64,000 bases of DNA from Levilinea saccharolytica (GTDB taxonomy: Bacteria; Chloroflexota; Anaerolineae; Anaerolineales; Anaerolineaceae): positions 1 to 64,000 of the forward strand of contig NZ_LGCM01000047.1 of NCBI RefSeq assembly GCF_001306035.1, given 5' to 3'. Of the stretch, positions 1 to 64,000 are shown piece after piece; position 1 is the first letter of the stretch, and every line of letters starts with the position of its first letter. The position numbers and the translations under genes are program-made. The notes beneath the pieces are model-generated. The model was not told the origin of the DNA, did not search any database, and was given only the letters and a program-made list of their open reading frames with translations.

Positions 1-160
1 AGCCCAGCTCACGGCGGGCGCGCTGGTTGCTGATTTCCGAATTGCTCTGCACCGTCTCCAGCGAATAGGGCGTAAAGCGCGGGCGGGTATGCGTCAGGCG
101 GTAATACCAGGGGGTCAAATGCGCCGCCGAAAGTCTGCGCGGGCTGCAAATCACCTTCAT
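1..160 (-). pseudogene. C-terminal fragment of a short-chain dehydrogenase/NAD-dependent epimerase, cut at its 5' side
   Basis: Read on the minus strand from the ATG at 160, the frame is open to the window edge. It carries a stretch (LTPWYYRLTHTRPRFTPYSL, then VQSNSEISNQRARRELG) that looks like the C-terminal part of dihydroflavonol-reductase-like SDR proteins. In that family this part follows about 250 residues of Rossmann fold. Here nothing of that fold is present, because the upstream DNA codes for a solute-binding protein on the other strand. The gene is therefore a 5'-truncated remnant, or it is joined artificially to its neighbour. Recognition rests on memory of the family and has not been aligned. 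Confidence 0.5.
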
Positions 161-1373
161 GCACCCGTTTTACGCCGATTCCGCGGCGGCCCTGGCGTCC
201 CTGACGGATGAATTTAACCAGACCAACGTCTGGGGGCTGCATGTCAAACTCCAGGCCCCCGGCAGCGCAGGGCTGATGAATCAGGCCGCGGCCGAAGCCC
301 GCCAGGACGGCTCCCTGCCTCAAATTTTGGCCGCCGAAAGCGCGCAGTTGGCCGCCTGGGAAGCCGCCCAGCCTACCTTCGCCGACCTCAACGACTACAT
401 GCAAGATCCCAATTGGGGCCTGACCGCCGAGGAACGCGCCAGCTTCTTCCCCAATTTTTGGGAAGCAGACTCCGCCGCGGACGGTACGCGCCAACTGGCT
501 CTGCCCGCCCTGCGCACCACCCGCCTGATGGTCTACAACCAGACCTGGGCCGAAGAACTGGGCTTTGCCGCTCCGCCTGCCAATGAAAAAGAGCTGGAGC
601 TCCAGCTGTGCGCCGCCCTGCAGGCCAATTTGGCCGACGCCGACCGTGCCAATGACGGCACCGGCGGCTGGATTGTGGACAACGACCCCTATACCATCCT
701 CACTTTCCTGGCCGCTTTTGGTGAAGACCCCGCCCAGATGGGCGGCCGCGCCTATTCCTTTAACACCGCTTCCAACCGCGACGCCTTCGCCTACCTGCGC
801 GGCCTGTTTGACCGCACCTGCGCCTGGAACAGCCGCCAGCCGGAACCGCAGGAATATTTCAGCACCCGCCGTACCCTGCTCTACACGGCTTCCCTGCAGG
901 ATCTGCCCCGTCAGGAGCGCATTCAGACCCGCCTGAACCCCAACGACAGCTGGACGGTGCTGCCCTTCCCTGCTGTCGCCGCTGACCCGCTGGTGATCGC
1001 CTCCGGCCACTCCTACGCCGTCAGCCTGGCCAAGCCCGAAGAGCAGTTGGGCGCCTGGCTCTTCATCCGCTGGCTCAGCCTGCCCCGCCACCAGGCGCGC
1101 CTGGCCCAAACCGCAGCCGCCTGGCCGGTTTCGCAGGCCGCCCTCGACCTGATGCAGGATTACGCCGCCAGCCATCCCCAATGGGCCGCCGCCGCACAAT
1201 GGATCCCCCAGGCTCGCCCCGCCCCCCGCTCCGGCGATTGGGCACGCACCCAGTTCGTATTGCAGGACGCCGCCTGGCAGCTTTTCCAGGCTAACCTCAC
1301 CGCCGAGCAGATCCCCGACTTGCTCTCCCAGTTGGATGACACCATCCCTGACGTGCTGCAGCCCACGCCCTAA
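159..1373 (+). CDS. ABC transporter sugar-type solute-binding protein, N-terminus missing
   Basis: This is a family 1 extracellular solute-binding protein, the kind that captures sugars outside the membrane for an ABC importer. It ends in the usual C-terminal alpha-helical lobe. The first in-frame ATG is at 159, but family-like sequence (SLRGLQITFMHPF) already begins near 129, and an in-frame TAA stands at 102-104. No signal peptide or lipobox can be placed upstream, so about 30-40 N-terminal residues are missing and the product would stay in the cytoplasm. No permease genes follow: the next genes run the other way. It is a broken gene or half of a chimeric junction. A Rho-independent terminator follows the stop codon. 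Confidence 0.75.
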   Translation: MHPFYADSAAALASLTDEFNQTNVWGLHVKLQAPGSAGLMNQAAAEARQDGSLPQILAAESAQLAAWEAAQPTFADLNDYMQDPNWGLTAEERASFFPNFWEADSAADGTRQLALPALRTTRLMVYNQTWAEELGFAAPPANEKELELQLCAALQANLADADRANDGTGGWIVDNDPYTILTFLAAFGEDPAQMGGRAYSFNTASNRDAFAYLRGLFDRTCAWNSRQPEPQEYFSTRRTLLYTASLQDLPRQERIQTRLNPNDSWTVLPFPAVAADPLVIASGHSYAVSLAKPEEQLGAWLFIRWLSLPRHQARLAQTAAAWPVSQAALDLMQDYAASHPQWAAAAQWIPQARPAPRSGDWARTQFVLQDAAWQLFQANLTAEQIPDLLSQLDDTIPDVLQPTP

Positions 1374-1382
1374 GAACAAAAA

Positions 1383-1429
1383 CGGGGCAGCCGGTGCGAA
1401 AAATCACCTCGGCTGCCCCGCTCTTTTTT
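1383..1429 (+). terminator. Rho-independent terminator
   Basis: An 11-bp perfect stem (CGGGGCAGCCG at 1383-1393 pairing with 1410-1420) is followed by a six-T run at 1424-1429. It lies 10 bases after the stop codon of the solute-binding protein and ends that plus-strand unit before the convergent genes. Confidence 0.85.
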
Positions 1430-1440
1430 CCCTGTTTCGA

Positions 1441-2286
1441 CTAACGATTGTCCATCCAGCGCGCAGGGCCCCCGCTCTGCCAGCCGCAGCTGGGGCAAGG
1501 CTCAGCGCTGTCGGCCCGCCGCATGGCTTCAATCAGCACCCGCCCCACCCGCGGCGCGTTGTGATTATAAAACTCGCGCAGCTGCGCCTCCGGCCAGTCC
1601 GAGCCGGAGTCTTCCGCCAGGTACGCCACCAGATTCAGCACCGCGATGCACGCGCCGATGGCCCGCGCATAGGTCACGTCCGGTGTCACGCTCTGCCCCA
1701 CGATATCCCCGCCCCAGGCGCGCAGCATGTGCACTTCGGCGCGGGTGGCAAAACGCGGCCCCTCCGTCACCACCGTGGTGCCCCGCCGCATCACCCGCGG
1801 GAACACCTTGCGCGCCTCTTCCAAAAGCGCCTCGCGCAGCCCGCCGCAGAAAGGCGCGCCCATGCGCATATCCTGGCCGCCAAAGGTTTCCGCTCGCCGC
1901 GTGCGCGCCTCAATGAAGTCGTCCGGCAGGATCACATCCCCAATTTCCAGCAGCGGGTTCAGGCCACCCACCCCCGCATCCGAGAGGATCTTCTTCACGC
2001 CTGCTTCGCGCATCAGCCAGAACACCTGATCGCTGCTCTGCTGGTGGGTAATGTGCGGCGCGTTCAGGTGCCAGCCGTGCATGGGGATCACCAGGGCGTC
2101 CTTGGGCTTCTCACCGCCCAACCGCACCACTTTCAGCGGCACGGTCTTGCCGTAGGGCGTGTCAAACACCGCGCCCTCTGCAAGCACCTCCACGCCTTCC
2201 ACGCCGCAGTCCTCTGGAAAACGGCAGGCCCAGGTCGCCGATCCGTTCAAAAACGCATAGGCTGCCCGCGGTATCTTGGTTGCCAT
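1441..2286 (-). CDS. 5'-methylthioadenosine phosphorylase-family nucleoside phosphorylase
   Basis: The 281-residue protein belongs to the purine nucleoside phosphorylase/MTAP fold, which cleaves nucleosides with phosphate to give a free base and (methylthio)ribose 1-phosphate in the cytoplasm. The phosphate/ribose-binding HGWH..APH motif and the purine-binding segment EGPRFATRAE followed by GDIVGQSVTP are visible. The last replaces the canonical GMT with GQS, so the true substrate is uncertain. The C-terminal tail carries CPSCGW, a possible metal or redox pair not typical of MTAP. AGGAG precedes the ATG. It lies 24 bases after the M16 protease gene on the same strand and is probably cotranscribed with it. 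Confidence 0.75.
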   Translation of the reverse strand: MATKIPRAAYAFLNGSATWACRFPEDCGVEGVEVLAEGAVFDTPYGKTVPLKVVRLGGEKPKDALVIPMHGWHLNAPHITHQQSSDQVFWLMREAGVKKILSDAGVGGLNPLLEIGDVILPDDFIEARTRRAETFGGQDMRMGAPFCGGLREALLEEARKVFPRVMRRGTTVVTEGPRFATRAEVHMLRAWGGDIVGQSVTPDVTYARAIGACIAVLNLVAYLAEDSGSDWPEAQLREFYNHNAPRVGRVLIEAMRRADSAEPCPSCGWQSGGPARWMDNR

Positions 2287-2310
2287 GTCTCCTCGCTTTC
2301 CCGGCCTACC

Positions 2311-5202
2311 CTAGAGCACACGCAAAACAGGCAGTCCGGCCTCCTCCAGTGCGTCTCCCGCCCCCATCACCACCACCGGCGTGTCCGCCAGGGCCTGTTC
2401 CAACAGCGCGCCAAACGCCTGGAAATCCTGCGGACTGCTGTTCAGCAGCCCGTCGCGGATGCGCTGACGCAGTTCATCGCTCACCCCCAGCAAATGCCGC
2501 ACCAGGCCGGTGTAGCCTTTGGCGTCCGGCAGTTGGTACGCGTCCAAATCCCCTGCCGCCCCAATGATGGCCTTCACCCGCTCGGCCTCGTCCAACGCCA
2601 AATTTTTCAAGAACTCCGGCGTGCGCCGGTAGATATCCAAAGTGGCCTTGAGATTAGGATCGCGGTAGGAAAGCAGCGAGAACACCCCCGAATAGGGGTC
2701 AAAGGAGGCAAAGCCGCCGTAGGCCCCGCCCTGCACGCGCACCTTTTCCCACATCCAGGTGGCGTTGAGGTACTGCAGCACCGCCAGGGTGGAACCTTGC
2801 CAGGTGTAGCCGTGCGCAAACAGGTTTGCCGCCGCACCCACATAGTTCACCTGAGCCGGAATGGCCAGGCCCTCGTTGGCCGGATACACCGGCGGCTGCC
2901 AGCTTTCCGCGCGTAATTCGCGCAGCGGCAGCCCATTCAGGAAATCTTCCACCGCCGGGCGCAGCCCGCCCCAGCGCGCCGCTTCCAGGGTCACGTTGCT
3001 CATCATGCCCCGCCCGTGCAGCAGCCGTTCGCGCATGCCTTCCAACACCGCCAACACGCCCGTCCAGTCGCGCTCCAGCCGTTCGGTCAGCTCGCGCAGG
3101 AAGAACAGCCAGCTCACGCCCCCTATCGTCTCTGAAACCCAGCCCGCTTCATCAAAACGCGCCCGCAGGCGGGAATTCACCACGCGGTGGCCCACATCCG
3201 CCAGCCGCCCCTCCAGCGAAGCCCGCGCCTCCAGCACCATCTGACGGAAACGCTCGCGGTTGTCAAAATTGACCTCGGTGAGCACATCCCGCAAAATATC
3301 CAGCAGCTCGGCGCTGCGTTCGGCCATCACCTTGCCGCGCAGGAACAGCCAGGCTGCCGCCGGGCCGCCCCCAGGCCGCGCCGAAAGCAGCACCTGGGTG
3401 TGCACGCCGCCGGTGCTGCGTCCAATGCGCTGCAAGAGCTGCACATAGCTCTCGCGTTGGGTACCCATCTCGGTCAGCGCCCGCCCAAACAGCGGCACAA
3501 ACGGCAGCCATTCCTGCGGCAGCTGGTGCAGATCAAAACCCACGTCAAAATACAAAATGCCGTTGGTGAACAGGTCGTGGTACAGCAGCTGCCCCTCGCC
3601 CACCGCGCTCAGCTCGCCGGGGATCTTCTTGGCCAGCGGCTCCAGGTCGCTCAATTTCAGGGTGGGGATGGCCGCCAGCGCCTCGGGGCTGTCGGGGGTC
3701 TCCTGACGGCGCTGCAATTCCTCCGCCGCGGCCGCAACCGCCGCCAGCGCATCCGCGTCCATGCCCGCCGCCGCCCGGTCCAACCGCGCGCGTTCATCCT
3801 GCGCGCGGCGATCTGCCAGATGGGCGTCCGGTTCCAAAATCACCGTCACGCGGTGGGGGTTATCCACGAACAATTCCCGCGTCAGGCCTTCCAGCACACG
3901 CTCCCCCTGCGCCAGCCGCGCCTTGAGGGCTGCCAGCGGAGCTTCCAGCCGCAGCGCCCCAAAGGGGTCTTCCCCATACAGCCACAGATCCATCGCGCGC
4001 AGCATCACCGCCAATCCGCGCGGATAGGAGCCGGTGTTGTTTTCACGCAGCGCAAATTCCACGCTGTTCAAGGCCGCACCCACGGTATCAGCATCAAAAC
4101 CCTCTTCTGCCAACCGGCGCAGCGTATCCAAAATCAACGTCTCCACTGCATCCACATTTTCGGCGCTGACCCCTTTCAGCCCTACCGAATAAAACGGCTG
4201 GCGCAGGCCCATGTCCAGCCCGCGGCCGGTCAAATCTTCGCCTAAGCCCGATTCGATCAAAGCGCGGTAGAGCGGGTCGGCGGGGGTGCCGGTCAGCGCC
4301 CGCTCCAACACGGCCAAATCCACCATGCCCTGCGGCGTTTTCAGCGCCTCCGGCAGCATCCAGTTCACCGTCAGCATGCGTTTGTTTTCATCCTCGGCAG
4401 CCTCATAGCCCTGCACCAGCCGTCGGGGCTGTGCAAAGCGCGTCTGCGGGGCAATCTGGCTGTCCACAGCCTGCCAATCAAACTCGTTCAAAAACTCAGC
4501 TAGTTTTTCCAGACGGCGCTCTTCGGGGTCGTCGCCGTAAAAGAAAATGCGCGCGTTGGATGGGTGGTAAAAGCGCCGGTGAAAGCCCTCAAACTGTTCC
4601 CAGGTCAGCCCAGGGATGGCCGTCGGGTCGCCGCCGCTGTCGAAGCCGTAAATAGCCTCCGGAAAAACCGCATGCTGGCTGACCTCGTCCAACACCCCAT
4701 CCGGGGACGAATAGGCCCCCTTCATCTCGTTGAACACCACCCCCTTATAGCTCAGCGTGCCGTCCTCTTCCACCTCATAATGCCAGCCCTCCTGCATCAG
4801 CGTGGACGGAGTTAAGTTTGGGAAGAGCACCGCGTCCAGATACACATCCACCAGATTGTAAAAATCCTGCAAATTGGCGCTGGCCACCGGATAGGTGGTT
4901 TTGTCGGGGTAGGTCATGGCGTTCAGAAAGGTGTTCAGCGAGCCTTTCATCAATTCCACAAACGGCTCCCGCACCGCGTACTTGCGCGAACCGCACAGCA
5001 CCGAATGTTCCATGATGTGCGCTACCCCGCTCGAATCCGGCGGCGGCGTGCGAAAGGTGATGCCAAACACCTTGTTCTCGTCATCGTTTTGAATCGTCAG
5101 CACTTCCGCGCCCGTTTTAATATGACGGTAAAATCGCCCCACGGCGTTCAATTCTTCAATCGCTTCTTCTCGCAGCAGCTCAAAACCGTGCGTATGGGTC
5201 AT
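2311..5202 (-). CDS. PreP-type M16C zinc metallopeptidase (insulinase family)
   Basis: This 963-residue protein has the length and layout of presequence-protease (PreP/M16C) enzymes. Two homologous halves form a closed chamber that degrades short peptides. The inverted zinc motif HIMEH (His62, Glu65, His66) is intact near the N-terminus, and no signal peptide is seen, so it is probably cytoplasmic. The ATG has a strong GGGAGG site, and a TTGCAT-N16-TATAAT promoter lies upstream. Peptide degradation fits the other peptidases in this window. The function call is firm at family level; the substrates are unknown. Confidence 0.9.
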   Translation of the reverse strand: MTHTHGFELLREEAIEELNAVGRFYRHIKTGAEVLTIQNDDENKVFGITFRTPPPDSSGVAHIMEHSVLCGSRKYAVREPFVELMKGSLNTFLNAMTYPDKTTYPVASANLQDFYNLVDVYLDAVLFPNLTPSTLMQEGWHYEVEEDGTLSYKGVVFNEMKGAYSSPDGVLDEVSQHAVFPEAIYGFDSGGDPTAIPGLTWEQFEGFHRRFYHPSNARIFFYGDDPEERRLEKLAEFLNEFDWQAVDSQIAPQTRFAQPRRLVQGYEAAEDENKRMLTVNWMLPEALKTPQGMVDLAVLERALTGTPADPLYRALIESGLGEDLTGRGLDMGLRQPFYSVGLKGVSAENVDAVETLILDTLRRLAEEGFDADTVGAALNSVEFALRENNTGSYPRGLAVMLRAMDLWLYGEDPFGALRLEAPLAALKARLAQGERVLEGLTRELFVDNPHRVTVILEPDAHLADRRAQDERARLDRAAAGMDADALAAVAAAAEELQRRQETPDSPEALAAIPTLKLSDLEPLAKKIPGELSAVGEGQLLYHDLFTNGILYFDVGFDLHQLPQEWLPFVPLFGRALTEMGTQRESYVQLLQRIGRSTGGVHTQVLLSARPGGGPAAAWLFLRGKVMAERSAELLDILRDVLTEVNFDNRERFRQMVLEARASLEGRLADVGHRVVNSRLRARFDEAGWVSETIGGVSWLFFLRELTERLERDWTGVLAVLEGMRERLLHGRGMMSNVTLEAARWGGLRPAVEDFLNGLPLRELRAESWQPPVYPANEGLAIPAQVNYVGAAANLFAHGYTWQGSTLAVLQYLNATWMWEKVRVQGGAYGGFASFDPYSGVFSLLSYRDPNLKATLDIYRRTPEFLKNLALDEAERVKAIIGAAGDLDAYQLPDAKGYTGLVRHLLGVSDELRQRIRDGLLNSSPQDFQAFGALLEQALADTPVVVMGAGDALEEAGLPVLRVL

Positions 5203-5246
5203 TTGCGCTTGCCTCCCAAAAAAAGAATACCTGCTTCACAGGCTTG

Positions 5247-5274
5247 ATTATACCCCGCCGGCCTGCGGATGCAA
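5247..5274 (-). promoter_or_regulatory. Sigma-70-type promoter for the M16 protease gene
   Basis: On the minus strand a TTGCAT -35 (5269-5274) is separated by 16 bases from a perfect TATAAT -10 (5247-5252), about 45 bases upstream of the M16 protease ATG. Confidence 0.65.
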
Positions 5275-5342
5275 AATCGGCCGCCCTTCCCATCATTTGC
5301 GATACAATAAACCCATCCCCGCTTGAACCCCGGTGCGCTCCC

Positions 5343-6455
5343 ATGATTCCAAACCCTCCCCCCACATCCTGGCTCGAAATTGACCTGTCCGCCGTGGCCC
5401 ACAACACCCGCGTCATCGCTCAGGCGGCCGGGGTTCCTCTGATGGCCGTGATCAAAAGTGACGGCTACGGTCACGGGGCGGTGCCCGTGGCGGAAACCTT
5501 CCTCAAGTCCGGCGGCCTGTGGCTGGGCGTGGTGCGTGTAGAAGAGGCCCTGGTTCTGCGCCGCGCCGGAATCCAGGCCCCCATTCTGCTGGTGGGCAGC
5601 CTCATCCCGGAACAGTTAGACGCCGCCATCGCCGCCCAGGTCACCATCGCCGTCGGCAGCCTGGAACTGCTCCAGGCCGCCCAGCAGCGCGCCGCCGCCC
5701 TGCAAACCCCCGCCCTCGTCCACCTGAAGGTGGATACGGGTATGGGCCGCCTGGGCGTTTTTCCCCACGAGGCCGGGGCATTTGCCGCCCTTGCCCAGGG
5801 GTCGCCCTGGGTGCGTTTGGACGGCGTGTTCAGCCATCTGGCCAGCGCCGGGGATGACCCCGCCCTCACCAACCTGCAAATCAGCCGCTTCGAGGCCGCT
5901 GTGGCCGCCGTGCGCGCCGCAGGGGCCAACCCCACCTGGATTCACCTCTCCAACTCCGCTGCCATCGCCCTGGTTCCCGAAGCTCGCTTCAATCTGGTGC
6001 GCGCGGGCGGCATCCTCTACGGTATCACCCAGGAACTCCCTGCCCCGTGGATCGCCTCCCTGCGCCCCGCCATGACCTGGAAAGCCCGCCTGCTGTCGGT
6101 CAAAACCATGCCAGCCGGTTGGACGGTCTCTTACGGCGCGCGCTACCGGTGTTCTGAAGGCGAACGCATCGGCGTGCTGCCCGTGGGCCACGGCGACGGC
6201 TACCGCCGTTCGGAGGATAATCAGGTGTTGGTCGGCGGTCGGCGCGCCCGCGTGGTGGGCCTCAACTGTATGGATCTCTCCATGGTCTCCCTGCCCGCCC
6301 CCGCAGCCGCCGGGGATGAGGTCGTGCTGCTGGGCCGGCAAGGTTCGGAGCAAATCACCGTGGAAGAGCTGCGCAACCGTTGGCGTTCCAGCTATTCCGG
6401 CGTGTGCCTGATCCACCCGCGCATCCCGCGCGTCTATTTCCCCGCCGGGGATTAG
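5343..6455 (+). CDS. alr: Alanine racemase
   Basis: The protein is a PLP-dependent racemase that makes D-alanine for peptidoglycan. The PLP lysine lies in AVIKSDGYGHG (Lys38) near the N-terminus, and the catalytic-tyrosine region (YGARYRCSEG) and the C-terminal beta-domain signature (GLNCMDLSMV) are present. The ATG at 5343 was chosen because it gives the usual family start shortly before WLEIDLSAVAHN; an upstream in-frame start at 5244 would add 33 residues unlike the family. The product is about 370 residues, a normal length. Its 3' end overlaps by 4 bases the end of the convergent membrane-protein gene. Confidence 0.93.
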   Translation: MIPNPPPTSWLEIDLSAVAHNTRVIAQAAGVPLMAVIKSDGYGHGAVPVAETFLKSGGLWLGVVRVEEALVLRRAGIQAPILLVGSLIPEQLDAAIAAQVTIAVGSLELLQAAQQRAAALQTPALVHLKVDTGMGRLGVFPHEAGAFAALAQGSPWVRLDGVFSHLASAGDDPALTNLQISRFEAAVAAVRAAGANPTWIHLSNSAAIALVPEARFNLVRAGGILYGITQELPAPWIASLRPAMTWKARLLSVKTMPAGWTVSYGARYRCSEGERIGVLPVGHGDGYRRSEDNQVLVGGRRARVVGLNCMDLSMVSLPAPAAAGDEVVLLGRQGSEQITVEELRNRWRSSYSGVCLIHPRIPRVYFPAGD

Positions 6456-7285
6456 GCCGTTTCTCGCTCTGGGGCGCGCCGCCCCAGCAGGGCCTTCACC
6501 CGCGGCCAAAAGAGTTCATACAACCGCAGCACCCGCCAAAACGCCACCGCCGCCATCCCGTGCGCCAAGACGGCGAAAAACGGCGGGGTTTGCCGGGTGT
6601 AATACGTCCAGCATTCGCGCGTGGTGCCCCAGCGCTCCAAAAAGTAACCCAAGCCCGCCCCCGCCGCGAACACCAGCACCATCGCGCGCCGGTCTACCGG
6701 CGTGAGGATCAGGAACACGCACAGCACCAGGGCCATCACCGTCAGCGAACGATTTAGGGTGGGCGCTACAAAGATCACCATCAGCCCCAGGAAAATGCCA
6801 AACACCGCCCAATAGCCCCAGCGGAACACACCCTCCGGCCAATTCTTCGTCCAGCGCGCCAGCAGGCGGTACAGCCGGTCAATAGACAGGCTGGCGATCG
6901 GCCAGGCCGGGATAATCCACAGCGGCGGACGCTCCGCCGTGTAATACGTCCACAGGCTGGTCTGCGTCCCCCAGCTTTCAATCACCAACCCGCCCGCCAA
7001 CCCAATGGCAAAGATAGGGAAATCCTTGCCCAAATGCGCGTTGGCCATGATCAGCAACGTCATCGCCAGGAAAATCCCCAGCAGCAGCCAGTCGAACTGC
7101 ACCCAAAACGGATAATCGGGATTGTAGGTGTCCAGATAGGCCTGCAGCAGCGGCCACCACACATACCCTATCAAGAAAATGAGCACCATAAACACGCTCA
7201 ACAGGGCATAGCTGGCGCGCGTCCAGCCCAGCCGCGCCCCCAGGCTGCGCTTGCGCGGTTTTTCTTCTTCAGCCGCTTTCTCCAT
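6452..7285 (-). CDS. Multi-pass membrane protein with an internal duplication, unknown function
   Basis: This protein of about 277 residues has roughly seven hydrophobic segments after a basic N-terminal stretch, so it is an inner-membrane protein. The same aromatic motif occurs twice, ESWGTQTSLWTYYTAERPPLW and ERWGTTRECWTYYTRQTPP, about 120 residues apart. Each copy falls between membrane segments, which indicates an internal repeat. I do not recognise a named family; the WGT...WTYYT repeat resembles the small YwaF/DUF2878-like group of uncharacterised proteins only loosely. The ATG at 7285 has GGAAGG just upstream. An upstream in-frame start at 7339 would add 18 residues. Confidence 0.6.
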   Translation of the reverse strand: MEKAAEEEKPRKRSLGARLGWTRASYALLSVFMVLIFLIGYVWWPLLQAYLDTYNPDYPFWVQFDWLLLGIFLAMTLLIMANAHLGKDFPIFAIGLAGGLVIESWGTQTSLWTYYTAERPPLWIIPAWPIASLSIDRLYRLLARWTKNWPEGVFRWGYWAVFGIFLGLMVIFVAPTLNRSLTVMALVLCVFLILTPVDRRAMVLVFAAGAGLGYFLERWGTTRECWTYYTRQTPPFFAVLAHGMAAVAFWRVLRLYELFWPRVKALLGRRAPERETA

Positions 7286-7388
7286 GCCTTCCGCCGCCCT
7301 TTCGCTCCTGCCGATAAAAGCGCAGGCGTGTTTTCGCACGCCCGCGGTGAATTTTGATGCTATATTTTAATCACAATTACGGTGCGCC

Positions 7389-7634
7389 ATGCAAATTCAG
7401 GTCGTTCTTCATGCCGTCTTACGTGAAAAGCTGCCCCCCCAGGCGCGCGGTCGGGCTGTGCTGACCCTTCCCGAAGGCGCAGCTCTCCGCGATGTTTTGG
7501 CCCAGCTGAACTTAGACCGCCATGTCACCTGCGCCGTTAATGGGCGCGTCCAACGCGATCTATCAACCCCTCTGCGCGACGGCGATGAGGTGCACTGCTT
7601 CCGCGCCGCGGGCGGGGGCTGTTTGTCCCTCTAA
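7389..7634 (+). CDS. MoaD/ThiS-like ubiquitin-fold sulfur carrier with C-terminal extension
   Basis: The 81-residue protein has the beta-grasp pattern of MoaD/ThiS proteins, which carry sulfur as a C-terminal thiocarboxylate for molybdopterin or thiamin synthesis. The family ends in a free Gly-Gly. Here the sequence runs RAAGGGCLSL, four residues past the glycines, so it would need trimming to work as a sulfur carrier, or it may do something else. It stands alone, with no moaE, thiF or thiG nearby, and its end overlaps the convergent mgtC gene by 4 bases. A second MoaD-like gene with a normal GG end is found at 58964-59239. Confidence 0.7.
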   Translation: MQIQVVLHAVLREKLPPQARGRAVLTLPEGAALRDVLAQLNLDRHVTCAVNGRVQRDLSTPLRDGDEVHCFRAAGGGCLSL

Positions 7635-8302
7635 GGCGCGGTCTTAATCACCCGCACCCCGCTGACATTCGAAAGTTCTTCCGCCACCTCATCCAACTGT
7701 TTGCCGTCTTTCAGCTTGAACACAGTTTCGATCTTTATGCGTTTGGTGCGCACATGCTTGCTGATGGTGAACGGCTCGTTGCCGGTTGCAAAGTGCGTTA
7801 AGATCGCCCGAATTTCCTGCTCAATCCCCGGGCGGTAATCCACCGTCAGGGTCAGCGCCACCACCAACCGCGGGCGCACGAAACGCGTCTCAAACACGTT
7901 TAACAGGGAGAGCACCACCAAAAGAGTCACCGTGGCTCCCAGCGCTGGGATATAATACCCCGCGCCCACCACCAGGCCCACAATCGCCATGGTCCACAGC
8001 GACGCCGCCGTGGTCAGCCCTTTCACCGAGGCTCCAAAACGCAGAATGGCCCCCGCTCCCAAAAAGCCGATACCCGAAATCACCTGCGCTGCCAGCCGTG
8101 CCGGGTCGCCGTTGGGCGCAAATTCACGAAACTGCATAGCCAGGTTGATCGAAAGACTCATCGCCAGCGAAGCGCCCATCACCACCACAATATGGGTGCG
8201 CAGCCCCGCCGGCTGGTTTTGCCGCTCGCGTTCAAACCCCACCAACGCCCCCAACCCTGCTGCTGCCAGTAAGCGCAAAACAATCTCAATATCAGCAACC
8301 AT
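7631..8302 (-). CDS. MgtC/SapB family membrane protein
   Basis: The N-terminal 140 residues hold four to five hydrophobic segments with the MgtC signature region (GALVGFERERQNQPAGLRTH and the GIGFLGAGAILR stretch). A cytoplasmic C-terminal domain of about 80 residues follows, of the ACT-like type found in many MgtC proteins. Known members affect magnesium homeostasis or ATP synthase activity; none of this can be tested here. It is the last gene in the run of minus-strand genes that starts with the peptide-binding protein and begins 45 bases after the C45 peptidase gene, so it may be transcribed with them. Confidence 0.85.
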   Translation of the reverse strand: MVADIEIVLRLLAAAGLGALVGFERERQNQPAGLRTHIVVVMGASLAMSLSINLAMQFREFAPNGDPARLAAQVISGIGFLGAGAILRFGASVKGLTTAASLWTMAIVGLVVGAGYYIPALGATVTLLVVLSLLNVFETRFVRPRLVVALTLTVDYRPGIEQEIRAILTHFATGNEPFTISKHVRTKRIKIETVFKLKDGKQLDEVAEELSNVSGVRVIKTAP

Positions 8303-8346
8303 CTGTGCCCTTCTTTCATGGATAATTGGTCCTCCAAACGTCAGTT

Positions 8347-9447
8347 TCAGGCGTTCAGAGAAAATTCCTGGTATTCATTCTCACACGGGTTGCCCCAGGT
8401 AGCGTACATCTTCAATTCCGTCAGATCCATAATCAAGGCCGTGATCGTTTTTTCACGGTCTAAAGGGTCCAACGCTGTATCATCATGATTACAGATTGAA
8501 TCCGGATAATTCACATGATCGCGCTGGATGGCTTTCAGCGTCTCCAGCGTGTGCTGTTCCGTTTCGTGCAGCAGCCGCCATGCGCGGTGATAACGCACCC
8601 GCGTGGCCACCAGTTCGTCCGGTTCGCTCTCCACCTGCTGCATTTCCCAGGTCAAAAAATGGTTGGTATGCACCATCGACCCATCTTCGCCGTACAACAG
8701 GGCGAATTTTCTTGCCGAAACTTCCACGCTGTACAGTTCTCCGTTCGCATCCGCCAGCAGGTGATTATACCCCGCAGCGCGGTGCGGAACCAGCGTGCGG
8801 CGGATGGCTTCACCGGGGGTTTGTGCCGCCAGTACCGCCCGCGAAGCCACAATTCTGGGGATGCCGATGCGCGAATCGGTGGGATAGACCGAATCACAGC
8901 ACTGTGCGATCCCATAAGCGTTAAAACCAATATTCGGCAGCAGCCCCCCATAGGTCATGGCCAGCATCGGCGGCTCATCATCCGTGGTCACATGGATAAT
9001 TGCCAAATCATCTTCGTCTTCAGGAACCCAGTCTTCATTATGAGCCACCAACACATGCCCATTGGCCGTGCGCCGTTGATTCACGGCCAGACTGGTGCAT
9101 TTGGTTAAATGCAGCGCGTCAACCGTCACCGCCTCCATCGCGTTCAGCACCACGATATCGTCAAAAGACACATTGGCCCCTTCTGCAATCCCGCGCATTT
9201 CGTCCACATACTGCCGGAAGCGTTCTTCTGCAAAGGGCAAATATTTGCGCGATTGGTTGATCGCCCCTGTCCAAGAGAGCTGCAGCTGATCGTAGGCTTC
9301 TTGCAGCAGGTGATGAGCATTTTCAATGCTGTGGGCCACCTGTTCCCGCCGGGCCTCCCCCATCTGCCGCCCGATTTCAAAATGGGAGCCTTTTAAGACC
9401 AGCATTTCCAGTTGTCGCATTGGTTTTTTTAATTCTTTGCGGATCAT
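8347..9447 (-). CDS. C45-family peptidase / acyl-CoA:6-aminopenicillanate acyltransferase-like Ntn hydrolase
   Basis: The 366-residue protein resembles the C45 family of N-terminal-nucleophile hydrolases. The predicted nucleophile is Cys117 in TKCTSLAVN; in this family autocleavage before that Cys exposes it. The conserved VAHNEDW segment follows it, as expected. Family members hydrolyse or transfer amides, and many are annotated as peptidases acting on small N-acylated substrates. The ATG (9447) has AGGAGA six bases upstream and overlaps the stop of the preceding creatininase fusion gene as ATGA, so the two are translationally coupled. The context (peptide importer, S9 peptidase) suggests work on imported peptides or acylated amino acids. 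Confidence 0.75.
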   Translation of the reverse strand: MIRKELKKPMRQLEMLVLKGSHFEIGRQMGEARREQVAHSIENAHHLLQEAYDQLQLSWTGAINQSRKYLPFAEERFRQYVDEMRGIAEGANVSFDDIVVLNAMEAVTVDALHLTKCTSLAVNQRRTANGHVLVAHNEDWVPEDEDDLAIIHVTTDDEPPMLAMTYGGLLPNIGFNAYGIAQCCDSVYPTDSRIGIPRIVASRAVLAAQTPGEAIRRTLVPHRAAGYNHLLADANGELYSVEVSARKFALLYGEDGSMVHTNHFLTWEMQQVESEPDELVATRVRYHRAWRLLHETEQHTLETLKAIQRDHVNYPDSICNHDDTALDPLDREKTITALIMDLTELKMYATWGNPCENEYQEFSLNA

Positions 9448-10898
9448 GGTTTTCTCCTGCGCTTTTCTGTCCTGCGCCGGTGTTGCTCTAAAATTTCACA
9501 CACATGCTGCACCTTTTCGGCCGCGGCAGCCTCCAACCACAGCCGCCCTTTCTCGGCGGTGCCCAAACTGCCGGCCCCATAAGCGCCCGTGGCGGTGTCA
9601 TCCTCCCAGGGTGGATTGGCGATCAGCGCGCCGCCCTCCACCCAGTCCATCCGGTACGATTCGGTTTCAATAAAATCTACCTCATCCACCACCCGTTCCA
9701 TGTGCACATCCGTCGGGTTCAAATACAGGTACAGCGAGGTTTCCAACTCACAGGCATGCCCCATGCCCCCCGGCCGCGACTGGCGATGGCGTTCCAGCTC
9801 AGCAATGCCCTGCGGACCGGATAAATACAGCCAGGCCGTGGCGGCAAACCCATTGGGGTGGCGTTCGCCCACCGCCTTGACTGCGTTCACCAGGTAAGAA
9901 CAGCTGCCGCCGTGCCCGCTGAGGAAATACAGAGTCTCAAACCCGCGTGCGTTCAGCACATCCGCCGCCGCAATGCAGAAATCTTCAAAGGCGCGCCCGC
10001 CGCAGTTCAGTGTACCCGCGAAGCTGCTGCGGTGCGTGCTGACCCCATACGGCACCACAGGCAGGCAGGCTGCCAGCTCCGGCACAGCCGCTGCCGTGCG
10101 TTCGGCCACGGCTTCAATCAAACGCGTGTCCACGTCCAGCGGCAGGTGATAACCGTGCTGCTCGGTGTGTCCGAAGGGGATCAAAATCACCTTGCCGCGC
10201 TGCGCATCCTCCGGCAGCGGGCGGGCGGGTTCGCGCGGCGTTTTCAGGTACAAGCCGTACTCGCCCACATCCACGCCGCAGCCCGCCGGAAGCAGAGCAT
10301 AGGCGCGAGTAAAGCCGTCCTCACGCAAACTGCCCACCAGGTTGCGCACCACCTCCCCCAAAACCGCCGCTGGCAGTTCCAGCCCGCTGCCGCGCCAGCC
10401 GTAGGGAAAAATCGGCAGCAGCCCCACCCGCGCAGGGTAGCCCAGCGCCTCGGCCAGCCGCTCCAGCGGATACCCGCCCCCCAAAGGCAGCACCAGCGGC
10501 GTATCCCGCGCCAGATCCGCCGCCTCCGGCCAGGTCAGGCGTTCGTAGGGGAAGAACAGGGTCAGCATGGATTCAAAGTAGCGCTCCTGAAAATCCACCG
10601 CCTGCAAAATTTCTTCCGCCGTCAGCCGCGCCGCCGCGGGCGTCACCACCAGCTTGTCTTCCACATCGTCCAGGCGGTGAATTACCCCCACACACACGCC
10701 CTCAAAGTGCTCCAGGGGTTCTTCCACCCCCAGCACATAAGCGTCCAGCGCATCCCCATCCGGGGCCAGCGTTCCCGGCACATAACCGTAATTCACCGGG
10801 TACAGAAAACCGTGCTGCGGGTGGTGTGAACCTTTCGGGCGGTCAATTTCCACCCGCACCGCGCGCCCCAGGCTGCTGCTGTCGATCCGCATCTTCAT
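9444..10898 (-). CDS. Fusion of inorganic-pyrophosphatase-like domain, degenerate creatininase-like repeat and creatininase-family amidohydrolase
   Basis: Residues 1-130 resemble the small pyrophosphatase-like proteins common in Firmicutes (IDRPKGSHHPQHGFLYPVNYGY, DGDALDAYVLG, VIHRLDDVEDKLVV). Residues about 235-480 are a creatininase-family amidohydrolase with the metal-binding GHTEQHGYHLPLDVDT and SGHGGSC motifs intact. Between them, PLVLPLGG...GLLPIFPYGW...SLREDGFTRAYALLPAG follows the creatininase sequence pattern without its metal ligands, so it looks like a decayed duplicate. The creatininase fold hydrolyses cyclic or linear amides such as creatinine. The gene lies in the peptide uptake operon between the S9 and C45 peptidases. 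Both N- and C-terminal assignments come from motifs; the activity of the first domain is unknown. Confidence 0.7.
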   Translation of the reverse strand: MKMRIDSSSLGRAVRVEIDRPKGSHHPQHGFLYPVNYGYVPGTLAPDGDALDAYVLGVEEPLEHFEGVCVGVIHRLDDVEDKLVVTPAAARLTAEEILQAVDFQERYFESMLTLFFPYERLTWPEAADLARDTPLVLPLGGGYPLERLAEALGYPARVGLLPIFPYGWRGSGLELPAAVLGEVVRNLVGSLREDGFTRAYALLPAGCGVDVGEYGLYLKTPREPARPLPEDAQRGKVILIPFGHTEQHGYHLPLDVDTRLIEAVAERTAAAVPELAACLPVVPYGVSTHRSSFAGTLNCGGRAFEDFCIAAADVLNARGFETLYFLSGHGGSCSYLVNAVKAVGERHPNGFAATAWLYLSGPQGIAELERHRQSRPGGMGHACELETSLYLYLNPTDVHMERVVDEVDFIETESYRMDWVEGGALIANPPWEDDTATGAYGAGSLGTAEKGRLWLEAAAAEKVQHVCEILEQHRRRTEKRRRKP

Positions 10899-10913
10899 CC
10901 GCCCACCTCACCT

Positions 10914-12794
10914 TCAGGGTTTTGGCATCAGCCACCAATCTAAAAAGCGTTCAATGCGCTGCCCCACATCCATCAGCACCTCCCACTTGAGAAACCCGTG
11001 GGATTCTCCCGCGTAAGTTTTGTATTCAAAGGTCTTGCCCGCCGCCCGCAGCGCCTCTACCCACTCCTGTGAAGCCTGCGGGGGCACAACCTCATCCTCC
11101 AGCCCGTGCAGAATCAGCACCGGCTTCTGCACCTGGTTCACCTGCAAAATGGGTGAGCCAGCGCGGTACACCTCCCGGTTCAGCGCCGGATGGCCCAACT
11201 GCATCTCGGTATACAGGCGCGTGCCGCGTTCACACAACGCCCACGAGCTAAAAATGTCCGCGTCGCCGTACAGACACACTCCGCAGGCGAAGCGGTGCTC
11301 TGGGTCGCGCGACAGACTGCACACGGTCATATAGCCGCCGTAGCTGCCCCCCATGATGCCGATGCGCTCCGCGTCCACCCCAGTCAACCCGCTCAGGTAT
11401 CGCGCTCCATACAGGCAGTCCTGGGTGTCGCCGATGCCCCAACTGTCCTGATTGAGCAGCTCAAATTCGCGCCCATAGCCGCTGCCGCCGCGGTAGTTGA
11501 TCGCCAGATAGGTGTAACCTTTGGCCACCAGATACTGCACAAAGGGGTCCCAATCATACACGTATTGGTCTCGCGGCCCGCCGTGCGGGTGCAAAATGGC
11601 TGCGCCGTTAGGTTTTTCCGGGCGGAACAAAAGGGCCGGGATGCGCAGCCCGTCAAAACTGGGGTAACTCACCGCCTCCGGCATCACCCGTTTCAGCCCC
11701 TCCATCGCCTCCGGCAGCGAAACGGTCAGCGCCCGCACGGTCCCGGCCTCCAAGCGTCCCTCGGCCCCCGCTCGCAGGGTCATACGGTAAATATCCGGCG
11801 GGGTGAGCGGATCCGTGTATTCAAAGGTCAAAAAATCGCCCTTCGGGCCCCACTGCGGGTGCAGGTGGCAGCCCAGCCGTTCGCGCAGCAGGTGCAGCCC
11901 GCCGCTGACCGCATCCACCAGCCCCAGGTGAAACGCCCCATTATCGTTCACCGTCACCGCCAGCCAGCGCCCATCCGGCGACCAGGCCAGATCCGCCAGG
12001 TCCTTGCCCGCCTGGGTCAGGCACGTCGCCGGGCCGCCCGCGCTATCCGCTGTCCAAACCTCATAAAACCCGCTGCGGTTGGATAAAAAGGCAATTCGCC
12101 CCCCATCCGGCGACCAGCGCGGTGAGGCGTCGCGCGTACCGGGCTGGCCTTCAATGCGCCGCTCATGCCCGCCCCCCAAATTCACCAGGCGTAGCTCCCA
12201 GCGGTTTAGATCGGCCAGGGGTGCAAACACCGCCGCCGCCCATTTTCCGTCGGGCGAAGGCCGCACCTCCAGATAATCCCCTGCGCCGCTGGCCGCCAGC
12301 CGCGGCCAGCCCCCCTGCCGGTCGCCCAGTACAATCTGGGTCATTTCGTCTCGCTCCACGCTCATCAGCAGGCCAAAGCTGTCCGGCATCCACACGGGCG
12401 AGCCGGCCCGTGCAGTGAAATCGCTCACCGGTTTGGCCAAAGCTCCGCGCGCCGCCACCTGCACCACGCCGTCTACGGTGAAAGCCAGATATTGGCTGTC
12501 CGGCGACCAGCGCGGGGTCTCTTCCCACCAATACTGATAGGCTGGCCGTCCCACGCTGACCCGCTGCGGCCACCCCCCAGCAGCAGGCATGCTGTACACT
12601 TCGGTAAAGCCGTCCCGATCCCATAGGAAGGCAACGGTCTTCCCATCTGGCGACAGGCTGTGATTGTAAATCCGGTTAACGCTGTGCACCAATCCCAGGC
12701 TCCACCCCGGCGGCGGCTTCAAATCTGGCCGCGGCAAAGACGGCCAGCCGCTGCGCTCATCCGTCACATTCACCTGCGGACGATCGTTTTTCAT
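10914..12794 (-). CDS. S9 family serine peptidase (acylaminoacyl-peptidase/prolyl oligopeptidase-like)
   Basis: The 626-residue protein has an N-terminal beta-propeller of TolB-like repeats (SPDGKTVAFLWD, SPDGGRIAFLSN, SPDGRWLAVT and similar, residues about 40-370) that filters substrates. A C-terminal alpha/beta hydrolase domain follows. The catalytic serine is in GIMGGSYGGYM, the aspartate in HGLEDEVVPP and the histidine in GESHGFLKWE, so the triad is complete. No signal peptide is visible, which suggests cytoplasmic cleavage of short peptides. It starts 12 bases after the stop of the ABC ATPase gene. With the importer it forms an import-and-hydrolyse unit. Confidence 0.9.
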   Translation of the reverse strand: MKNDRPQVNVTDERSGWPSLPRPDLKPPPGWSLGLVHSVNRIYNHSLSPDGKTVAFLWDRDGFTEVYSMPAAGGWPQRVSVGRPAYQYWWEETPRWSPDSQYLAFTVDGVVQVAARGALAKPVSDFTARAGSPVWMPDSFGLLMSVERDEMTQIVLGDRQGGWPRLAASGAGDYLEVRPSPDGKWAAAVFAPLADLNRWELRLVNLGGGHERRIEGQPGTRDASPRWSPDGGRIAFLSNRSGFYEVWTADSAGGPATCLTQAGKDLADLAWSPDGRWLAVTVNDNGAFHLGLVDAVSGGLHLLRERLGCHLHPQWGPKGDFLTFEYTDPLTPPDIYRMTLRAGAEGRLEAGTVRALTVSLPEAMEGLKRVMPEAVSYPSFDGLRIPALLFRPEKPNGAAILHPHGGPRDQYVYDWDPFVQYLVAKGYTYLAINYRGGSGYGREFELLNQDSWGIGDTQDCLYGARYLSGLTGVDAERIGIMGGSYGGYMTVCSLSRDPEHRFACGVCLYGDADIFSSWALCERGTRLYTEMQLGHPALNREVYRAGSPILQVNQVQKPVLILHGLEDEVVPPQASQEWVEALRAAGKTFEYKTYAGESHGFLKWEVLMDVGQRIERFLDWWLMPKP

Positions 12795-12806
12795 ACATCC
12801 TTCCTT

Positions 12807-13814
12807 TCACTCATCCGAACCGCCCCCCGAAACCAGCCAGCAGGCTGCCTGGTGGCTGCCCGCCCCCACAGCCGCCAAAACCGGATCTTCCACCCGGCAG
12901 CGCTCCATCACCTTGGGACAGCGCGGATGAAAACGGCAGCCCGCGGGCACATGCACCGGGTTAGGCGGCTGCCCTTGCAGAATGATCCGCTCGCGCCGCT
13001 TGCGCGGATTCGGCACCGGAATCACCGACAGCAGCGCCTGGGTATAGGGGTGCGCCGGGCTTTCCAGCACCGCCTGCGTCTCCCCCAGTTCCACAATGCG
13101 CCCCAAATACATCACCGCCACCCGGTCTGCCAGGTAGGCCGAAGTGGCCAGGTCGTGGGTGATCAGCAGCACGCTGATGCCGCGCCGCTCGCGCAGCTCG
13201 GCCAACAGATTCAATATCTCCGCGCGGATGCTCACATCCAGCATGGACACCGGCTCATCCGCCAGCAGCACTTCCGGCTCCAACACCAAAGCCGCCGCAA
13301 TCACCACGCGCTGCCGCTGCCCGCCGGAAAGCTCATGCGGCAGGCGGTTCATAAAGATGTGGGCGGGCTTCAGCCCAGCCTCTTCCAGAGCTTTTTCCAC
13401 CCGCCCCCGGCGCTCTTCGCGGTTCTGCGCCAACCGGTGCACATCCAGCGGCTCCGCCACGATTTCGCCGATGGTCATCAGCGGGTTCAAGGATTCATAC
13501 GGGTCCTGAAACACCATCTGAATCTGGCGGCACAGACGCTGCCGTCCGGCGCGGCTCTGGCGGGTGACATCCTCACCTTCGAACCAGATCGTCCCCTGGG
13601 TGGGTTTTTCCAGGCCCATCAGGGTCAGCGCCAGGGTAGATTTTCCGCAGCCGCTTTCCCCCGCCAGAGCCAGGATTTCGCCTTTTTCCAGGCGCAAATC
13701 CACCCCATCCAGCGCATGCACAAATTCACTGGTGCGCGCCCAAATGCCGCTCCGCCCAGCGGGGAAAAGTTTACGTAAATTGCGCAGTTCCAAAACCGCA
13801 GCCGTCTCGCTCAT
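12807..13814 (-). CDS. Oligopeptide/dipeptide ABC transporter ATP-binding protein (DppF/OppF type)
   Basis: The 335-residue ATPase carries Walker A (GESGCGKST), the signature LSGGQRQRV, Walker B (VLLADEPVSMLD) and the C-terminal oligopeptide-transporter extension with a Cys-containing segment (CRFHPRCP...C), which holds an iron-sulfur cluster in some family members. It pairs with the DppD-type ATPase upstream, and its ATG overlaps that gene's stop. Together they power the two permeases for peptide import. Confidence 0.9.
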   Translation of the reverse strand: MSETAAVLELRNLRKLFPAGRSGIWARTSEFVHALDGVDLRLEKGEILALAGESGCGKSTLALTLMGLEKPTQGTIWFEGEDVTRQSRAGRQRLCRQIQMVFQDPYESLNPLMTIGEIVAEPLDVHRLAQNREERRGRVEKALEEAGLKPAHIFMNRLPHELSGGQRQRVVIAAALVLEPEVLLADEPVSMLDVSIRAEILNLLAELRERRGISVLLITHDLATSAYLADRVAVMYLGRIVELGETQAVLESPAHPYTQALLSVIPVPNPRKRRERIILQGQPPNPVHVPAGCRFHPRCPKVMERCRVEDPVLAAVGAGSHQAACWLVSGGGSDE

Positions 13815-14797
13815 ACCTTGCCCTCCACTAAAAAACAGCGCGCCGTATGTCCCTCTTCAACCGTATACAGCCCCGGCGTTTCCTGATGGCAGCGCTCAAA
13901 AGCCGCCGGGCAGCGCGGCGAAAAGCGGCAGCCGGAGGGTAGAGCGTCCAGGCGCGGCGGGTAACCTGGAATGGAAATCAGCCGCGCATTGGGCTGGCTC
14001 AGGTCGGGGAAGGCTTTCAGCAGATTCTGCGTATATGGGTGAACAGCGTGGTTATACACGCGATCCACATCAGAATATTCCGCCGTCATGCCCCCATACA
14101 TCACCAAAACCGTGTCGCAAATTTCTGCCACCACGCCCAGGTCGTGCGTCACCAGAATCACCGCCAGCCCCAGCCGCTCGCGCAGTTCCAGCAGCAGTTC
14201 CAGAATCTGGGCCTGAATCATTACATCCAGCGCCGTGGTGGGTTCATCCGCAATTAAAACCTGCGGGCGGCAGGCCAGGGCCATGGCAATCATCACCCGC
14301 TGGCGCATCCCGCCTGAAAATTGGAAGGGGTACTGATCTTTGCGGTTGGCGGTAATGCCCACCATTTCCAGCAGCTCTTCCACCCGCCGGGTAGCCTGCG
14401 CCGCGCTGACGCTGGCGTCGTGACGGCGGATGGCCTCGCTGATCTGCTGTTCCACCGGCAGCACCGGGTTCAGCGCGTTCATCGCCCCCTGGAAAATCAT
14501 GGCGATATCGCGCCAGCGCACCTGGCTCATCTCCGTCTCGCTCAAATCCAGCAAATCCTGCCCGCCAAAGCGCACTTCCCCGCGGGTAATACGCCCCGCC
14601 ACCGGCAGCAGCCGCAGCAGGCTGAGCATCAGAGTGGTCTTGCCGCAGCCGCTCTCCCCCACCAGGCCCAGCACTTCACCTTCGCGCAGATCAAAATGCA
14701 CATCCTCCACCGCAGGCAGCAGTTTCCCTTCGCTTTCATACCCCACGCTCAAATGGCGCACGCTGAGCAGCGTTTTTTGGCCGGTCACAGGTTTCAT
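13811..14797 (-). CDS. Oligopeptide/dipeptide ABC transporter ATP-binding protein (DppD/OppD type)
   Basis: The protein of about 328 residues has Walker A (GESGCGKTT), the signature FSGGMRQRV, Walker B ([11 protein letters not shown]) and the family C-terminal extension CRFSPRCP...C. The ATG at 14797 was preferred over an open frame extending to 15244, because the homology begins at this ATG and the extra 5' part is antisense-like overlap with the permease gene. The start overlaps the permease stop by 4 bases (ATGA), indicating translational coupling. Confidence 0.9.
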
Positions 14798-15720
14798 GGC
14801 CGCTCCTCCTTTGCCCCGCGGGCCACCATCTTCGGCCCCACAGACAAATGGTGCCATTCCAGGCGCGGGTTCAGCACCTGCTCCAGCCCCTGCCCCAAGA
14901 GGGTACAGCCCAACACCACCCAAACAATCCCCAAACCGGGCATAATCAGCGCCCACCAGGCCCCCGCGCTGACCCCACCGCGGGTGAAGGCGAAATTCAG
15001 CATTTGCCCCCAGCTCAGCGTGGTAGGGTCGGCCAGTCCCAAGAAGCTCAGTGTGCTTTCCTCCAAAATGGCCAGCGAGATCACCAGCACCGTGTTGGCC
15101 ACCAGCAGCGGCAGCACCAGGGGAAAGATGTGCCGCCGCAAAATGTGAAAATGCCCGCATCCGATGGCCTTGGCGCGCAGCACAAATTTGCGCTCCTTCA
15201 CCGACAGCGTCTGACTGCGCACCAGCCGGGCCGTCCCCGTCCAACCCAGCAGGCCGATCACCAAAATGATGTTCATCAGGCTGGGCTTGGTCAGCGCCAC
15301 CAGCACCACCGCCAGCGGCAGATCGGGGATCACCAGCATAATGTCGGTGATGCGCATCAGGATGTTTTCCACCCGCCCGCCAAAATACCCCGCGGTGATG
15401 CCGATCGTCCCCCCGATGAACACCGAAATGAAAGAGGCAAAAAAGCCCACAATCAGCGAAACGCGCGCCCCATAGATGAAATTGGAAAGCACATCCCGCC
15501 CGGCGTCATCCGTCCCCAGCCAATGCGCTGCGCTGGGCGGCGCGTAAATGTCGTCAATGCTCACCTTGAGGTCCGCCTTGGGGTCATAGGGCGCGATCAG
15601 CGGCGCAAAGACGGCCACAATCACCGCCGCCGCCAGCATGCTCAGCCCCGCCAGCGCCATCCAATTGCGCCGCGCGCTGCGCCAGATCGTCCCGAAAGAA
15701 GTGGTGGTGACGGCGCTCAT
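14794..15720 (-). CDS. Peptide ABC transporter permease (DppC type)
   Basis: The 308-residue inner-membrane protein has the N-terminal DppC segment followed by a BPD_transp_1 domain of about five membrane helices. The EAA-type cytoplasmic loop that contacts the ATPase is seen around AKAIGCGHFHILRRHIFP. It forms the channel with the DppB-type permease encoded just upstream; start and stop codons overlap by 4 bases. Confidence 0.9.
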   Translation of the reverse strand: MSAVTTTSFGTIWRSARRNWMALAGLSMLAAAVIVAVFAPLIAPYDPKADLKVSIDDIYAPPSAAHWLGTDDAGRDVLSNFIYGARVSLIVGFFASFISVFIGGTIGITAGYFGGRVENILMRITDIMLVIPDLPLAVVLVALTKPSLMNIILVIGLLGWTGTARLVRSQTLSVKERKFVLRAKAIGCGHFHILRRHIFPLVLPLLVANTVLVISLAILEESTLSFLGLADPTTLSWGQMLNFAFTRGGVSAGAWWALIMPGLGIVWVVLGCTLLGQGLEQVLNPRLEWHHLSVGPKMVARGAKEERP

Positions 15721-16754
15721 GATTGACCTGCCTGAATGCGCGGATCGAGGTACGAATACAGCAGATCCGCGATGAGATTAGCCGTGATCACGCTCACCGC
15801 GATCAGCAGGAAGGCCCCTTGCAGCATGGGGTAGTCGCGCCGCCCCACCGCGTCAAAAATGGCCAGCCCCAGCCCTGGCCAGGAAAACACCGTCTCAATT
15901 TGAATGGCCCCCGCCACCGTGAAGCCCAAATTCAGCGCCACAATTGTCACCATCGGCAGCAGCGCGTTGCGCAGGGCGTGATCTTTGAGAATTTGAAAGG
16001 TGCTCAGCCCCTTGGCCTTGGCCGTCAGAATGTAATCCTCCGAAAGCACATCCAGCACCGTGCTGCGCATCACCAGCATATATTCCCCCAGCACCACAAT
16101 GGTGAAGGTCAGCGTGGGCAAGATCAAGTGCCGCCCCAAATCCGCCGCTTTCGCCCCCCAATGGGGGTAGGCCATCCCTGGGGTCAGCTTGCCCACCACC
16201 GGCAAGCCAAGCCAGGTGCTGCCCGCAAAAAGCAGCACAATCCCCAGCCAGAAGGTCGGCAAACTCCACGCCACCAGACTGGCGGTCAGCGCCGTAAAGT
16301 CCACCGCCGTGTGCGACTTCCAGGCCGCCACCAGCCCCAAAATGATGCCAAACACAATGGAAAACACCTGCGCCGCCCCCACCAGCAGCACCGTGTTCAG
16401 CAATGCCTCCCCCAACATTGAAGACACCGGCCGATTGGTGTGGTAGCTGGTTCCCAGCTCTCCTCGCAGCAAATTACCCACATAGATGAAAAACTGGGTC
16501 TCCAGCGGGTTCACCCCGCATTTCCCCAGCTTCAGCGGGTTCAGCGTCTCAAAGCAGTTGATCACCGGCTTATCCAGCCCAAAGCGCTCACGAATGGCCT
16601 GTTGGGCCTGCGCCGTCAGCCGCGGATCGCGGATTCCGGCTCGCGCCGGGTCGCCGGGCAGGACGCGGAATAAGAAGAAGTTGAGCGTGATCACAAACAG
16701 GATCGAAAGCAGCGCCCATTGCAGTCTGCGAAGCAGATATGTCAATCGTTTCAA
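15717..16754 (-). CDS. Peptide ABC transporter permease (DppB type)
   Basis: The 345-residue inner-membrane protein carries the DppB N-terminal motif (FFLFRVLPGDPARAG) and a BPD_transp_1 domain with the EAA loop (TAKAKGLSTFQILKDHALRNA). The start codon read here is TTG at 16752-16754, preceded by GGGAGGG five bases upstream. A 103-base gap containing a 13-bp hairpin separates it from the binding-protein gene. Confidence 0.88.
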   Translation of the reverse strand: MKRLTYLLRRLQWALLSILFVITLNFFLFRVLPGDPARAGIRDPRLTAQAQQAIRERFGLDKPVINCFETLNPLKLGKCGVNPLETQFFIYVGNLLRGELGTSYHTNRPVSSMLGEALLNTVLLVGAAQVFSIVFGIILGLVAAWKSHTAVDFTALTASLVAWSLPTFWLGIVLLFAGSTWLGLPVVGKLTPGMAYPHWGAKAADLGRHLILPTLTFTIVVLGEYMLVMRSTVLDVLSEDYILTAKAKGLSTFQILKDHALRNALLPMVTIVALNLGFTVAGAIQIETVFSWPGLGLAIFDAVGRRDYPMLQGAFLLIAVSVITANLIADLLYSYLDPRIQAGQS

Positions 16755-16793
16755 TGGGGGACCCTCCCAATAGCGCGTTCACTTGAAATCATC

Positions 16794-16828
16794 AGGCACA
16801 GGGGGCTGTACACCCGCCCCCTGTGCCT
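16794..16828 (-). promoter_or_regulatory. Intercistronic stem-loop between binding protein and permease genes
   Basis: A perfect 13-bp stem (AGGCACAGGGGGC at 16794-16806 pairing with 16816-16828) and a 9-base loop lie between the solute-binding protein and DppB genes. No T-run follows on the minus strand, so it is not a normal terminator. In many binding-protein operons such hairpins protect the upstream mRNA end, keeping the binding protein in excess; that role is inferred here. Confidence 0.65.
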
Positions 16829-16857
16829 GTAGCTGCGGTTCTCGCCGGCCTGCCGTC

Positions 16858-18567
16858 CTAACGCACCGGTTCCACCACCATCAAGGAGGTCACATCATCC
16901 AGGGCCAGTTTGGGCTGGTCTACAATCCAGCCCTTAAAGCGGTCTGTGCGGTAGGCCTGCACCGCCTTGGAATAAAACGGCACAATGTAGACCACATCCT
17001 CATGCAAAATTTCCTGCATCTTCCAAACGATCTCTTGGCGCTTGGCGGGGTCCAACTCTCGGGACTGCTGAATGAAGAGATCGTCAAATTCGGGGTTAGA
17101 ATAGCCCGTCTCGCTCATGCCCGTGGGAATTTGATCCGTCAGCATGACGCTCAGCAGGAAGCTGGGATCGGGATCCGAGCCCCAGCCCCAGATGAGGATG
17201 TCGTAATCAAAAGCCGGGCAGCAGATGGAAGTCAGCGCATCCGGATCCAGGGCCTGCATCTCCAGCTTGACGCCGATCTGCCCCCAGGTCTTGCCCAAAA
17301 GCTCCGCCAGGCGCGGGGCCACCGTGCTGTCGCTGGGCCAATTCAAACGGAAGGTCAAATCGCGCGAACCATCCGGCATCTCGCGCACCCCGTCGCCGTT
17401 GCTGTCTTTATAACCGGCGTCCTCTAAAATCTGGTTGGCCTTGACCAGGTCAAAGGGGTAATCCGCGATCTTGTCGTTATACCAGGTCCCCAGGCTGTCG
17501 GGGATCAGGGTCAGCCCCGGCGTGCCCAGACCCAGCAGGATGATGTCAATCAGCTCCTGCTTGTTGGTGGCATGGGCCAGCGCCAACCGCACGTTGCGGT
17601 CGGCCAAAGCCGGGTGTCCGCTGCACACCCCGCCCTCATCTGTGGGGCAGTTATCGCCGCCCGCCTGGTTAAGGATGATATCCGTCACATCCGGGGCCAG
17701 GGGCGCGCCCGTCACCACGGTCACATTCTCCGCGTTGCGCAGCGTGGCCACCGCCGTGTTGGGCATCTCGGTGATCATATCCACCTGGCCGGTCTTGATC
17801 GCCTGCACCAGGGCGTCGAGATTGGAGAAGGTTTGGAACACCACCTCATCCACCTTGGGACCGGTGCGGTAGAAATCGCGGTTGGCCTCCAGATGCACAA
17901 ATTCGCCCTGGGCGTATTGCTTCAGTTTGAACGGCCCGGAACCGATCAGCTCCAGGTTCTCAAATTCAGTCGCGGCTGCGCCCTCGGTGTGATCCTTCCA
18001 AATATGCTCCGGCAGGATATATAGGAACACAATCTGGCTGAACAGGTTGGGGATGGCTTCGTTCAGGGTCAGCACCACGGTGGTGTCGTCCGGCGCTTCC
18101 ACCGATTCAAAGGCCGTGGTGTAGCCGGTCATGTAGGGGAAATCCTCGTGGTCTTTATAGAAATTAAACGAAAAGACCACGTCTTTGGCCGTCAACGGCG
18201 TTCCGTCGTGGAATTTGGTGTTGGGCACCAGCTTAAACGTCCACACCAGGCCGTCCTCGCTGTGCGTCCAGCTTTCCGCCAGATCGGGGGAATATTCGCC
18301 GTCCAACTCCAAATCCAGCAGGGCGCTGTAAGCCAGTTCGTAGATCACGAACGACTCGCTCAGCAGGGCCGCAGCCGGGTTCAGCGTGTCGGGGCTGCCC
18401 GCCCAGCCCACGCGCACCACCGCCGGACTTTTCTGCTCGGCCGGGGCAGCGGCTGTGCCTGCCCCGCTTTCGCTGGGACTGGCCGCCGGGGTGGGCTGCC
18501 CGCCGCAGGCGCTCACCATCAGCGCCAACATCACACACACCATCCAAAAACTTCTGTGCGTTCTCAT
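16858..18567 (-). CDS. Family 5 peptide-binding lipoprotein (DppA/OppA type)
   Basis: The 569-residue protein starts with a signal peptide and lipobox (LMVSACGG), then a Ser/Ala/Pro linker, then an SBP_bac_5 domain whose N-terminal ...GSPDTLNPAA and ...HDGTPLTAKDVVFSF motifs are clear. It would be anchored outside the membrane and deliver peptides to the permease pair encoded downstream. GAGGAGGAGAAGG precedes the ATG. It is the first gene of the peptide uptake operon. Confidence 0.92.
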   Translation of the reverse strand: MRTHRSFWMVCVMLALMVSACGGQPTPAASPSESGAGTAAAPAEQKSPAVVRVGWAGSPDTLNPAAALLSESFVIYELAYSALLDLELDGEYSPDLAESWTHSEDGLVWTFKLVPNTKFHDGTPLTAKDVVFSFNFYKDHEDFPYMTGYTTAFESVEAPDDTTVVLTLNEAIPNLFSQIVFLYILPEHIWKDHTEGAAATEFENLELIGSGPFKLKQYAQGEFVHLEANRDFYRTGPKVDEVVFQTFSNLDALVQAIKTGQVDMITEMPNTAVATLRNAENVTVVTGAPLAPDVTDIILNQAGGDNCPTDEGGVCSGHPALADRNVRLALAHATNKQELIDIILLGLGTPGLTLIPDSLGTWYNDKIADYPFDLVKANQILEDAGYKDSNGDGVREMPDGSRDLTFRLNWPSDSTVAPRLAELLGKTWGQIGVKLEMQALDPDALTSICCPAFDYDILIWGWGSDPDPSFLLSVMLTDQIPTGMSETGYSNPEFDDLFIQQSRELDPAKRQEIVWKMQEILHEDVVYIVPFYSKAVQAYRTDRFKGWIVDQPKLALDDVTSLMVVEPVR

Positions 18568-18743
18568 CCTTCTCCTCCTCGTCTAGGCAGCTTATCCCCC
18601 CGCGCTGCGCAATTCTGGAAACCGGACGATCCCAACATTTGCAGCCCTCGACGATGAAGATGGGGAATTGGAGGCCGCATTCGTGTCATTGAATCGTCCG
18701 TGCAAGATGGTTTCAATCGCCGTTCAGCCGATATAAAATAACA

Positions 18744-18762
18744 CCGCCATTGAGGACGGCGG
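18744..18762 (-). terminator. Weak terminator-like hairpin after the tat genes
   Basis: On the minus strand a 5-bp GC stem with a 9-base loop is followed by TGTTATTTT. It lies about 90 bases after the tatB-like stop and before the peptide operon. The stem is short, so the call is tentative. The rest of 18568-18852 shows no gene I can support. Confidence 0.35.
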
Positions 18763-18852
18763 CGGCCCTTTCAACCCCTTAATGTTTATAAAAAATATAG
18801 CAGAATTAGACAATTAATACAAGCAAAAGCCCCCTGGGTTTCACCAGCCCGC

Positions 18853-19329
18853 TCAGTCCTCGGCTTTCTCCGCGGGGTCCGGCGGGCTGCCGCTTTCTGG
18901 CGCATCCTCCGGCTGCGCCCATTTACTCCCCCCCGGCTCGGCCGAGTCCACCCAGGTTCCCGGAGGCCCCGCAAAGGCGGTGGGCACCGAACGGCCCCGG
19001 TAGCCTTCTTTACCTCCCAGGCGCGCCATCGCATCCTCATTCAGCATGGAGCGCTGAAGCTCATCGGTGTCTGCGGCCGGAACATACTCCAACTGATCCA
19101 GATCGGTTTTCTGCTGCTCCAGGTTGGCCTCGCGCATCAGGTCGTAGGGCATTTCGCGCATCTCTTCCCACCACGCGCGCAGTTCTCGCCATGTGGCCGA
19201 TTTGGTAAAGCGCGTATACTGACGCGCCGCCCAGCGCATCCCCTCGCGCGTTCTTTCCGGGCCAAAAACCACCATCACCACAATGGCAATCAGCAGCAGT
19301 TCGGTGAAGCCGACGTTCAAGAATTCCAT
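18853..19329 (-). CDS. tatB: TatA/TatB-family twin-arginine translocase subunit (TatB-like)
   Basis: The protein starts with one membrane helix (MEFLNVGFTELLLIAIVVMVVFGPE), the hinge FGPE and an amphipathic helix, then a long polar tail rich in Pro, Ser and Glu. At about 158 residues and with a long tail it looks like TatB rather than TatA. The start at 19329 places the helix at the N-terminus, as the family requires; an upstream start would add nine residues. It is the third gene of a tatC-tatA-tatB cluster, which exports folded, often cofactor-bearing proteins. Confidence 0.8.
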   Translation of the reverse strand: MEFLNVGFTELLLIAIVVMVVFGPERTREGMRWAARQYTRFTKSATWRELRAWWEEMREMPYDLMREANLEQQKTDLDQLEYVPAADTDELQRSMLNEDAMARLGGKEGYRGRSVPTAFAGPPGTWVDSAEPGGSKWAQPEDAPESGSPPDPAEKAED

Positions 19330-19376
19330 GAGTCTATTCCCAGCCGCCCAGGGCAAGCCCCCTGGCCCCGCTCAGG

Positions 19377-19559
19377 TTACGGCTGCGGTTTGGTCTCGTC
19401 GTCGTTCTTCTTCTCGTCATCTTCGCGCAGTCCCTTGCGGAAAGCGCGGATCCCCGAGCCCAATTCGCTGGCAATTTTCGTGATGCGCCCCACCCCAAAC
19501 ACCAGCAGGACAATCACCAGCACCACCAACAGTTCCGGCCAATCTAATCGGAAAGGCAT
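19377..19559 (-). CDS. tatA: TatA twin-arginine translocase subunit
   Basis: This 60-residue protein has one N-terminal membrane helix (WPELLVVLVIVLLVFGVGRI), an amphipathic helix with the TatA-like SGIRAFRKGL, and an acidic/lysine-rich tail. It would oligomerise to form the export pore. The gene sits three bases after tatC. Confidence 0.9.
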   Translation of the reverse strand: MPFRLDWPELLVVLVIVLLVFGVGRITKIASELGSGIRAFRKGLREDDEKKNDDETKPQP

Positions 19560-19562
19560 TGT

Positions 19563-20378
19563 TCACTCCTTTTTATTAATTATACCGCCGTTGTCCACTT
19601 TGTCTGTTTTCTTGCGGCCAAACCATCTGCGCCGCGCCGGTTTGGGGGGCCTGGGGGGTTTGGGCGCGCGCGGCTGCACCAGGGCCGCCAGGCCGATGCT
19701 GATCCCATACAGCACCGTCAGCGGCAGCATCAAAATCGCCATGTTCACCGGGTCACCGGTGGGCGTCACCACCGCCGCCAGCACCGCAATCACCACAATC
19801 GCCACGCGCCACCCGCGCAGCAGCGTTCCCGCTCGCACAATGCGGAAGCGCGCCAGGAACATCACCGCCAGGGGTGTCTCAAAAGCGATGCCCACCCAAA
19901 ACATCAGGTTGGTGATAAAAGAAAAATAACTGGCCGGACGCGGGCGGGTCTCAATGCCCATAAACTTCAGCAGCACCTCCAGGGCTGCGGGCAGCATCAC
20001 CAGGTAGGCAAACGCCACCCCACCCACGAACAGCACCAGCGCCAGCGGGATGATCACCCACACCCAGCGCTTCTCTTTGGCGGTCAGCCCCGGTGCGAAA
20101 AACCCCAAAATTTCACCCACGCCCCAGGGCAAGGCCAGGGTAAAGGCGCCCAGCAGGACGATGCGCATGAACACGCTCAGGTTTTCGGTGACGTCAATGG
20201 AAGCCAGGGTCTCCAGCCCGCCCACCGGTCTGGCCAAAAAGTGTGCAGCCGGCTCGGCAATAAACAGGCTGGCCGCCACCCCCACCACCATCCAGGCCAA
20301 AAACCGCAGCAGCCGAGTGCGGATGTCGGTTAAATGCTCCGTGATTTCCATCTGGTTCGGGTCTTGCGCGGCCTTCAT
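19563..20378 (-). CDS. tatC: TatC twin-arginine translocase subunit
   Basis: The 271-residue protein has six predicted membrane helices and the N-terminal HLTDIRTRLLR motif typical of TatC, the receptor for twin-arginine signal peptides. The C-terminus is unusually basic and proline-rich. The ATG at 20378 lies 8 bases from a perfect TATAAT, so the mRNA would have almost no leader; an internal ATG at 20351 is the alternative start. Confidence 0.92.
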   Translation of the reverse strand: MKAAQDPNQMEITEHLTDIRTRLLRFLAWMVVGVAASLFIAEPAAHFLARPVGGLETLASIDVTENLSVFMRIVLLGAFTLALPWGVGEILGFFAPGLTAKEKRWVWVIIPLALVLFVGGVAFAYLVMLPAALEVLLKFMGIETRPRPASYFSFITNLMFWVGIAFETPLAVMFLARFRIVRAGTLLRGWRVAIVVIAVLAAVVTPTGDPVNMAILMLPLTVLYGISIGLAALVQPRAPKPPRPPKPARRRWFGRKKTDKVDNGGIINKKE

Positions 20379-20386
20379 ATGCTGCG

Positions 20387-20392
20387 ATTATA
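20387..20392 (-). promoter_or_regulatory. -10 element for the tat operon
   Basis: TATAAT on the minus strand lies 8 bases before the tatC ATG. No good -35 is seen at 16-18 bases. The implied start site is at or next to the initiation codon. Confidence 0.5.
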
Positions 20393-20434
20393 CCCCATGC
20401 CTTTTCAGCGCGCATCCAGCGCCGGAAGAAAATT

Positions 20435-20460
20435 CCCGGCAGCCCTCGCGGGCCGCCGGG
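20435..20460 (-). terminator. Rho-independent terminator after the lipoprotein gene
   Basis: On the minus strand a GC-rich stem of ten pairs with one mismatch (CCCGGC/GCCGGG outer part, loop GCGA) is followed by AATTTTCTT, about 80 bases after the lipoprotein stop. Confidence 0.6.
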
Positions 20461-20539
20461 TTTCAGCAGAAAACATACCGGTAATCTACCATTAAGTCGC
20501 TAACGCAGGCTCTGCGCTAACTTCTGCTCCAAACGGCGC

Positions 20540-21064
20540 TCAGCGCTTGCCGCCTTCCCAGGTGATGAAGGGCATGTTGATCACCACCCCCGGCTCGCTC
20601 ACTTGCACTTCACCCGCGGCCTGGGCGGCCTCCACCTCTTGAACGGATTTCAGCACGCGCGCCTTAGCCCCCTCTTCCCAGCGCACCACTACCAGCTTGC
20701 GCAGGGGGGTATAGTCCGGGCTGCCGGGCGGGGCGTTGAATACATCCGCCTGAAAGCCAAAGGGTCCGCTGCCCGAAACGCCGTTTTCAAAAACGTACAC
20801 AGTGGCCAGGTATTCCGCCGGGATTTGCGCCAGGGAAGGCACCAGCAGGACAGGCGACTGCATCATGGCTGTCAATTTCTCCGCCACACCCGCGTCCGAA
20901 GCTTCCAGGTGGGCAAAGTAAATCTCCGCTCCCTCGGCGTACCCCATCCCCGCGGGGATGTTGGCAAACGAGCCGCCCCCCGCGCTGCCGCTGCACCCCG
21001 CCAACAACCCCAGCAGGGCCGCACCCAGCAGTGTTGCTGCCAAACCGCGTTTCAAATTCAACAT
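20540..21064 (-). CDS. Putative lipoprotein of unknown function in the copper cluster
   Basis: About 174 residues with an N-terminal signal peptide and lipobox (LLGLLAGCSG), so it is predicted to be a surface lipoprotein. I do not recognise the mature domain with certainty; the pattern AEIYFAHLEASDAGVAEKLTAMM...SPVLLVPSL resembles the family found next to copper ATPases and cupredoxin-type proteins (DUF7482-like). Start ATG 21064 has AGGTG six bases upstream; a GTG at 21073 is the alternative. It follows copA by 30 bases and is probably the last gene of the csoR-copZ-copA transcript, suggesting a copper-related extracytoplasmic role. That is inference from position only. Confidence 0.6.
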   Translation of the reverse strand: MLNLKRGLAATLLGAALLGLLAGCSGSAGGGSFANIPAGMGYAEGAEIYFAHLEASDAGVAEKLTAMMQSPVLLVPSLAQIPAEYLATVYVFENGVSGSGPFGFQADVFNAPPGSPDYTPLRKLVVVRWEEGAKARVLKSVQEVEAAQAAGEVQVSEPGVVINMPFITWEGGKR

Positions 21065-21094
21065 AGGCTTCACCTTCTACCCTTAATCCTCGCT

Positions 21095-23521
21095 CTAAAG
21101 TTTCATCTTGCGCAGCCGCAAGCTGTTGCTGACCACAAACACACTGCTGAAAGCCATCGCCGCCGCGGCCAGCGCCGGAACCAGCAGCCCAAAGGCCGCC
21201 GCAGGGATGAGCAGCACGTTGTAAAAGAACGCCCAGAACAAATTCTCACGGATCACCCGCAGGGTCTTGCGCGAAAGCTGCACCGCCCGCGGCACACCGC
21301 GCAAATCACCGCTCATCAGCACCACTGGCGCCGTAGCCATAGCCACATCCGTGCCCGTGCCAATCGCCATGCCCACGTCCGCCTGTGCCAGCGCCGGGGC
21401 GTCGTTGATGCCGTCCCCCACCATGGCCACCACCTGCCCCGCCGCCTGCAGCTTGGCGATCTCAGCCGCCTTGTCGCCGGGCAGCACCTCGGCCAACACG
21501 CGGTCCACACCCACCTGCCGCCCAATGGCCTCCGCCGTCTGGCAGTTGTCGCCGGTGATCATGGCCACCTGCAAGCCCATGCGGTGCAGTTGGGCAATCG
21601 CCTCGCTGGAGCCTTCTTTGGTCACGTCGGCGATGCCGATCACCCCGGCGGCGGTCTCATCCACCATCACCACCACCGCGGTCTTGGCTTCATTCTGAAG
21701 CTGCCGCGCGCGTTCCGCCATCTCGCCCAATGCCAATCCGCTGTTTTCGGCCATGCGCAGGCTGCCCACCCGCACCCGGCGGCCTTCCACCTCAGCGCGC
21801 ACGCCCTGCCCCACCTCGGCCTGAAAACCGCTGGGGTCGGCCAGTTTCAGCTCACGTTGGCCCGCCTCGGCCACAATCGCCTCGCCCAGCGGGTGTTCGC
21901 TGCCTTTTTCCACCGAGGCCGCCAACCGCAGCAGCTCGTCCTCGTCCCCTGCAAAGCTCGGTGCAAGGATCACATCCGTCACAGCCGGCTGCCCGCGGGT
22001 GATGGTTCCGGTTTTGTCCAGCACCACCATCGAGATGCGCCCGGCCCGCTCCAGCGCCTCGCTGGATTTCAGCAAAATGCCCATCTCCGCGCCCCGCCCC
22101 GTGCCCACCATCACCGCCGTGGGGGTCGCCAGACCCATCGCGCAGGGGCAGGCGATCACCAGCACGGCCACCATGTTGATCAGCGCGCGCGTGAAAGGGC
22201 TCACATCCGCGTTGACTGCCAGCGGCGGCCCCCACAGCAGCCAGCCCGCGAAGGTCAGCAGCGCCAGCACAATCACCACCGGCACAAACACCGCCGAAAT
22301 CTGATCCACCAGCTTCTGCACCGGGGCCTTGCTGCCCTGGGCTTCTTCCACCAGGCGCACAATCTGCGCCAGGGCGGTCTCTTTGCCAATGCGCGTGGCC
22401 TCAAAGCGGATCAGACCCACCTTGTTCAGCGTGGCCCCCGTCACGGCGTCCCCCGGCCCCTTCTCCACCGGCAGCGATTCGCCGGTCAGCATGGATTCAT
22501 CCACCTGGGTGCGGCCGTCCACCACCACGCCGTCCACGGGCACCTTCTCACCGGGGCGCACCAATACCAGATCGCCCACACGAACGTCTTCCACGGCCAC
22601 GTCCAGCTCTTCGCCGCCGCGCACTACCCGCGCCGTCTTGGCCTGCAGGCCCATCAATTTCTTAATCGCCTCGCTGGTGCGGCCTTTGGCGCGCGCTTCC
22701 AGCAGTTTACCGATCTTGATCAGGGTCAAAATCACCGCGGCGGTTTCATAGTAAACATGCCCGCCGATCCACCCAAAGGTCACCGGCAGCGAGTAGAAAA
22801 AGGCTGCCGAAGATCCCAGCGCCACGAGTACATCCATGTTGGCGGCTCCGTTGCGCAGCGCCTTAAACGCGCCTTCATAATACTGCCGCCCCACATAGAA
22901 CTGCACCGGAGCCGCCATCGCCAGCATCACCCAGCGGATCCAACTGCTATGGCTGATGCTCATGGGCAGCAGCCCAAAATCGCCGCTCATGGCCAGCACG
23001 AACAGCGGCACGGTGAAGATCAGCCCCACCGTCAGCAGGCGGCGCTGCTGATCAATTTCTGCCTGGCGGGCTTTGGCCTCGGCGTCCTCTCCCGTGCCCC
23101 CGCTCTCGACGGCCTCAAACCCGGCCCCCGCCACCGCACGGCGCAGTTCGCTCTGCGACACCAGGGTGGGAATGTAGCGCACCCGCGCCTTTTCGCTGGC
23201 GTAGCTCACCTGGGCGTCCAAAACGCCCTCCAAACTCGCCAGAGCCTTCTCCAGGCGGCGCGCATCGCTGTCGTCGCTCATGCGCCGGATGATCAAATCC
23301 GCCTCGCCCGCAGCCACACCGTAACCGGCGCGCTCCACCCGGCCCAACAAATCACCCAAGCCCGCCAGTTCGGGGTCAAACACCACCGTCGCCCGTTCGG
23401 ACGACAGATTCACCATCGCCGATTCGACCCCCTGAACCTTCTTTAAGCTGCGCTCCACCGTGGCCACACAGTTGGCGCAGGTCATGCCGGTGATCGGGAG
23501 TGTGATTTGCTTCTCTGCCAT
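21095..23521 (-). CDS. copA: Copper-exporting P1B-type ATPase
   Basis: The 808-residue ATPase starts with a heavy-metal domain holding GMTCANC. A second domain of the same fold (about residues 80-145) has lost its CxxC (MSDDSD). Eight membrane segments include the transport motif [12 protein letters not shown]. The phosphorylation site DKTGTIT and the hinge [16 protein letters not shown] are intact. CPC and the CsoR/CopZ neighbours point to Cu(I) export from the cytoplasm. The gene is third in a csoR-copZ-copA operon and is followed by a lipoprotein gene. Confidence 0.95.
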
Positions 23522-23601
23522 GTTGTTTCCGTTCGCTTTCTGGCGGGGGGAGCAGCCAGCGGCCGCTCCCCTTGCCTACCGATAAAGTTTCTTGCTAAAG
23601 G

Positions 23602-23808
23602 TTATTCCGCTGCCGGGTAGTTGATCTCCGCCAGCAGCGCGCGGATTTGCGCCTCGGTCGCCGGGGCGTCAAAGGTGATCACCGCGGTTTTGCTGTCGGC
23701 GTTGGCCGTCACCTGGGTCACCCCAGCCAGCTCGCTCACTTCGCTCTGAATGGTGTGGACACAGTGCTTGCAGGAAATATTCGGGATGGAATAGGTCACA
23801 GTTGTCAT
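23602..23808 (-). CDS. copZ: Copper chaperone, heavy-metal-associated domain
   Basis: The 68-residue single-domain protein has the ferredoxin-like HMA fold with the metal site NISCKHC (Cys13, Cys16). The residue before the first Cys is Ser rather than the frequent Thr, which is common in chaperones. It would hand Cu(I) to CopA, whose gene lies downstream. Confidence 0.92.
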   Translation of the reverse strand: MTTVTYSIPNISCKHCVHTIQSEVSELAGVTQVTANADSKTAVITFDAPATEAQIRALLAEINYPAAE

Positions 23809-23841
23809 GCTTGTTTCTCCTGATGGTAAATGTGGGACCGC

Positions 23842-24114
23842 CTACACGCGTGTGGCGGCTTCAAAAACTTCTGCAATCTCTTTCAGCACCCGCTGACGCT
23901 CCGCAGGGTCATCCCCCTGCACCGCAGTCACCAGGCAGGAGTTTAAATGTTCGTCCAAAATCTGGGTGCTGACCTTGTTTAAGGCCGCCTGCACCGCCTG
24001 AATTTGGCGGATCACGTCAATGCAGTAGGCATCCTCTTCCACCATGCGCTGGATGCCCCGCAAATGTCCTTCCGCGGTTTTCAACCGCAAGATCACGCCT
24101 TCGGTATCGTGCAT
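23842..24114 (-). CDS. csoR: CsoR-family copper-sensing repressor
   Basis: The 90-residue all-helical protein has Cys31, His56 and Cys60. The spacing (+25, +29) equals the copper-binding Cys36-His61-Cys65 of the M. tuberculosis CsoR, so copper is the likely inducer. It is the first gene of the copper operon and would repress it by binding the GC palindrome at 24143-24163 between promoter and gene. AGGTCAAA-type sequence precedes the ATG; GGCGAGG is the probable ribosome binding site. Confidence 0.93.
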   Translation of the reverse strand: MHDTEGVILRLKTAEGHLRGIQRMVEEDAYCIDVIRQIQAVQAALNKVSTQILDEHLNSCLVTAVQGDDPAERQRVLKEIAEVFEAATRV

Positions 24115-24142
24115 TTTGACCTCGCCTTTCTCCCTGTTGGGG

Positions 24143-24163
24143 ATACCCCCCCCAGGGGGGCAG
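24143..24163. promoter_or_regulatory. CsoR-type operator palindrome
   Basis: The site ATACCCCCCCCAGGGGGG and flanks form the C-run/G-run palindrome typical of CsoR binding sites. It lies just downstream of the -10 element, about over the transcription start of the csoR-copZ-copA operon, a position suited to blocking transcription. Confidence 0.8.
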
Positions 24164-24176
24164 GGTTATAAGAGTA

Positions 24177-24205
24177 AGTATAGTGATTTTATCCCCTTTT
24201 GTCAA
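24177..24205 (-). promoter_or_regulatory. Consensus sigma-70 promoter of the copper operon
   Basis: On the minus strand a perfect TTGACA -35 (24200-24205) is followed after exactly 17 bases by TATACT (24177-24182). The operator lies immediately downstream. This is one of the strongest promoters in the window, as suits a gene set held off by a repressor. Confidence 0.85.
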
Positions 24206-24255
24206 CCTTTCTCTTTTCCTTGCCAAATCACCCCCGCTGCGGTATCCTTATCGGT

Positions 24256-24349
24256 GGGAGTGGATGGATCCCGGTGGGTTCCCCGGTCTTCAAAACCGGT
24301 GGCGGGTCGCGTTGCGGGCCGCGGTGGGTTCGACTCCCATCCATTCCCG
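24256..24349 (+). tRNA. selC: Selenocysteine tRNA, anticodon UCA
   Basis: The 94-base sequence folds as tRNA-Sec. It has an 8-bp acceptor stem (GGGAGTGG at 24256-24263 with 24341-24348), a 5-bp T stem around TTCGACT, an anticodon stem CCGGT/ACCGG with the loop CTTCAAA placing TCA at 24290-24292, and a long variable arm of about 9 bp (GCGGGTCGC/GCGGGCCGC). The discriminator is G, and CCA is not encoded. The 8+5 stems and long variable arm separate it from tRNA-Ser and from suppressor-like tRNAs. It shows that this organism inserts selenocysteine at some UGA codons, though no selA, selB or selD is in the window. Confidence 0.95.
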
Positions 24350-24377
24350 CCTGCTGTTTATTTGGTTGGAGGTTTCT

Positions 24378-25601
24378 TTGGATACCCTGCCCCTCATCGA
24401 CCGTTACACCCAGTTCGACGCGCTGGTTCGGCGCGTTTTTCATATCGAAGACATCACCCTGGGCTCCTCCCGCGATGAATTTCTCGTGCGTTACCGCGGG
24501 CATCTGCTGGATTCCGACTCAGCCGCCGCCTATGACCGCCTGGCCGAATCCCTGCGCCCCCATGCCGTCACCCCCCTCTTCCGCTGGGACGGCGACCGCC
24601 ACGTCATTCTGCTCACCGCCAGCCAGGCCGTCCCCACCCCTTCGAACCCGCGCATCAACCTCATCCTGTTCATCCTCACCCTCTTCAGCGTGCTGCTCAC
24701 CGGCGGCCTCTACGGTCTGCAGGATGCTCTGCCCGCTGAATGGCTGCCCGCCCTGCTGGTATTCATCCGCAACGGCTGGCCTTTCGCCCTCAGCATGATC
24801 CTCATCCTCGGCGCGCATGAACTGGGCCACTATTTTGCCGGCCGCTACCACGGCGCCCACGTCACCCTGCCCTATTTCATCCCCTTCCCCTTCAGCCCCT
24901 TCGGCACCCTGGGCGCTTTCATCAATATGAAAGACCACCCCAAAAACCGCCGCGCCCTGCTGGATATCGGCATCGCCGGGCCGCTGGCTGGTTTGGTGGT
25001 GGCCCTGCCGGTTTTGTACATCGGCCTGCGGCTCTCCAGCGTATCCGCTTTGCCCGTCTCCATCCCGGCAGACGGAGCCATGCAGATGGAAGGCAACTCG
25101 CTGCTTTACCTGCTCTTTAAATATCTAGCCTTCGGTCAGCTGCTTCCCGCCCCCCCATCCTACGAAGGGTTTTCCCCGGTGCTGTACTGGCTGCGCTATT
25201 TCTTCACCGCGCGCCCCTTTCCTTACGGCGGCACGGATGTGATGCTCTCCGGCGTGGCCTGGGCGGGTTGGGCGGGTCTGCTGGTCACCGGCCTCAACCT
25301 CATCCCCGCTGGTCAACTGGACGGCGGGCACATGATCTACGTGCTCTTCGGCAAGTCCGTGGCCCAGCGCCTGCGCCCCATCATCCTCGTCTTCCTGGCG
25401 CTCATGGGCTTCGTCTGGTCGGGCTGGTTCCTGTGGTTCGTGTTGATCTTCTTCCTGGGCCGCTCCTACGCCGAGCCGCTGGATCAGATCACCCCCCTGG
25501 ACCCGCGCCGCAAAGCCCTGGCCATTTTGGCCCTGGTGATTTTCGTCCTCACCTTCACCCCTGTGCCGCTGACCGTCCTCACCCCACCCCTCCTCCCCTG
25601 A
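24378..25601 (+). CDS. Site-2 protease family (M50) intramembrane metallopeptidase
   Basis: The protein of about 407 residues has an N-terminal soluble part of about 85 residues, then a set of hydrophobic segments carrying the zinc motif HELGH (in LGAHELGHYFAG) and the third ligand region LIPAGQLDGGH. It would cut substrates inside the membrane. Start is TTG at 24378, chosen because GGAGG stands five bases upstream and an extension upstream would run through the tRNA gene. It begins 28 bases after tRNA-Sec, so both may be on one transcript. A strong terminator follows. Confidence 0.88.
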   Translation: MDTLPLIDRYTQFDALVRRVFHIEDITLGSSRDEFLVRYRGHLLDSDSAAAYDRLAESLRPHAVTPLFRWDGDRHVILLTASQAVPTPSNPRINLILFILTLFSVLLTGGLYGLQDALPAEWLPALLVFIRNGWPFALSMILILGAHELGHYFAGRYHGAHVTLPYFIPFPFSPFGTLGAFINMKDHPKNRRALLDIGIAGPLAGLVVALPVLYIGLRLSSVSALPVSIPADGAMQMEGNSLLYLLFKYLAFGQLLPAPPSYEGFSPVLYWLRYFFTARPFPYGGTDVMLSGVAWAGWAGLLVTGLNLIPAGQLDGGHMIYVLFGKSVAQRLRPIILVFLALMGFVWSGWFLWFVLIFFLGRSYAEPLDQITPLDPRRKALAILALVIFVLTFTPVPLTVLTPPLLP

Positions 25602-25613
25602 GATGGCTAACGC

Positions 25614-25653
25614 AAAGCGGCGCGCCGGAGTGTTCCGGCGCGCCGCTTTTTTT
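25614..25653 (+). terminator. Rho-independent terminator after the M50 protease gene
   Basis: A perfect 14-bp stem (AGCGGCGCGCCGGA at 25616-25629, loop GTGT, complement to 25647) runs into a seven-T tract. It separates the M50 gene from the convergent DSD1-type gene. Confidence 0.9.
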
Positions 25654-25682
25654 GATTCACCCATCCTCAGCCGGAAATCCGG

Positions 25683-26792
25683 CTAATGATTCAGCGTATC
25701 CACCCAGCGCCCGTCCAATGTGCGGTAACGCCGCATCACCTGCACCGTCAGGCAGGAATGGGCCGGAAGGATGCACACCACATCCCCCACCCGCAGCCGG
25801 GACAGGTCTTCCGCGTCCATGCGCAGGATGCCGTGCTCCTGCGAAAGCCCGCGCACATACGCCCCCGCCAGCGGCGCCCCCCAGCGCTCGCCCTCCGGCA
25901 GGCACACCAGGCCAAAAGCGCGCGCCTCACCGTATTGGAAGGTATCCTTTGACAGGTGAATGGCCCCGCCGTAGATCACCGCTTCGCTGCGCTGCGGGTG
26001 CAGCGCCACCACCGGGCAGGCCAGCGCCGCCGCCACATCTTCTGCGCGGCAGGCTTCGATCTGCGCCAACTGCATGGCGTCATACAGTACAAAGTTCCCG
26101 GGGCGAATCTCATTCACCGGCCCCAAATCTTCCACCAAACTGACCGAAGGGGTGTCCCCCACCGAAATTTCCAAATCGCCCAGGCCCAGCCCCGCCAGCG
26201 CCTGGCGCACGCTGAGGATGCGCGCCACGCTTTCGTCATACACCTGCCGCACGGCCGCCCCACCCCGTTCGGCGTAGGTGTGCCCGGCATGAGTCAGCAG
26301 GCCCCGCAGGCGCAAATGGCGCCCAGCCCGCGCCGCGCGCGCCACAGCCGCGGCCTGTTCCACCTGGGTCCAATCCACACCCGTGCGGTGCCCGCCCACA
26401 TCCACCTTGATCCACAGGTCTGCGCCGTGCTGCAAGCCCTTTTCCAAAGCCTCAACCGTCTCCACCGATTCCGCCAGCAGCCCCAAACTCACCCGTTCCG
26501 CCAGGGCGTCCATCTGCGGAATCTGGCGCACATTGGCCGGAAAGGCGATGGTGATATCCTTCCAACCCGCCGCGGCAAAGTACTCCGCCATCTCCAGCGA
26601 AGAAGCGGTGATGGCCTTCACCCCTTCGGGCCGGAACCATTCGCCCATCTCAGCCGATTGGTGGGTCTTAAAATGCGGCCGAAAGCGCAGGCCCAACCGT
26701 TTGGCTTTGCCCGCCGCCCGCGCAATATTGGCCCGCGCCGCGGCTTCATCCAATAGCAGGGTAGGCTGCACAATTTCATCAAAAAGACTCAT
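25683..26792 (-). CDS. DSD1/D-threonine aldolase-family PLP enzyme
   Basis: This 369-residue protein is of the fold-type III PLP family that includes D-threonine aldolase and eukaryotic D-serine dehydratase. The PLP lysine is in RPHFKTHQS, and the C-terminal metal-binding pair His-x-Cys is present (PAHSC). The reaction is cleavage or dehydration of a D-hydroxyamino acid; which one cannot be read from the sequence. With alanine racemase at 5343 and the peptide uptake genes it fits amino-acid scavenging. It is transcribed away from the hybrid kinase. Confidence 0.85.
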   Translation of the reverse strand: MSLFDEIVQPTLLLDEAAARANIARAAGKAKRLGLRFRPHFKTHQSAEMGEWFRPEGVKAITASSLEMAEYFAAAGWKDITIAFPANVRQIPQMDALAERVSLGLLAESVETVEALEKGLQHGADLWIKVDVGGHRTGVDWTQVEQAAAVARAARAGRHLRLRGLLTHAGHTYAERGGAAVRQVYDESVARILSVRQALAGLGLGDLEISVGDTPSVSLVEDLGPVNEIRPGNFVLYDAMQLAQIEACRAEDVAAALACPVVALHPQRSEAVIYGGAIHLSKDTFQYGEARAFGLVCLPEGERWGAPLAGAYVRGLSQEHGILRMDAEDLSRLRVGDVVCILPAHSCLTVQVMRRYRTLDGRWVDTLNH

Positions 26793-26848
26793 GGGGTTGC
26801 TCCTGTGTGGGTTTTCAATTGCTTTGCAGATTTGGGAAGGTTGGATCT

Positions 26849-26877
26849 TTGTCTTGCTTATATCTTCAACCTATACT
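26849..26877 (+). promoter_or_regulatory. Sigma-70-type promoter for the hybrid kinase gene
   Basis: TTGTCT (26849-26854), 17 bases, TATACT (26872-26877). The expected start site is near 26884, giving a leader of about 37 bases. Confidence 0.65.
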
Positions 26878-26888
26878 ATCATAATCTC

Positions 26889-26920
26889 ATGGAGGGAACC
26901 ATTCAATCACGGCGAAAACC

Positions 26921-26930
<10 letters not shown>
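26889..26930 (+). CDS. Possible 13-codon upstream ORF overlapping the kinase start
   Basis: An ATG 11 bases after the -10 opens a 13-codon frame whose TGA (26928-26930) overlaps the ATG at 26927 of the kinase frame as ATGA. It has no ribosome binding site of its own. It could couple translation of the kinase or be chance. Confidence 0.25.
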
Positions 26931-31528
<4,598 letters not shown>

Positions 31529-31567
31529 TCCCCCACCCTCGCCAGCCCCAACTGGCCGGATGGCCTA

Positions 31568-31597
31568 TTGACAAAAATAGAATGCTAGTTCTATAAT
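31568..31597 (+). promoter_or_regulatory. Consensus promoter with embedded LexA-like box
   Basis: TTGACA (31568-31573), 18 bases, TATAAT (31592-31597). The spacer holds AGAATGCTAGTTCT (31579-31592), which matches the Gram-positive/Chloroflexota-type LexA pattern GAAC-N4-GTTC with one change. The -10 ends only six bases before the ATG of the radical SAM gene, so the transcript is predicted to be leaderless. A related box lies in the recA promoter. Confidence 0.65.
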
Positions 31598-31603
31598 CGA
31601 GGT

Positions 31604-32749
31604 ATGGACGCCCTTCAGCAGCTCCAAGAACTCGATACTTACATGGCGGTGGAAGATGACGATTCCGCCGCGTTAGCCCCCGCGAATCGCGCCTGTCCGG
31701 TGGAACTGCCCGTGCATATGGCCGCCCTGCCGGGGGGAAAGCGCGTGCCCATCCTCAAAACCGTGCTGACCTCGGCCTGCGAGCGCAACTGTTACTACTG
31801 CGCTTTTCGCGCCGGGCGAGATTTCCGCCGCCACACCTTTAAACCCGAACAGATGGCCGAAGCCTTCCATACACTGTGGCAGGCGGGCGTGGTGGAAGGG
31901 TTGTTCCTCAGCTCGGGCGTGGCAGGCGGCGGGGTGCGCACCCAGGATCAGCTGCTCGACACAGCCGCCATCCTGCGCGAGAAATACGCCTTCCGCGGCT
32001 ATCTGCACCTCAAGCTCATGCCCGGCGCCCAGGAAGCCCAGGTGGAGCGCGCTTTACAGTTGGCTGACCGCCTGTCGGTCAACCTGGAAGCCCCCACCAG
32101 CGCAGCCCTGGCCCGTCTGGCCCCTCAGAAAATCCTCATGGAAGAGCTGCTGGCCCCCTTGCAGCGCGTGGAGCAGCTGCGCGCATCCCTTTCACCCAGC
32201 TTCGGCTGGAACCAGCACATGCCGTCTTCCACCACGCAATTTGTGGTCACGCCCGACGGCGCATCCGACAGCGACCTGCTGCGCGCCTCAGAACACCTCA
32301 TCCGCCGCCTGCGGCTGACTCGGGTGTACTACGCGGGCTTCTCGCCGATTCGCGGAACCCCCCTGGAAAATAACCCCCCAGAAAACCCCTGGCGCGTGCA
32401 CCGTCTCTACCAGGCCTCCTTCCTGCTGCGCGATTACGGCTTCCAGGCCGAGGATTTTCCCCTCACCCCCAGCGGCGCCCTGCCCCTCAACACCGATCCC
32501 AAACAGGCCTGGGCGCTGCGCCATCTGGCCGAATCCCCCCTGGAACTGAACCGCGCCGATTATCATCAGCTGCTGCGCGTGCCGGGCATCGGCCCGCAGC
32601 GCGCCCGCGCCCTCATCGCCGCCCGCCGCCGCCACCGCCTGGTGCAGCCTGAAGACCTGCGCGCCCTGGGCATCCCCATCGAACGCGCCGCCCCATTCAT
32701 CCTCCTGGCTGGCCGCCGCCCCACCCACCAACCGCGCCTCTTCTGGTAG
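31604..32749 (+). CDS. Radical SAM protein, putative DNA modification/repair (UDG-linked family)
   Basis: The 381-residue protein has the radical SAM cysteines CERNCYYC (Cys59, Cys63, Cys66) and a C-terminal helix-hairpin-helix segment (LLRVPGIGPQRARALI) that would bind DNA. This arrangement matches the TIGR03916 'rSAM linked to uracil-DNA glycosylase' family, whose biochemical role is unknown. No uracil-DNA glycosylase gene adjoins it here. A consensus promoter overlaps a LexA-like site, consistent with DNA-damage induction. GAGG lies only one base before the ATG, so it is not a working ribosome binding site, and translation may start leaderless. Confidence 0.8.
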   Translation: MDALQQLQELDTYMAVEDDDSAALAPANRACPVELPVHMAALPGGKRVPILKTVLTSACERNCYYCAFRAGRDFRRHTFKPEQMAEAFHTLWQAGVVEGLFLSSGVAGGGVRTQDQLLDTAAILREKYAFRGYLHLKLMPGAQEAQVERALQLADRLSVNLEAPTSAALARLAPQKILMEELLAPLQRVEQLRASLSPSFGWNQHMPSSTTQFVVTPDGASDSDLLRASEHLIRRLRLTRVYYAGFSPIRGTPLENNPPENPWRVHRLYQASFLLRDYGFQAEDFPLTPSGALPLNTDPKQAWALRHLAESPLELNRADYHQLLRVPGIGPQRARALIAARRRHRLVQPEDLRALGIPIERAAPFILLAGRRPTHQPRLFW

Positions 32750-32769
32750 AATTACGCCAGAAGGCGCCT

Positions 32770-33135
32770 ATGGATCTGATCCCTATTTCTTTTATCGATG
32801 AACCCATCCAGGCGGGTTTTGATTCCCCACCCCTGCTGGAAAAAAAGCCCACCTGCCCCCAGCACTTCATCTGGCGCGGCCAAACCTACACCGTGGCCGA
32901 ATGTTTGGCCGAGTGGGTGGATAACCGCCGCCGCGGTCGCATGGCCCGCAACATGCGCCCCGAACATGCCGAGCGCGCTCAGCGAGTGGGGTCGTGGGGG
33001 GTAGGGCGTTACTTCTTCCGCGTGCGCAGCGCAGATCAGCGCGCTTTTGAGATCTACTACGACCGCGCCCCCCAGGACGCCGCGGACCGCAAAGGCAAAT
33101 GGTTCCTGCGCGCAGAACTGCGCCTGCCCGCCTGA
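32770..33135 (+). CDS. Small DUF6504-like protein downstream of the radical SAM gene
   Basis: A 121-residue soluble protein with the core HFIWRGQTYTVAECLAEWVD...W...R.YFRVR...FEIYYDRA...KWFL. This recalls the small DUF6504 proteins of actinobacteria that sit next to error-prone polymerase genes; I could not align it. It follows the radical SAM gene by 20 bases, with AAGGCG before the ATG, so both belong to one transcript. A role in DNA repair is guilt by association. Confidence 0.55.
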   Translation: MDLIPISFIDEPIQAGFDSPPLLEKKPTCPQHFIWRGQTYTVAECLAEWVDNRRRGRMARNMRPEHAERAQRVGSWGVGRYFFRVRSADQRAFEIYYDRAPQDAADRKGKWFLRAELRLPA

Positions 33136-33170
33136 GTCCCATACAAATCCCCTTTTTTGATTTCCTAAAG

Positions 33171-33210
33171 AACACCTGAGAATATTCAAGTATTCTCAGG
33201 TGTTTTCTTT
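33171..33210 (+). terminator. Rho-independent terminator
   Basis: A 14-bp perfect stem (AACACCTGAGAATA at 33171-33184, loop TTCAAG, complement to 33204) is followed by TTCTTT. It ends the radical SAM unit just before the next promoter. Confidence 0.85.
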
Positions 33211-33229
33211 ATAATTTCAAAAATAGATA

Positions 33230-33257
33230 TTGACATTTTCAATAATTGCGCTATAAT
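33230..33257 (+). promoter_or_regulatory. Consensus sigma-70 promoter of the DUF2089/SHOCT/MFS unit
   Basis: Perfect TTGACA (33230-33235) and perfect TATAAT (33252-33257), 16 bases apart, in a locally AT-rich stretch. The start codon of the DUF2089 gene lies 62 bases downstream. Confidence 0.85.
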
Positions 33258-33319
33258 CTGTTTAAAGATCACAAACACACCTTTAGGATTCTGAAAATCC
33301 TGCTGTTTTGGGAGGGACG

Positions 33320-33715
33320 ATGTACCAACAACCCGAAAAATGCCCTGTTTGCTCTGAGCCGATCACCGTGACCCGCCTGTACTGCCCGCATTGCGACACC
33401 ACCATTGACGGTCATTTCAGCCCGGCGGTCAACCCCTTTGGCCGGCTCTCACCCGAACAGCTCCAATTCCTGGTCAGCTTCATCCGCTGCGAAGGCCGTT
33501 TCACCGCCCTGGAACGCGAGCTGAATTTATCTTACCCCACCCTGCGCAACCGCCTGAACGAAGTCCTCAAAACCCTGGGTTTTGAACCGGGCCGCGAAGA
33601 TCCCCCGGCGCGCCTCACCGCCGAAGACCGCCGCCGCATTCTGGAAGACCTCGATCAAGGCGTCATTTCGCTGGCAGAAGCCCAGCGCATGCTGCGCGGC
33701 AAAAAAGAAGAATAA
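33320..33715 (+). CDS. DUF2089 family zinc-ribbon/helix-turn-helix protein
   Basis: This protein of 131 residues has an N-terminal zinc ribbon (CPVC...CPHC) followed by a helix-turn-helix-like region (FTALERELNLSYPTLRNRLNEVL) and a short C-terminal helix pair (LEDLDQGVISLAEAQRMLRG) of SHOCT type. The family is a presumed transcription regulator. GGAGGG stands three to four bases before the ATG at 33320. The next gene encodes a protein starting with the same kind of short helical motif, and the pair DUF2089/SHOCT recurs in Firmicutes and Chloroflexota. Confidence 0.8.
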   Translation: MYQQPEKCPVCSEPITVTRLYCPHCDTTIDGHFSPAVNPFGRLSPEQLQFLVSFIRCEGRFTALERELNLSYPTLRNRLNEVLKTLGFEPGREDPPARLTAEDRRRILEDLDQGVISLAEAQRMLRGKKEE

Positions 33716-33733
33716 CCCTCAAAGGAGGCTGCT

Positions 33734-34132
33734 GTGACCCTCGCAGAAGAACGATTAAAAGTGCTGCAAATGGTAAAAGATGGCAAAATCAGCGCGGAAG
33801 ACGCCGCCGAACTGCTGGCTGCGCTGGATGTCGCCGCAGAGCGCAAGGCCAACCCCCCCGCTGCGCCCATCCCACCCTACGCCGGAGACCGCCGCAACCG
33901 CTGGCTGCGCGTGCGCGTCACCGACACCGACACCGGCAAGGTGCGCGTGAACGTGCGCCTGCCCACCAGCATGATCAAAGCCGGTATGAAAATGGGCATG
34001 CGCTTTGCTCCCGAAGTGGACGGCATGGATATGTCGCAGCTCACAGCCTACATCGAATCCGGCGAAGTCGGGCAAATCGTGGACGTGTATGACGAGCAAG
34101 ACGGCGAGCATGTAGAAGTCTTCATCGAATAA
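33734..34132 (+). CDS. SHOCT-like domain protein
   Basis: The 132-residue protein starts at GTG with AAAGGAGG upstream. Residues 5-35 (ERLKVLQMVKDGKISAEDAAELLAAL) form a SHOCT-like short helical domain. The rest is a small beta-rich domain (RWLRVRVTDTDTGKVRVNVRLP) resembling the C-terminal part of anti-sigma-factor-like/DUF4097 proteins. It is probably a partner of the DUF2089 regulator in sensing an unknown signal. Confidence 0.7.
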   Translation: MTLAEERLKVLQMVKDGKISAEDAAELLAALDVAAERKANPPAAPIPPYAGDRRNRWLRVRVTDTDTGKVRVNVRLPTSMIKAGMKMGMRFAPEVDGMDMSQLTAYIESGEVGQIVDVYDEQDGEHVEVFIE

Positions 34133-34220
34133 CCGTCCAAACCCACCCCCAGTCCTTCAATCCACCCCCTCTCACTCCCAGCGCCTGCGCTGCGGATCAG
34201 CTTTGTATTGGAGTAATCAC

Positions 34221-35498
34221 ATGGCTTCTTCAACCGCTCTTTCGAAAAACTGGCAGCGCCCCTATTTCACCATCTGGTTCGGGCAGCTGTTCTCGATCCT
34301 GGGCTCCATCCTGGTGCAGTTTGCCCTCATCTGGTATCTCACCGAAAAAACTGGCTCCGCCACCATCCTGGCCATGGCCACCCTGGTGGGTTTTGTTCCC
34401 GAAATCGTGCTCGGCCCCTTTGTCGGCGCGCTGGTAGACCGCTGGAACCGCCGTAAGGTGCTGATGATCTCCGACGGCAGCGTGGCCCTGGTCACATTGG
34501 GACTGGTGGTGCTCTTTTGGCTGGGAATCATTCAAACCTGGCACATTCTGATCGCTCTCTTCCTGCGCTCGCTGGCCGGCACCTTCCACTTCCCCACCTT
34601 CCAGGCCTCCACCGCCCTGATGGTCCCCGATGAACACCTGTCGCGCATCAGCGGCATCAACCAGGCCGCCCGCGGCGCGCTGAATATCGTTGGGCCGCCC
34701 CTGGGGGCCCTCATGTTAGCCTGGCTGCCCATGCACTTCGTCTTGATGGTAGATATCGTCACCGCCGCCCTGGCCGTGTTCACGGTCTCCCTGGTGGCCA
34801 TCCCCCAACCCGCCCAGAGTGACACTTCGCCGGTCACCCCGCGCAGTGTGCTTGCGGATGTATCCGTGGGGATCCGCTACGTGCGCGCCTGGCCCGGACT
34901 CATGGCGGTCATCCTCATGGCCACCTTTCTCAACTTCATGCTCACCCCCACCGGCGCCCTCACCCCCCTGCTGATCACCAAGCACTTCAACGGCGGCGCG
35001 GTGGAACTGGGCTGGATCGAATCCGCCAGCGGCCTGGGCGTGGTGGTGGGCGGCTTGCTGCTGGGGGTATGGGGCGGCTTCCGTAAGAAGGTGGTCACCT
35101 CTCTGCTGGGCATTGTCGGCCTGGGTGCTGGTATTTTGATTGTTGGCCTGGCCCCCTCCGCCCTTTTCCCCCTGGCGTTGTTCGGCATGGCCCTCACCGG
35201 CTTCATGAACCCCATCACCAACGGCCCGCTCATGGCCCTCATGCAGGCGCGGGTGGCCCCCGAAATGCAGGGGCGCGTTTTCACCCTCATGGGCGCGGGC
35301 TGCTCCGCCATGGTTCCTCTCTCCATGCTGCTGGCCGGGCCGCTTTCGGATCTGCTCGGCATCCGCACCTGGTTCTGGGTCAGCGGCGCGGCCTGCATGA
35401 TCATGGGCCTGCTGGCCTTCACCATCCCCGCCATCATGACGATGGAAGAGCAAAACACCGCCCCTCTGGTCCCCGTCAGCGCAGCTGCCTCCGACTAG
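34221..35498 (+). CDS. MFS transporter, macrolide/drug efflux-like
   Basis: About 425 residues with 12 predicted membrane helices and the MFS motif after helix 2 (GALVDRWNRRKVLMISD). Overall it resembles the MefA/TetV-type efflux permeases of Gram-positive bacteria. The ATG at 34221 has TTGGAG upstream. It lies 88 bases after the SHOCT gene and is probably under the same promoter, so DUF2089/SHOCT may regulate it. The substrate is unknown. Confidence 0.85.
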   Translation: MASSTALSKNWQRPYFTIWFGQLFSILGSILVQFALIWYLTEKTGSATILAMATLVGFVPEIVLGPFVGALVDRWNRRKVLMISDGSVALVTLGLVVLFWLGIIQTWHILIALFLRSLAGTFHFPTFQASTALMVPDEHLSRISGINQAARGALNIVGPPLGALMLAWLPMHFVLMVDIVTAALAVFTVSLVAIPQPAQSDTSPVTPRSVLADVSVGIRYVRAWPGLMAVILMATFLNFMLTPTGALTPLLITKHFNGGAVELGWIESASGLGVVVGGLLLGVWGGFRKKVVTSLLGIVGLGAGILIVGLAPSALFPLALFGMALTGFMNPITNGPLMALMQARVAPEMQGRVFTLMGAGCSAMVPLSMLLAGPLSDLLGIRTWFWVSGAACMIMGLLAFTIPAIMTMEEQNTAPLVPVSAAASD

Positions 35499-35536
35499 CC
35501 TTCGTCTTTTTTCCCAAAAGCTATTCCTTCTCCCCT

Positions 35537-35571
35537 AAAACAGCCGCCCTCCATTGTTCGGGGGGCGGCTG
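35537..35571 (-). terminator. Terminator hairpin between MFS and desaturase genes
   Basis: A 9-bp stem (CAGCCGCCC/GGGCGGCTG at 35541-35549 and 35563-35571) is followed on the minus strand by TTTTAGGGG, ending the desaturase transcript. It may also slow plus-strand transcription. Confidence 0.6.
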
Positions 35572-35596
35572 CGGGATTCTTAATCCAAACGCACGC

Positions 35597-36637
35597 CTAA
35601 GATTTTGCCGCCTCTGAAAAGCCCACCATCCTGCCGCGCGCCTCATCCCACAAGGCCAGTTTCACCGTCCGCAGGCTGGCGCGGATGTCCAGGCGTTTAG
35701 CAAATTTTTGCATCAGTGCCACATTCTCATAGCACGCCGCCAACTGGTACTCCGGGATGCGCGGGCTGAGGTGGTGAATGTGATGGTAGCCGATATTGCC
35801 GGTAAACCAGCGCAGCACTTTGGGCAGATCGTAAAAAGAAGCCCCCGCCAATGCCGACGCCACATAGTCCCAGCGTCCGCTGCGCGCCCAATACATGTCC
35901 TCGTATTGGTGCTGCACGTAAAACATCCAGATACCGACCATACCCCCCAGCCACAGCACCGGCAGTTGAATCATCACAAAGGCTTTCCAACCGATCCACC
36001 AGCTCATCCCGGCGATCAGCGCCGCCAACACCAGATTGGCCAGAATCACATTGTTGCGTTCCTTGCTGCCGCTGCCCGGCCGCCAAAAGCGGTGGCTGAT
36101 CACGAACATGTAAATCGGCCCCAGGCCAAACATGACCAGCGGGTTGCGGAACAGGCGGTAGCCCAGCCGCCCCATGCGCCCCATCTTCTGATACTCCTCC
36201 ACCGTCAGCGTGGTCACATCCCCCCGCCCGCGCTTATCCAAATTGCTGCTGGTGGCGTGGTGCACAGCGTGTTCGTGCCACCAGTGTTCGCTGGGGGTAA
36301 ACACCAGCAGCCCCAGCCAAAAACCCACGCGCTTGTTCCAGGTGGTGGAGCTGAAAAACGAATTGTGCCCGCAGTCGTGGAAGAAGATGAAAATGCGCAC
36401 CAAAAAGCCCGCCGCCAGAACGGCCAGCAGCAGGGTCAGCGCATAGGAAACTTTCAGGCTCCACACCATCACCGCCCACAGAGCAGCATACGGGATCAGC
36501 GTATTCGCCAATTCCCACAGCGCCCGGCGGTCATTGGCTTTTTGGTAGGGCGCGATCAGGGGGTTAATTTCCCCCATGCGCGGCAGGCGCGCGCCTTGTT
36601 CCACCTGGTTTGGTTTTGTTTCAACCGGTATGCTCAT
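35597..36637 (-). CDS. Membrane fatty acid desaturase
   Basis: The protein of about 346 residues has four hydrophobic segments and the three histidine boxes of acyl-lipid desaturases: HDCGH, HEHAVHH and HHIHH. These bind the di-iron centre that inserts a double bond into membrane lipids using O2. An O2-dependent enzyme sits oddly with the otherwise anaerobic gene set, so the organism may meet oxygen. ATG 36637 is taken as start (GGAGG 11 bases upstream); a GTG at 36655 is an alternative. Confidence 0.88.
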   Translation of the reverse strand: MSIPVETKPNQVEQGARLPRMGEINPLIAPYQKANDRRALWELANTLIPYAALWAVMVWSLKVSYALTLLLAVLAAGFLVRIFIFFHDCGHNSFFSSTTWNKRVGFWLGLLVFTPSEHWWHEHAVHHATSSNLDKRGRGDVTTLTVEEYQKMGRMGRLGYRLFRNPLVMFGLGPIYMFVISHRFWRPGSGSKERNNVILANLVLAALIAGMSWWIGWKAFVMIQLPVLWLGGMVGIWMFYVQHQYEDMYWARSGRWDYVASALAGASFYDLPKVLRWFTGNIGYHHIHHLSPRIPEYQLAACYENVALMQKFAKRLDIRASLRTVKLALWDEARGRMVGFSEAAKS

Positions 36638-36764
36638 CTTGGTCCGTGCCTCCACAGAGAATAGAGTGATCCATTATCTCTCATCATGTCTTTTTTCCGC
36701 TGCGTGCGCAAGGGAAGCAAGGCACGTTGCGAGTCATGCCTGGGCTGTGACCCCCGCTGGAATC

Positions 36765-36791
36765 AAAACCGCGCTGGGGCTGCCAGCGCGG
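36765..36791 (-). terminator. Rho-independent terminator after the rhomboid gene
   Basis: On the minus strand a perfect 9-bp stem (CCGCGCTGG...CCAGCGCGG) with a 5-base loop is followed by TTTTGATT, about 20 bases after the rhomboid stop. Confidence 0.75.
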
Positions 36792-36811
36792 CTGTGTGTA
36801 TTCTGTTTCGA

Positions 36812-37573
36812 TCAGGCCCAAAGCAGCTGCAAAAACACCAGCCCCCCCAGCACCGCCGCCATGAGGGCACCGGTGGCAAAGGCGCGCCCCGTGTTCGTGT
36901 CGCGCAGGCGCAGCTGGTCTCCCCAACCTTCCACCTGGAGCACCGGCCCGGCGAACCACGCGAAAGCCAGCCCGCCCAGCAGCCCGCCCAAATGTCCCCA
37001 GTTATCAATGCGCGAGGACAACCCCAACACCAGGTTCAGGCCCAAAATCACCAGCAGGTTGGTCAGCATCGGTTTCATGCGCTCTCCAAAGAGCTGCCGG
37101 TTGCGGTAAATGAACACCGCCTGCGCCGTGATCAGCCCAAACACCGCCGTCGAAGCCCCCACCGAAATGCTGGGCGAGACCACAAAAGAAAGCGTGTTGC
37201 CCGCCGCTGCCGCCAGGAAATACAGCGCCAGAAAGCGCCAGTGGCCGTAAAAACTTTCCAGCCCCGGCCCCACGGCGTACAGCGCATACATATTAAACGC
37301 GATATGCATAAACGAAGCGTGCAGGAAAACCGGCGTCAGCAGCCGCCAAAACTGACCCGCCAGGATCGCCGAGCGAATCTTGGCCCCAAACACCAGCAGC
37401 AAATCCGTCCCCAGAGCCGATTCCAACCCCAGCTGGCCCAAAAAGACCAGAATGGTGACGCCCATCAGCACATAAGTCACCACCGGCCGGGAGGGTTCCA
37501 CGGCCACGCTCACCATCCGCGGGCGCTCGGGGGGTGGGTAGGATGAGGAAGGGGAATTCGGTTCGTAGCTCAT
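36812..37573 (-). CDS. Rhomboid family intramembrane serine protease
   Basis: The 253-residue protein has a polar N-terminal stretch and six to seven membrane helices. The catalytic serine is in GASTAVFGL and the histidine in NWGHLGGLLGG; the family motif HASFMHIAFNMYAL is also present. It cuts membrane-spanning substrates. Its start overlaps the guanylate kinase stop by 4 bases, so the two are translationally coupled. Confidence 0.92.
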   Translation of the reverse strand: MSYEPNSPSSSYPPPERPRMVSVAVEPSRPVVTYVLMGVTILVFLGQLGLESALGTDLLLVFGAKIRSAILAGQFWRLLTPVFLHASFMHIAFNMYALYAVGPGLESFYGHWRFLALYFLAAAAGNTLSFVVSPSISVGASTAVFGLITAQAVFIYRNRQLFGERMKPMLTNLLVILGLNLVLGLSSRIDNWGHLGGLLGGLAFAWFAGPVLQVEGWGDQLRLRDTNTGRAFATGALMAAVLGGLVFLQLLWA

Positions 37574-38217
37574 AGTTGAATCCGCCGCGGCGTTGTGCGG
37601 TGATGCTCGGCTTCGATGATGGACAGGATGGTTTGGGCGGCGTCATCCAACTGGTTGTGCGCGTTGATCACCACGTAATCAAATTTCTTAGCGTCTTCCA
37701 GTTCCTTTTTGGCCGTCTCAAAACGAACCTGAAAGGCTTCATCCGTTTCTGTGTTGCGGGTGTGCAGCCGCAGCAGCCAGGCTTCTTCGCTTTCCGGCGC
37801 CAAAAAAATCAGCACCGCGTCCGGGCACATCTTGCGCACCTTTTCAGCCCCCTGCACATCCAGGCGCATGATCACATCTTTGCCGCTGGCCAGCGCATCG
37901 CGTACCTGAGATTTATGAATCCCTTTAAATTGATTGTACACGGTCGAATATTCCAGCAGCTCATCCGCAGCGATCATGCGCTCGAATTCCTGGGTGCTCA
38001 CGAAGTAGTAATCCACCCCGTGCACCTCTCCGGGGCGAGGCTCGCGGTCGGTGGTTGTCACCACAAAATGAAACGAATAGTTGGTCTGCTTTAAGGCTTT
38101 CACCACCGCGTCTTTGCCCGCGCCGGAAGGCCCCGAAATGACCACCAGCAAAGGCTGCGGCTGGTGCAGGTTTCGTAAGTGTACGGTCTCTTCCATCATC
38201 ATAAAGTGCGCATCCAT
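37570..38217 (-). CDS. gmk: Guanylate kinase
   Basis: The 215-residue enzyme phosphorylates GMP to GDP with ATP. The P-loop ISGPSGAGKDA, the GMP-binding TDREPRPGEVHGVDYYF segment and EYSTVYNQFKG are present. The second P-loop residue run carries Asp in place of the usual Ser/Thr after GK (GKDA), a substitution seen in some homologues. The N-terminus is about 20 residues longer than E. coli Gmk. The gene is not next to rpoZ or dnaK as in many bacteria. Confidence 0.9.
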   Translation of the reverse strand: MDAHFMMMEETVHLRNLHQPQPLLVVISGPSGAGKDAVVKALKQTNYSFHFVVTTTDREPRPGEVHGVDYYFVSTQEFERMIAADELLEYSTVYNQFKGIHKSQVRDALASGKDVIMRLDVQGAEKVRKMCPDAVLIFLAPESEEAWLLRLHTRNTETDEAFQVRFETAKKELEDAKKFDYVVINAHNQLDDAAQTILSIIEAEHHRTTPRRIQL

Positions 38218-38301
38218 ATTGCTGCGAGATTCTTACGTTTTTTTGATACCACCCTGATTATAATGGATAAATGATCTTCTATCGCCGGAGGCTATCCCTT
38301 C

Positions 38302-38724
38302 ATGCCAACTTATGATTTCCGCTGCCTGGATTGCAAAGCTCGCTTTGAGGTGTTCCTCACCTATCAGGAATACAACCAGAAGCCTGTGCACTGCACCCGC
38401 TGCGGCAGCGCCAATGTTCAGCGCCGCATCAACCGTGTGCGCGTCGTCCGCTCCGATCACAGCCGGCTGGCCTCCATGGCCGATCCCGCCGCCCTGGACG
38501 CCCTGGACGAAGATCCCCGCAGCCTGGGGCGCATGATGCGCGAGATGAGTTCCGAGGTCGGCGAAGAGATGGGCCCGGAATTTGACGAGGTGGTCCACCG
38601 CCTGGAGTCCGGCCAAAGCCCTGAGCAAATTGAAAAAGAGCTGCCCGAACTGGCCGATGCCGCCGGGGGCATGGGGGACGACAGCGGCATGGGCGATTTT
38701 GGCGGTTTCGACGGCGACCTGTAA
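38302..38724 (+). CDS. FmdB-family zinc-ribbon protein
   Basis: The 140-residue protein has an N-terminal CxxC...CxxC ribbon (YDFRCLDCKARF, CTRCGSAN), the FmdB regulatory-protein signature, followed by an acidic helical part and a Gly/Asp-rich tail (GMGDDSGMGDFGGF). Its role in the cell is unknown. GGAGG stands 12 bases before the ATG. Confidence 0.85.
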   Translation: MPTYDFRCLDCKARFEVFLTYQEYNQKPVHCTRCGSANVQRRINRVRVVRSDHSRLASMADPAALDALDEDPRSLGRMMREMSSEVGEEMGPEFDEVVHRLESGQSPEQIEKELPELADAAGGMGDDSGMGDFGGFDGDL

Positions 38725-38733
38725 TCCGCCCGC

Positions 38734-40002
38734 CTAGGGCTGCAAGGCCTTCTGCAGATCGGCGAATTCGTCCATCCAACTGATCCGATTCAAAAATTCC
38801 CGCAGCGATCCGCTCTGCGCGCGCAAGGCCCGCACCGCCGGGCCGACCGGGTCTTCTCCGGCAGCCCCCAGGGGGGTATCCGCATAGGCCCCGTGGAAGG
38901 CAAAATAGGCTTGATTCAGCCGCCGCAGCACGTAGCCGTTGGCATAAAATACCTGCCGCCGCGCTTCCATATACGCCTCAGCCTCATCCACCTTGCCATC
39001 CGCTAACAGGCGGTCCGCCTCCACCCGGGTGATGTGCATCTCCGCGCGAAAATCGAAGGCGGGGGGTTCCGCGGGCGGCTGCTGCGTCTGGGGGGCCGCC
39101 GGGGGGGCGGGTGGCGGCGGCACCAGATCGGGGTAATAGCGCTCCAACACACGCAGGCCAATCTCTTTCCCCGCCAGCGAAGCCGCCGTCTCGTTCATCG
39201 AGCGCAGTTCCGGCGAAGCATCATAGAGCATGCCCAGCGGACGCAGGGTCAAATAATTGTGAGTCCATTCATGCGCCACTGTATCCGTCAGGTACACCAG
39301 GTTGGTGGTCTCCATCACCATCGCGGGGTACACCGCCACCCCGCCGATCTGCACCACCAATGCTGAAACCCCCAGTTCCTGTTCCACGCGCTGCTCCAAC
39401 GCGGTGATCTCATCCAATCCCATGTCGGGCAGCAGAGAAATATTGGCGTCCTGGCGGATGACCTCCCGCGGCGAAACCACCAACGCCAGCGGCAGCTTGG
39501 AAATGCGGTACAGCACCGAAGGCACCGCCTGTTTGCCGTAGGTCAGGCCCATCTCCGCCAGTACCGCGCGGGTTTGAATCTGGAGAATCTCCTCGCTCAA
39601 GGCCCCCAGCCGTGCCTGTTCAGCCTCCCGCGCACGCAGCCTGGCCAGCACAGGCGCGGCGGCGGTCTGTGGGTCGCTCACCGAAGGGTCAGCGAAAATC
39701 CGCGCGCTTTCCGCCCGCAAAGCCTGCACCTCGCGGGTCAGCGCGGCCCAATCCTCCACCACCTGCCGTTGGGTTTTCTCATCCCAATAGCGCGGCGCAC
39801 TCAAGGCCCACTGCTGCCCCTTATCCCACAGGGCTGCCAGCATCCAGCCGGCATAATCAAATTCGACCCCGCGGGTATAAGCGCGCACCTGTTCCAGGCG
39901 TTCTCCGCCCGGCACCGTGCTGCTGACCAGCACCAGGATCGCCAGGATCCCCGCGCCCAAAATCCGCAGCGTCTGCTGAACTTGCTTCCATATTCGCTTC
40001 AT
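38734..40002 (-). CDS. Membrane-anchored putative zinc metallopeptidase, unnamed family
   Basis: About 422 residues with one N-terminal membrane anchor (RILGAGILAILVLVSSTV). A soluble helical domain follows. The zincin motif HEWTH lies at His244, and 23 residues after it comes NETAA with Glu271, the gluzincin third-ligand pattern. A Pro-rich linker and a C-terminal helical part finish the chain. The pattern supports an extracytoplasmic peptidase or an inactive relative. I do not recognise a family. It converges on the FmdB gene with a 9-base gap. Confidence 0.6.
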   Translation of the reverse strand: MKRIWKQVQQTLRILGAGILAILVLVSSTVPGGERLEQVRAYTRGVEFDYAGWMLAALWDKGQQWALSAPRYWDEKTQRQVVEDWAALTREVQALRAESARIFADPSVSDPQTAAAPVLARLRAREAEQARLGALSEEILQIQTRAVLAEMGLTYGKQAVPSVLYRISKLPLALVVSPREVIRQDANISLLPDMGLDEITALEQRVEQELGVSALVVQIGGVAVYPAMVMETTNLVYLTDTVAHEWTHNYLTLRPLGMLYDASPELRSMNETAASLAGKEIGLRVLERYYPDLVPPPPAPPAAPQTQQPPAEPPAFDFRAEMHITRVEADRLLADGKVDEAEAYMEARRQVFYANGYVLRRLNQAYFAFHGAYADTPLGAAGEDPVGPAVRALRAQSGSLREFLNRISWMDEFADLQKALQP

Positions 40003-40233
40003 GAGTATGTACAATCTTTATACTTTCAATCTACTGACAATCATTCTATTTTCATCCACTTAGTGCTATCATTCTTACAGCAGAATCCTATCTGCGGAAT
40101 AGTTTATCATAACGAACGCGAGCCAACGCTCAGGAGCCCACCGTTTTAGAAGGTTTTCCCCGAAAACCTTTGCAAAACGAGAACTCTGACAGAAGCTCAG
40201 ATTCTGATTTTCATTTCTTAAGGATCGTCTCGT

Positions 40234-41637
40234 ATGAATCGTCGCCTCATCTGGATTATCGCTGCTGTGGTTGTGGTCGCAGCCGTCGTCACCGGTGTGA
40301 TCTTGTACCGCCAAAACCAGGCCTCCCAAAACACGGCCTACCAGACCCTCACCATCACGCGCGGCGATCTCACCGCCCTGGTGGGCGCCACCGGAACCGT
40401 GCGCGCTAACCAAACCACCCTGCTTTCCTGGCAGACTACCGGCCGCATTCAATCCCTGGACGTTCAGGTGGGCGATATGGTGAAAAAAGGCGACGTCCTT
40501 GCCCAGCTTGACCCGGCTTCACTGCCGCAGAACATCATCCTGGCCCGCGCTGACCTGATCAACGCCCAGCGCGCCCTGGAAGACCTGCGCAATTCAGACG
40601 TATCCCGCGCTCAGGCCCAACTGGCCCTCACCCAGGCCCAAAAGGCCCTGGAAGACGCCCAGGAAAATCGCACGAACAAGGATTACCAGCGCGCCTCTCA
40701 ATCCACCCTGGATCAGGCCCGTGCCAATTACATCGTGGCCCAGAATCAGATGGAAAAAGCCGAGGAAAATTACAACGTCGTTGCCGACCGCCCCGAAGAT
40801 GACCCCGTGCGCGCCGCTCTGCTCAGCCAGCTAGCCGCCGCTCGCCAATCGCGCGACCGCGCCCTGGCCAACCTCAATTATTTGCTCTCCGCTCCAGACG
40901 AACAGGAACTGGCCGAAGCAGACGCCCGTGTAGAAGTGGCCCGTGCCAATTTAAAAGATGCCGAGCGCAATTGGGAACGGGTGAAAGACGGTCCCAACGC
41001 CCAGGATATCGCCGCGGCTGAAGCCCGTGTGGAAGCCATACAAGCCGCCCTCCAGCTCGACAGCCTCACCGCCCCGTTTTCTGGAACGATCTCCGCCGTC
41101 AATTCCAAACCCGGCGACCAGGTGACCCCCGGCCTAAGCTCCTTCCGCCTGGACGACCTGTCCACCCTGCTGGTGGATGTGGAGATCCCCGAAGTGGATA
41201 TTAACCGCGTTCAGCTCGGTCAGCCTGCTAAGCTCAGCTTTGACGCCATCCAGAACAAAGAATACAACGGAACCATCACCGAAGTGGGCCGCGTGGGCAA
41301 CCCTTCGGCCTCCGGCGTCAACTTCACCGTCACCATCGCCCTCACCGATCCAGATGAAAACGTGCGCCCCGGCATGACCGCCGCCGTCAACATCGTGGTC
41401 AGTCAGCTTAAAAATGTGCTCCTGGTTCCCAACCGGGCTGTGCGCCTGCGCGACGGTCAGCGCGTGGTGTATGTGCTGCGCGGCGCAGAAACCGAACCGC
41501 GGATGGTGGAAATTGAGATCGGTGCCACCTCCGATGTAAACTCAGAAATTATCAGCGGTGACGTGTTGGAAAACGACCGGGTGGTTTTGAACCCGCCCGT
41601 CGAATTCCAGCCCGGCCGGCCGCCCTTCGCCCGCTAA
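40234..41637 (+). CDS. MacA/HlyD-type periplasmic adaptor of an ABC efflux pump
   Basis: The 467-residue protein has one N-terminal membrane segment, a barrel-sandwich lipoyl-like domain split by a long coiled-coil hairpin (residues about 100-260, with repeated AQ..L/EKAE patterns), and a beta-barrel end domain (VEIPEVDINRVQLGQPAKLSFDA). This is the membrane-fusion/adaptor layout of MacA and HlyD. It is first in an adaptor-ATPase-permease operon, likely exporting a peptide or drug. AAGGA precedes the ATG. Confidence 0.9.
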   Translation: MNRRLIWIIAAVVVVAAVVTGVILYRQNQASQNTAYQTLTITRGDLTALVGATGTVRANQTTLLSWQTTGRIQSLDVQVGDMVKKGDVLAQLDPASLPQNIILARADLINAQRALEDLRNSDVSRAQAQLALTQAQKALEDAQENRTNKDYQRASQSTLDQARANYIVAQNQMEKAEENYNVVADRPEDDPVRAALLSQLAAARQSRDRALANLNYLLSAPDEQELAEADARVEVARANLKDAERNWERVKDGPNAQDIAAAEARVEAIQAALQLDSLTAPFSGTISAVNSKPGDQVTPGLSSFRLDDLSTLLVDVEIPEVDINRVQLGQPAKLSFDAIQNKEYNGTITEVGRVGNPSASGVNFTVTIALTDPDENVRPGMTAAVNIVVSQLKNVLLVPNRAVRLRDGQRVVYVLRGAETEPRMVEIEIGATSDVNSEIISGDVLENDRVVLNPPVEFQPGRPPFAR

Positions 41638-41646
41638 GAGGCTTGC

Positions 41647-42341
<695 letters not shown>

Positions 42342-42345
<4 letters not shown>

Positions 42346-43568
42346 ACTTCTGGCAAGCCATCCTCGAGGCGCTGGAAAGTGTCACCGCCAACAAAATGCG
42401 CTCCGGGCTTACCATCCTGGGCATTGTCATCGGCGTGGCCGCCGTCATCGCCATGTTGGCGGTGGGCGACGGCGCCCAGGCCAGCATCACCGGCTCCATC
42501 AGCGGCATCGGATCCAACTTGTTGTTCGTCTTCCCCGGCAACCGTCAGGAAGAAGTCCGCTCCGTAGAGCCGCTCACCCTGTCCGATGCACAGGCCCTGG
42601 CGGATGTCTTTCAGGCTCCCGCCGTGCAGGATATCGCCCCCGTCATCGCCGATAATTTGGAAGTCTCGTACGGCGGCGAGCGCCGCCGCGTATCCATCAA
42701 CGGCGTCACCCCTTCCTATCAGCCGGTGCGCAGTTACGACCTGCTGGAAGGCGAGTTCATCAGCGAGGATCAAATCCTCGGCAAAGCCTCCGTGGCCCTC
42801 ATCGGCGTGGATGTGGCCGACCGCTTTTTCCAGCGCCGCGAGGCCATTGTGGGCGAAACCCTGCGCATCGAAGGCCAGCCCTTCCGCATCATCGGCGTCT
42901 TAGCTCCCAAAGGCGGCGGCTCTTTTGGCAGCCAGGATGATGTCGTCCTCATCCCCTACACCACCGCCGAAAGCCGCCTCATCCGCCGCAGCCGCGATCA
43001 AGTGGATGTCATCTACATTCAATCGGTGGACGCCGACTCCGTCACAGATGCTGCCGATCAGGTCACGCAAATTCTGCGCGCCCGCCACCGCATCACCATC
43101 GGACCCAACGACTTCACCGTTTTCAGCCAACAGGATTTCGTGGAAACCGCGCGCACCATCACCGGCGTGTTCACCATCTTCCTGGGGGGCATCGCCGCCA
43201 TCTCCCTCCTGGTGGGCGGCATCGGCATCATGAATATCATGCTTGTCTCCGTCACCGAACGCACCCGCGAAATCGGCCTGCGTAAAGCCCTGGGCGCGCG
43301 CCGGGTGGATATCCTCATCCAGTTCCTGACCGAATCCTCTCTTCTGTCTCTGTTTGGCGGCATCCTCGGCATCGGCCTGGGTTGGCTCATCGCCTACATC
43401 GTCGGTCTGATTGCCCAGGCCAACGACACCCCCTTCACGCCCATCGTCGGCCTGCAAGCCATCCTCATGGCCACCCTGTTCTCCACGGCCGTAGGCCTCT
43501 TCTTTGGCATCTACCCCGCCAACCGTGCCGCCGGATTGGAGCCTGTGGAAGCTCTGCGCCACGAATAG
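42342..43568 (+). CDS. MacB-type ABC transporter permease
   Basis: The 408-residue protein has the MacB periplasmic-core domain after one N-terminal helix (residues about 15-270) and three C-terminal helices with the FtsX-like motif ([28 protein letters not shown]). It works with the ATPase and adaptor encoded upstream as a mechanotransmission-type exporter. Confidence 0.92.
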
Positions 43569-43620
43569 CCGCCGCCCGGGGCTTGCCGTACTCTCCTCAT
43601 AAATTCCTGTGGATCAGCAC

Positions 43621-43648
43621 TTGACCAACGGAACAAATGTACTATAAT
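43621..43648 (+). promoter_or_regulatory. recA promoter with LexA-like box
   Basis: TTGACC (43621-43626), 16 bases, TATAAT (43643-43648). GAACAAATGTAC (43631-43642) in the spacer differs from GAAC-N4-GTTC at one position, and it sits in the same place as the box at 31579-31592. Confidence 0.65.
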
Positions 43649-43711
43649 TGAATTGATTATACCCGCGCTTGTTGTGGGCTGCCGCCCTCTTGGTTCATTA
43701 AGGAGAGTATC

Positions 43712-44809
43712 ATGGCTCGTAAATCTTCTGCATCCGCCGCCCAACCCCTTCCTAACGATTCCGGTTCCGGTATGGATGAAGCTCGCCGGGCAATGCTGGA
43801 CCGCGCCCTGGGCGAAATTGTCAAACGTTACGGCGACGGCGCCATCATGCGCATGACCGACCACCACCTGCATGTCGAAGCCATCCCCACCGGTTCTCTT
43901 TCGCTGGATCTGGCCCTGGGCGTCGGCGGCATCCCCCGCGCCCGCATCACCGAAATCTACGGGCCTGAGTCCTCCGGTAAAACCACCCTGTGTCTGCACA
44001 TTGTGGCCGAAGCCCAAAAAATGGGCGGAACAGCCGCCTTTGTGGACATGGAACACGCCCTCGACCCCGCCTATGCCGCCCGCCTGGGCGTGAATCTGGA
44101 TAACTTGCTGGTTTCACAGCCGGACACCGGCGAACAGGCCCTGGAGATCACCGAAACCCTGGTGCGCTCCGGCGCGGTAGATGTGGTCATCATCGACTCG
44201 GTGGCTGCCCTCGTGCCCCGCTCGGAAATCGAAGGCGATATGGGCGACGCCACCATGGGTATGCAGGCCCGCCTCATGTCGCAGGCCCTGCGCAAACTCT
44301 CCGGCGCCATCAACCAGACCAAAACCTCGGTCATCTTCACCAACCAGCTGCGCCAAAAAATTGGCGTGATGTTCGGCAACCCCGAAACCACCCCCGGCGG
44401 CCTGGCGCTGAAATTCTACGCCTCCGTGCGCCTGGATGTGCGCCGTATCCAATCCATCAAGATGGGCGCAGAGGTCATCGGCAACCGCGTGCGCGTGCGC
44501 GTGGTTAAGAATAAGGTCGCTCCGCCCTTCCGCACCGCTGAATTTGACATCATGTACAACGAAGGCGTCTCCAAAGTTGGCGACATCATTGATCTGGCCA
44601 CCCAGCTCGATATCGTTATCAAACGCGGCGCTTTCTATTCCTACGGCGATATCCGCCTGGGCCAGGGCCGCGAGAACGCCAAAGAATACCTGCGCCAGAA
44701 CACCGAGCTGTCCAACGAAATTGAACTGGCCATCCGCCAGCAGTCCCTCTCCGGCGAAATCCCCCTGGTGCTCAGCGGCGGTGAGGAAGAAGACCTCGGC
44801 GACGAATAA
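43712..44809 (+). CDS. recA: Recombinase A
   Basis: The 365-residue protein has the RecA ATPase core with Walker A ([10 protein letters not shown]), the MAW-like block and the DNA-binding loops around [37 protein letters not shown]. It promotes strand exchange and LexA self-cleavage. AAGGAGAG precedes the ATG, and the promoter carries a LexA-like site. Confidence 0.97.
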
Positions 44810-44829
44810 CCCTCTGGCATAAACCTTGC

Positions 44830-44835
44830 TATAAT
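44830..44835 (+). promoter_or_regulatory. Extended -10 promoter, predicted leaderless start
   Basis: TGC-TATAAT (extended -10) lies seven bases before the lipoprotein ATG at 44843. No -35 is needed with the TGn extension. Transcription should start at or within a base or two of the ATG. Confidence 0.6.
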
Positions 44836-44842
44836 ACGCGGT

Positions 44843-45373
44843 ATGAGGAATCACTCTGCCGCGTATTTGATTCTCGTGACCTTGCTGTGCCTGACGGCTC
44901 TGGCAGGCTGTGTCAAACCCACCCTGCCCGCCGACCCCGAGGCTACCCAGCCGCCCTACCGTCCGCCCACGCTGCTGCCTTCTGCCGCCCCGCCCACCGC
45001 CACCCCCAACGCGCCCACGGCCGCCTCCCCCGCCAACTGCAGCGATGTGCTGGCCTTCCGCTCCGACCTCACCATCCCCGACGGCACGGTGGTGGCCCCC
45101 GGCTCGACCATGGACAAGCGCTGGGAAATTGAAAACACCGGCACCTGCAACTGGAATGAGAATTACACCCTGCGTCTCATCGCTGGCCCCGCCCTCGGCT
45201 CTGCTGAGCAGCAGCCCCTCTTTCCAGCTCGGGCGGGTTCCCGTGCCGAAATCCGCATCCTTTTTACCGCCCCCGATGAAACCGGCCCCTACCGCTCTGC
45301 CTGGCAGGCGCATAACCCGGCCGGAACCCCCTTTGGCGACCCCATTTACATAGACATTCTCGTCCAGCCGTGA
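44843..45373 (+). CDS. Lipoprotein with an NBR1-type Ig-like domain
   Basis: The 176-residue protein begins with a lipobox (LTALAGCVK), a Pro/Thr-rich linker, and then an Ig-like domain of the kind first named next to BRCA1 (NBR1): DGTVVAPGSTMDKRWEIENT and TCNWNENYTLRL, ending TAPDETGPYRSAWQA. The domain is common on Chloroflexota surface proteins. It would be displayed outside the cell; the ligand is unknown. Its stop overlaps the next start. Confidence 0.85.
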   Translation: MRNHSAAYLILVTLLCLTALAGCVKPTLPADPEATQPPYRPPTLLPSAAPPTATPNAPTAASPANCSDVLAFRSDLTIPDGTVVAPGSTMDKRWEIENTGTCNWNENYTLRLIAGPALGSAEQQPLFPARAGSRAEIRILFTAPDETGPYRSAWQAHNPAGTPFGDPIYIDILVQP

Positions 45374-46302
45374 AATCTTCTGCGCCCGCAGCCTTCCCAG
45401 GGGCTGTTTTGATCTTGCTCTTACTCGTCCTCTGCCTGGCAGCCGTGCTGGGTCTGGCGGCGGTGTATGCTGCGGGCGGCCTGCCCCTGGCCTTGCCGGT
45501 GATCTCCCCCCTGCCGTCGGTTGCCGCTCTCCCCTCAGCTACGCGTACCCCTTTTCAGCCCGATCTGCGCACGCACACGCCCTTCCCCAGCCGCACCGCC
45601 ACCCCCACCGAAACGCCCACCCCCAGCCATTCGCCCAGCCCCACCCCCACTGAAACGCCCACCGCCACCCCCACGGCGTCTTTCACCCCCAGTCCTCTGC
45701 CGCCCACCGCCACCCCCACGCTGCCCCCACCGCCAGAGAGCGCCTCGGTGGGCAGCATCATCGGCTATGCCCAATCCTACACGCTGGACTGCGAAGCCCG
45801 CTCGGCAGCCGATTTGGCCGCCTTCTTCGGCCTGCAATTCAACCACATGAGCTTTCAGAACAGCCTGCCGCAGAGCGATAACCCCGAAACCGGTTTCGTT
45901 GGCCCCTATTGGGGCGCGCAGGGCCGTCTGCCGCCCGAACCCTACGGCGTGCACGCCAAACCCGTTGCCCGTCTGCTGCGCGAATTTGGCCTGAATGCCC
46001 GCGCCCAAACGGGCCTCGACTATACCCGTTTACAGCAGGAAATCGCCGCCGGGCGGCCGGTGATGGTGTGGGTCATCAACCACACCCTCAACGGCTCGGC
46101 CGTTTCCTACACGGCTTCGGATGGTGAAACGGTGCTCGTTGCCCCCTTTGAGCATACCGTCTTGGTCATCGCCTACACGCCCGATTCCGTCACTTTGCTG
46201 GACGGCGAGATGATCTACACCCGCTCGGTGGACCAGTTCTTGTCCTCCTGGAGCGTGTTGGGCTACCAGGCCGTGCTCGTCCGCGAGCCGCCGCTGCGTT
46301 AG
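45370..46302 (+). CDS. Secreted C39-like peptidase with a Pro/Thr linker
   Basis: The 310-residue protein starts at GTG inside the previous stop codon, has one N-terminal membrane segment, then a linker rich in TPT/SPTP repeats, then a Peptidase_C39_2-like domain. The Cys in YTLDCEARSAADLAAFFG and the His in FEHTVLVIAY fit the papain-fold catalytic pair. Family members cleave peptides or bind cell-wall material. It is cotranscribed with the Ig-like lipoprotein, probably as a surface pair. Confidence 0.78.
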   Translation: MKSSAPAAFPGAVLILLLLVLCLAAVLGLAAVYAAGGLPLALPVISPLPSVAALPSATRTPFQPDLRTHTPFPSRTATPTETPTPSHSPSPTPTETPTATPTASFTPSPLPPTATPTLPPPPESASVGSIIGYAQSYTLDCEARSAADLAAFFGLQFNHMSFQNSLPQSDNPETGFVGPYWGAQGRLPPEPYGVHAKPVARLLREFGLNARAQTGLDYTRLQQEIAAGRPVMVWVINHTLNGSAVSYTASDGETVLVAPFEHTVLVIAYTPDSVTLLDGEMIYTRSVDQFLSSWSVLGYQAVLVREPPLR

Positions 46303-47282
46303 CCGCGCAAATACAGCAGGTACATCCCCCCAAAATACAAAAGGATCAGCGCCAGCGCATCCAGCTCAATCACCCACAGCTTTTTCTCCAACTTGGCCAA
46401 ATTGCCCACTACGCCGATGCCGGTCATCAGCAGGCCTAGCATGGCCACCAGCAGGAAGGATGGGTCAATGGCCGCCAGAAAACGCCCTTGCGTAAAGAAC
46501 ATATCGGTCAACCCAACGGCGAACATATTGAACATATTGCTGCCAAACAAGTTGCCGATGGCCATGTCGGTGGCGCCAATCTTTGCCGCCGCCAGAGTGG
46601 TCACCAATTCCGGCAGAGAAGTCACCAACGCCACCAGGGTGGTGCCGATAAAGGTGGTCCCCAGGCCGGTCAGCACTGCAATTTCATTGGCACTTTCCAC
46701 CATGATGGGCGTTACCACCACCAGAGCGGCCGCCGCCAGCCCAAAACCAATCAAACCTGCGCGCAGGCTGGGCAGTTTCCCATCCACCGGCAGGTCCTCT
46801 TCCTGAGTTTGGGGGGCAGGGGCGGCGTTTCCCTGAATGATGCGCACCGCTACCACATAAAACCCTAAAATCAACAGGCTGTCCACCCCCACCCATCCGA
46901 TGGAGAGGTCCAGATTGGCCAGCATGAAGAAGGCCACCATGCCGATCATCACCATCGCCAGGCTGCCCGTCAGGGCGTGTTTTAGCAGCGCCTTGCGCAG
47001 GATACGCTGGTTATGGTTAGCCATATCCAAAACCGCCAGTAAGAACATGTTAAAGGTGTTGCTGCCCAGTAAATTGCCTGCCGCCAGGTTGGGCGTATTT
47101 TGCTGCAGCGAGCTAATGGAAGTCAGCACCTCTGGCAGTGAGGTCGCCCCCGCCAGCAGCAGCACGCCGATGAACATCCCGCTCAGGCGCGTACGAATGG
47201 CGATCACATCGCCGTATTTGGCCAGTTGGTTGGCAGCCAGCACAATTAAGGCCGCTGTCACGATGAATTTAATCCATACCAT
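46299..47282 (-). CDS. Sodium/calcium exchanger-family membrane protein (CaCA)
   Basis: The protein of about 327 residues has ten membrane helices in two inverted halves, with the alpha-repeat motifs GATSLPE/GNLLGSN in the first half and TLVALVTSLPE/GNLFGSN in the second. It exchanges cations (Ca2+ for Na+ or H+) across the membrane. The ATG at 47282 with GAGG six bases upstream is preferred over TTG at 47288. Its start lies inside the 3' end of a PII-like gene, an arrangement that suggests coupled expression and regulation. Confidence 0.85.
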   Translation of the reverse strand: MVWIKFIVTAALIVLAANQLAKYGDVIAIRTRLSGMFIGVLLLAGATSLPEVLTSISSLQQNTPNLAAGNLLGSNTFNMFLLAVLDMANHNQRILRKALLKHALTGSLAMVMIGMVAFFMLANLDLSIGWVGVDSLLILGFYVVAVRIIQGNAAPAPQTQEEDLPVDGKLPSLRAGLIGFGLAAAALVVVTPIMVESANEIAVLTGLGTTFIGTTLVALVTSLPELVTTLAAAKIGATDMAIGNLFGSNMFNMFAVGLTDMFFTQGRFLAAIDPSFLLVAMLGLLMTGIGVVGNLAKLEKKLWVIELDALALILLYFGGMYLLYLRG

Positions 47283-47616
47283 GCTCAACCTCGCCTGATG
47301 GGATACCCTTCGAGAATGTGATCGGCCAGGCCATCAGGACACCGGTGTTGGGGCCGTTCAAATCGCCCACAATGCTTTCCACCGCCGCCAAACAGGCTTT
47401 GACCATACCCTCATTCTGGACCGCCACAAATAAAGTGATATTCCCTTGTTCCACCAGACTCTCAGCATAGGCGTAGCGCATGGGGATATGTTTGCGCCGA
47501 CGGTGCAGCCCGGTGCTTTCCACAATCGTCGCACCCGTCACACCCTGCTCTGCCCAGGCCTCTAAGACCGCATCCAGTTGATGCGGGTCATCTAAAACAA
47601 GCATTACCATAAACAT
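47269..47616 (-). CDS. PII-like signalling protein next to a cation exchanger
   Basis: The 115-residue protein shows the ferredoxin-like fold pattern of the PII superfamily (a beta-alpha-beta repeat starting MVMLVLDDPHQLDAVLEAWAEQGVTGATIVES). No uridylylated Tyr of the classical T-loop is evident, so it belongs with the divergent PII-like proteins that bind nucleotides and modulate neighbouring transporters. It overlaps the exchanger gene, which is its likely target. GGAGGG precedes the ATG. Confidence 0.65.
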   Translation of the reverse strand: MFMVMLVLDDPHQLDAVLEAWAEQGVTGATIVESTGLHRRRKHIPMRYAYAESLVEQGNITLFVAVQNEGMVKACLAAVESIVGDLNGPNTGVLMAWPITFSKGIPSGEVEHGMD

Positions 47617-47661
47617 CGTTTCACCCTCCGTGTCGGTCTAGCCCTAATTTCAAGCCCAATT

Positions 47662-48774
47662 TTACCCCCCTTCCAGGATTCCTTCGTTGACATAAGCCGT
47701 CAATTCGCCCACACTCAGGTTATCAATCCCCAATTTATCAATCGTGCGCCCACGCCGCCAGTAATCGGTGCGGTGGATGATGGACGATACGCGGATGATG
47801 GAGTCCATCCCGCGCACCGACACGCCGTAGCGCTGACCCAACGAAGCGATGGGCACCAGGCTCATGGGCACATCTTCAAAGATGTAGCGGTGGTTCAACG
47901 TGGGCGGGGCTTTGATGCCGTAATAGCCCGGCTGATTGTGGACAGCCTCGTGCAGATCCTCGCCGGTGGCATCGTAGGCCAGTTTCAGCCATTCCAAAGC
48001 CGTGCGTGCGCGGATCCCCAGCGAAGAAGCCACCGTCACCCGCTCGCGGTCCAGAGCCTCCAGCACGCGCGCCACCGAAGGAGTGACCCCGTCAATATAG
48101 AACTGATAATCCCCGTGAGTGGCCTCAATCCAGCCGGAGTTCAAAATCGTCAGCGCCGGATGGAAGATCGCGCCCATATTGTTCAGCCCGGTCTGCAGGA
48201 CGTTGCCGCCGTCGATGTACTGCGGGTAAGCCTCGTGAATACGGTCTAAGACCATACGGGTGCGGTTGGCGGGCAGCGCCGCCAGGGGCACCGCCTCTTT
48301 GATGCGGAAGATGCGCGCCTGGGCGGGGCCGTCAGAGCGTGAGGCATAGATGAAGGTCTCCGCCTCGGCAATGGTCACATCTGCCGAACAGTTATTTTCG
48401 CGCAGGATCTTAGCGAATTCAATCGCCCCGCAGGTGCGCCCCGGGTGCAGCACCACAATCTGCCCGTCGCGCAGGTGCGGCGCGCATGAGCGGGCGATAT
48501 CGGCATGGGCTGAAGACGGCACCACCACCATGATCATTTCGGCTTTTTCCAAAGCCTCGGCCATGTTGGAAGTCACACCCGCCAAACGGCAAAAACCGCG
48601 GATGCCTGCTTCCGTACTTTCTAGATCAAGACCGCTCAATTCTCGAATCGCGTAGATATGATCCGCCGTGCGGTTATACAATGTGGTTGGAAAGCCCATC
48701 AAAGCCAAATGAGCAGCCATAGCCTTGCCGCCGTGTCCAGCCCCGATGACTGTATAGTGAGTTTTCTGTGTCAT
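47662..48774 (-). CDS. Opine/octopine dehydrogenase-family NAD(P)-dependent oxidoreductase
   Basis: The 370-residue protein has an N-terminal Rossmann motif (VIGAGHGGKAMAAHLALMG) and a C-terminal domain matching the octopine/nopaline dehydrogenase family, which joins amino acids to keto acids or splits opines with NAD(P). The conserved His in this family's GHTD-like site is replaced or shifted here; I see N-x-x-x-F-H-P (NNMGAIFHPALTILN), the usual signature. It follows the B12-binding gene by 19 bases and shares its leader, so the pair may act in one amino-acid pathway. Confidence 0.8.
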   Translation of the reverse strand: MTQKTHYTVIGAGHGGKAMAAHLALMGFPTTLYNRTADHIYAIRELSGLDLESTEAGIRGFCRLAGVTSNMAEALEKAEMIMVVVPSSAHADIARSCAPHLRDGQIVVLHPGRTCGAIEFAKILRENNCSADVTIAEAETFIYASRSDGPAQARIFRIKEAVPLAALPANRTRMVLDRIHEAYPQYIDGGNVLQTGLNNMGAIFHPALTILNSGWIEATHGDYQFYIDGVTPSVARVLEALDRERVTVASSLGIRARTALEWLKLAYDATGEDLHEAVHNQPGYYGIKAPPTLNHRYIFEDVPMSLVPIASLGQRYGVSVRGMDSIIRVSSIIHRTDYWRRGRTIDKLGIDNLSVGELTAYVNEGILEGG

Positions 48775-48793
48775 GTCCTTGCTCCTTCCATCC

Positions 48794-50425
48794 TCAAATT
48801 AAACCAGCCAGGCGAACCTCTTCTGAAATCGGCTGGCCGTCATCCCCCACCGCCACACAAGCCCCCTGCACCACGCGGGTCACCACCCGTCCGCGGCCAA
48901 AGGGATTGTTTCGCAATTGCGGCGCATCCAGAATGCCCATGCGCACCGCCCGCCCCAGGGTTTCGGGGCAGGTCCAGGCGTCGCTCACGCCGGGCATGGC
49001 CGCCGCCTGAATGGCCCGCAGCGTCACCTGCGCCTCATCTGCCAAAAACGCCGCTCGCTCCTGCACCTTGGGGTCCAAGCGCATATCCGGCGCGCCGCGC
49101 ACAGCGTTTTCGATCGTCCGGCGCGCCATGCGGCAGGCTTCCACCACATCTTCGGCCGTGGCCGCGTGATCGGCTTCCGTATGCCCCACCACATGCACAA
49201 TATGGGGCTGCAAAGCCATTTGCACATAGATGCTGGCTGCCAGGTGGGCGCGTGCCGCCGCGGGGTCCAGCGGGTAACTCAGCAGGCCCGTGCGCGTCTG
49301 CCGCCAGATGCGGAAATCCGGCCCGGCCAGCGGTTCAATCAGGCGCAGCACCGCCAGCATCTTGGCCAAATCCATCGCGTCCGACACCCCCGGCGGGCTG
49401 TTGAACATCAACTGGGCGATGTAATCGCGCACCCCGAAGGCGCGTGCGTTGTAGGCCGCCAGGAAGGCCGACACCACATACACCACATCCGGTGCATCGC
49501 GCATACCCCAATGGTGGGGCTCATTCAGCTCCACCGGCAGGCCGCGCTGACCGTACCAGGCCATCACCGCCTGATGCTCGCGGATCGAGCCTTCCAAATC
49601 CCACGGCCCGCGCCCGTCCATCTGGTTGAACCAGAACAGCGGGATGGCGCACCAGGCGATATGGATGGTATCTATGTACATTTCAGCCAGGCGGATAAAA
49701 TCATCCGTGCCCGAATAGGTGCGCAGCAGTGGGAAGTTCCCCCGGCGGCTGGCGGCGTACAGGCTGGCGTAATCGCCCGGGCTGCGCACCGGCACGCCGC
49801 CCGCCCCCTTGCGCCGCGGGTTTTGGCGTTCGGGCCTAAAGAAGTTCTCCTGGGCATCCTGGTCAATCCCCAGCGAAATCACATCCACCAGCCCACTTTC
49901 CGCGATGTGCTCAATCCCTTCGCGGGTGTCCTCCAGGCTGGCCAGGCCAAAGTGATGGCGAATGAGCGGATAGGGCGCCTTCCACAGGATGCGCTCCACC
50001 GCAGTTTGCGGCGGCTTTTCCTGTTGGCCGCCGCCCGCCCCCTCACCGCGCAAATACGTCAGCACCGCTTCGTCCGCCTCGCCGCCCTGAAAGATGCGCT
50101 CAAAAAAGCCCAGCTTTTCGGCCCGCTCGGCCACCGGCGGCGTGCCCGCAAAAGCAAAGCGCACCCCGCGGCTGTGCAGCTCATCGGCCGCCTCGGCAAA
50201 TTCACCCAGCAGGCGCTCGCCTGTCTCCGGCGTCAGGCGGTACGACACACCCACCAGCGCCGCGTCCTCTTCTTTAGCAGCCTTCAGCACCACCTCGATG
50301 GGCACAGCCGGCCCCAGAAAAACCGTACGCCACCCGGCCAATTCAGCCAGGCGCAGGAAATTGCTCACCCCGGCCACGTGCACACATTCCCCCAGAGCCG
50401 CCGCAACAACCGTCTTTTTCATCAT
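48794..50425 (-). CDS. Cobalamin-binding protein fused to a mutase-like TIM barrel
   Basis: Residues 1-135 form a B12-binding-like Rossmann domain (ECVHVAGVSNFLRLAELAGW...FLGPAVPIE...LVGVSYR). The DxHxxG cobalamin loop is altered to ECVHVAG, still offering the lower-ligand His. Residues about 170-440 resemble the glutamate/methylaspartate mutase catalytic barrel (SLGIDQDAQENFF, ELNEPHHWGMRDAPDVV, LMFNSPPGVSDAMDLAKML). In glutamate mutase these are separate subunits; here they are fused in the order B12 domain-barrel. The substrate is unknown. AGGAGGT precedes the ATG. A structured leader precedes it. Confidence 0.65.
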   Translation of the reverse strand: MMKKTVVAAALGECVHVAGVSNFLRLAELAGWRTVFLGPAVPIEVVLKAAKEEDAALVGVSYRLTPETGERLLGEFAEAADELHSRGVRFAFAGTPPVAERAEKLGFFERIFQGGEADEAVLTYLRGEGAGGGQQEKPPQTAVERILWKAPYPLIRHHFGLASLEDTREGIEHIAESGLVDVISLGIDQDAQENFFRPERQNPRRKGAGGVPVRSPGDYASLYAASRRGNFPLLRTYSGTDDFIRLAEMYIDTIHIAWCAIPLFWFNQMDGRGPWDLEGSIREHQAVMAWYGQRGLPVELNEPHHWGMRDAPDVVYVVSAFLAAYNARAFGVRDYIAQLMFNSPPGVSDAMDLAKMLAVLRLIEPLAGPDFRIWRQTRTGLLSYPLDPAAARAHLAASIYVQMALQPHIVHVVGHTEADHAATAEDVVEACRMARRTIENAVRGAPDMRLDPKVQERAAFLADEAQVTLRAIQAAAMPGVSDAWTCPETLGRAVRMGILDAPQLRNNPFGRGRVVTRVVQGACVAVGDDGQPISEEVRLAGLI

Positions 50426-50427
50426 GA

Positions 50428-50700
50428 CCTCCTGAATTCAAAAGAGCAGCCACTCACCGGCTGCTCCTTGATCTGCTGCGCTTGCTTCGTCCGTAAGGAA
50501 GCGCCTTACCCCCTCAAGCAAGCGTTGAAGATCCAACCGGCAAAAAGTTCATGCGTGCTTCCAGAAAGAGAAGAAACCGCTGCGCACCGCCATAAAACCC
50601 GCGTCCGCAGGCCCGGGGTGGGTCTGGAACCCAGGTCATCTGGAGACCTGTACAGCGCACGCCAGCGTGAATCACGGTCTGCATCGTTAGTACCATACTC
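50428..50700 (-). promoter_or_regulatory. Structured 5' leader with terminator-like hairpin, riboswitch/attenuator candidate
   Basis: The 270-base untranslated leader of the B12-protein operon can fold into four or more hairpins. They are AGGTC/GACCT (loop TCCAGAT), GGGT/ACCC (loop TCCAG), a nested stem CGCTTGCTT/AAGCAAGCG enclosing GTAAGG/CCTTAC, and finally GAGCAGCC/GGCTGCTC followed by TTTT (50440-50466), directly before the ribosome binding site. A terminator next to the start codon is the hallmark of attenuation. No B12-box, T-box, SAM, glycine or other common riboswitch consensus was recognised. No convincing ORF is seen in the gap 50426-50841. Confidence 0.5.
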
Positions 50701-50703
50701 CCT

Positions 50704-50733
50704 ATTGTATTCGATTTTAAGTGGTACAGACAA
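50704..50733 (-). promoter_or_regulatory. Promoter of the B12-protein/opine dehydrogenase operon with inverted repeat
   Basis: On the minus strand TTGTCT (50728-50733), 18 bases, TACAAT (50704-50709). The inverted repeat GTACCA (50690-50695)/TGGTAC (50722-50727) brackets the -10, a possible operator. Confidence 0.55.
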
Positions 50734-50841
50734 CCAAATCAAGTCCTCAATTGCAAATTGATAATAAAAATTGGATGCAAAATAATTGAATCAGGGGTAT
50801 GGTAAGGGTAGGGGCAAGTGCTGCCCCTGAATGGAGGAAAC

Positions 50842-51270
50842 ATGCCCAAAAAAGGAAAACTCACCCAATTACTGGCCATCCTCGGCAGCATCTTCGCCTG
50901 GCTGCCGCTGCTGGCCCCCGTCTTTTTCTCCCTTGGCCGCCTGTTCAGAGGCGGTTCTTTCCTGTTTGATTATCTCATGCCCGCGGAGTTGTTCCCCGCC
51001 GCCCTGCTGGGCGGGGGCTTGCTGCTGTGGGCCGCCATCCGCGCCCGCATTTACCGCGAGTGGATTGGCTGGAGCCTGTTAGCCTCCATCCTCCTTCTGG
51101 TGGGCAGCCAGGCTCTGGCGGTAGCGACTGGCATAGCCTCTGGCCGCACGCCCATGAGCAGCCCCTGGTTCTATGCCGTCATGGCCGGGCTGATCCTTTT
51201 CATCCTTGCCCTGCTGATCACCGCCGTCAGCGGTGTGCGCCTGGCGCGGGAGTTGTTCAAGAAAGCCTGA
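50842..51270 (+). CDS. Small four-helix membrane protein, unknown
   Basis: About 142 residues with four hydrophobic segments, a basic N-terminus (MPKKGKLTQ) and a basic C-terminus (RLARELFKKA). The ATG at 50842 has GGAGG four bases upstream. No family recognised. It lies beside an unknown protein gene in the same direction. Confidence 0.6.
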   Translation: MPKKGKLTQLLAILGSIFAWLPLLAPVFFSLGRLFRGGSFLFDYLMPAELFPAALLGGGLLLWAAIRARIYREWIGWSLLASILLLVGSQALAVATGIASGRTPMSSPWFYAVMAGLILFILALLITAVSGVRLARELFKKA

Positions 51271-51368
51271 CGGCCGCAAGCCGCAATGGCCCGATACCCT
51301 CTCTGTTATGAGGGCTCGGAAGCACGCAGGTGTTCTTATCGACCTGGCGAAGGACAGAACATCCATCC

Positions 51369-52322
51369 ATGACGAAACCATTTGCACTGGAGTTTGCCCC
51401 CCTGAGCACACGGCACGGCTGGATGGACTGCTGGCTGATCATCCACGGTGAGCGGCAGCAGGTGTACACGTCCAGTGTTTTTCCCCCATTCCGAGACCTG
51501 TTGAAATTCGCACGGGCGGTTGCGGTCAATCAGCTGCCCCATAAGTTCAACTGGGAGGAAGAAGGCCCCTGGATCGAATTTAAAGCGTTCCCAACGGTAG
51601 GCAGCAGCGAGAATTTTCAGTTGGTCATCGAACGAAATCGAACCCCTCTGCTCACAGCCGAACTCAATCGGATGGACACGGTGGAAATACTGGTGGAGCA
51701 GCTGCGCCGGGTGGCCCTGGACTGCCCCGGCGCCGAAAGCGAATGGGCATTCCCCTATTTTTTGCTGGAAGAATTTGAACGCGAATGGGCCCAGGGGTTC
51801 ACACGAGAATCAAGCAGCAGCGCCGTCACTCCGGCGCGGTTTGTGTTTTACCCGTGCGGCGGGTACGGCGGTGTCACGTCTCCCGCTTTTTGTGTATGGT
51901 TAGGAGAAGCTCACGCTGTGGTGATGTTGATGGAGGATGACCGCCGCTGCTGGCGGGCATGGTTTGAGATGCTGGCAAGGATCCGCAGCGCAGATTTTCC
52001 TTTTGACTACAATTTCTACGACATCCACCATGCCGAAGATCCCCAGGAAATGGCTGCGGAAGAGGATCCCTGGCCGTGGACTTTTGGGCTGACCTTCTGC
52101 GCCGAAGCCGCCGACCTGCCAGAGCATTTCCGGCTGCGGGTTCAGACCCAAGGTGATGAAATGGAGCCCACGCTGATCTGTGATGTCACCGCCGACCGTC
52201 AGGCTTTTGTGAATGAATTTATCCGTGCTTTCAAAGAATTCTTAAATACAGACTATTTAGGCTTTCTCGAAAATGGGGAGCTGCGGTGCGATTTGCACAG
52301 TCTGCTCCCCGAAATAGAGTAA
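51369..52322 (+). CDS. Uncharacterised 317-residue soluble protein
   Basis: A soluble, Trp-rich and acidic protein with no motif that I recognise. It can be split into two halves of similar plan, each starting with a strand-rich segment and holding a helix with F..LL.FAR/WFEMLARI near the middle and an acidic aromatic stretch. This may be a tandem duplication. The ATG was chosen at 51369; a GTG at 51330 would add 13 residues. Codon use and base composition are less GC-rich than the surrounding genes, so recent transfer is possible. Immunity-type proteins look like this, but no toxin gene adjoins. Confidence 0.5.
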   Translation: MTKPFALEFAPLSTRHGWMDCWLIIHGERQQVYTSSVFPPFRDLLKFARAVAVNQLPHKFNWEEEGPWIEFKAFPTVGSSENFQLVIERNRTPLLTAELNRMDTVEILVEQLRRVALDCPGAESEWAFPYFLLEEFEREWAQGFTRESSSSAVTPARFVFYPCGGYGGVTSPAFCVWLGEAHAVVMLMEDDRRCWRAWFEMLARIRSADFPFDYNFYDIHHAEDPQEMAAEEDPWPWTFGLTFCAEAADLPEHFRLRVQTQGDEMEPTLICDVTADRQAFVNEFIRAFKEFLNTDYLGFLENGELRCDLHSLLPEIE

Positions 52323-52453
52323 GATGTTCTGCGCTCCTTGCTACGCAGCCCAGAAGCTCAAGTCCATTTTCGCTGCCCTACAAAACGAACAGTCCAGCCA
52401 AATCCAGCCAGGGTAAGCCGCCCGCAGTCTGAACTCATTTTCTCCAGCAGCTC

Positions 52454-53533
52454 TCAACGGTCTGTGCAGGAACAGCACGGATCCACCGAAGCCTGAATAA
52501 TGGCCATATCGCCCAGCGCCTGGCCGCGCGCCATGGCCCGGATGGCAGGCAGGTTCAAATCAGATGGGGTGCGGATCTTCACCCGCGCCGGGGTGTCAGA
52601 ACCGTCGCTTTTCAGGTAATACACCACTTCGCCGCGCGGCGCCTCGACCCGCATCATGGTTTCACCCGGCGGGACAACGGTCACCAGCTCGCTGGGGCGG
52701 ATCGGTCCGCCGGGCAGCTCCAACAGCGCCTTTTCAATCAGCCGGCAGCTTTCCAGCATTTCCAAAGCGCGCACCACCACCCGCGCGGTCACATCGCAGC
52801 TGTCCTGAGTCACAATCTGGAATCCCAAATCTTCATACGCCGCATAGGGGAAATCCTGACGCACGTCAATGGCCAGCCCCGAAGCGCGGGCAATTGGTCC
52901 CACCACGCCGTACGTCACCGCCTCATCCCGCGTCAGAATGCCTACTCCGCGCGTGCGCCCCAGGATGGTTCGGTTTTGGGTGAAGATGGGAATCACCGTT
53001 TTTTGAATGCCCTCGCGAATGGAACGCACCGCCCGAAGAACCCCCTCTGGGTCGGTGATATCGCGGTTCACCCCGCCGATGCAGTTCATGGCATAGTTCA
53101 CGCGGTTGCCTGAAATGGCTTCCAGCACATCCATCACCTGTTCCCGCAGCGCATAAATCTCCATGAACATGGTTTGAAAGCCAATGTCCTCCGAGCCAAT
53201 GCCCGCCCACAGCAAGTGTGAATGCAGCCGTTCCAATTCTGCCATGATCGTGCGGATGAAGCGCGCCCGATCCGGCACCTGCATTCCCGCGATCTCTTCG
53301 GCGGCCATGCAAAAGGTCAGGGTGTGGATGTTGGAGCAAATACCGCACACGCGCTCCACCAGCACCAAATCCTGAATATAATTGCGCCGCTGGGCCAGCA
53401 GCTCGATCCCGCGGTGAACAAAACCCACCTCAATGGTGACGTCTTCCACAATTTCGCCCCTGCTTTGAATGCTGAGTTTATATGGCTCTTCTAAGGCAGG
53501 GTGATAAGGGCCAATGGGAATTCGAAAAGGCAT
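52454..53533 (-). CDS. Group 4 [NiFe] hydrogenase large subunit
   Basis: The 359-residue catalytic subunit has both nickel-binding motifs: RVCGIC (Cys63, Cys66) and DPCCSC (Cys353, Cys356), which separates it from complex I NuoD, where these cysteines are lost. It therefore binds Ni-Fe and makes or uses H2. The chain ends at Asp-Arg right after the second motif, so no C-terminal peptide needs cleavage by a maturation endopeptidase. The NuoC-like domain that is fused in HycE is a separate gene here. It is last in the AOR-hydrogenase operon; AGGAG precedes the ATG. Confidence 0.93.
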   Translation of the reverse strand: MPFRIPIGPYHPALEEPYKLSIQSRGEIVEDVTIEVGFVHRGIELLAQRRNYIQDLVLVERVCGICSNIHTLTFCMAAEEIAGMQVPDRARFIRTIMAELERLHSHLLWAGIGSEDIGFQTMFMEIYALREQVMDVLEAISGNRVNYAMNCIGGVNRDITDPEGVLRAVRSIREGIQKTVIPIFTQNRTILGRTRGVGILTRDEAVTYGVVGPIARASGLAIDVRQDFPYAAYEDLGFQIVTQDSCDVTARVVVRALEMLESCRLIEKALLELPGGPIRPSELVTVVPPGETMMRVEAPRGEVVYYLKSDGSDTPARVKIRTPSDLNLPAIRAMARGQALGDMAIIQASVDPCCSCTDR

Positions 53534-53542
53534 CGTAATCTC

Positions 53543-53983
53543 CTAAACCATCTCACCGCGGGCAGCTTTTCCAGCCGCGCCGCCCGGTTCGCGATAATAT
53601 CCAGCCGTCAATTTTGACGGGCGCAGCAGCGGCTTTGGATCGGGGTGGCCGTCAAACACCACCGCGTACAGATCCATAATCTCGCGCTCAATCCAATTCG
53701 CCGCCGCCGTGATGGGCGTGATCGTGGGCAAATGATTCCCCTGTGTGCAGGTTTTGATATGCAGACCTTGTTTGCCGCAAATCCAATGATAAATCACTTC
53801 GGTCTCACCGTTTGGCAGTGCCAGCGCGGTCATGGTGCTCAAACGGGCCTCCGCCGCCAACAAAGCCTGAGCCGCCGCCCGAACATCCACCGCCGGAGCC
53901 TGCAGCCACAGCTCATGCTCCGACCGCTGCTCCCATGCTGCTCCTGCGATCTGTTCAATTTGTATCCTCAAGGTTTCGTTCAT
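53543..53983 (-). CDS. NuoC/HycE-N-terminal-like 30 kDa-type hydrogenase subunit
   Basis: The 146-residue protein corresponds to the NuoC domain (ALPNGETEVIYHWICGKQGLHIKTC, then ITAAANWIEREIMDLYAVVFDGHPDPKPLLRPSKL). In complex I and group 4 hydrogenases it packs beside the large subunit. GGAGTG precedes the ATG. The ERE.MDLYGI/VxFxGHPD signature is intact. Confidence 0.88.
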   Translation of the reverse strand: MNETLRIQIEQIAGAAWEQRSEHELWLQAPAVDVRAAAQALLAAEARLSTMTALALPNGETEVIYHWICGKQGLHIKTCTQGNHLPTITPITAAANWIEREIMDLYAVVFDGHPDPKPLLRPSKLTAGYYREPGGAAGKAARGEMV

Positions 53984-54005
53984 GGCTTCACTCCAAGCAC
54001 ACAGC

Positions 54006-54512
54006 CTACCTGCCAGTAAATCCGCGTTTCACCGCCTCGCTGGTCACTTTCTTGCGGCAGCGGGTACATAACCGATTCAAGGCAGCCATCTCCGTCGGAA
54101 CCGGAAAACCGTACTGTTTTTCCAACACCGCATCCGGCAGCGGGATCATCTCTGCCCCGCAGCGCGTGCAGGGGAAGGTTTCAATCTCATGCCGGGTTAG
54201 CTCCAGGCTGTGCACCAACAGCTGAGGGGTCGTGCCAAAAGACAGCGCATCGGTCGGGCAGCTTTCCACGCAGCGCCCGCAGTAGGTGCACTGCAGCATC
54301 TGATACTGCCAGGCCGCTCGCCCCAGCTGACTGCGGTCAAACGTGATCGCCCCCGGCGAACACACATAAGCGCAGGTCTCGCAGGCCACACATAGATTGG
54401 TCTCATGCACCAGATCAGCCCGAAAATTCTCAGGGACCGGCACCAAATCATCTGGCCGCCGTGTATGTGCGCGCTGCACAAAGTTATTCCGGATCAAATT
54501 CCAAATATTCAT
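54006..54512 (-). CDS. NuoI/HycF-like ferredoxin subunit with C-terminal zinc ribbon
   Basis: The protein of about 168 residues has two [4Fe-4S] motifs, CVACETCAYVCSP and CTYCGRCVESCP, linking the small subunit to an external donor. A C-terminal pair CTRCGAEM...CTRCRKK forms an extra zinc-ribbon-like or cluster site. The start at 54512 with GGGAGG upstream was chosen; an upstream start would add 24 residues unlike the family. Confidence 0.9.
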   Translation of the reverse strand: MNIWNLIRNNFVQRAHTRRPDDLVPVPENFRADLVHETNLCVACETCAYVCSPGAITFDRSQLGRAAWQYQMLQCTYCGRCVESCPTDALSFGTTPQLLVHSLELTRHEIETFPCTRCGAEMIPLPDAVLEKQYGFPVPTEMAALNRLCTRCRKKVTSEAVKRGFTGR

Positions 54513-54526
54513 CTGCGCTTCCTCCC

Positions 54527-55438
54527 TTATAACAGGGCTGCCAGAACCACGCAGCCCAGGGCAGCCAAAGCGCCCCAGGTCCAATAAAAACGGAACGCGC
54601 GGTGAATTTGCAGTCGGGCTGTCGCCGCGGCCAACACACTGGTGATGAGCACCAGCAGCAGTCCAGCGGCCAAATACAAAACCAGGTTTAGGCCTGCGCT
54701 GGGCAGCCGCGGGATAAACAGCACGCTGAACAAAGCCCCTACCGCCACAAATTCCAGCCCGTGCGCCAGCTCAAACAGCGCCAATGCCGGGCCGTTGTAT
54801 TCCACATGCGGGCCAGCCACAATCTCTTGCTCGGCGTTGGGGATGGAAAATGGGTTGCTCTTCAACCGCGCCGGTACGGCCAAAATAAACGCCGCGGCCG
54901 CCAAAACATGCACCGGTCCAAACGGCAATGCCAACACATCCACCATCCTGAAACTGTCCGCCTGGATGGCCAAAGCCGAAACCGCCGCAATAAAGGGCAG
55001 CGAATAGCCCAGGATCAGGGCCGCCTCTCGCGACGAACCAACCTGCCCGTAAATGGAGCGCGAGGCGAAACCAGCCAAAATATCGCAAAAAGCCGGCATT
55101 TCCATCAGGTACAGCACCAGAATGAGATCGCCGGTGAAAGAGGCGTTTAGCCCGCCCGGCAGCGGCATAACAGCCAACGCCAGGGTAATGGAAATCACCG
55201 CGGCCAGCGGCAAACCGTAATACAACAGCGGAGCCGTGCCCGCCGGAACCATCGAACGCTTTCCCAGCAGCTTGACGAAGTCAAAAAACGGTTGGTAAAA
55301 CGGCGGGCCAAAGCGGCGCTGCATCCTCGCGATCAGCGCACGGCTGAGCCACAAATACAGCCAGCCCAACAGCGCCCCCGCCAGCAGGCCCGGCCAAAGG
55401 AAATAGGCTGCCAACCCCTGGATCAGTCCGTTACTCAT
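54527..55438 (-). CDS. NuoH/HycD-like membrane subunit
   Basis: About 303 residues with eight membrane helices. The NuoH motifs MQRRFGPPFYQPFFDFVKLLGK, ELAHGLEFVAVGALF and the acidic loop EMPAFCDILAGF are present; the region forms the entrance of the quinone-like/E-channel that links the hydrophilic arm to proton pumping. Start ATG 55438 overlaps the small-subunit stop by 8 bases. The frame extends further upstream, but that part is antisense to the small subunit and has no family match. Confidence 0.9.
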   Translation of the reverse strand: MSNGLIQGLAAYFLWPGLLAGALLGWLYLWLSRALIARMQRRFGPPFYQPFFDFVKLLGKRSMVPAGTAPLLYYGLPLAAVISITLALAVMPLPGGLNASFTGDLILVLYLMEMPAFCDILAGFASRSIYGQVGSSREAALILGYSLPFIAAVSALAIQADSFRMVDVLALPFGPVHVLAAAAFILAVPARLKSNPFSIPNAEQEIVAGPHVEYNGPALALFELAHGLEFVAVGALFSVLFIPRLPSAGLNLVLYLAAGLLLVLITSVLAAATARLQIHRAFRFYWTWGALAALGCVVLAALL

Positions 55439-55901
55439 GGTGTTTCTCCTTATGCCAGCGGCCGGTTTTGCCTTCGGCCAGCAAATGCGCCGCTTCCTGC
55501 ACCCCGGCCAAAATCGCCTGGGGGCGCGGCGGGCAGCCCGGCACAAACACATCCACCGGAACCACATGCAGCACGCCGTCTTCCACAGTGGGGCTGCCGG
55601 CAAACACGTTGCCCGTAGCTGGGCACGAGCCCACCGCCACCACCGCCTTGGGCTCGGGGATTTGCGCGTAAATGCTGCGTACTGCATCAGCACTGCGCAG
55701 GGTCAGCGGGCCGGTGATGAGGAGGATATCAGCATGTTTCGGGCTTCCCTGCCGCAGCGCCCCGATCTGTTCCATATCGTAGCGCGGTGAAAGCAGCGAA
55801 CCGATCTCAATGTCACAGCCGTTGCACGACCCCGCGTTGAGCACATACACCCAGGGCGAGCGCCGCCGGGAGAGCTTTAAGATTGAAGAAAAGAGTCCCA
55901 T
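55431..55901 (-). CDS. [NiFe] hydrogenase small subunit (NuoB/HycG-like)
   Basis: The 156-residue protein has Cys26 and Cys29 (GSCNGCDIE), Cys93 (GSCPATG) and Cys123 (PGCPP), the four ligands of the [4Fe-4S] cluster (N2/proximal) next to the active site. Only one cluster is present, as in group 4 hydrogenases. AGGAG precedes the ATG. Confidence 0.93.
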   Translation of the reverse strand: MGLFSSILKLSRRRSPWVYVLNAGSCNGCDIEIGSLLSPRYDMEQIGALRQGSPKHADILLITGPLTLRSADAVRSIYAQIPEPKAVVAVGSCPATGNVFAGSPTVEDGVLHVVPVDVFVPGCPPRPQAILAGVQEAAHLLAEGKTGRWHKEKHHE

Positions 55902-55912
55902 CGTGCATACTC

Positions 55913-57073
55913 CTAAAATGCCAGCAGCCAGGCTGGAAACAACCCCAGCACAATCACCCCAACCGTCAGCAGCACCATCGTCAGACGCACGGCTTTCGGT
56001 TCGCCGCTCACCGCCTGGTGCTCATCCGCCGGTCCCAACCAGACGAGGTGGATTGCGCGCACGTAGTACAGCAGGGCTAAAACGGTCGCCGCTGCCATCG
56101 CCAGCCCCAGCCAAATGCCGCCCCATGCCACGCCAGATAGATACAGCCGCCAACGTCCCGCGAAACCGATCATGGGCGGCACTCCAATCATCCCCAGCGC
56201 CCCCACCACGAAAGCCGCCGCTGACCGCGGGAACCGGCATCCCAAACCGCGGTCAGCGAGTGTGACGGCGTGCCCCAACCCATTCTCGGCCGTGCCCACC
56301 GCGCTGAACAGCAGCAGCTTAAATAAGGCGTGCGCCGCAGCCCCCAACAGCGCGCCGCTGATGCCAATCTCTGACCCCACTGTTACCCCCAACAGCAGGT
56401 AGCCCATGTCGTCCAGGGTGGAAAAAGCCAGCAAACGGCGCAGGTTTTTCTGTCCCAATGCCAGCAGCGCGCCGACGAACATTGAAAGCAGCGCCGCTGC
56501 CAACCACACGGCCTGATGCTGCTCAAACACCCACGGCATCGCCTCGCGGAAATGCACCAGCTCGCGAAACGCGGCAATATCCACCACCGAGATAATCAAC
56601 ACCAGGCTCATCGGCGCCGCATTTTCAGCCACCATTGGCAGCCAAAAATACACCGGAACCAGGGCCAGCTTCAACGCAAACCCCACCAACAGCAGGGCGC
56701 TGACCACCTGATCCAACGGGTAAACCGGTTTTACCCCGCCTGCCAAACGCTCAGCCAGCAGCAAACAAAGCACGGCTGCCAGGGTCATCGTCAGGTACAG
56801 CCGCCCCGCCCTGCGCGCCGCCGGAGAGCGGTCTGCCAGGATCAAGCCCACGGCGCACAAAGCGGCGGCGTCCAACAGCAGCATACTCGCCGTGCCAGCC
56901 CCAGCCAGCGTACTGGCCAGGGTAAGCCCCACCACGGCCACCGAAAGGACCCACCAGCTTGCTCCCCCCTGGGGAATGGCGCGAGCGTACACCCAAACCG
57001 CCGCCGCAATCAGCGCAAACACAACGCTAAAGATCCACATCCAATTTGTGCTCACATCCGCCAATGCATTCAT
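55913..57073 (-). CDS. NuoN/HyfF-like antiporter-type membrane subunit
   Basis: The 386-residue subunit has about 11-12 membrane helices. The discontinuous-helix lysine motif is in LKLALVPVYFWLPMVAENAAP and the central lysine in AHALFKLLLFSAVG. The helix that carries a Glu in NuoN has Asp (LLLDAAALCAVG), and the C-terminal Lys position shows Arg (GFAGRWRLY). The subunit is shorter than NuoN (about 480). It would translocate protons or sodium beside the NuoL-like subunit. Confidence 0.85.
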   Translation of the reverse strand: MNALADVSTNWMWIFSVVFALIAAAVWVYARAIPQGGASWWVLSVAVVGLTLASTLAGAGTASMLLLDAAALCAVGLILADRSPAARRAGRLYLTMTLAAVLCLLLAERLAGGVKPVYPLDQVVSALLLVGFALKLALVPVYFWLPMVAENAAPMSLVLIISVVDIAAFRELVHFREAMPWVFEQHQAVWLAAALLSMFVGALLALGQKNLRRLLAFSTLDDMGYLLLGVTVGSEIGISGALLGAAAHALFKLLLFSAVGTAENGLGHAVTLADRGLGCRFPRSAAAFVVGALGMIGVPPMIGFAGRWRLYLSGVAWGGIWLGLAMAAATVLALLYYVRAIHLVWLGPADEHQAVSGEPKAVRLTMVLLTVGVIVLGLFPAWLLAF

Positions 57074-57088
57074 GCCAGGCTCGCTCCT

Positions 57089-58933
57089 TTACCAGATCCA
57101 CATTGCGGCCGCCAGGAGCAGCGCACCTACGATCCAGACCAAAACAGCGCGGTTTTCAAGCCCCCTGGCTCTGTCCGCCGCCCATCCAGCCGCCGCCTGC
57201 AGCCCGCGCCAAACGCCCATATACAGCGGGTCTGGGTCCAGTAGACGATACGCATCGCCAAATGTGGTGCCTGCCAGCTCCGAAAAATCCACCGCACCAA
57301 CGCGGTCTCCTTCGGGCAGCGGGTCGCCGCCGGTGAAAACCGGCACATCACTGCTGCGTGCCCGGCGGGTCAGACGGTAAAAAACCCAGCCTGCGCCAAA
57401 CGCCAACACCGTGATCCCAGCCGCGGCGGTGGTCAGGAGCGTCATCGCCCCCGTCTGCAGACCCAGCCAGGTCACCTCCACTGGCCAGGCCATGCCCAGA
57501 CCTTGGCCTGCCGGAACCACCAGCCATTTCATCAGCAGCTGCGGCGCAAGGCCAAAAACCAGAGCCAGCACCGCCAGGAAACCCATCCCCGCCAGCATGG
57601 TTGGAGAGGCGTCGTGGATGTCTTGCCCCCGAAGTTCATCCGGCAGCCGCCCATAGAAAACGCTCACGGTGGCTTTTAAGATATAAAAGGCGGTAAAGGT
57701 GCTCACCAGCCAGGCCAGCAGAACCACCAGGCCCTGCCCCGAAGTCAGCGCCGCTGAGTAAAGCAGCCATTTAGCCACAAATCCATTGGTCAACGGCACG
57801 CCGATGATGGCCGCCGCCGCCACCAGCCAGATGCGGTGCGTGCCCGGCATGCGCTGCTCCAACCCGCCCAACTGCCGCATGTCCCGCGTGCCGGTCGCGT
57901 GCTGCACGGCGCCCGCGCATAAGAACAACGTTCCCTTAAAAATTCCGTGACTCAGGCAGTAAAACAGCCCCGCAGCGATGCCGGCTGGCGTACCCAACCC
58001 CAACCCAGTGAGGATATACCCCAACTGGCTGATGGTGGAATAGGCTAACAGGCGCTTCAGATCCGTTTGCACCAGGGCAAACAGCGCCCCCACAATCATG
58101 GTCACACAGCCCAACGCCATCACCGCCGAGTTCCATTCCGGCTGCCAGCCGCCAAAGGAATACATGCGCGCTGCCAAATAAATCCCGGCCTTCACATAAC
58201 AAGCCGAGTGCAGCAGGGCCGATACCGGTGTGGGAGCGTTCATCGCTTCCGGAATCCAGGTGTGCAGCGGGAAAATGACCGATTTGGCCATCGCCGCAAT
58301 CAACATCAAGAAAAAGACCGCGCCGGTAAACGCGCCGCTCATCTCCGCGCTGGTCCATAAGAAGCTGCCTGTGGACTGATACACCAACAAAATCGCAATC
58401 AAAAAACCGTACCCAGCAGCATGGGTGATGATTAACACCTTGCGCGCCCCCACAGCAGCCTCTTTGCGCTGATACCAGAAACCGACCAGAAAGTAAGAAC
58501 ACAACCCGATGATTTCCCAGCACAGGTAGGCCACCAGTAAATTGGCCGAAAACACCAGGCCCACCAGCCCGCCGATGAAAGCTAACATCAGGCCGTAAAA
58601 ACGCGTGGTACCCGTCTCTTCATGCGCCATGTAGGTGATGCAGTACAGCAGAATGGCAGAGCCAATGCCCGTGGCCATCAGCGCGAAAATCAGGCTCAGC
58701 CCATCCACATAAAGCGCCAGCCCAACGCCCTCATCCCACCACCCCAGGTCAAACTGCACCGCTTGGCCGCCCTGGATGGATGGGATCAACGCCAGCACGG
58801 CCCCAAACGCGGTCAGCCCAGCGATAAACGCCAGCCGGCCTTTCCAACGCCTGCTCAAAATCCGGCCTAACGCCAGTTCCAGCAGGATCCCCAGCAACAA
58901 CGCTGCAAACGGAATGACCACCAGAGTTCTCAC
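57089..58933 (-). CDS. NuoL/HyfB-like antiporter-type membrane subunit
   Basis: The 614-residue subunit has about 14-16 membrane helices with the conserved Glu (CWEIIGLCSYFLVGFW), Lys (AMAKSVIFPLHTWIPEAM), the HTWxPEAMxxPTPVSALLHSA loop, a Lys in HGIFKGTLFL and one in NGFVAKWLL, so all the proton-path charges are present. GTG start at 58933 with GGAG upstream; an ATG two bases away runs straight into TGA. A long C-terminal extension includes a lateral-helix-like stretch. It begins the hydrogenase part of the operon. Confidence 0.92.
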   Translation of the reverse strand: MRTLVVIPFAALLLGILLELALGRILSRRWKGRLAFIAGLTAFGAVLALIPSIQGGQAVQFDLGWWDEGVGLALYVDGLSLIFALMATGIGSAILLYCITYMAHEETGTTRFYGLMLAFIGGLVGLVFSANLLVAYLCWEIIGLCSYFLVGFWYQRKEAAVGARKVLIITHAAGYGFLIAILLVYQSTGSFLWTSAEMSGAFTGAVFFLMLIAAMAKSVIFPLHTWIPEAMNAPTPVSALLHSACYVKAGIYLAARMYSFGGWQPEWNSAVMALGCVTMIVGALFALVQTDLKRLLAYSTISQLGYILTGLGLGTPAGIAAGLFYCLSHGIFKGTLFLCAGAVQHATGTRDMRQLGGLEQRMPGTHRIWLVAAAAIIGVPLTNGFVAKWLLYSAALTSGQGLVVLLAWLVSTFTAFYILKATVSVFYGRLPDELRGQDIHDASPTMLAGMGFLAVLALVFGLAPQLLMKWLVVPAGQGLGMAWPVEVTWLGLQTGAMTLLTTAAAGITVLAFGAGWVFYRLTRRARSSDVPVFTGGDPLPEGDRVGAVDFSELAGTTFGDAYRLLDPDPLYMGVWRGLQAAAGWAADRARGLENRAVLVWIVGALLLAAAMWIW

Positions 58934-58963
58934 ATTGCGCTCCTGAAGTAATCAGATACAAGC

Positions 58964-59239
58964 CTAACCGCCGGCGACCGGCGGGAATATGCAAATTTCA
59001 TCCTCGGGCGAAAGCGGAGTATCCACCCAGGCCCCATCCCGGATATCTTTCCCATTGATCAGGATAATGGCGATGGTGGATATACCGCCCTCCGGCGTGC
59101 GGATCCAGCGCGAAAAACCTGGGCCGTAGCGCTGACACAAAACCTCTAACAGGTCGCCAATCGTGGCGGCGGGTTGGCTGTAGTGCTCGGCGGCTGTGTG
59201 GGTGGTGTCGCGTAAATAAGCAAAATACTTAATTTTCAT
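58964..59239 (-). CDS. MoaD-like protein of the aldehyde oxidoreductase operon
   Basis: This 91-residue beta-grasp protein starts MKIKYFAYLRDTT and ends in PPVAGG, a normal free Gly-Gly for thiocarboxylation, so it can supply sulfur to tungstopterin/molybdopterin. The start at 59239 was chosen because the homology begins there; an upstream start is 24 residues longer. Genes of this type are often adjacent to AOR genes. It lies between AOR and the hydrogenase subunits. Confidence 0.88.
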   Translation of the reverse strand: MKIKYFAYLRDTTHTAAEHYSQPAATIGDLLEVLCQRYGPGFSRWIRTPEGGISTIAIILINGKDIRDGAWVDTPLSPEDEICIFPPVAGG

Positions 59240-59258
59240 CGCCAACTGCCATCCAGAC

Positions 59259-59295
59259 GCAACCCCTCTTCCGGAGAAACCGGTCGAGGGGTTGC
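59259..59295 (-). promoter_or_regulatory. Intercistronic hairpin between AOR and MoaD genes
   Basis: A perfect 10-bp stem (GCAACCCCTC at 59259-59268 with 59286-59295) with an inner CCGG/CCGG pairing and no T-run. It may end-protect the AOR mRNA or mark a processing site. Confidence 0.55.
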
Positions 59296-59326
59296 TTGAA
59301 TTCATCCGCAATACCTGGATGCCGTC

Positions 59327-61132
59327 TTAGGCCAGCCCCAGGGTTTCCAACCGTTCAGCAGAGGGAACACCGTTGGCGTCCCACCCGCGCAGATCATAAT
59401 ATACGGGCAGCATTTCATTCAGGTGGCTGACTTCACCCTTCGACGGTCCCGTTTTGATCGGCTCATGCAGCAACCGTTCCGGCAGCACATCGTCATTGCT
59501 GCTTAAGCCGGCCGCCAAATTCCACATGCGTTCCAGGTTCCAAATGCGCTCGCCGGCTTTCATGAAATCGGCCGTGCTGTAGGGAATGCCCGTCGCACCG
59601 CTCAACAAAGCTGCCAGTTCATCCCCACCAATGCCAAAGGTGGCAAACAGGCAGGCGCCGGTCGAGTCCAGAGCTGCAGTCAGGTTCTGGAAGGTGATCA
59701 CCAGGTCCGGCTTGCCTTCGGTGGTGTGCTGATCCATCTTCACCGGGTTGCCCAACACCTCCACGGCGATGGTATAGCCGCGCACGTGGCAGCCGCCGCG
59801 GTTGCTGGTGGCGTAATGCAGACCAATACCCTGCACACCGCGCGGGTCATAAGCCGGCATTTCCTGTTTCTTGCAGGACATGGAATATTCCGGGTGGCCG
59901 TAAGCATCTGCCAAACGCCAGGAGCCGTCCGCCATCTTATCACCGAAGCCTTCACGGTTGCCCATCATCTTTACCAGCTCAACCATCACCTCAGCGTTCC
60001 CAAAATTGAGCGGGATCCCGCCGGTATCCTTGAGAGTGATGATGCCCGCCTCGTACAGATCCATCGCGCAGGCAATGGTGGTGGCAGTCGAGATGGTGTC
60101 CAGGCCGAGATCGTTGCACAGGAAATTGGCTTTGATGATCGCGTCCAAATTATCAATGCCGCAGTCCGCCCCAAAGCCCCAGGCGCTTTCGTATTCAGGG
60201 CCTTCGCCTTCACCTGCGAATTTGGGATTGGTCACCTTGGTGGCGCGCCCGCATTCGATGATGCAGGAATGGCAGCCGCGCGGACGAAGCAGGTTATTGG
60301 CCGCCAGCGCCTCGCCGCCCGTCTTATCGGCGGTGGGGAAATACCCATCCTGGAAATTGCGGGTTGGGAGCGAGCCAACGCTGTTGAGGATGTTCACCAA
60401 CACGTCTGTACCGTAAGCCTTCAGGCCCGTGCCGCCCACCGGATGCGCTTTGATCTTGGCCGCAGCGTCTTTGGCTGCCGCCGCAAAGGCGTCTTTATCG
60501 GCAACGGAAACCCCGCCCGTGCCCACGACGGCGATGGCTTTCAGGTTCTTAGAGCCCATCACGGCCCCAACGCCCGAACGCCCAGCCGCACGCCCCATTT
60601 CGTTCATCACCGAAGCGATGAAAGAAAGCTTCTCACCCGCGGGGCCAATGCAGGCTACCTTTGCGTCCTCATCCGTCTCCGCCCGCAAAAGGTCGGTGGT
60701 TTCAGGCACTTCCTTGCCCCAAAGGGCGCTGGCGTCGCGCAGCTCCACCTGGTCATTGTGGATCCACAAGTACACCGGAGCAGGGGCCTTGCCCTCGAAG
60801 ATGATCATGTCGTAACCCGCATACTTCAGCTCCGGGCCAAACGAACCGCCCGAATTAGAAGCAGCGATGGCGCCCGTCAGCGGGCTTTTGCAGACCACAT
60901 CGTAGCGGCCCACATTGGGCGCGAACGTACCGGTGAGCGGGCCGGCGGCAAAGAACAGTTTATTCTCCGGCGAAAGCGCGTCAATGTTGGGGTCAACTTC
61001 ATCGAACAGCATTTTCGCAGCCAGGCCGCGTGCGCCGATGAAAGCGCGGGCGGCTTTCACATCCAACGGTTCTTTTTTAATCGTGCCGTTGGTCAAATTC
61101 ACTCGCAGAATCGTACCCGTCCAGGCGTTCAT
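59327..61132 (-). CDS. aor: Aldehyde:ferredoxin oxidoreductase, tungsten-containing family
   Basis: The 601-residue enzyme has the AOR N-terminal domain ([13 protein letters not shown], then [24 protein letters not shown]) that binds bis-pterin. Its [4Fe-4S] cysteines are CHSCIIEC and a distal Cys in [10 protein letters not shown]. It oxidises aldehydes to acids, reducing a ferredoxin-like partner. Its ATG overlaps the stop of the four-cluster protein gene (TAATG), so the two are coupled; that protein is the likely electron acceptor. Confidence 0.95.
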
Positions 61133-61611
61133 TAAGCCACCTCCTGGAATGCATCCTTAAATTTCTTTGCAAAGGATTTCTTGCGCGCGCGGGTGGAAAC
61201 GGTCACATCCACATACTCCAGCGCATGGTTGGGGCAAACCGCCACACATTCCGGCGCTCCGGCGCAGGTGTCGCACTTAAGAATCTTGTTGGTCACCATA
61301 TCGTAGCTCGCGTTGCCAAACGGGCAGGCCTGCACGCACATGCGGCAGCGGATGCATTTGTTGACATCGTATTCGACCACGATTGTGCCGTCCGGGCGGT
61401 GCATTGCGCCGGTCGGGCAAACCGCCACACACGGTGCGTCATCGCACTGTTGGCAGAGCATGGGAACCGAAAACTGCTCGCGTTCCCAGTTATACACATG
61501 AACGCGGCTGGCCGAAGGGCGCGCCTCGCCTTCGCGTGTAAACGCGCAGGCCAAAACGCACATATTACAGCCCGTGCAGCGTTCGGGGTAAATCATGATC
61601 ACCTTTGACAT
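61132..61611 (-). CDS. Four-cluster [4Fe-4S] electron-transfer protein (HycB/AorB-like)
   Basis: The 159-residue protein has sixteen cysteines arranged as four cluster motifs: [37 protein letters not shown] and [15 protein letters not shown]. It is of the same kind as HycB/HybA and FdhB-type subunits that wire a molybdenum or tungsten enzyme to a membrane partner. It is the first gene of the AOR-hydrogenase operon and is predicted to carry electrons from AOR to the hydrogenase NuoI-like subunit. No signal peptide, so cytoplasmic. Confidence 0.92.
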
Positions 61612-61677
61612 TGATCAGCCTCCATTGGGATGCATACAGAAAGCAGGCAGTTTTTTTACCTGATATCTACGCATTCC

Positions 61678-61735
61678 ATTATAGGAAGCAGCCCCCCGGC
61701 TGTCGTCCGGACAAAGGCGAGTTTATGTCCTGACA
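61678..61735 (-). promoter_or_regulatory. Promoter of the AOR-hydrogenase operon with two palindromic sites
   Basis: TATAAT (61678-61683, minus) with a weak ACGACA -35. Two palindromes, GTCCGGAC (61705-61712) and TGTCCTGACA (61726-61735), have centres 22 bp apart, two helical turns, at about -38 and -60 from the expected start. This placement suits activation by a dimeric response regulator. The adjacent NarL-type regulator is the obvious candidate. The leader from about 61671 to the ATG at 61611 holds no other feature. Confidence 0.55.
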
Positions 61736-61817
61736 AAAGGATAAATTTCCAATGATTGGACTAAACTTTCGTTGACTCCCCCGGTTTAATTCACAGCTGG
61801 TAAATTCCGATAGATCC

Positions 61818-62477
61818 TTAATAAACGCCGTGATCGGCCGAATTCTGCCCCACCAGATGGTGCTGCACGCCGTAGGCAATCGCCTCAGCGCGGCTGTTGA
61901 CCCCCAGCTTCGAAAGCACCCGGCTGACATGATATTTGACGGTTGACACCCCCACCACCAACACCGCAGCAATCTCGGCATTGGTCTTGCCCTCCAGCAG
62001 CAGTCGGTACACTTCCCACTCGCGTTCCGTCAGTTCCTGATGCAGCGGGGTGGCGCCCTTTTGCTGAATCAGCGTCGTGGTCGCCTCGCTCGAAAGAGTG
62101 GTTTTCCCACTTTTGGCCGCGCGGATGGCCTCAGCCAGTTCGGCTGCCTGGGCGCTTTTGAGCATATACCCCACGGCTCCGGCCTCCAACACATCCTGAA
62201 CGAGCTGGGTATCCAAAAAACTGGTCAAGGCAATCACCTGTGTATGCGGGCAGGCCCGCCGGATCGCGCGTGTGGCCTCCACGCCCGACATCCCCGGCAT
62301 CATCAAGTCCATCAGCACCACATCGGGACATTGAACGGCGCAAAATTGCAGCGCCTCCTGGCCGCCGGCAGCCTCCCCCACCAGATTCAAGTCTGGAAAC
62401 GCCAGCAAGAACAGGCGCAGCCCGCCGCGCACCACCGCATGATCATCCACTACCAATACAGAAATTCGCTCGCTCAT
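61818..62477 (-). CDS. NarL/LuxR-family response regulator
   Basis: The 219-residue protein has a receiver (VLVVDDHAVVR, phosphoacceptor in VLMDLMMPGMSG) and a C-terminal LuxR-type helix-turn-helix (LTEREWEVYRLLLEGKTNAEIAAVLVVGVSTVKYHVSRVL). It lies downstream of the sensor kinase gene with a 21-base gap, and next to the AOR-hydrogenase operon on the same strand. It is the likely regulator of that operon. Confidence 0.92.
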   Translation of the reverse strand: MSERISVLVVDDHAVVRGGLRLFLLAFPDLNLVGEAAGGQEALQFCAVQCPDVVLMDLMMPGMSGVEATRAIRRACPHTQVIALTSFLDTQLVQDVLEAGAVGYMLKSAQAAELAEAIRAAKSGKTTLSSEATTTLIQQKGATPLHQELTEREWEVYRLLLEGKTNAEIAAVLVVGVSTVKYHVSRVLSKLGVNSRAEAIAYGVQHHLVGQNSADHGVY

Positions 62478-62498
62478 TCCAACCTCACCCGAACCATT

Positions 62499-63746
62499 TT
62501 ACCAAACAATTTCCACCCGAGTGCCTGCCCCGGGTTGGGTGTGAATGTCCATGCGGCCGTTAAAGCCGTCCACGCGCTCCTGGATAATGCGCAAGCCCAT
62601 GTGATCGCTGGTGACGGCTTTCTGATCGAAGCCGCGCCCATTATCCACCACCACCAGCCGGACGCATTTTCTGCACTGACGGCAGTGCAGCTTGGAAAGC
62701 TTTCTCTGCGGATCAGGGTCGGCGTGTTCCAGGATCACCTGCACCTCAGAGGCCTGGGCGTGCTTTTCAATGTTATGCAGCAGCTCCTGGGTGATGCGGT
62801 ACAGCCCAATTTTCACGTCTGCCGGCATCTGGCACTCAAAGTGCTCGGCCCTGAGGCTGGCCTTTACCCGCGTACGGCTGGAAAAGGCATCCACTTGATG
62901 CCGCAGCAGGGTGAAAATATCCGCCGAAAGCAGCGCCTCGGGCCGCAGCTCAAACAACAGCATACGCATCTCCGCCAGCGCCCCGCTGGCCAACTGCCGC
63001 ACCTCCTGCAGCGCCATGCGGCCGTTGGCCTCGTCCTGTTCCCACAAAACAGGCAGCGCATCCGCAATCAGCGAAGCCGAGAACAACGTCTGCGTCACGG
63101 TATCATGCAGGTCGCGCGCCAGGCGGTCGCGTTCCGAAAGGACAGCGGCCTGCGCCAAACGCTCCCCCATACGCGCATTCTCAATCGCCAGCACCGCCTG
63201 ATCGCTGTAGGCGCTGGCAATTGCGATATCTTCGTCATTAAATTGCTGGGGGGTGTCGTAATACAGGTCCAGGGTCCCATACACCTCGCCCCTGGGAAAG
63301 ATCATCGGCACCGCCAGCAAAGCGCGGTAATGGGTGGAAAGCTGGAGCAGAATCGCCTCGCTGTCCTCATCCAAAGCCAGGTTGCGGTTTTTCAGACGCT
63401 GGTTTACATCACAAATCGTCATCGGCTTGCGCATCACCGCCGCGTTGCCGGTGGCCAAACGGCCAAAGGGAATGCGCGCCAGGCGGACATAGGTATCGCT
63501 CAGGCCTTCCTGAGCCTGAATTTGCATAATCCCGCTCTGATCCACCGGACGGTAAATCGCCACAGCCTGTGCAGAAAGCACCTCGCGCGCTTGATGCACG
63601 ATAAACTGCAGAATTTGATCCAAAGACCGGTTCGAATTCAGCACGCGCAGCGTCTCGCGCAGACTGAGCGCCACACGGTGTTCACGTTCCAGCCGAAGAC
63701 TTCGGCTGGCTGTGTCCAAAGGGGATGGGGGGAGCATGCTTTCCAT
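62499..63746 (-). CDS. NarX/LiaS-type sensor histidine kinase with GAF domain and Cys insertion
   Basis: The protein of about 415 residues has no membrane segment. It has a GAF domain (residues about 25-190), HisKA_3 (ARDLHDTVTQTLFSASLIADAL) and an ATPase domain (VVVDNGRGFD). Between the ATPase N-box and G1-box it carries CRQCRKC, seven residues with three cysteines, which the family does not normally have and which could bind metal or an iron-sulfur cluster. The ATG at 63746 lies seven bases after a TATAAT, so the mRNA is predicted to be leaderless. Confidence 0.85.
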   Translation of the reverse strand: MESMLPPSPLDTASRSLRLEREHRVALSLRETLRVLNSNRSLDQILQFIVHQAREVLSAQAVAIYRPVDQSGIMQIQAQEGLSDTYVRLARIPFGRLATGNAAVMRKPMTICDVNQRLKNRNLALDEDSEAILLQLSTHYRALLAVPMIFPRGEVYGTLDLYYDTPQQFNDEDIAIASAYSDQAVLAIENARMGERLAQAAVLSERDRLARDLHDTVTQTLFSASLIADALPVLWEQDEANGRMALQEVRQLASGALAEMRMLLFELRPEALLSADIFTLLRHQVDAFSSRTRVKASLRAEHFECQMPADVKIGLYRITQELLHNIEKHAQASEVQVILEHADPDPQRKLSKLHCRQCRKCVRLVVVDNGRGFDQKAVTSDHMGLRIIQERVDGFNGRMDIHTQPGAGTRVEIVW

Positions 63747-63753
63747 TGAAGGT

Positions 63754-63759
63754 ATTATA
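63754..63759 (-). promoter_or_regulatory. -10 element of the sensor kinase gene
   Basis: TATAAT on the minus strand seven bases before the ATG. A GGAC-N2-GTCC sequence just upstream resembles in part the operators at the AOR promoter. Between 63768 and 63950 I see no gene that I can support; one frame on the minus strand reads protein-like for about 45 residues (AAYRRTHPYIAAHPTRWSLG) without a start codon. Confidence 0.45.
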
Positions 63760-63950
63760 GAGGACAAGTCCGCAAGGGGGTATGGATAGAAATAACCCTT
63801 TAGGGAACTTTCTGTCGTGTTTTTTCAGGGGCAGGGCCTGAGCCGCCAGGGCTTTAGTATCACCCAGGCTCCAACGGGTTGGATGGGCCGCGATATACGG
63901 ATGAGTGCGCCGGTAGGCAGCTTCACCGCGGATGAAAAGTCAGCCACCCC

Positions 63951-64000
63951 CTATCCGTCCTCCCAGAACACCCGCCGGGCCTGGTCAATCAATTCGAAAA
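63951..64000 (-). CDS. C-terminal end of an unidentified gene
   Basis: The minus strand from the right edge reads FELIDQARRVFWEDG then TAG (63951-63953). Only 15 residues are visible, so no family can be named. It could be the end of a gene whose body lies beyond the window. Confidence 0.3.
   Translation of the reverse strand, partial: FELIDQARRVFWEDG

Follow-up and report, generated by a model that had tools for sequence, protein, structure and literature searches.

The window, a 64,000-nucleotide stretch of Levilinea saccharolytica DNA, carries ten genes arranged head to tail on its minus strand, running from 61611 down to 52454 (Table 1). From 5' to 3', they encode a four-cluster ferredoxin (Fd4), an aldehyde oxidoreductase (AOR), a MoaD-like protein, NuoL-, NuoN-, NuoB-, NuoH-, NuoI- and NuoC-like subunits and a [NiFe] large subunit. 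The intergenic gaps in the same direction are -1, 87, 30, 15, 11, -8, 8, 22 and 9 nt, where the gap between the NuoH- and NuoI-like genes becomes 14 nt if the ATG at 54512 is the start of the latter. A first-pass annotation had proposed these ten genes on a single strand, and the order and outer coordinates were all confirmed by gene calls and Pfam domains. Its subunit assignments were also right, but the MoaD-like protein was corrected to 91 residues counted from an ATG and the NuoN-like protein was found to be short. No NuoEFG module was found among the ten genes.

Table 1. Positions in the window of the ten operon genes and of the two regulatory genes upstream.
Feature	Position	Strand	Basis or remark
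Fd4, four-[4Fe-4S] ferredoxin, 159 aa	61132..61611	-	16 Cys, PDB matches
AOR, tungsten-type aldehyde oxidoreductase large subunit, 601 aa	59327..61132	-	AFOR_N/AFOR_C
MoaD/ThiS-like protein (WorX type), 91 aa	58964..59239	-	ThiS E 9.3e-15, moaD_arch 3e-18
NuoL-like membrane subunit, 614 aa	57089..58933	-	Proton_antipo_M + Proton_antipo_N
NuoN-like membrane subunit, 386 aa, shortened	55913..57073	-	Proton_antipo_M
NuoB-like hydrogenase small subunit, 156 aa, proximal [4Fe-4S]	55431..55901	-	Oxidored_q6
NuoH-like membrane anchor, 303 aa	54527..55438	-	NADHdh E 1.1e-52
NuoI-like 2x[4Fe-4S] subunit, 168 aa	54006..54512	-	Fer4
NuoC-like subunit, 146 aa	53543..53983	-	Complex1_30kDa E 3.3e-17
[NiFe] large subunit (NuoD/HycE/MbhL-like), 359 aa	52454..53533	-	Complex1_49kDa + NiFeSe_Hases
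LuxR-type response regulator	61818..62477	-	just upstream of operon
GAF-domain histidine kinase	62499..63767	-	GAF, HisKA_3, HATPase_c

Homologues of the response regulator and the histidine kinase also lie upstream in the same six of the eight other Chloroflexota AOR loci, and the LuxR-type regulator, paired with the GAF kinase, likely regulates the operon. The pattern TGTCNNGACR, with two sites in the window and one in locus L051, was rejected as a shared upstream operator because it is absent from the other 18 of 20 upstream stretches. Scans for promoter-like sites (3 found versus 4.1 expected) and terminator-like sites (25 versus 14.7) were not decisive. By eye, an inverted repeat of the CTATACT-AAAG-TATAG type was seen before some operons.

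Based on its domains (AFOR_N, E 8.5e-84; AFOR_C, E 1.4e-149), four catalytic residues and four cluster cysteines, the AOR is assigned to the aldehyde oxidoreductase/WOR family. The catalytic residues T242, E315, Y428 and H449 are kept in 21/21 AOR loci, as are C287, C290, C294 and C494, which we take to be the cluster ligands. Its best PDB match is 9mqx_D, then 1aor_A, and the nearest solved relatives carry the name aldehyde oxidoreductase. The MoaD-like gene, present in all 21 AOR loci and without a match in either of the two loci with a molybdenum oxidase (MOP) described below, probably serves cofactor assembly rather than being a subunit.

Fd4 has 16 cysteines forming four cluster-type sets, all of which are kept in the 23 related loci examined. 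The best PDB match of Fd4 is 9mqx_E (E 9.5e-48), and it also matches AorA of A. aromaticum (8c0z_C, E 8.9e-32), 6x6u_B and, lower, HycB (7z0s_B, E 3e-20). By these matches Fd4 is an AOR small subunit of the WorS-AorA type, positioned like HycB or CooF. The 159-residue protein had been proposed as a substitute for HycB; its retention where MOP replaces AOR does show it behaving as a hydrogenase component, but its sequence is that of an AOR small subunit and the match to HycB is weaker. Since comparable small subunits accompany AORs reported to use ferredoxin or NAD, Fd4 alone is no proof of docking to the hydrogenase.

In the large subunit, RVCGIC lies close to the N terminus and DPCCSCTDR forms the C-terminal end without a C-terminal extension, so a HycI-type protease need not be expected. 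Both CxxC nickel motifs noted in the first-pass annotation are thus present, and the Ni ligands C63, C66, C353 and C356 are kept in 23/23 related loci. The best PDB match is MbhL (6cfw_L, 9e-83), then HycE (7z0s_E, 8.4e-67). In the tree, the large subunit clusters with [NiFe] hydrogenases, apart from the genome's own non-hydrogenase NuoD, which is encoded elsewhere and lacks both Ni motifs. Considering the four retained Ni ligands and the separate NuoD without them, a remnant of complex I was rejected. The NuoB-like residues C26, C29, C93 and C123 and the eight cluster cysteines of the NuoI-like protein are likewise kept in 23/23 loci; the C terminus of the latter adds CxxC...CxxC, with one pair kept in 23/23 loci and the other in 22/23. 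NuoB-, NuoH- and NuoL-like genes also occur in all 21 further AOR loci, and HypD was found in all eight genomes tested. Judged by the Ni-ligand cysteines and the NuoB-, NuoH- and NuoL-like partners in one operon, the predicted complex is of the group 4 [NiFe] hydrogenase type. Of the two antiporter-like subunits proposed to pump ions, only the NuoL-like protein has the complete set of channel residues, E140, K217, H242, H329, K333 and K388, kept in 23/23 loci. The NuoN-like set is incomplete, with K135 in 23/23 loci, K252 in 21/23 and H248 in 17/23, while position 68 is variable and position 307 is R or H across the 23 loci.

The gene order is not unique to the window, since the same ten genes were found at 21 further loci, giving 22 operons across five phyla. 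These loci were chosen for holding an AOR and the large subunit and their order was read afterwards; it was identical in 19 of the 21, and the MoaD-like gene lay downstream in the remaining two. In a plasmid collection, the five records with an AOR above 60% identity were exactly the five with a large subunit above 60%; all are from Azospirillum, and each carries one annotated ten-gene run with hypA adjoining (5/5). The plasmid records of Azospirillum sp. B510 and A. oryzae KACC 14407 each have a single AOR site. Across the order (301 genomes), an AOR of at least 72% occurs only four times, the next AOR being at 55%. All four follow Fd4, with the whole hydrogenase in three and the fourth ended by the contig edge, and no hydrogenase subunit was recognised in 16 regions around lower-scoring AORs of these genomes, where some contigs were short. 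Recurrence of the operon across five phyla, both among isolates and on plasmids, led us to reject a chance neighbourhood or a single assembly artefact. The operon was also seen in one Streptomyces, on a 308-kb contig, where its G+C (0.701) equals that of the flanks (0.703), which gives no hint of contamination. A foreign look was noted for the operon in Syntrophobacteraceae, where the G+C is 0.594 and the flanking sequence of about 2 kb has 0.49.

In two sister operons, L056 and L057, Fd4 and the hydrogenase are kept while a molybdenum MOP stands where AOR and the MoaD-like protein were. The best PDB match of this MOP is the D. gigas aldehyde oxidoreductase with 1377 bits, against 301 for the next family; on this similarity, it is an aldehyde oxidase of a family unrelated to AOR. 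The basis of this exchange argument is these two related loci. At 13 further close MOP loci from the order, MOP never has Fd4 beside it, although in two of them the downstream side is missing or too short. Longilinea arvoryzae has one operon of each version, AOR and MOP. Furthermore, a CODH-family protein adjoins a large subunit of the same clade in L034, L061, L069, L070, L075 and L091, and four-cluster ferredoxins resembling CooF were recognised in L069, L070, L075, L091 and L032-L034. Since CooS, MOP and module-less rows are scattered among the AOR-type rows of the large-subunit tree, with at least five changes on the starred branches, the hydrogenase is not tied to AOR. CODH and MOP are usually electron donors to their partners.

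Divergence of AOR follows that of the large subunit (Mantel r = 0.938), and the large subunit gave r of 0.90-0.94 with the B, H, L and C subunits, while AOR gave lower values with B, H and L (0.867, 0.882 and 0.900) than with the large subunit. In trees that did not include the closest AORs from other phyla, for example the one in PDB 9mqx, the hydrogenase-linked AORs form one side of a branch with support of 100/99, which falls to 83/76 after adding Azospirillum and three AORs of other phyla. Alternatively, AOR with Fd4 and the hydrogenase would be two separate enzymes, connected by soluble ferredoxin and co-transcribed only to balance their amounts. While excerpts of PMC13328260 report Class II WORs (WorL + WorS) as ferredoxin users and an excerpt of PMC9356269 describes Ech hydrogenases accepting electrons from ferredoxin, Fd4 is retained in the MOP swap but is not a neighbour of MOP at the 13 other loci (the downstream side being unusable in two), CooS/CooF fills the same slot, and the linked AORs cluster apart from the other sampled AORs. 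We thus regard two separate enzymes as unlikely.

The operon had been described as built on a formate-hydrogenlyase plan. The proposed aldehyde hydrogenlyase passes both sequence checks set in the first-pass annotation, on recurrence of the gene order and on grouping of the large subunit away from NuoD. The overall plan is kept, as an oxidase, a four-cluster ferredoxin, NuoB/H/I/L-like subunits and a [NiFe] large subunit are shared with E. coli formate hydrogenlyase (FdhF-HycBCDEFG), but the nearest plan is CO-linked and E. coli HycE is far from the window large subunit in the tree. The window operon differs further in having AOR for FdhF, with no FdhF-type enzyme among the ten genes, a separate NuoC (146 aa), an extra NuoN-like subunit and a large subunit without a cleaved extension. 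CO-oxidising hydrogenases (CooS, CooF and a group 4 enzyme) have the same slot plan, and CODH operons fall inside the same large-subunit clade. In these CO-linked sister operons, to which the sequence comparison was confined, a Prismane/CODH-family catalyst is present instead of AOR, no MoaD-like gene was recognised, and the NuoL- and NuoN-like parts of L033 are joined in one chain of 1004 aa; CooS is absent among the ten window genes. The best solved match of the window large subunit belongs to P. furiosus Mbh (6CFW). Mbh takes electrons from soluble ferredoxin and carries an Mrp-type module, whereas no Mrp-type extra genes are found among the ten.

Compared with WOR Classes I-V as excerpted from PMC13328260, the window operon shares WorL, a four-cluster WorS, a WorX-like neighbour and the aldehyde-type catalytic residues, but its link to a [NiFe] hydrogenase and NuoL/N/H is a composition absent from the five classes in those excerpts. 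A WorL + WorS pair, which in Class II goes with ferredoxin as the acceptor, is present and, by the definitions excerpted from PMC13328260, the WorN or bifurcating WorABC of Class III/IV is absent among the ten genes. In contrast to WorS of Class V, defined as clade 41, the window Fd4, whose N terminus was read directly, has neither a Tat signal nor a transmembrane segment. A chain from aldehyde to H2 was reconstituted in vitro with D. gigas MOP, a homologue of which occurs in L056 and L057, according to an excerpt of PMC10223205, but that chain consists of four soluble proteins (MOP, flavodoxin, cytochrome c3 and hydrogenase) without a membrane complex.

Taken all together, the subunits, the metal-ligand residues, the conservation and co-divergence of the operon and the exchange of its oxidase module, all read from sequence, make it probable that the operon encodes a single membrane-bound aldehyde:proton oxidoreductase, an aldehyde hydrogenlyase. 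In the physical complex that we infer, with aldehyde as the presumed substrate and tungsten favoured over molybdenum, AOR would use a tungsto- or molybdo-bispyranopterin and one [4Fe-4S] cluster to oxidise aldehyde to acid at about -0.5 to -0.56 V. Electrons would then pass from the four clusters of Fd4 through those of the NuoI-like and NuoB-like subunits to the [NiFe] site, where protons would be reduced to H2 at -0.414 V (potentials from excerpts of PMC9304861 and PMC9295118). The drop of 91-146 mV would correspond to about 18-28 kJ per mol H2 and could partly be stored as an ion gradient via the NuoH-like and NuoL-like subunits, with pumping and its stoichiometry likewise presumed.

AORs and group 4 hydrogenases are reversible, and H2 with the ion gradient could instead drive acid to aldehyde, which an alcohol dehydrogenase would remove. 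While the A. aromaticum AOR reduces acids with H2 in an excerpt of PMC9295118, operation in this direction would, under standard conditions, cost about 18-28 kJ per mol, it would run against the usual electron supply by the exchange partners CODH and MOP (for MOP also in the excerpt of PMC10223205), and no alcohol dehydrogenase is present among the ten genes of the operon. We hold reverse operation to be improbable. H2 chemistry of the AOR itself was rejected: the A. aromaticum enzyme uses H2 and is reported not to make it (PMC9295118, excerpt), so AOR does not stand in for the [NiFe] enzyme. As for the substrate, the AOR homologue might serve a hydrogenlyase for something other than free aldehydes, as the family includes P. 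furiosus ASOR and G. metallireducens BCR, whose substrates differ, and sulfonates or benzoyl-CoA are substrates of other WORs (excerpts of PMC13328260). However, all 21 AOR loci keep the T/E/Y/H set described for members that oxidise aldehydes, the nearest solved structures bear the name aldehyde oxidoreductase, and the enzyme that replaces AOR, MOP, comes from an unrelated family of aldehyde oxidases, which leaves another substrate very improbable.

Beyond the single operon, we lean towards a conserved hydrogenase 'socket', formed by NuoL/N/B/H/I/C/D and a four-cluster ferredoxin, into which unrelated low-potential oxidases would fit, namely tungsten-type AOR, molybdenum MOP, and nickel CODH with its own CooF. 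Its aldehyde versions would be an energy-conserving aldehyde hydrogenlyase and a WOR class beyond the five published, also present in one Streptomyces and on Azospirillum plasmids, for the use or detoxification of aldehydes without oxygen via H2. No description of an aldehyde hydrogenlyase, as an idea or a name, was found among the matches listed from open-licence PMC papers, a scope outside which most subscription papers lie. Such bacteria would probably be able to convert toxic aldehydes to acids and H2 while conserving energy. Free aldehydes would then directly fuel a hydrogenase that pumps protons or sodium, and the energy drop would exceed that of formate hydrogenlyase, for which we used the commonly quoted formate potential. 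Two unrelated aldehyde oxidases, of the W and Mo types, would be interchanged within one complex. The model would also predict aldehyde-dependent H2 evolution in some Azospirillum and one Streptomyces, with Azospirillum sp. B510, A. lipoferum 4B, Longilinea arvoryzae KOME-1 and Ornatilinea apprima P3M-1 as suitable isolates. The AOR/WOR family, where only 5 of 92 clades have a member with a defined role according to the abstract of PMC13328260, would gain a respiratory-like function.

The first-pass annotation had described an aldehyde oxidoreductase (AOR) operon on a formate-hydrogenlyase plan, and gene calls with Pfam and NCBIfam matches confirmed a ten-gene AOR-hydrogenase operon at that place. 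It encodes a four-cluster ferredoxin (Fd4), an AOR (AFOR_N, AFOR_C), a MoaD/ThiS-like protein, NuoL-, NuoN-, NuoB-, NuoH-, NuoI- and NuoC-like subunits, and a NuoD-like protein with an additional NiFeSe_Hases match, denoted here as the large subunit; intergenic gaps range from -8 to +87 nt. The large subunit terminates in DPCCSCTDR with no C-terminal extension, so a HycI-type protease is not expected, and HypD was found in all eight genomes tested. The window comprises bases 1-64000 of contig 13 (78,406 bases) in a genome of 4.23 Mb, and the large subunit of a Levilinea MAG is 98% identical to that of the window. The window also encodes a 543-aa protein without a Pfam match at 1e-8, and in L051, the Levilinea relative, an ORF equal to it in length, compared by length alone, is found on the downstream side of the operon. 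Since a selenocysteine tRNA gene (ARAGORN, Rfam) is present in the window, the genome may use selenocysteine.

Coordinates of the features discussed and AOR loci by taxon
Feature	Locus or contig	Position	Remark
AOR-hydrogenase operon	window	61611 to 52454	minus strand
NuoI-like gene	window	54512	ATG
NuoN-like subunit	window	55913-57073	
543-aa protein	window	48794-50425	
Selenocysteine tRNA gene	window	24256-24351	
Second [NiFe]-type large subunit	own genome, contig 27 (L035)	18125-19195	
Mirrored AOR gene pair	own genome, contig 64 (L186)	69462-78029	
MOP-type gene (molybdenum aldehyde oxidoreductase)	L056	1246-3999	directly before Fd4, in place of AOR and MoaD
MOP-type gene	L057	1133-3994	directly before Fd4, in place of AOR and MoaD
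AdhE-type gene	L071	969-3722	Acidobacteriales MAG
AdhE-type gene	L074	1540-4323	Acidobacteriales MAG
AOR loci, Chloroflexota (8)	L031 (same contig as L053), L051, L052, L055, L058, L059, L060, L170		
AOR loci, Pseudomonadota (6)	L062, L196-L200		L062, Pinisolibacter; L196-L200, five Azospirillum plasmid loci of four strains
AOR loci, Actinomycetota (5)	L063, L064, L065, L072, L073		L072, Streptomyces cavernae
AOR locus, Syntrophobacteraceae (1)	L067		
AOR locus, Aminicenantes (1)	L090		

Besides the window, we gathered 21 AOR loci from a scan of named genomes, plasmid searches and a search of genomes of the order Anaerolineales, chosen for holding both an AOR and the large subunit. In all 21 the genes share a strand and run Fd4, AOR, NuoL-, NuoN-, NuoB-, NuoH-, NuoI- and NuoC-like subunit, large subunit. 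MoaD lies between AOR and the NuoL-like gene in 19 loci and comes downstream, after the large subunit, in the remaining two (L067, L090); in L059, AOR and MoaD are about 1 kb apart. At the limits used, the plasmid collection contained AOR in 53 records and a large-subunit relative in 195, and above 60% identity there were exactly five records for AOR and the same five for the large subunit, each annotated with ten consecutive genes and an adjoining hypA (5/5). G135 (L171), where Fd4 and AOR lie at a contig end, is a partial case outside the 21. The operon of S. cavernae, from a genus thought of as aerobic, is complete and has the same G+C as its flanks.

Upstream of the window's operon, on the same strand, are a LuxR-type response regulator and a GAF histidine kinase, whose homologues were found upstream in six of the eight other Chloroflexota AOR loci; no further locus searched (27 searched, over upstream stretches of differing length) has them there. 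Weaker homologues occur elsewhere in the locus in L059 and L060. By eye, we observed inverted repeats (CTATACT/AAAG/TATAG and variants) upstream of Fd4 in four Chloroflexota loci (L031, L055, L058, L170) and a similar repeat, TGTACGAAAGTACA, in Pinisolibacter, which are possible operators.

When the AOR was aligned with that of P. furiosus, T242, E315, Y428 and H449 matched Thr243, Glu313, Tyr427 and His448 by alignment count, residues that are named in the excerpt of PMC13328260. These four, as well as C287, C290, C294 and C494, were kept in 21/21 AOR loci. Across the 23 AOR and MOP loci, the cysteines kept throughout were 16 in Fd4, four in the large subunit, four in the NuoB-like subunit and eight cluster cysteines in the NuoI-like subunit. 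E140, K217, H242, H329, K333 and K388 of the NuoL-like subunit were present in 23/23 loci; in the NuoN-like subunit, K135 was kept in 23/23, K252 in 21/23 and H248 in 17/23, position 68 was variable and position 307 was R or H. We take these scored residues, by complex I, to be channel positions. The NuoN-like subunit of the window is short and keeps the channel residues in part only, and in several relatives, for example Actinomycetota loci, it forms one fused chain of about 1000-1080 aa with the NuoL-like subunit.

Window-like AORs in 301 genomes of the order numbered four at 72-100% identity, with the next at 55%; three of the four accompany the whole operon and the fourth sits at a contig end. 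We inspected lower-scoring AORs in ten regions of other genomes (L172-L181, some on contigs of 6-10 kb) and six of the own genome (L182-L187), the latter covering seven of its eight further AORs, and no hydrogenase subunit was recognised beside them in these 16 regions. Region L186 contains two equal-scoring AOR genes that mirror each other, neighbours included, which reflects either a duplication in palindromic form or an artefact of assembly. In a first AOR tree (40 of 51 gathered rows), the linked AORs and the G135 row were separated from the rest with support of 100/99. In a second (40 of 59 gathered rows), which gained Azospirillum plus three AORs from other phyla and lost most very distant AORs, support was 83/76, and 80% of the 200 bootstrap trees recovered the split. 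Across 22 operons, the pairwise AOR distances were correlated with those of the large subunit (r = 0.938; 0/999 shuffles as high). Large-subunit distances gave r = 0.924, 0.937, 0.914 and 0.899 with the NuoB-, NuoH-, NuoL- and NuoC-like subunits in the 22 operons, and AOR distances gave 0.867, 0.900, 0.882, 0.948 and 0.848 with the NuoB-, NuoL- and NuoH-like subunits, Fd4 and MoaD, respectively. The AOR/large-subunit correlation shows that the operon was for the most part transferred or inherited as a whole; subunit contact does not follow from correlation by itself.

A search for the large subunit in 201 genomes of the order, the own one among them, gave best foreign matches at 67% (G128) and 57-58% (G090, G074, G065). 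Below these came a wide tier (43-49%), then a small group (38-39%) and finally a large group of about 31-36%, to which the own genome's complex I NuoD belongs. The second [NiFe]-type large subunit of the own genome, 48% identical, represents a type that occurs widely in the order. A search of 400 genomes of the phylum gave a match past E 1e-120 in the own genome alone, so the window's type is rare and scattered in the phylum. From 84,980 named genomes we took the best 80 of 575 confirmed candidates and compared their neighbourhoods by blastp against the window's proteins and a few others. Among these best 80, the 41 loci with at least 53% identity (L051-L091) included AOR in 15, CO dehydrogenase (CooS) in five, a 918-954-aa molybdenum enzyme in two and an upstream AdhE gene in two; the donor module was not recognised in 17, several of which end at a contig border. 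Neither AOR nor CooS was recognised in the available stretch of the other 39 (L092-L130; 46-51%, mostly Clostridia). The AdhE-type genes, with aldehyde/alcohol dehydrogenase domains, lie directly upstream of a related hydrogenase operon beside which AOR or Fd4 was not recognised.

The large-subunit tree (59 of 101 gathered rows, Azospirillum left out) placed AOR-, CooS- and MOP-type rows and those without a module in one clade (99/100), outside which were E. coli HycE, the clostridial rows, the 45% tier and NuoD; changes on its starred branches numbered at least five for AOR and four for CooS. CooS stands beside the same hydrogenase clade in L034, L061, L069, L070, L075 and L091 (Chloroflexota and one Coriobacteriia MAG). 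The catalyst in the CooS-type loci L033 and L034 is a Prismane/CO-dehydrogenase protein, adjoined by a four-cluster ferredoxin in L033. The MOP-type enzyme of L056 and L057, both Chloroflexota, is one chain with Fer2, Fer2_2, Ald_Xan_dh_C and MoCoBD, and Longilinea arvoryzae has both versions, MOP-type L057 and AOR-type L060. The best PDB matches of the L057 enzyme were the aldehyde oxidoreductases 1sij (1377 bits), which we take to be that of D. gigas, and 1dgj (1309 bits), with the next family at 301. Both MOP loci keep Fd4 (59-62% identical to the window's) and the seven hydrogenase genes, with the large subunit at 68%, and both AOR and MoaD are missing. As a control, we took 13 of the 15 further sites in the order with a close MOP (64-75% identity), and a recognisable Fd4 was beside MOP in none of the 13, of which 11 were informative downstream (that side is missing or too short in L209 and L210). 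Gene content and control thus indicate that Fd4 goes with the hydrogenase and MoaD with AOR, and that an unrelated aldehyde oxidase took over the oxidase slot, or that the replacement ran the other way. We regard this exchange, based on two related loci whose MOPs are 83% identical, as the strongest sequence argument that the slot would feed the hydrogenase via Fd4 and that the substrate would be an aldehyde.

In the excerpt of PMC13328260, over 4,000 tungsten-containing oxidoreductases (WORs) are sorted into five classes, none described there with a [NiFe] hydrogenase; the word 'hydrogenase' occurs twice, in one passage on other enzymes, and Class V, the membrane class, requires a Tat signal or a transmembrane segment on the small subunit WorS. 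The systems in the excerpt of PMC9304861, an Mbh-Bfu hydrogenase and Wor-Bfu enzymes, differ from the window's operon. Likewise, the excerpts of PMC11291895, PMC4877987 and PMC7117926 concern group 4 hydrogenases, AORs or formate hydrogenlyase (Asgard archaea, other bacteria) without an AOR-hydrogenase operon, and D. gigas MOP, in that of PMC10223205, was linked to H2 in vitro via soluble carriers.

By homology to formate hydrogenlyase, AorABC and complex I, electrons would pass from AOR through Fd4 and the NuoI- and NuoB-like subunits to the [NiFe] site. From the potentials given in excerpts, about -560 mV for aldehyde (PMC9304861), -505 mV for benzoate/benzaldehyde and -414 mV for H+/H2 (PMC9295118), our own arithmetic gives a drop of 91-146 mV, that is 18-28 kJ per mol H2, which would be sufficient for one or two ions at the usual gradient. 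The candidate aldehyde hydrogenlyase of the first-pass annotation is largely borne out at the level of comparison. The product appears to work like a hydrogenlyase without belonging to formate hydrogenlyase. Taken as a whole, the operon is a variant of group 4 hydrogenase complexes with an exchangeable oxidase.
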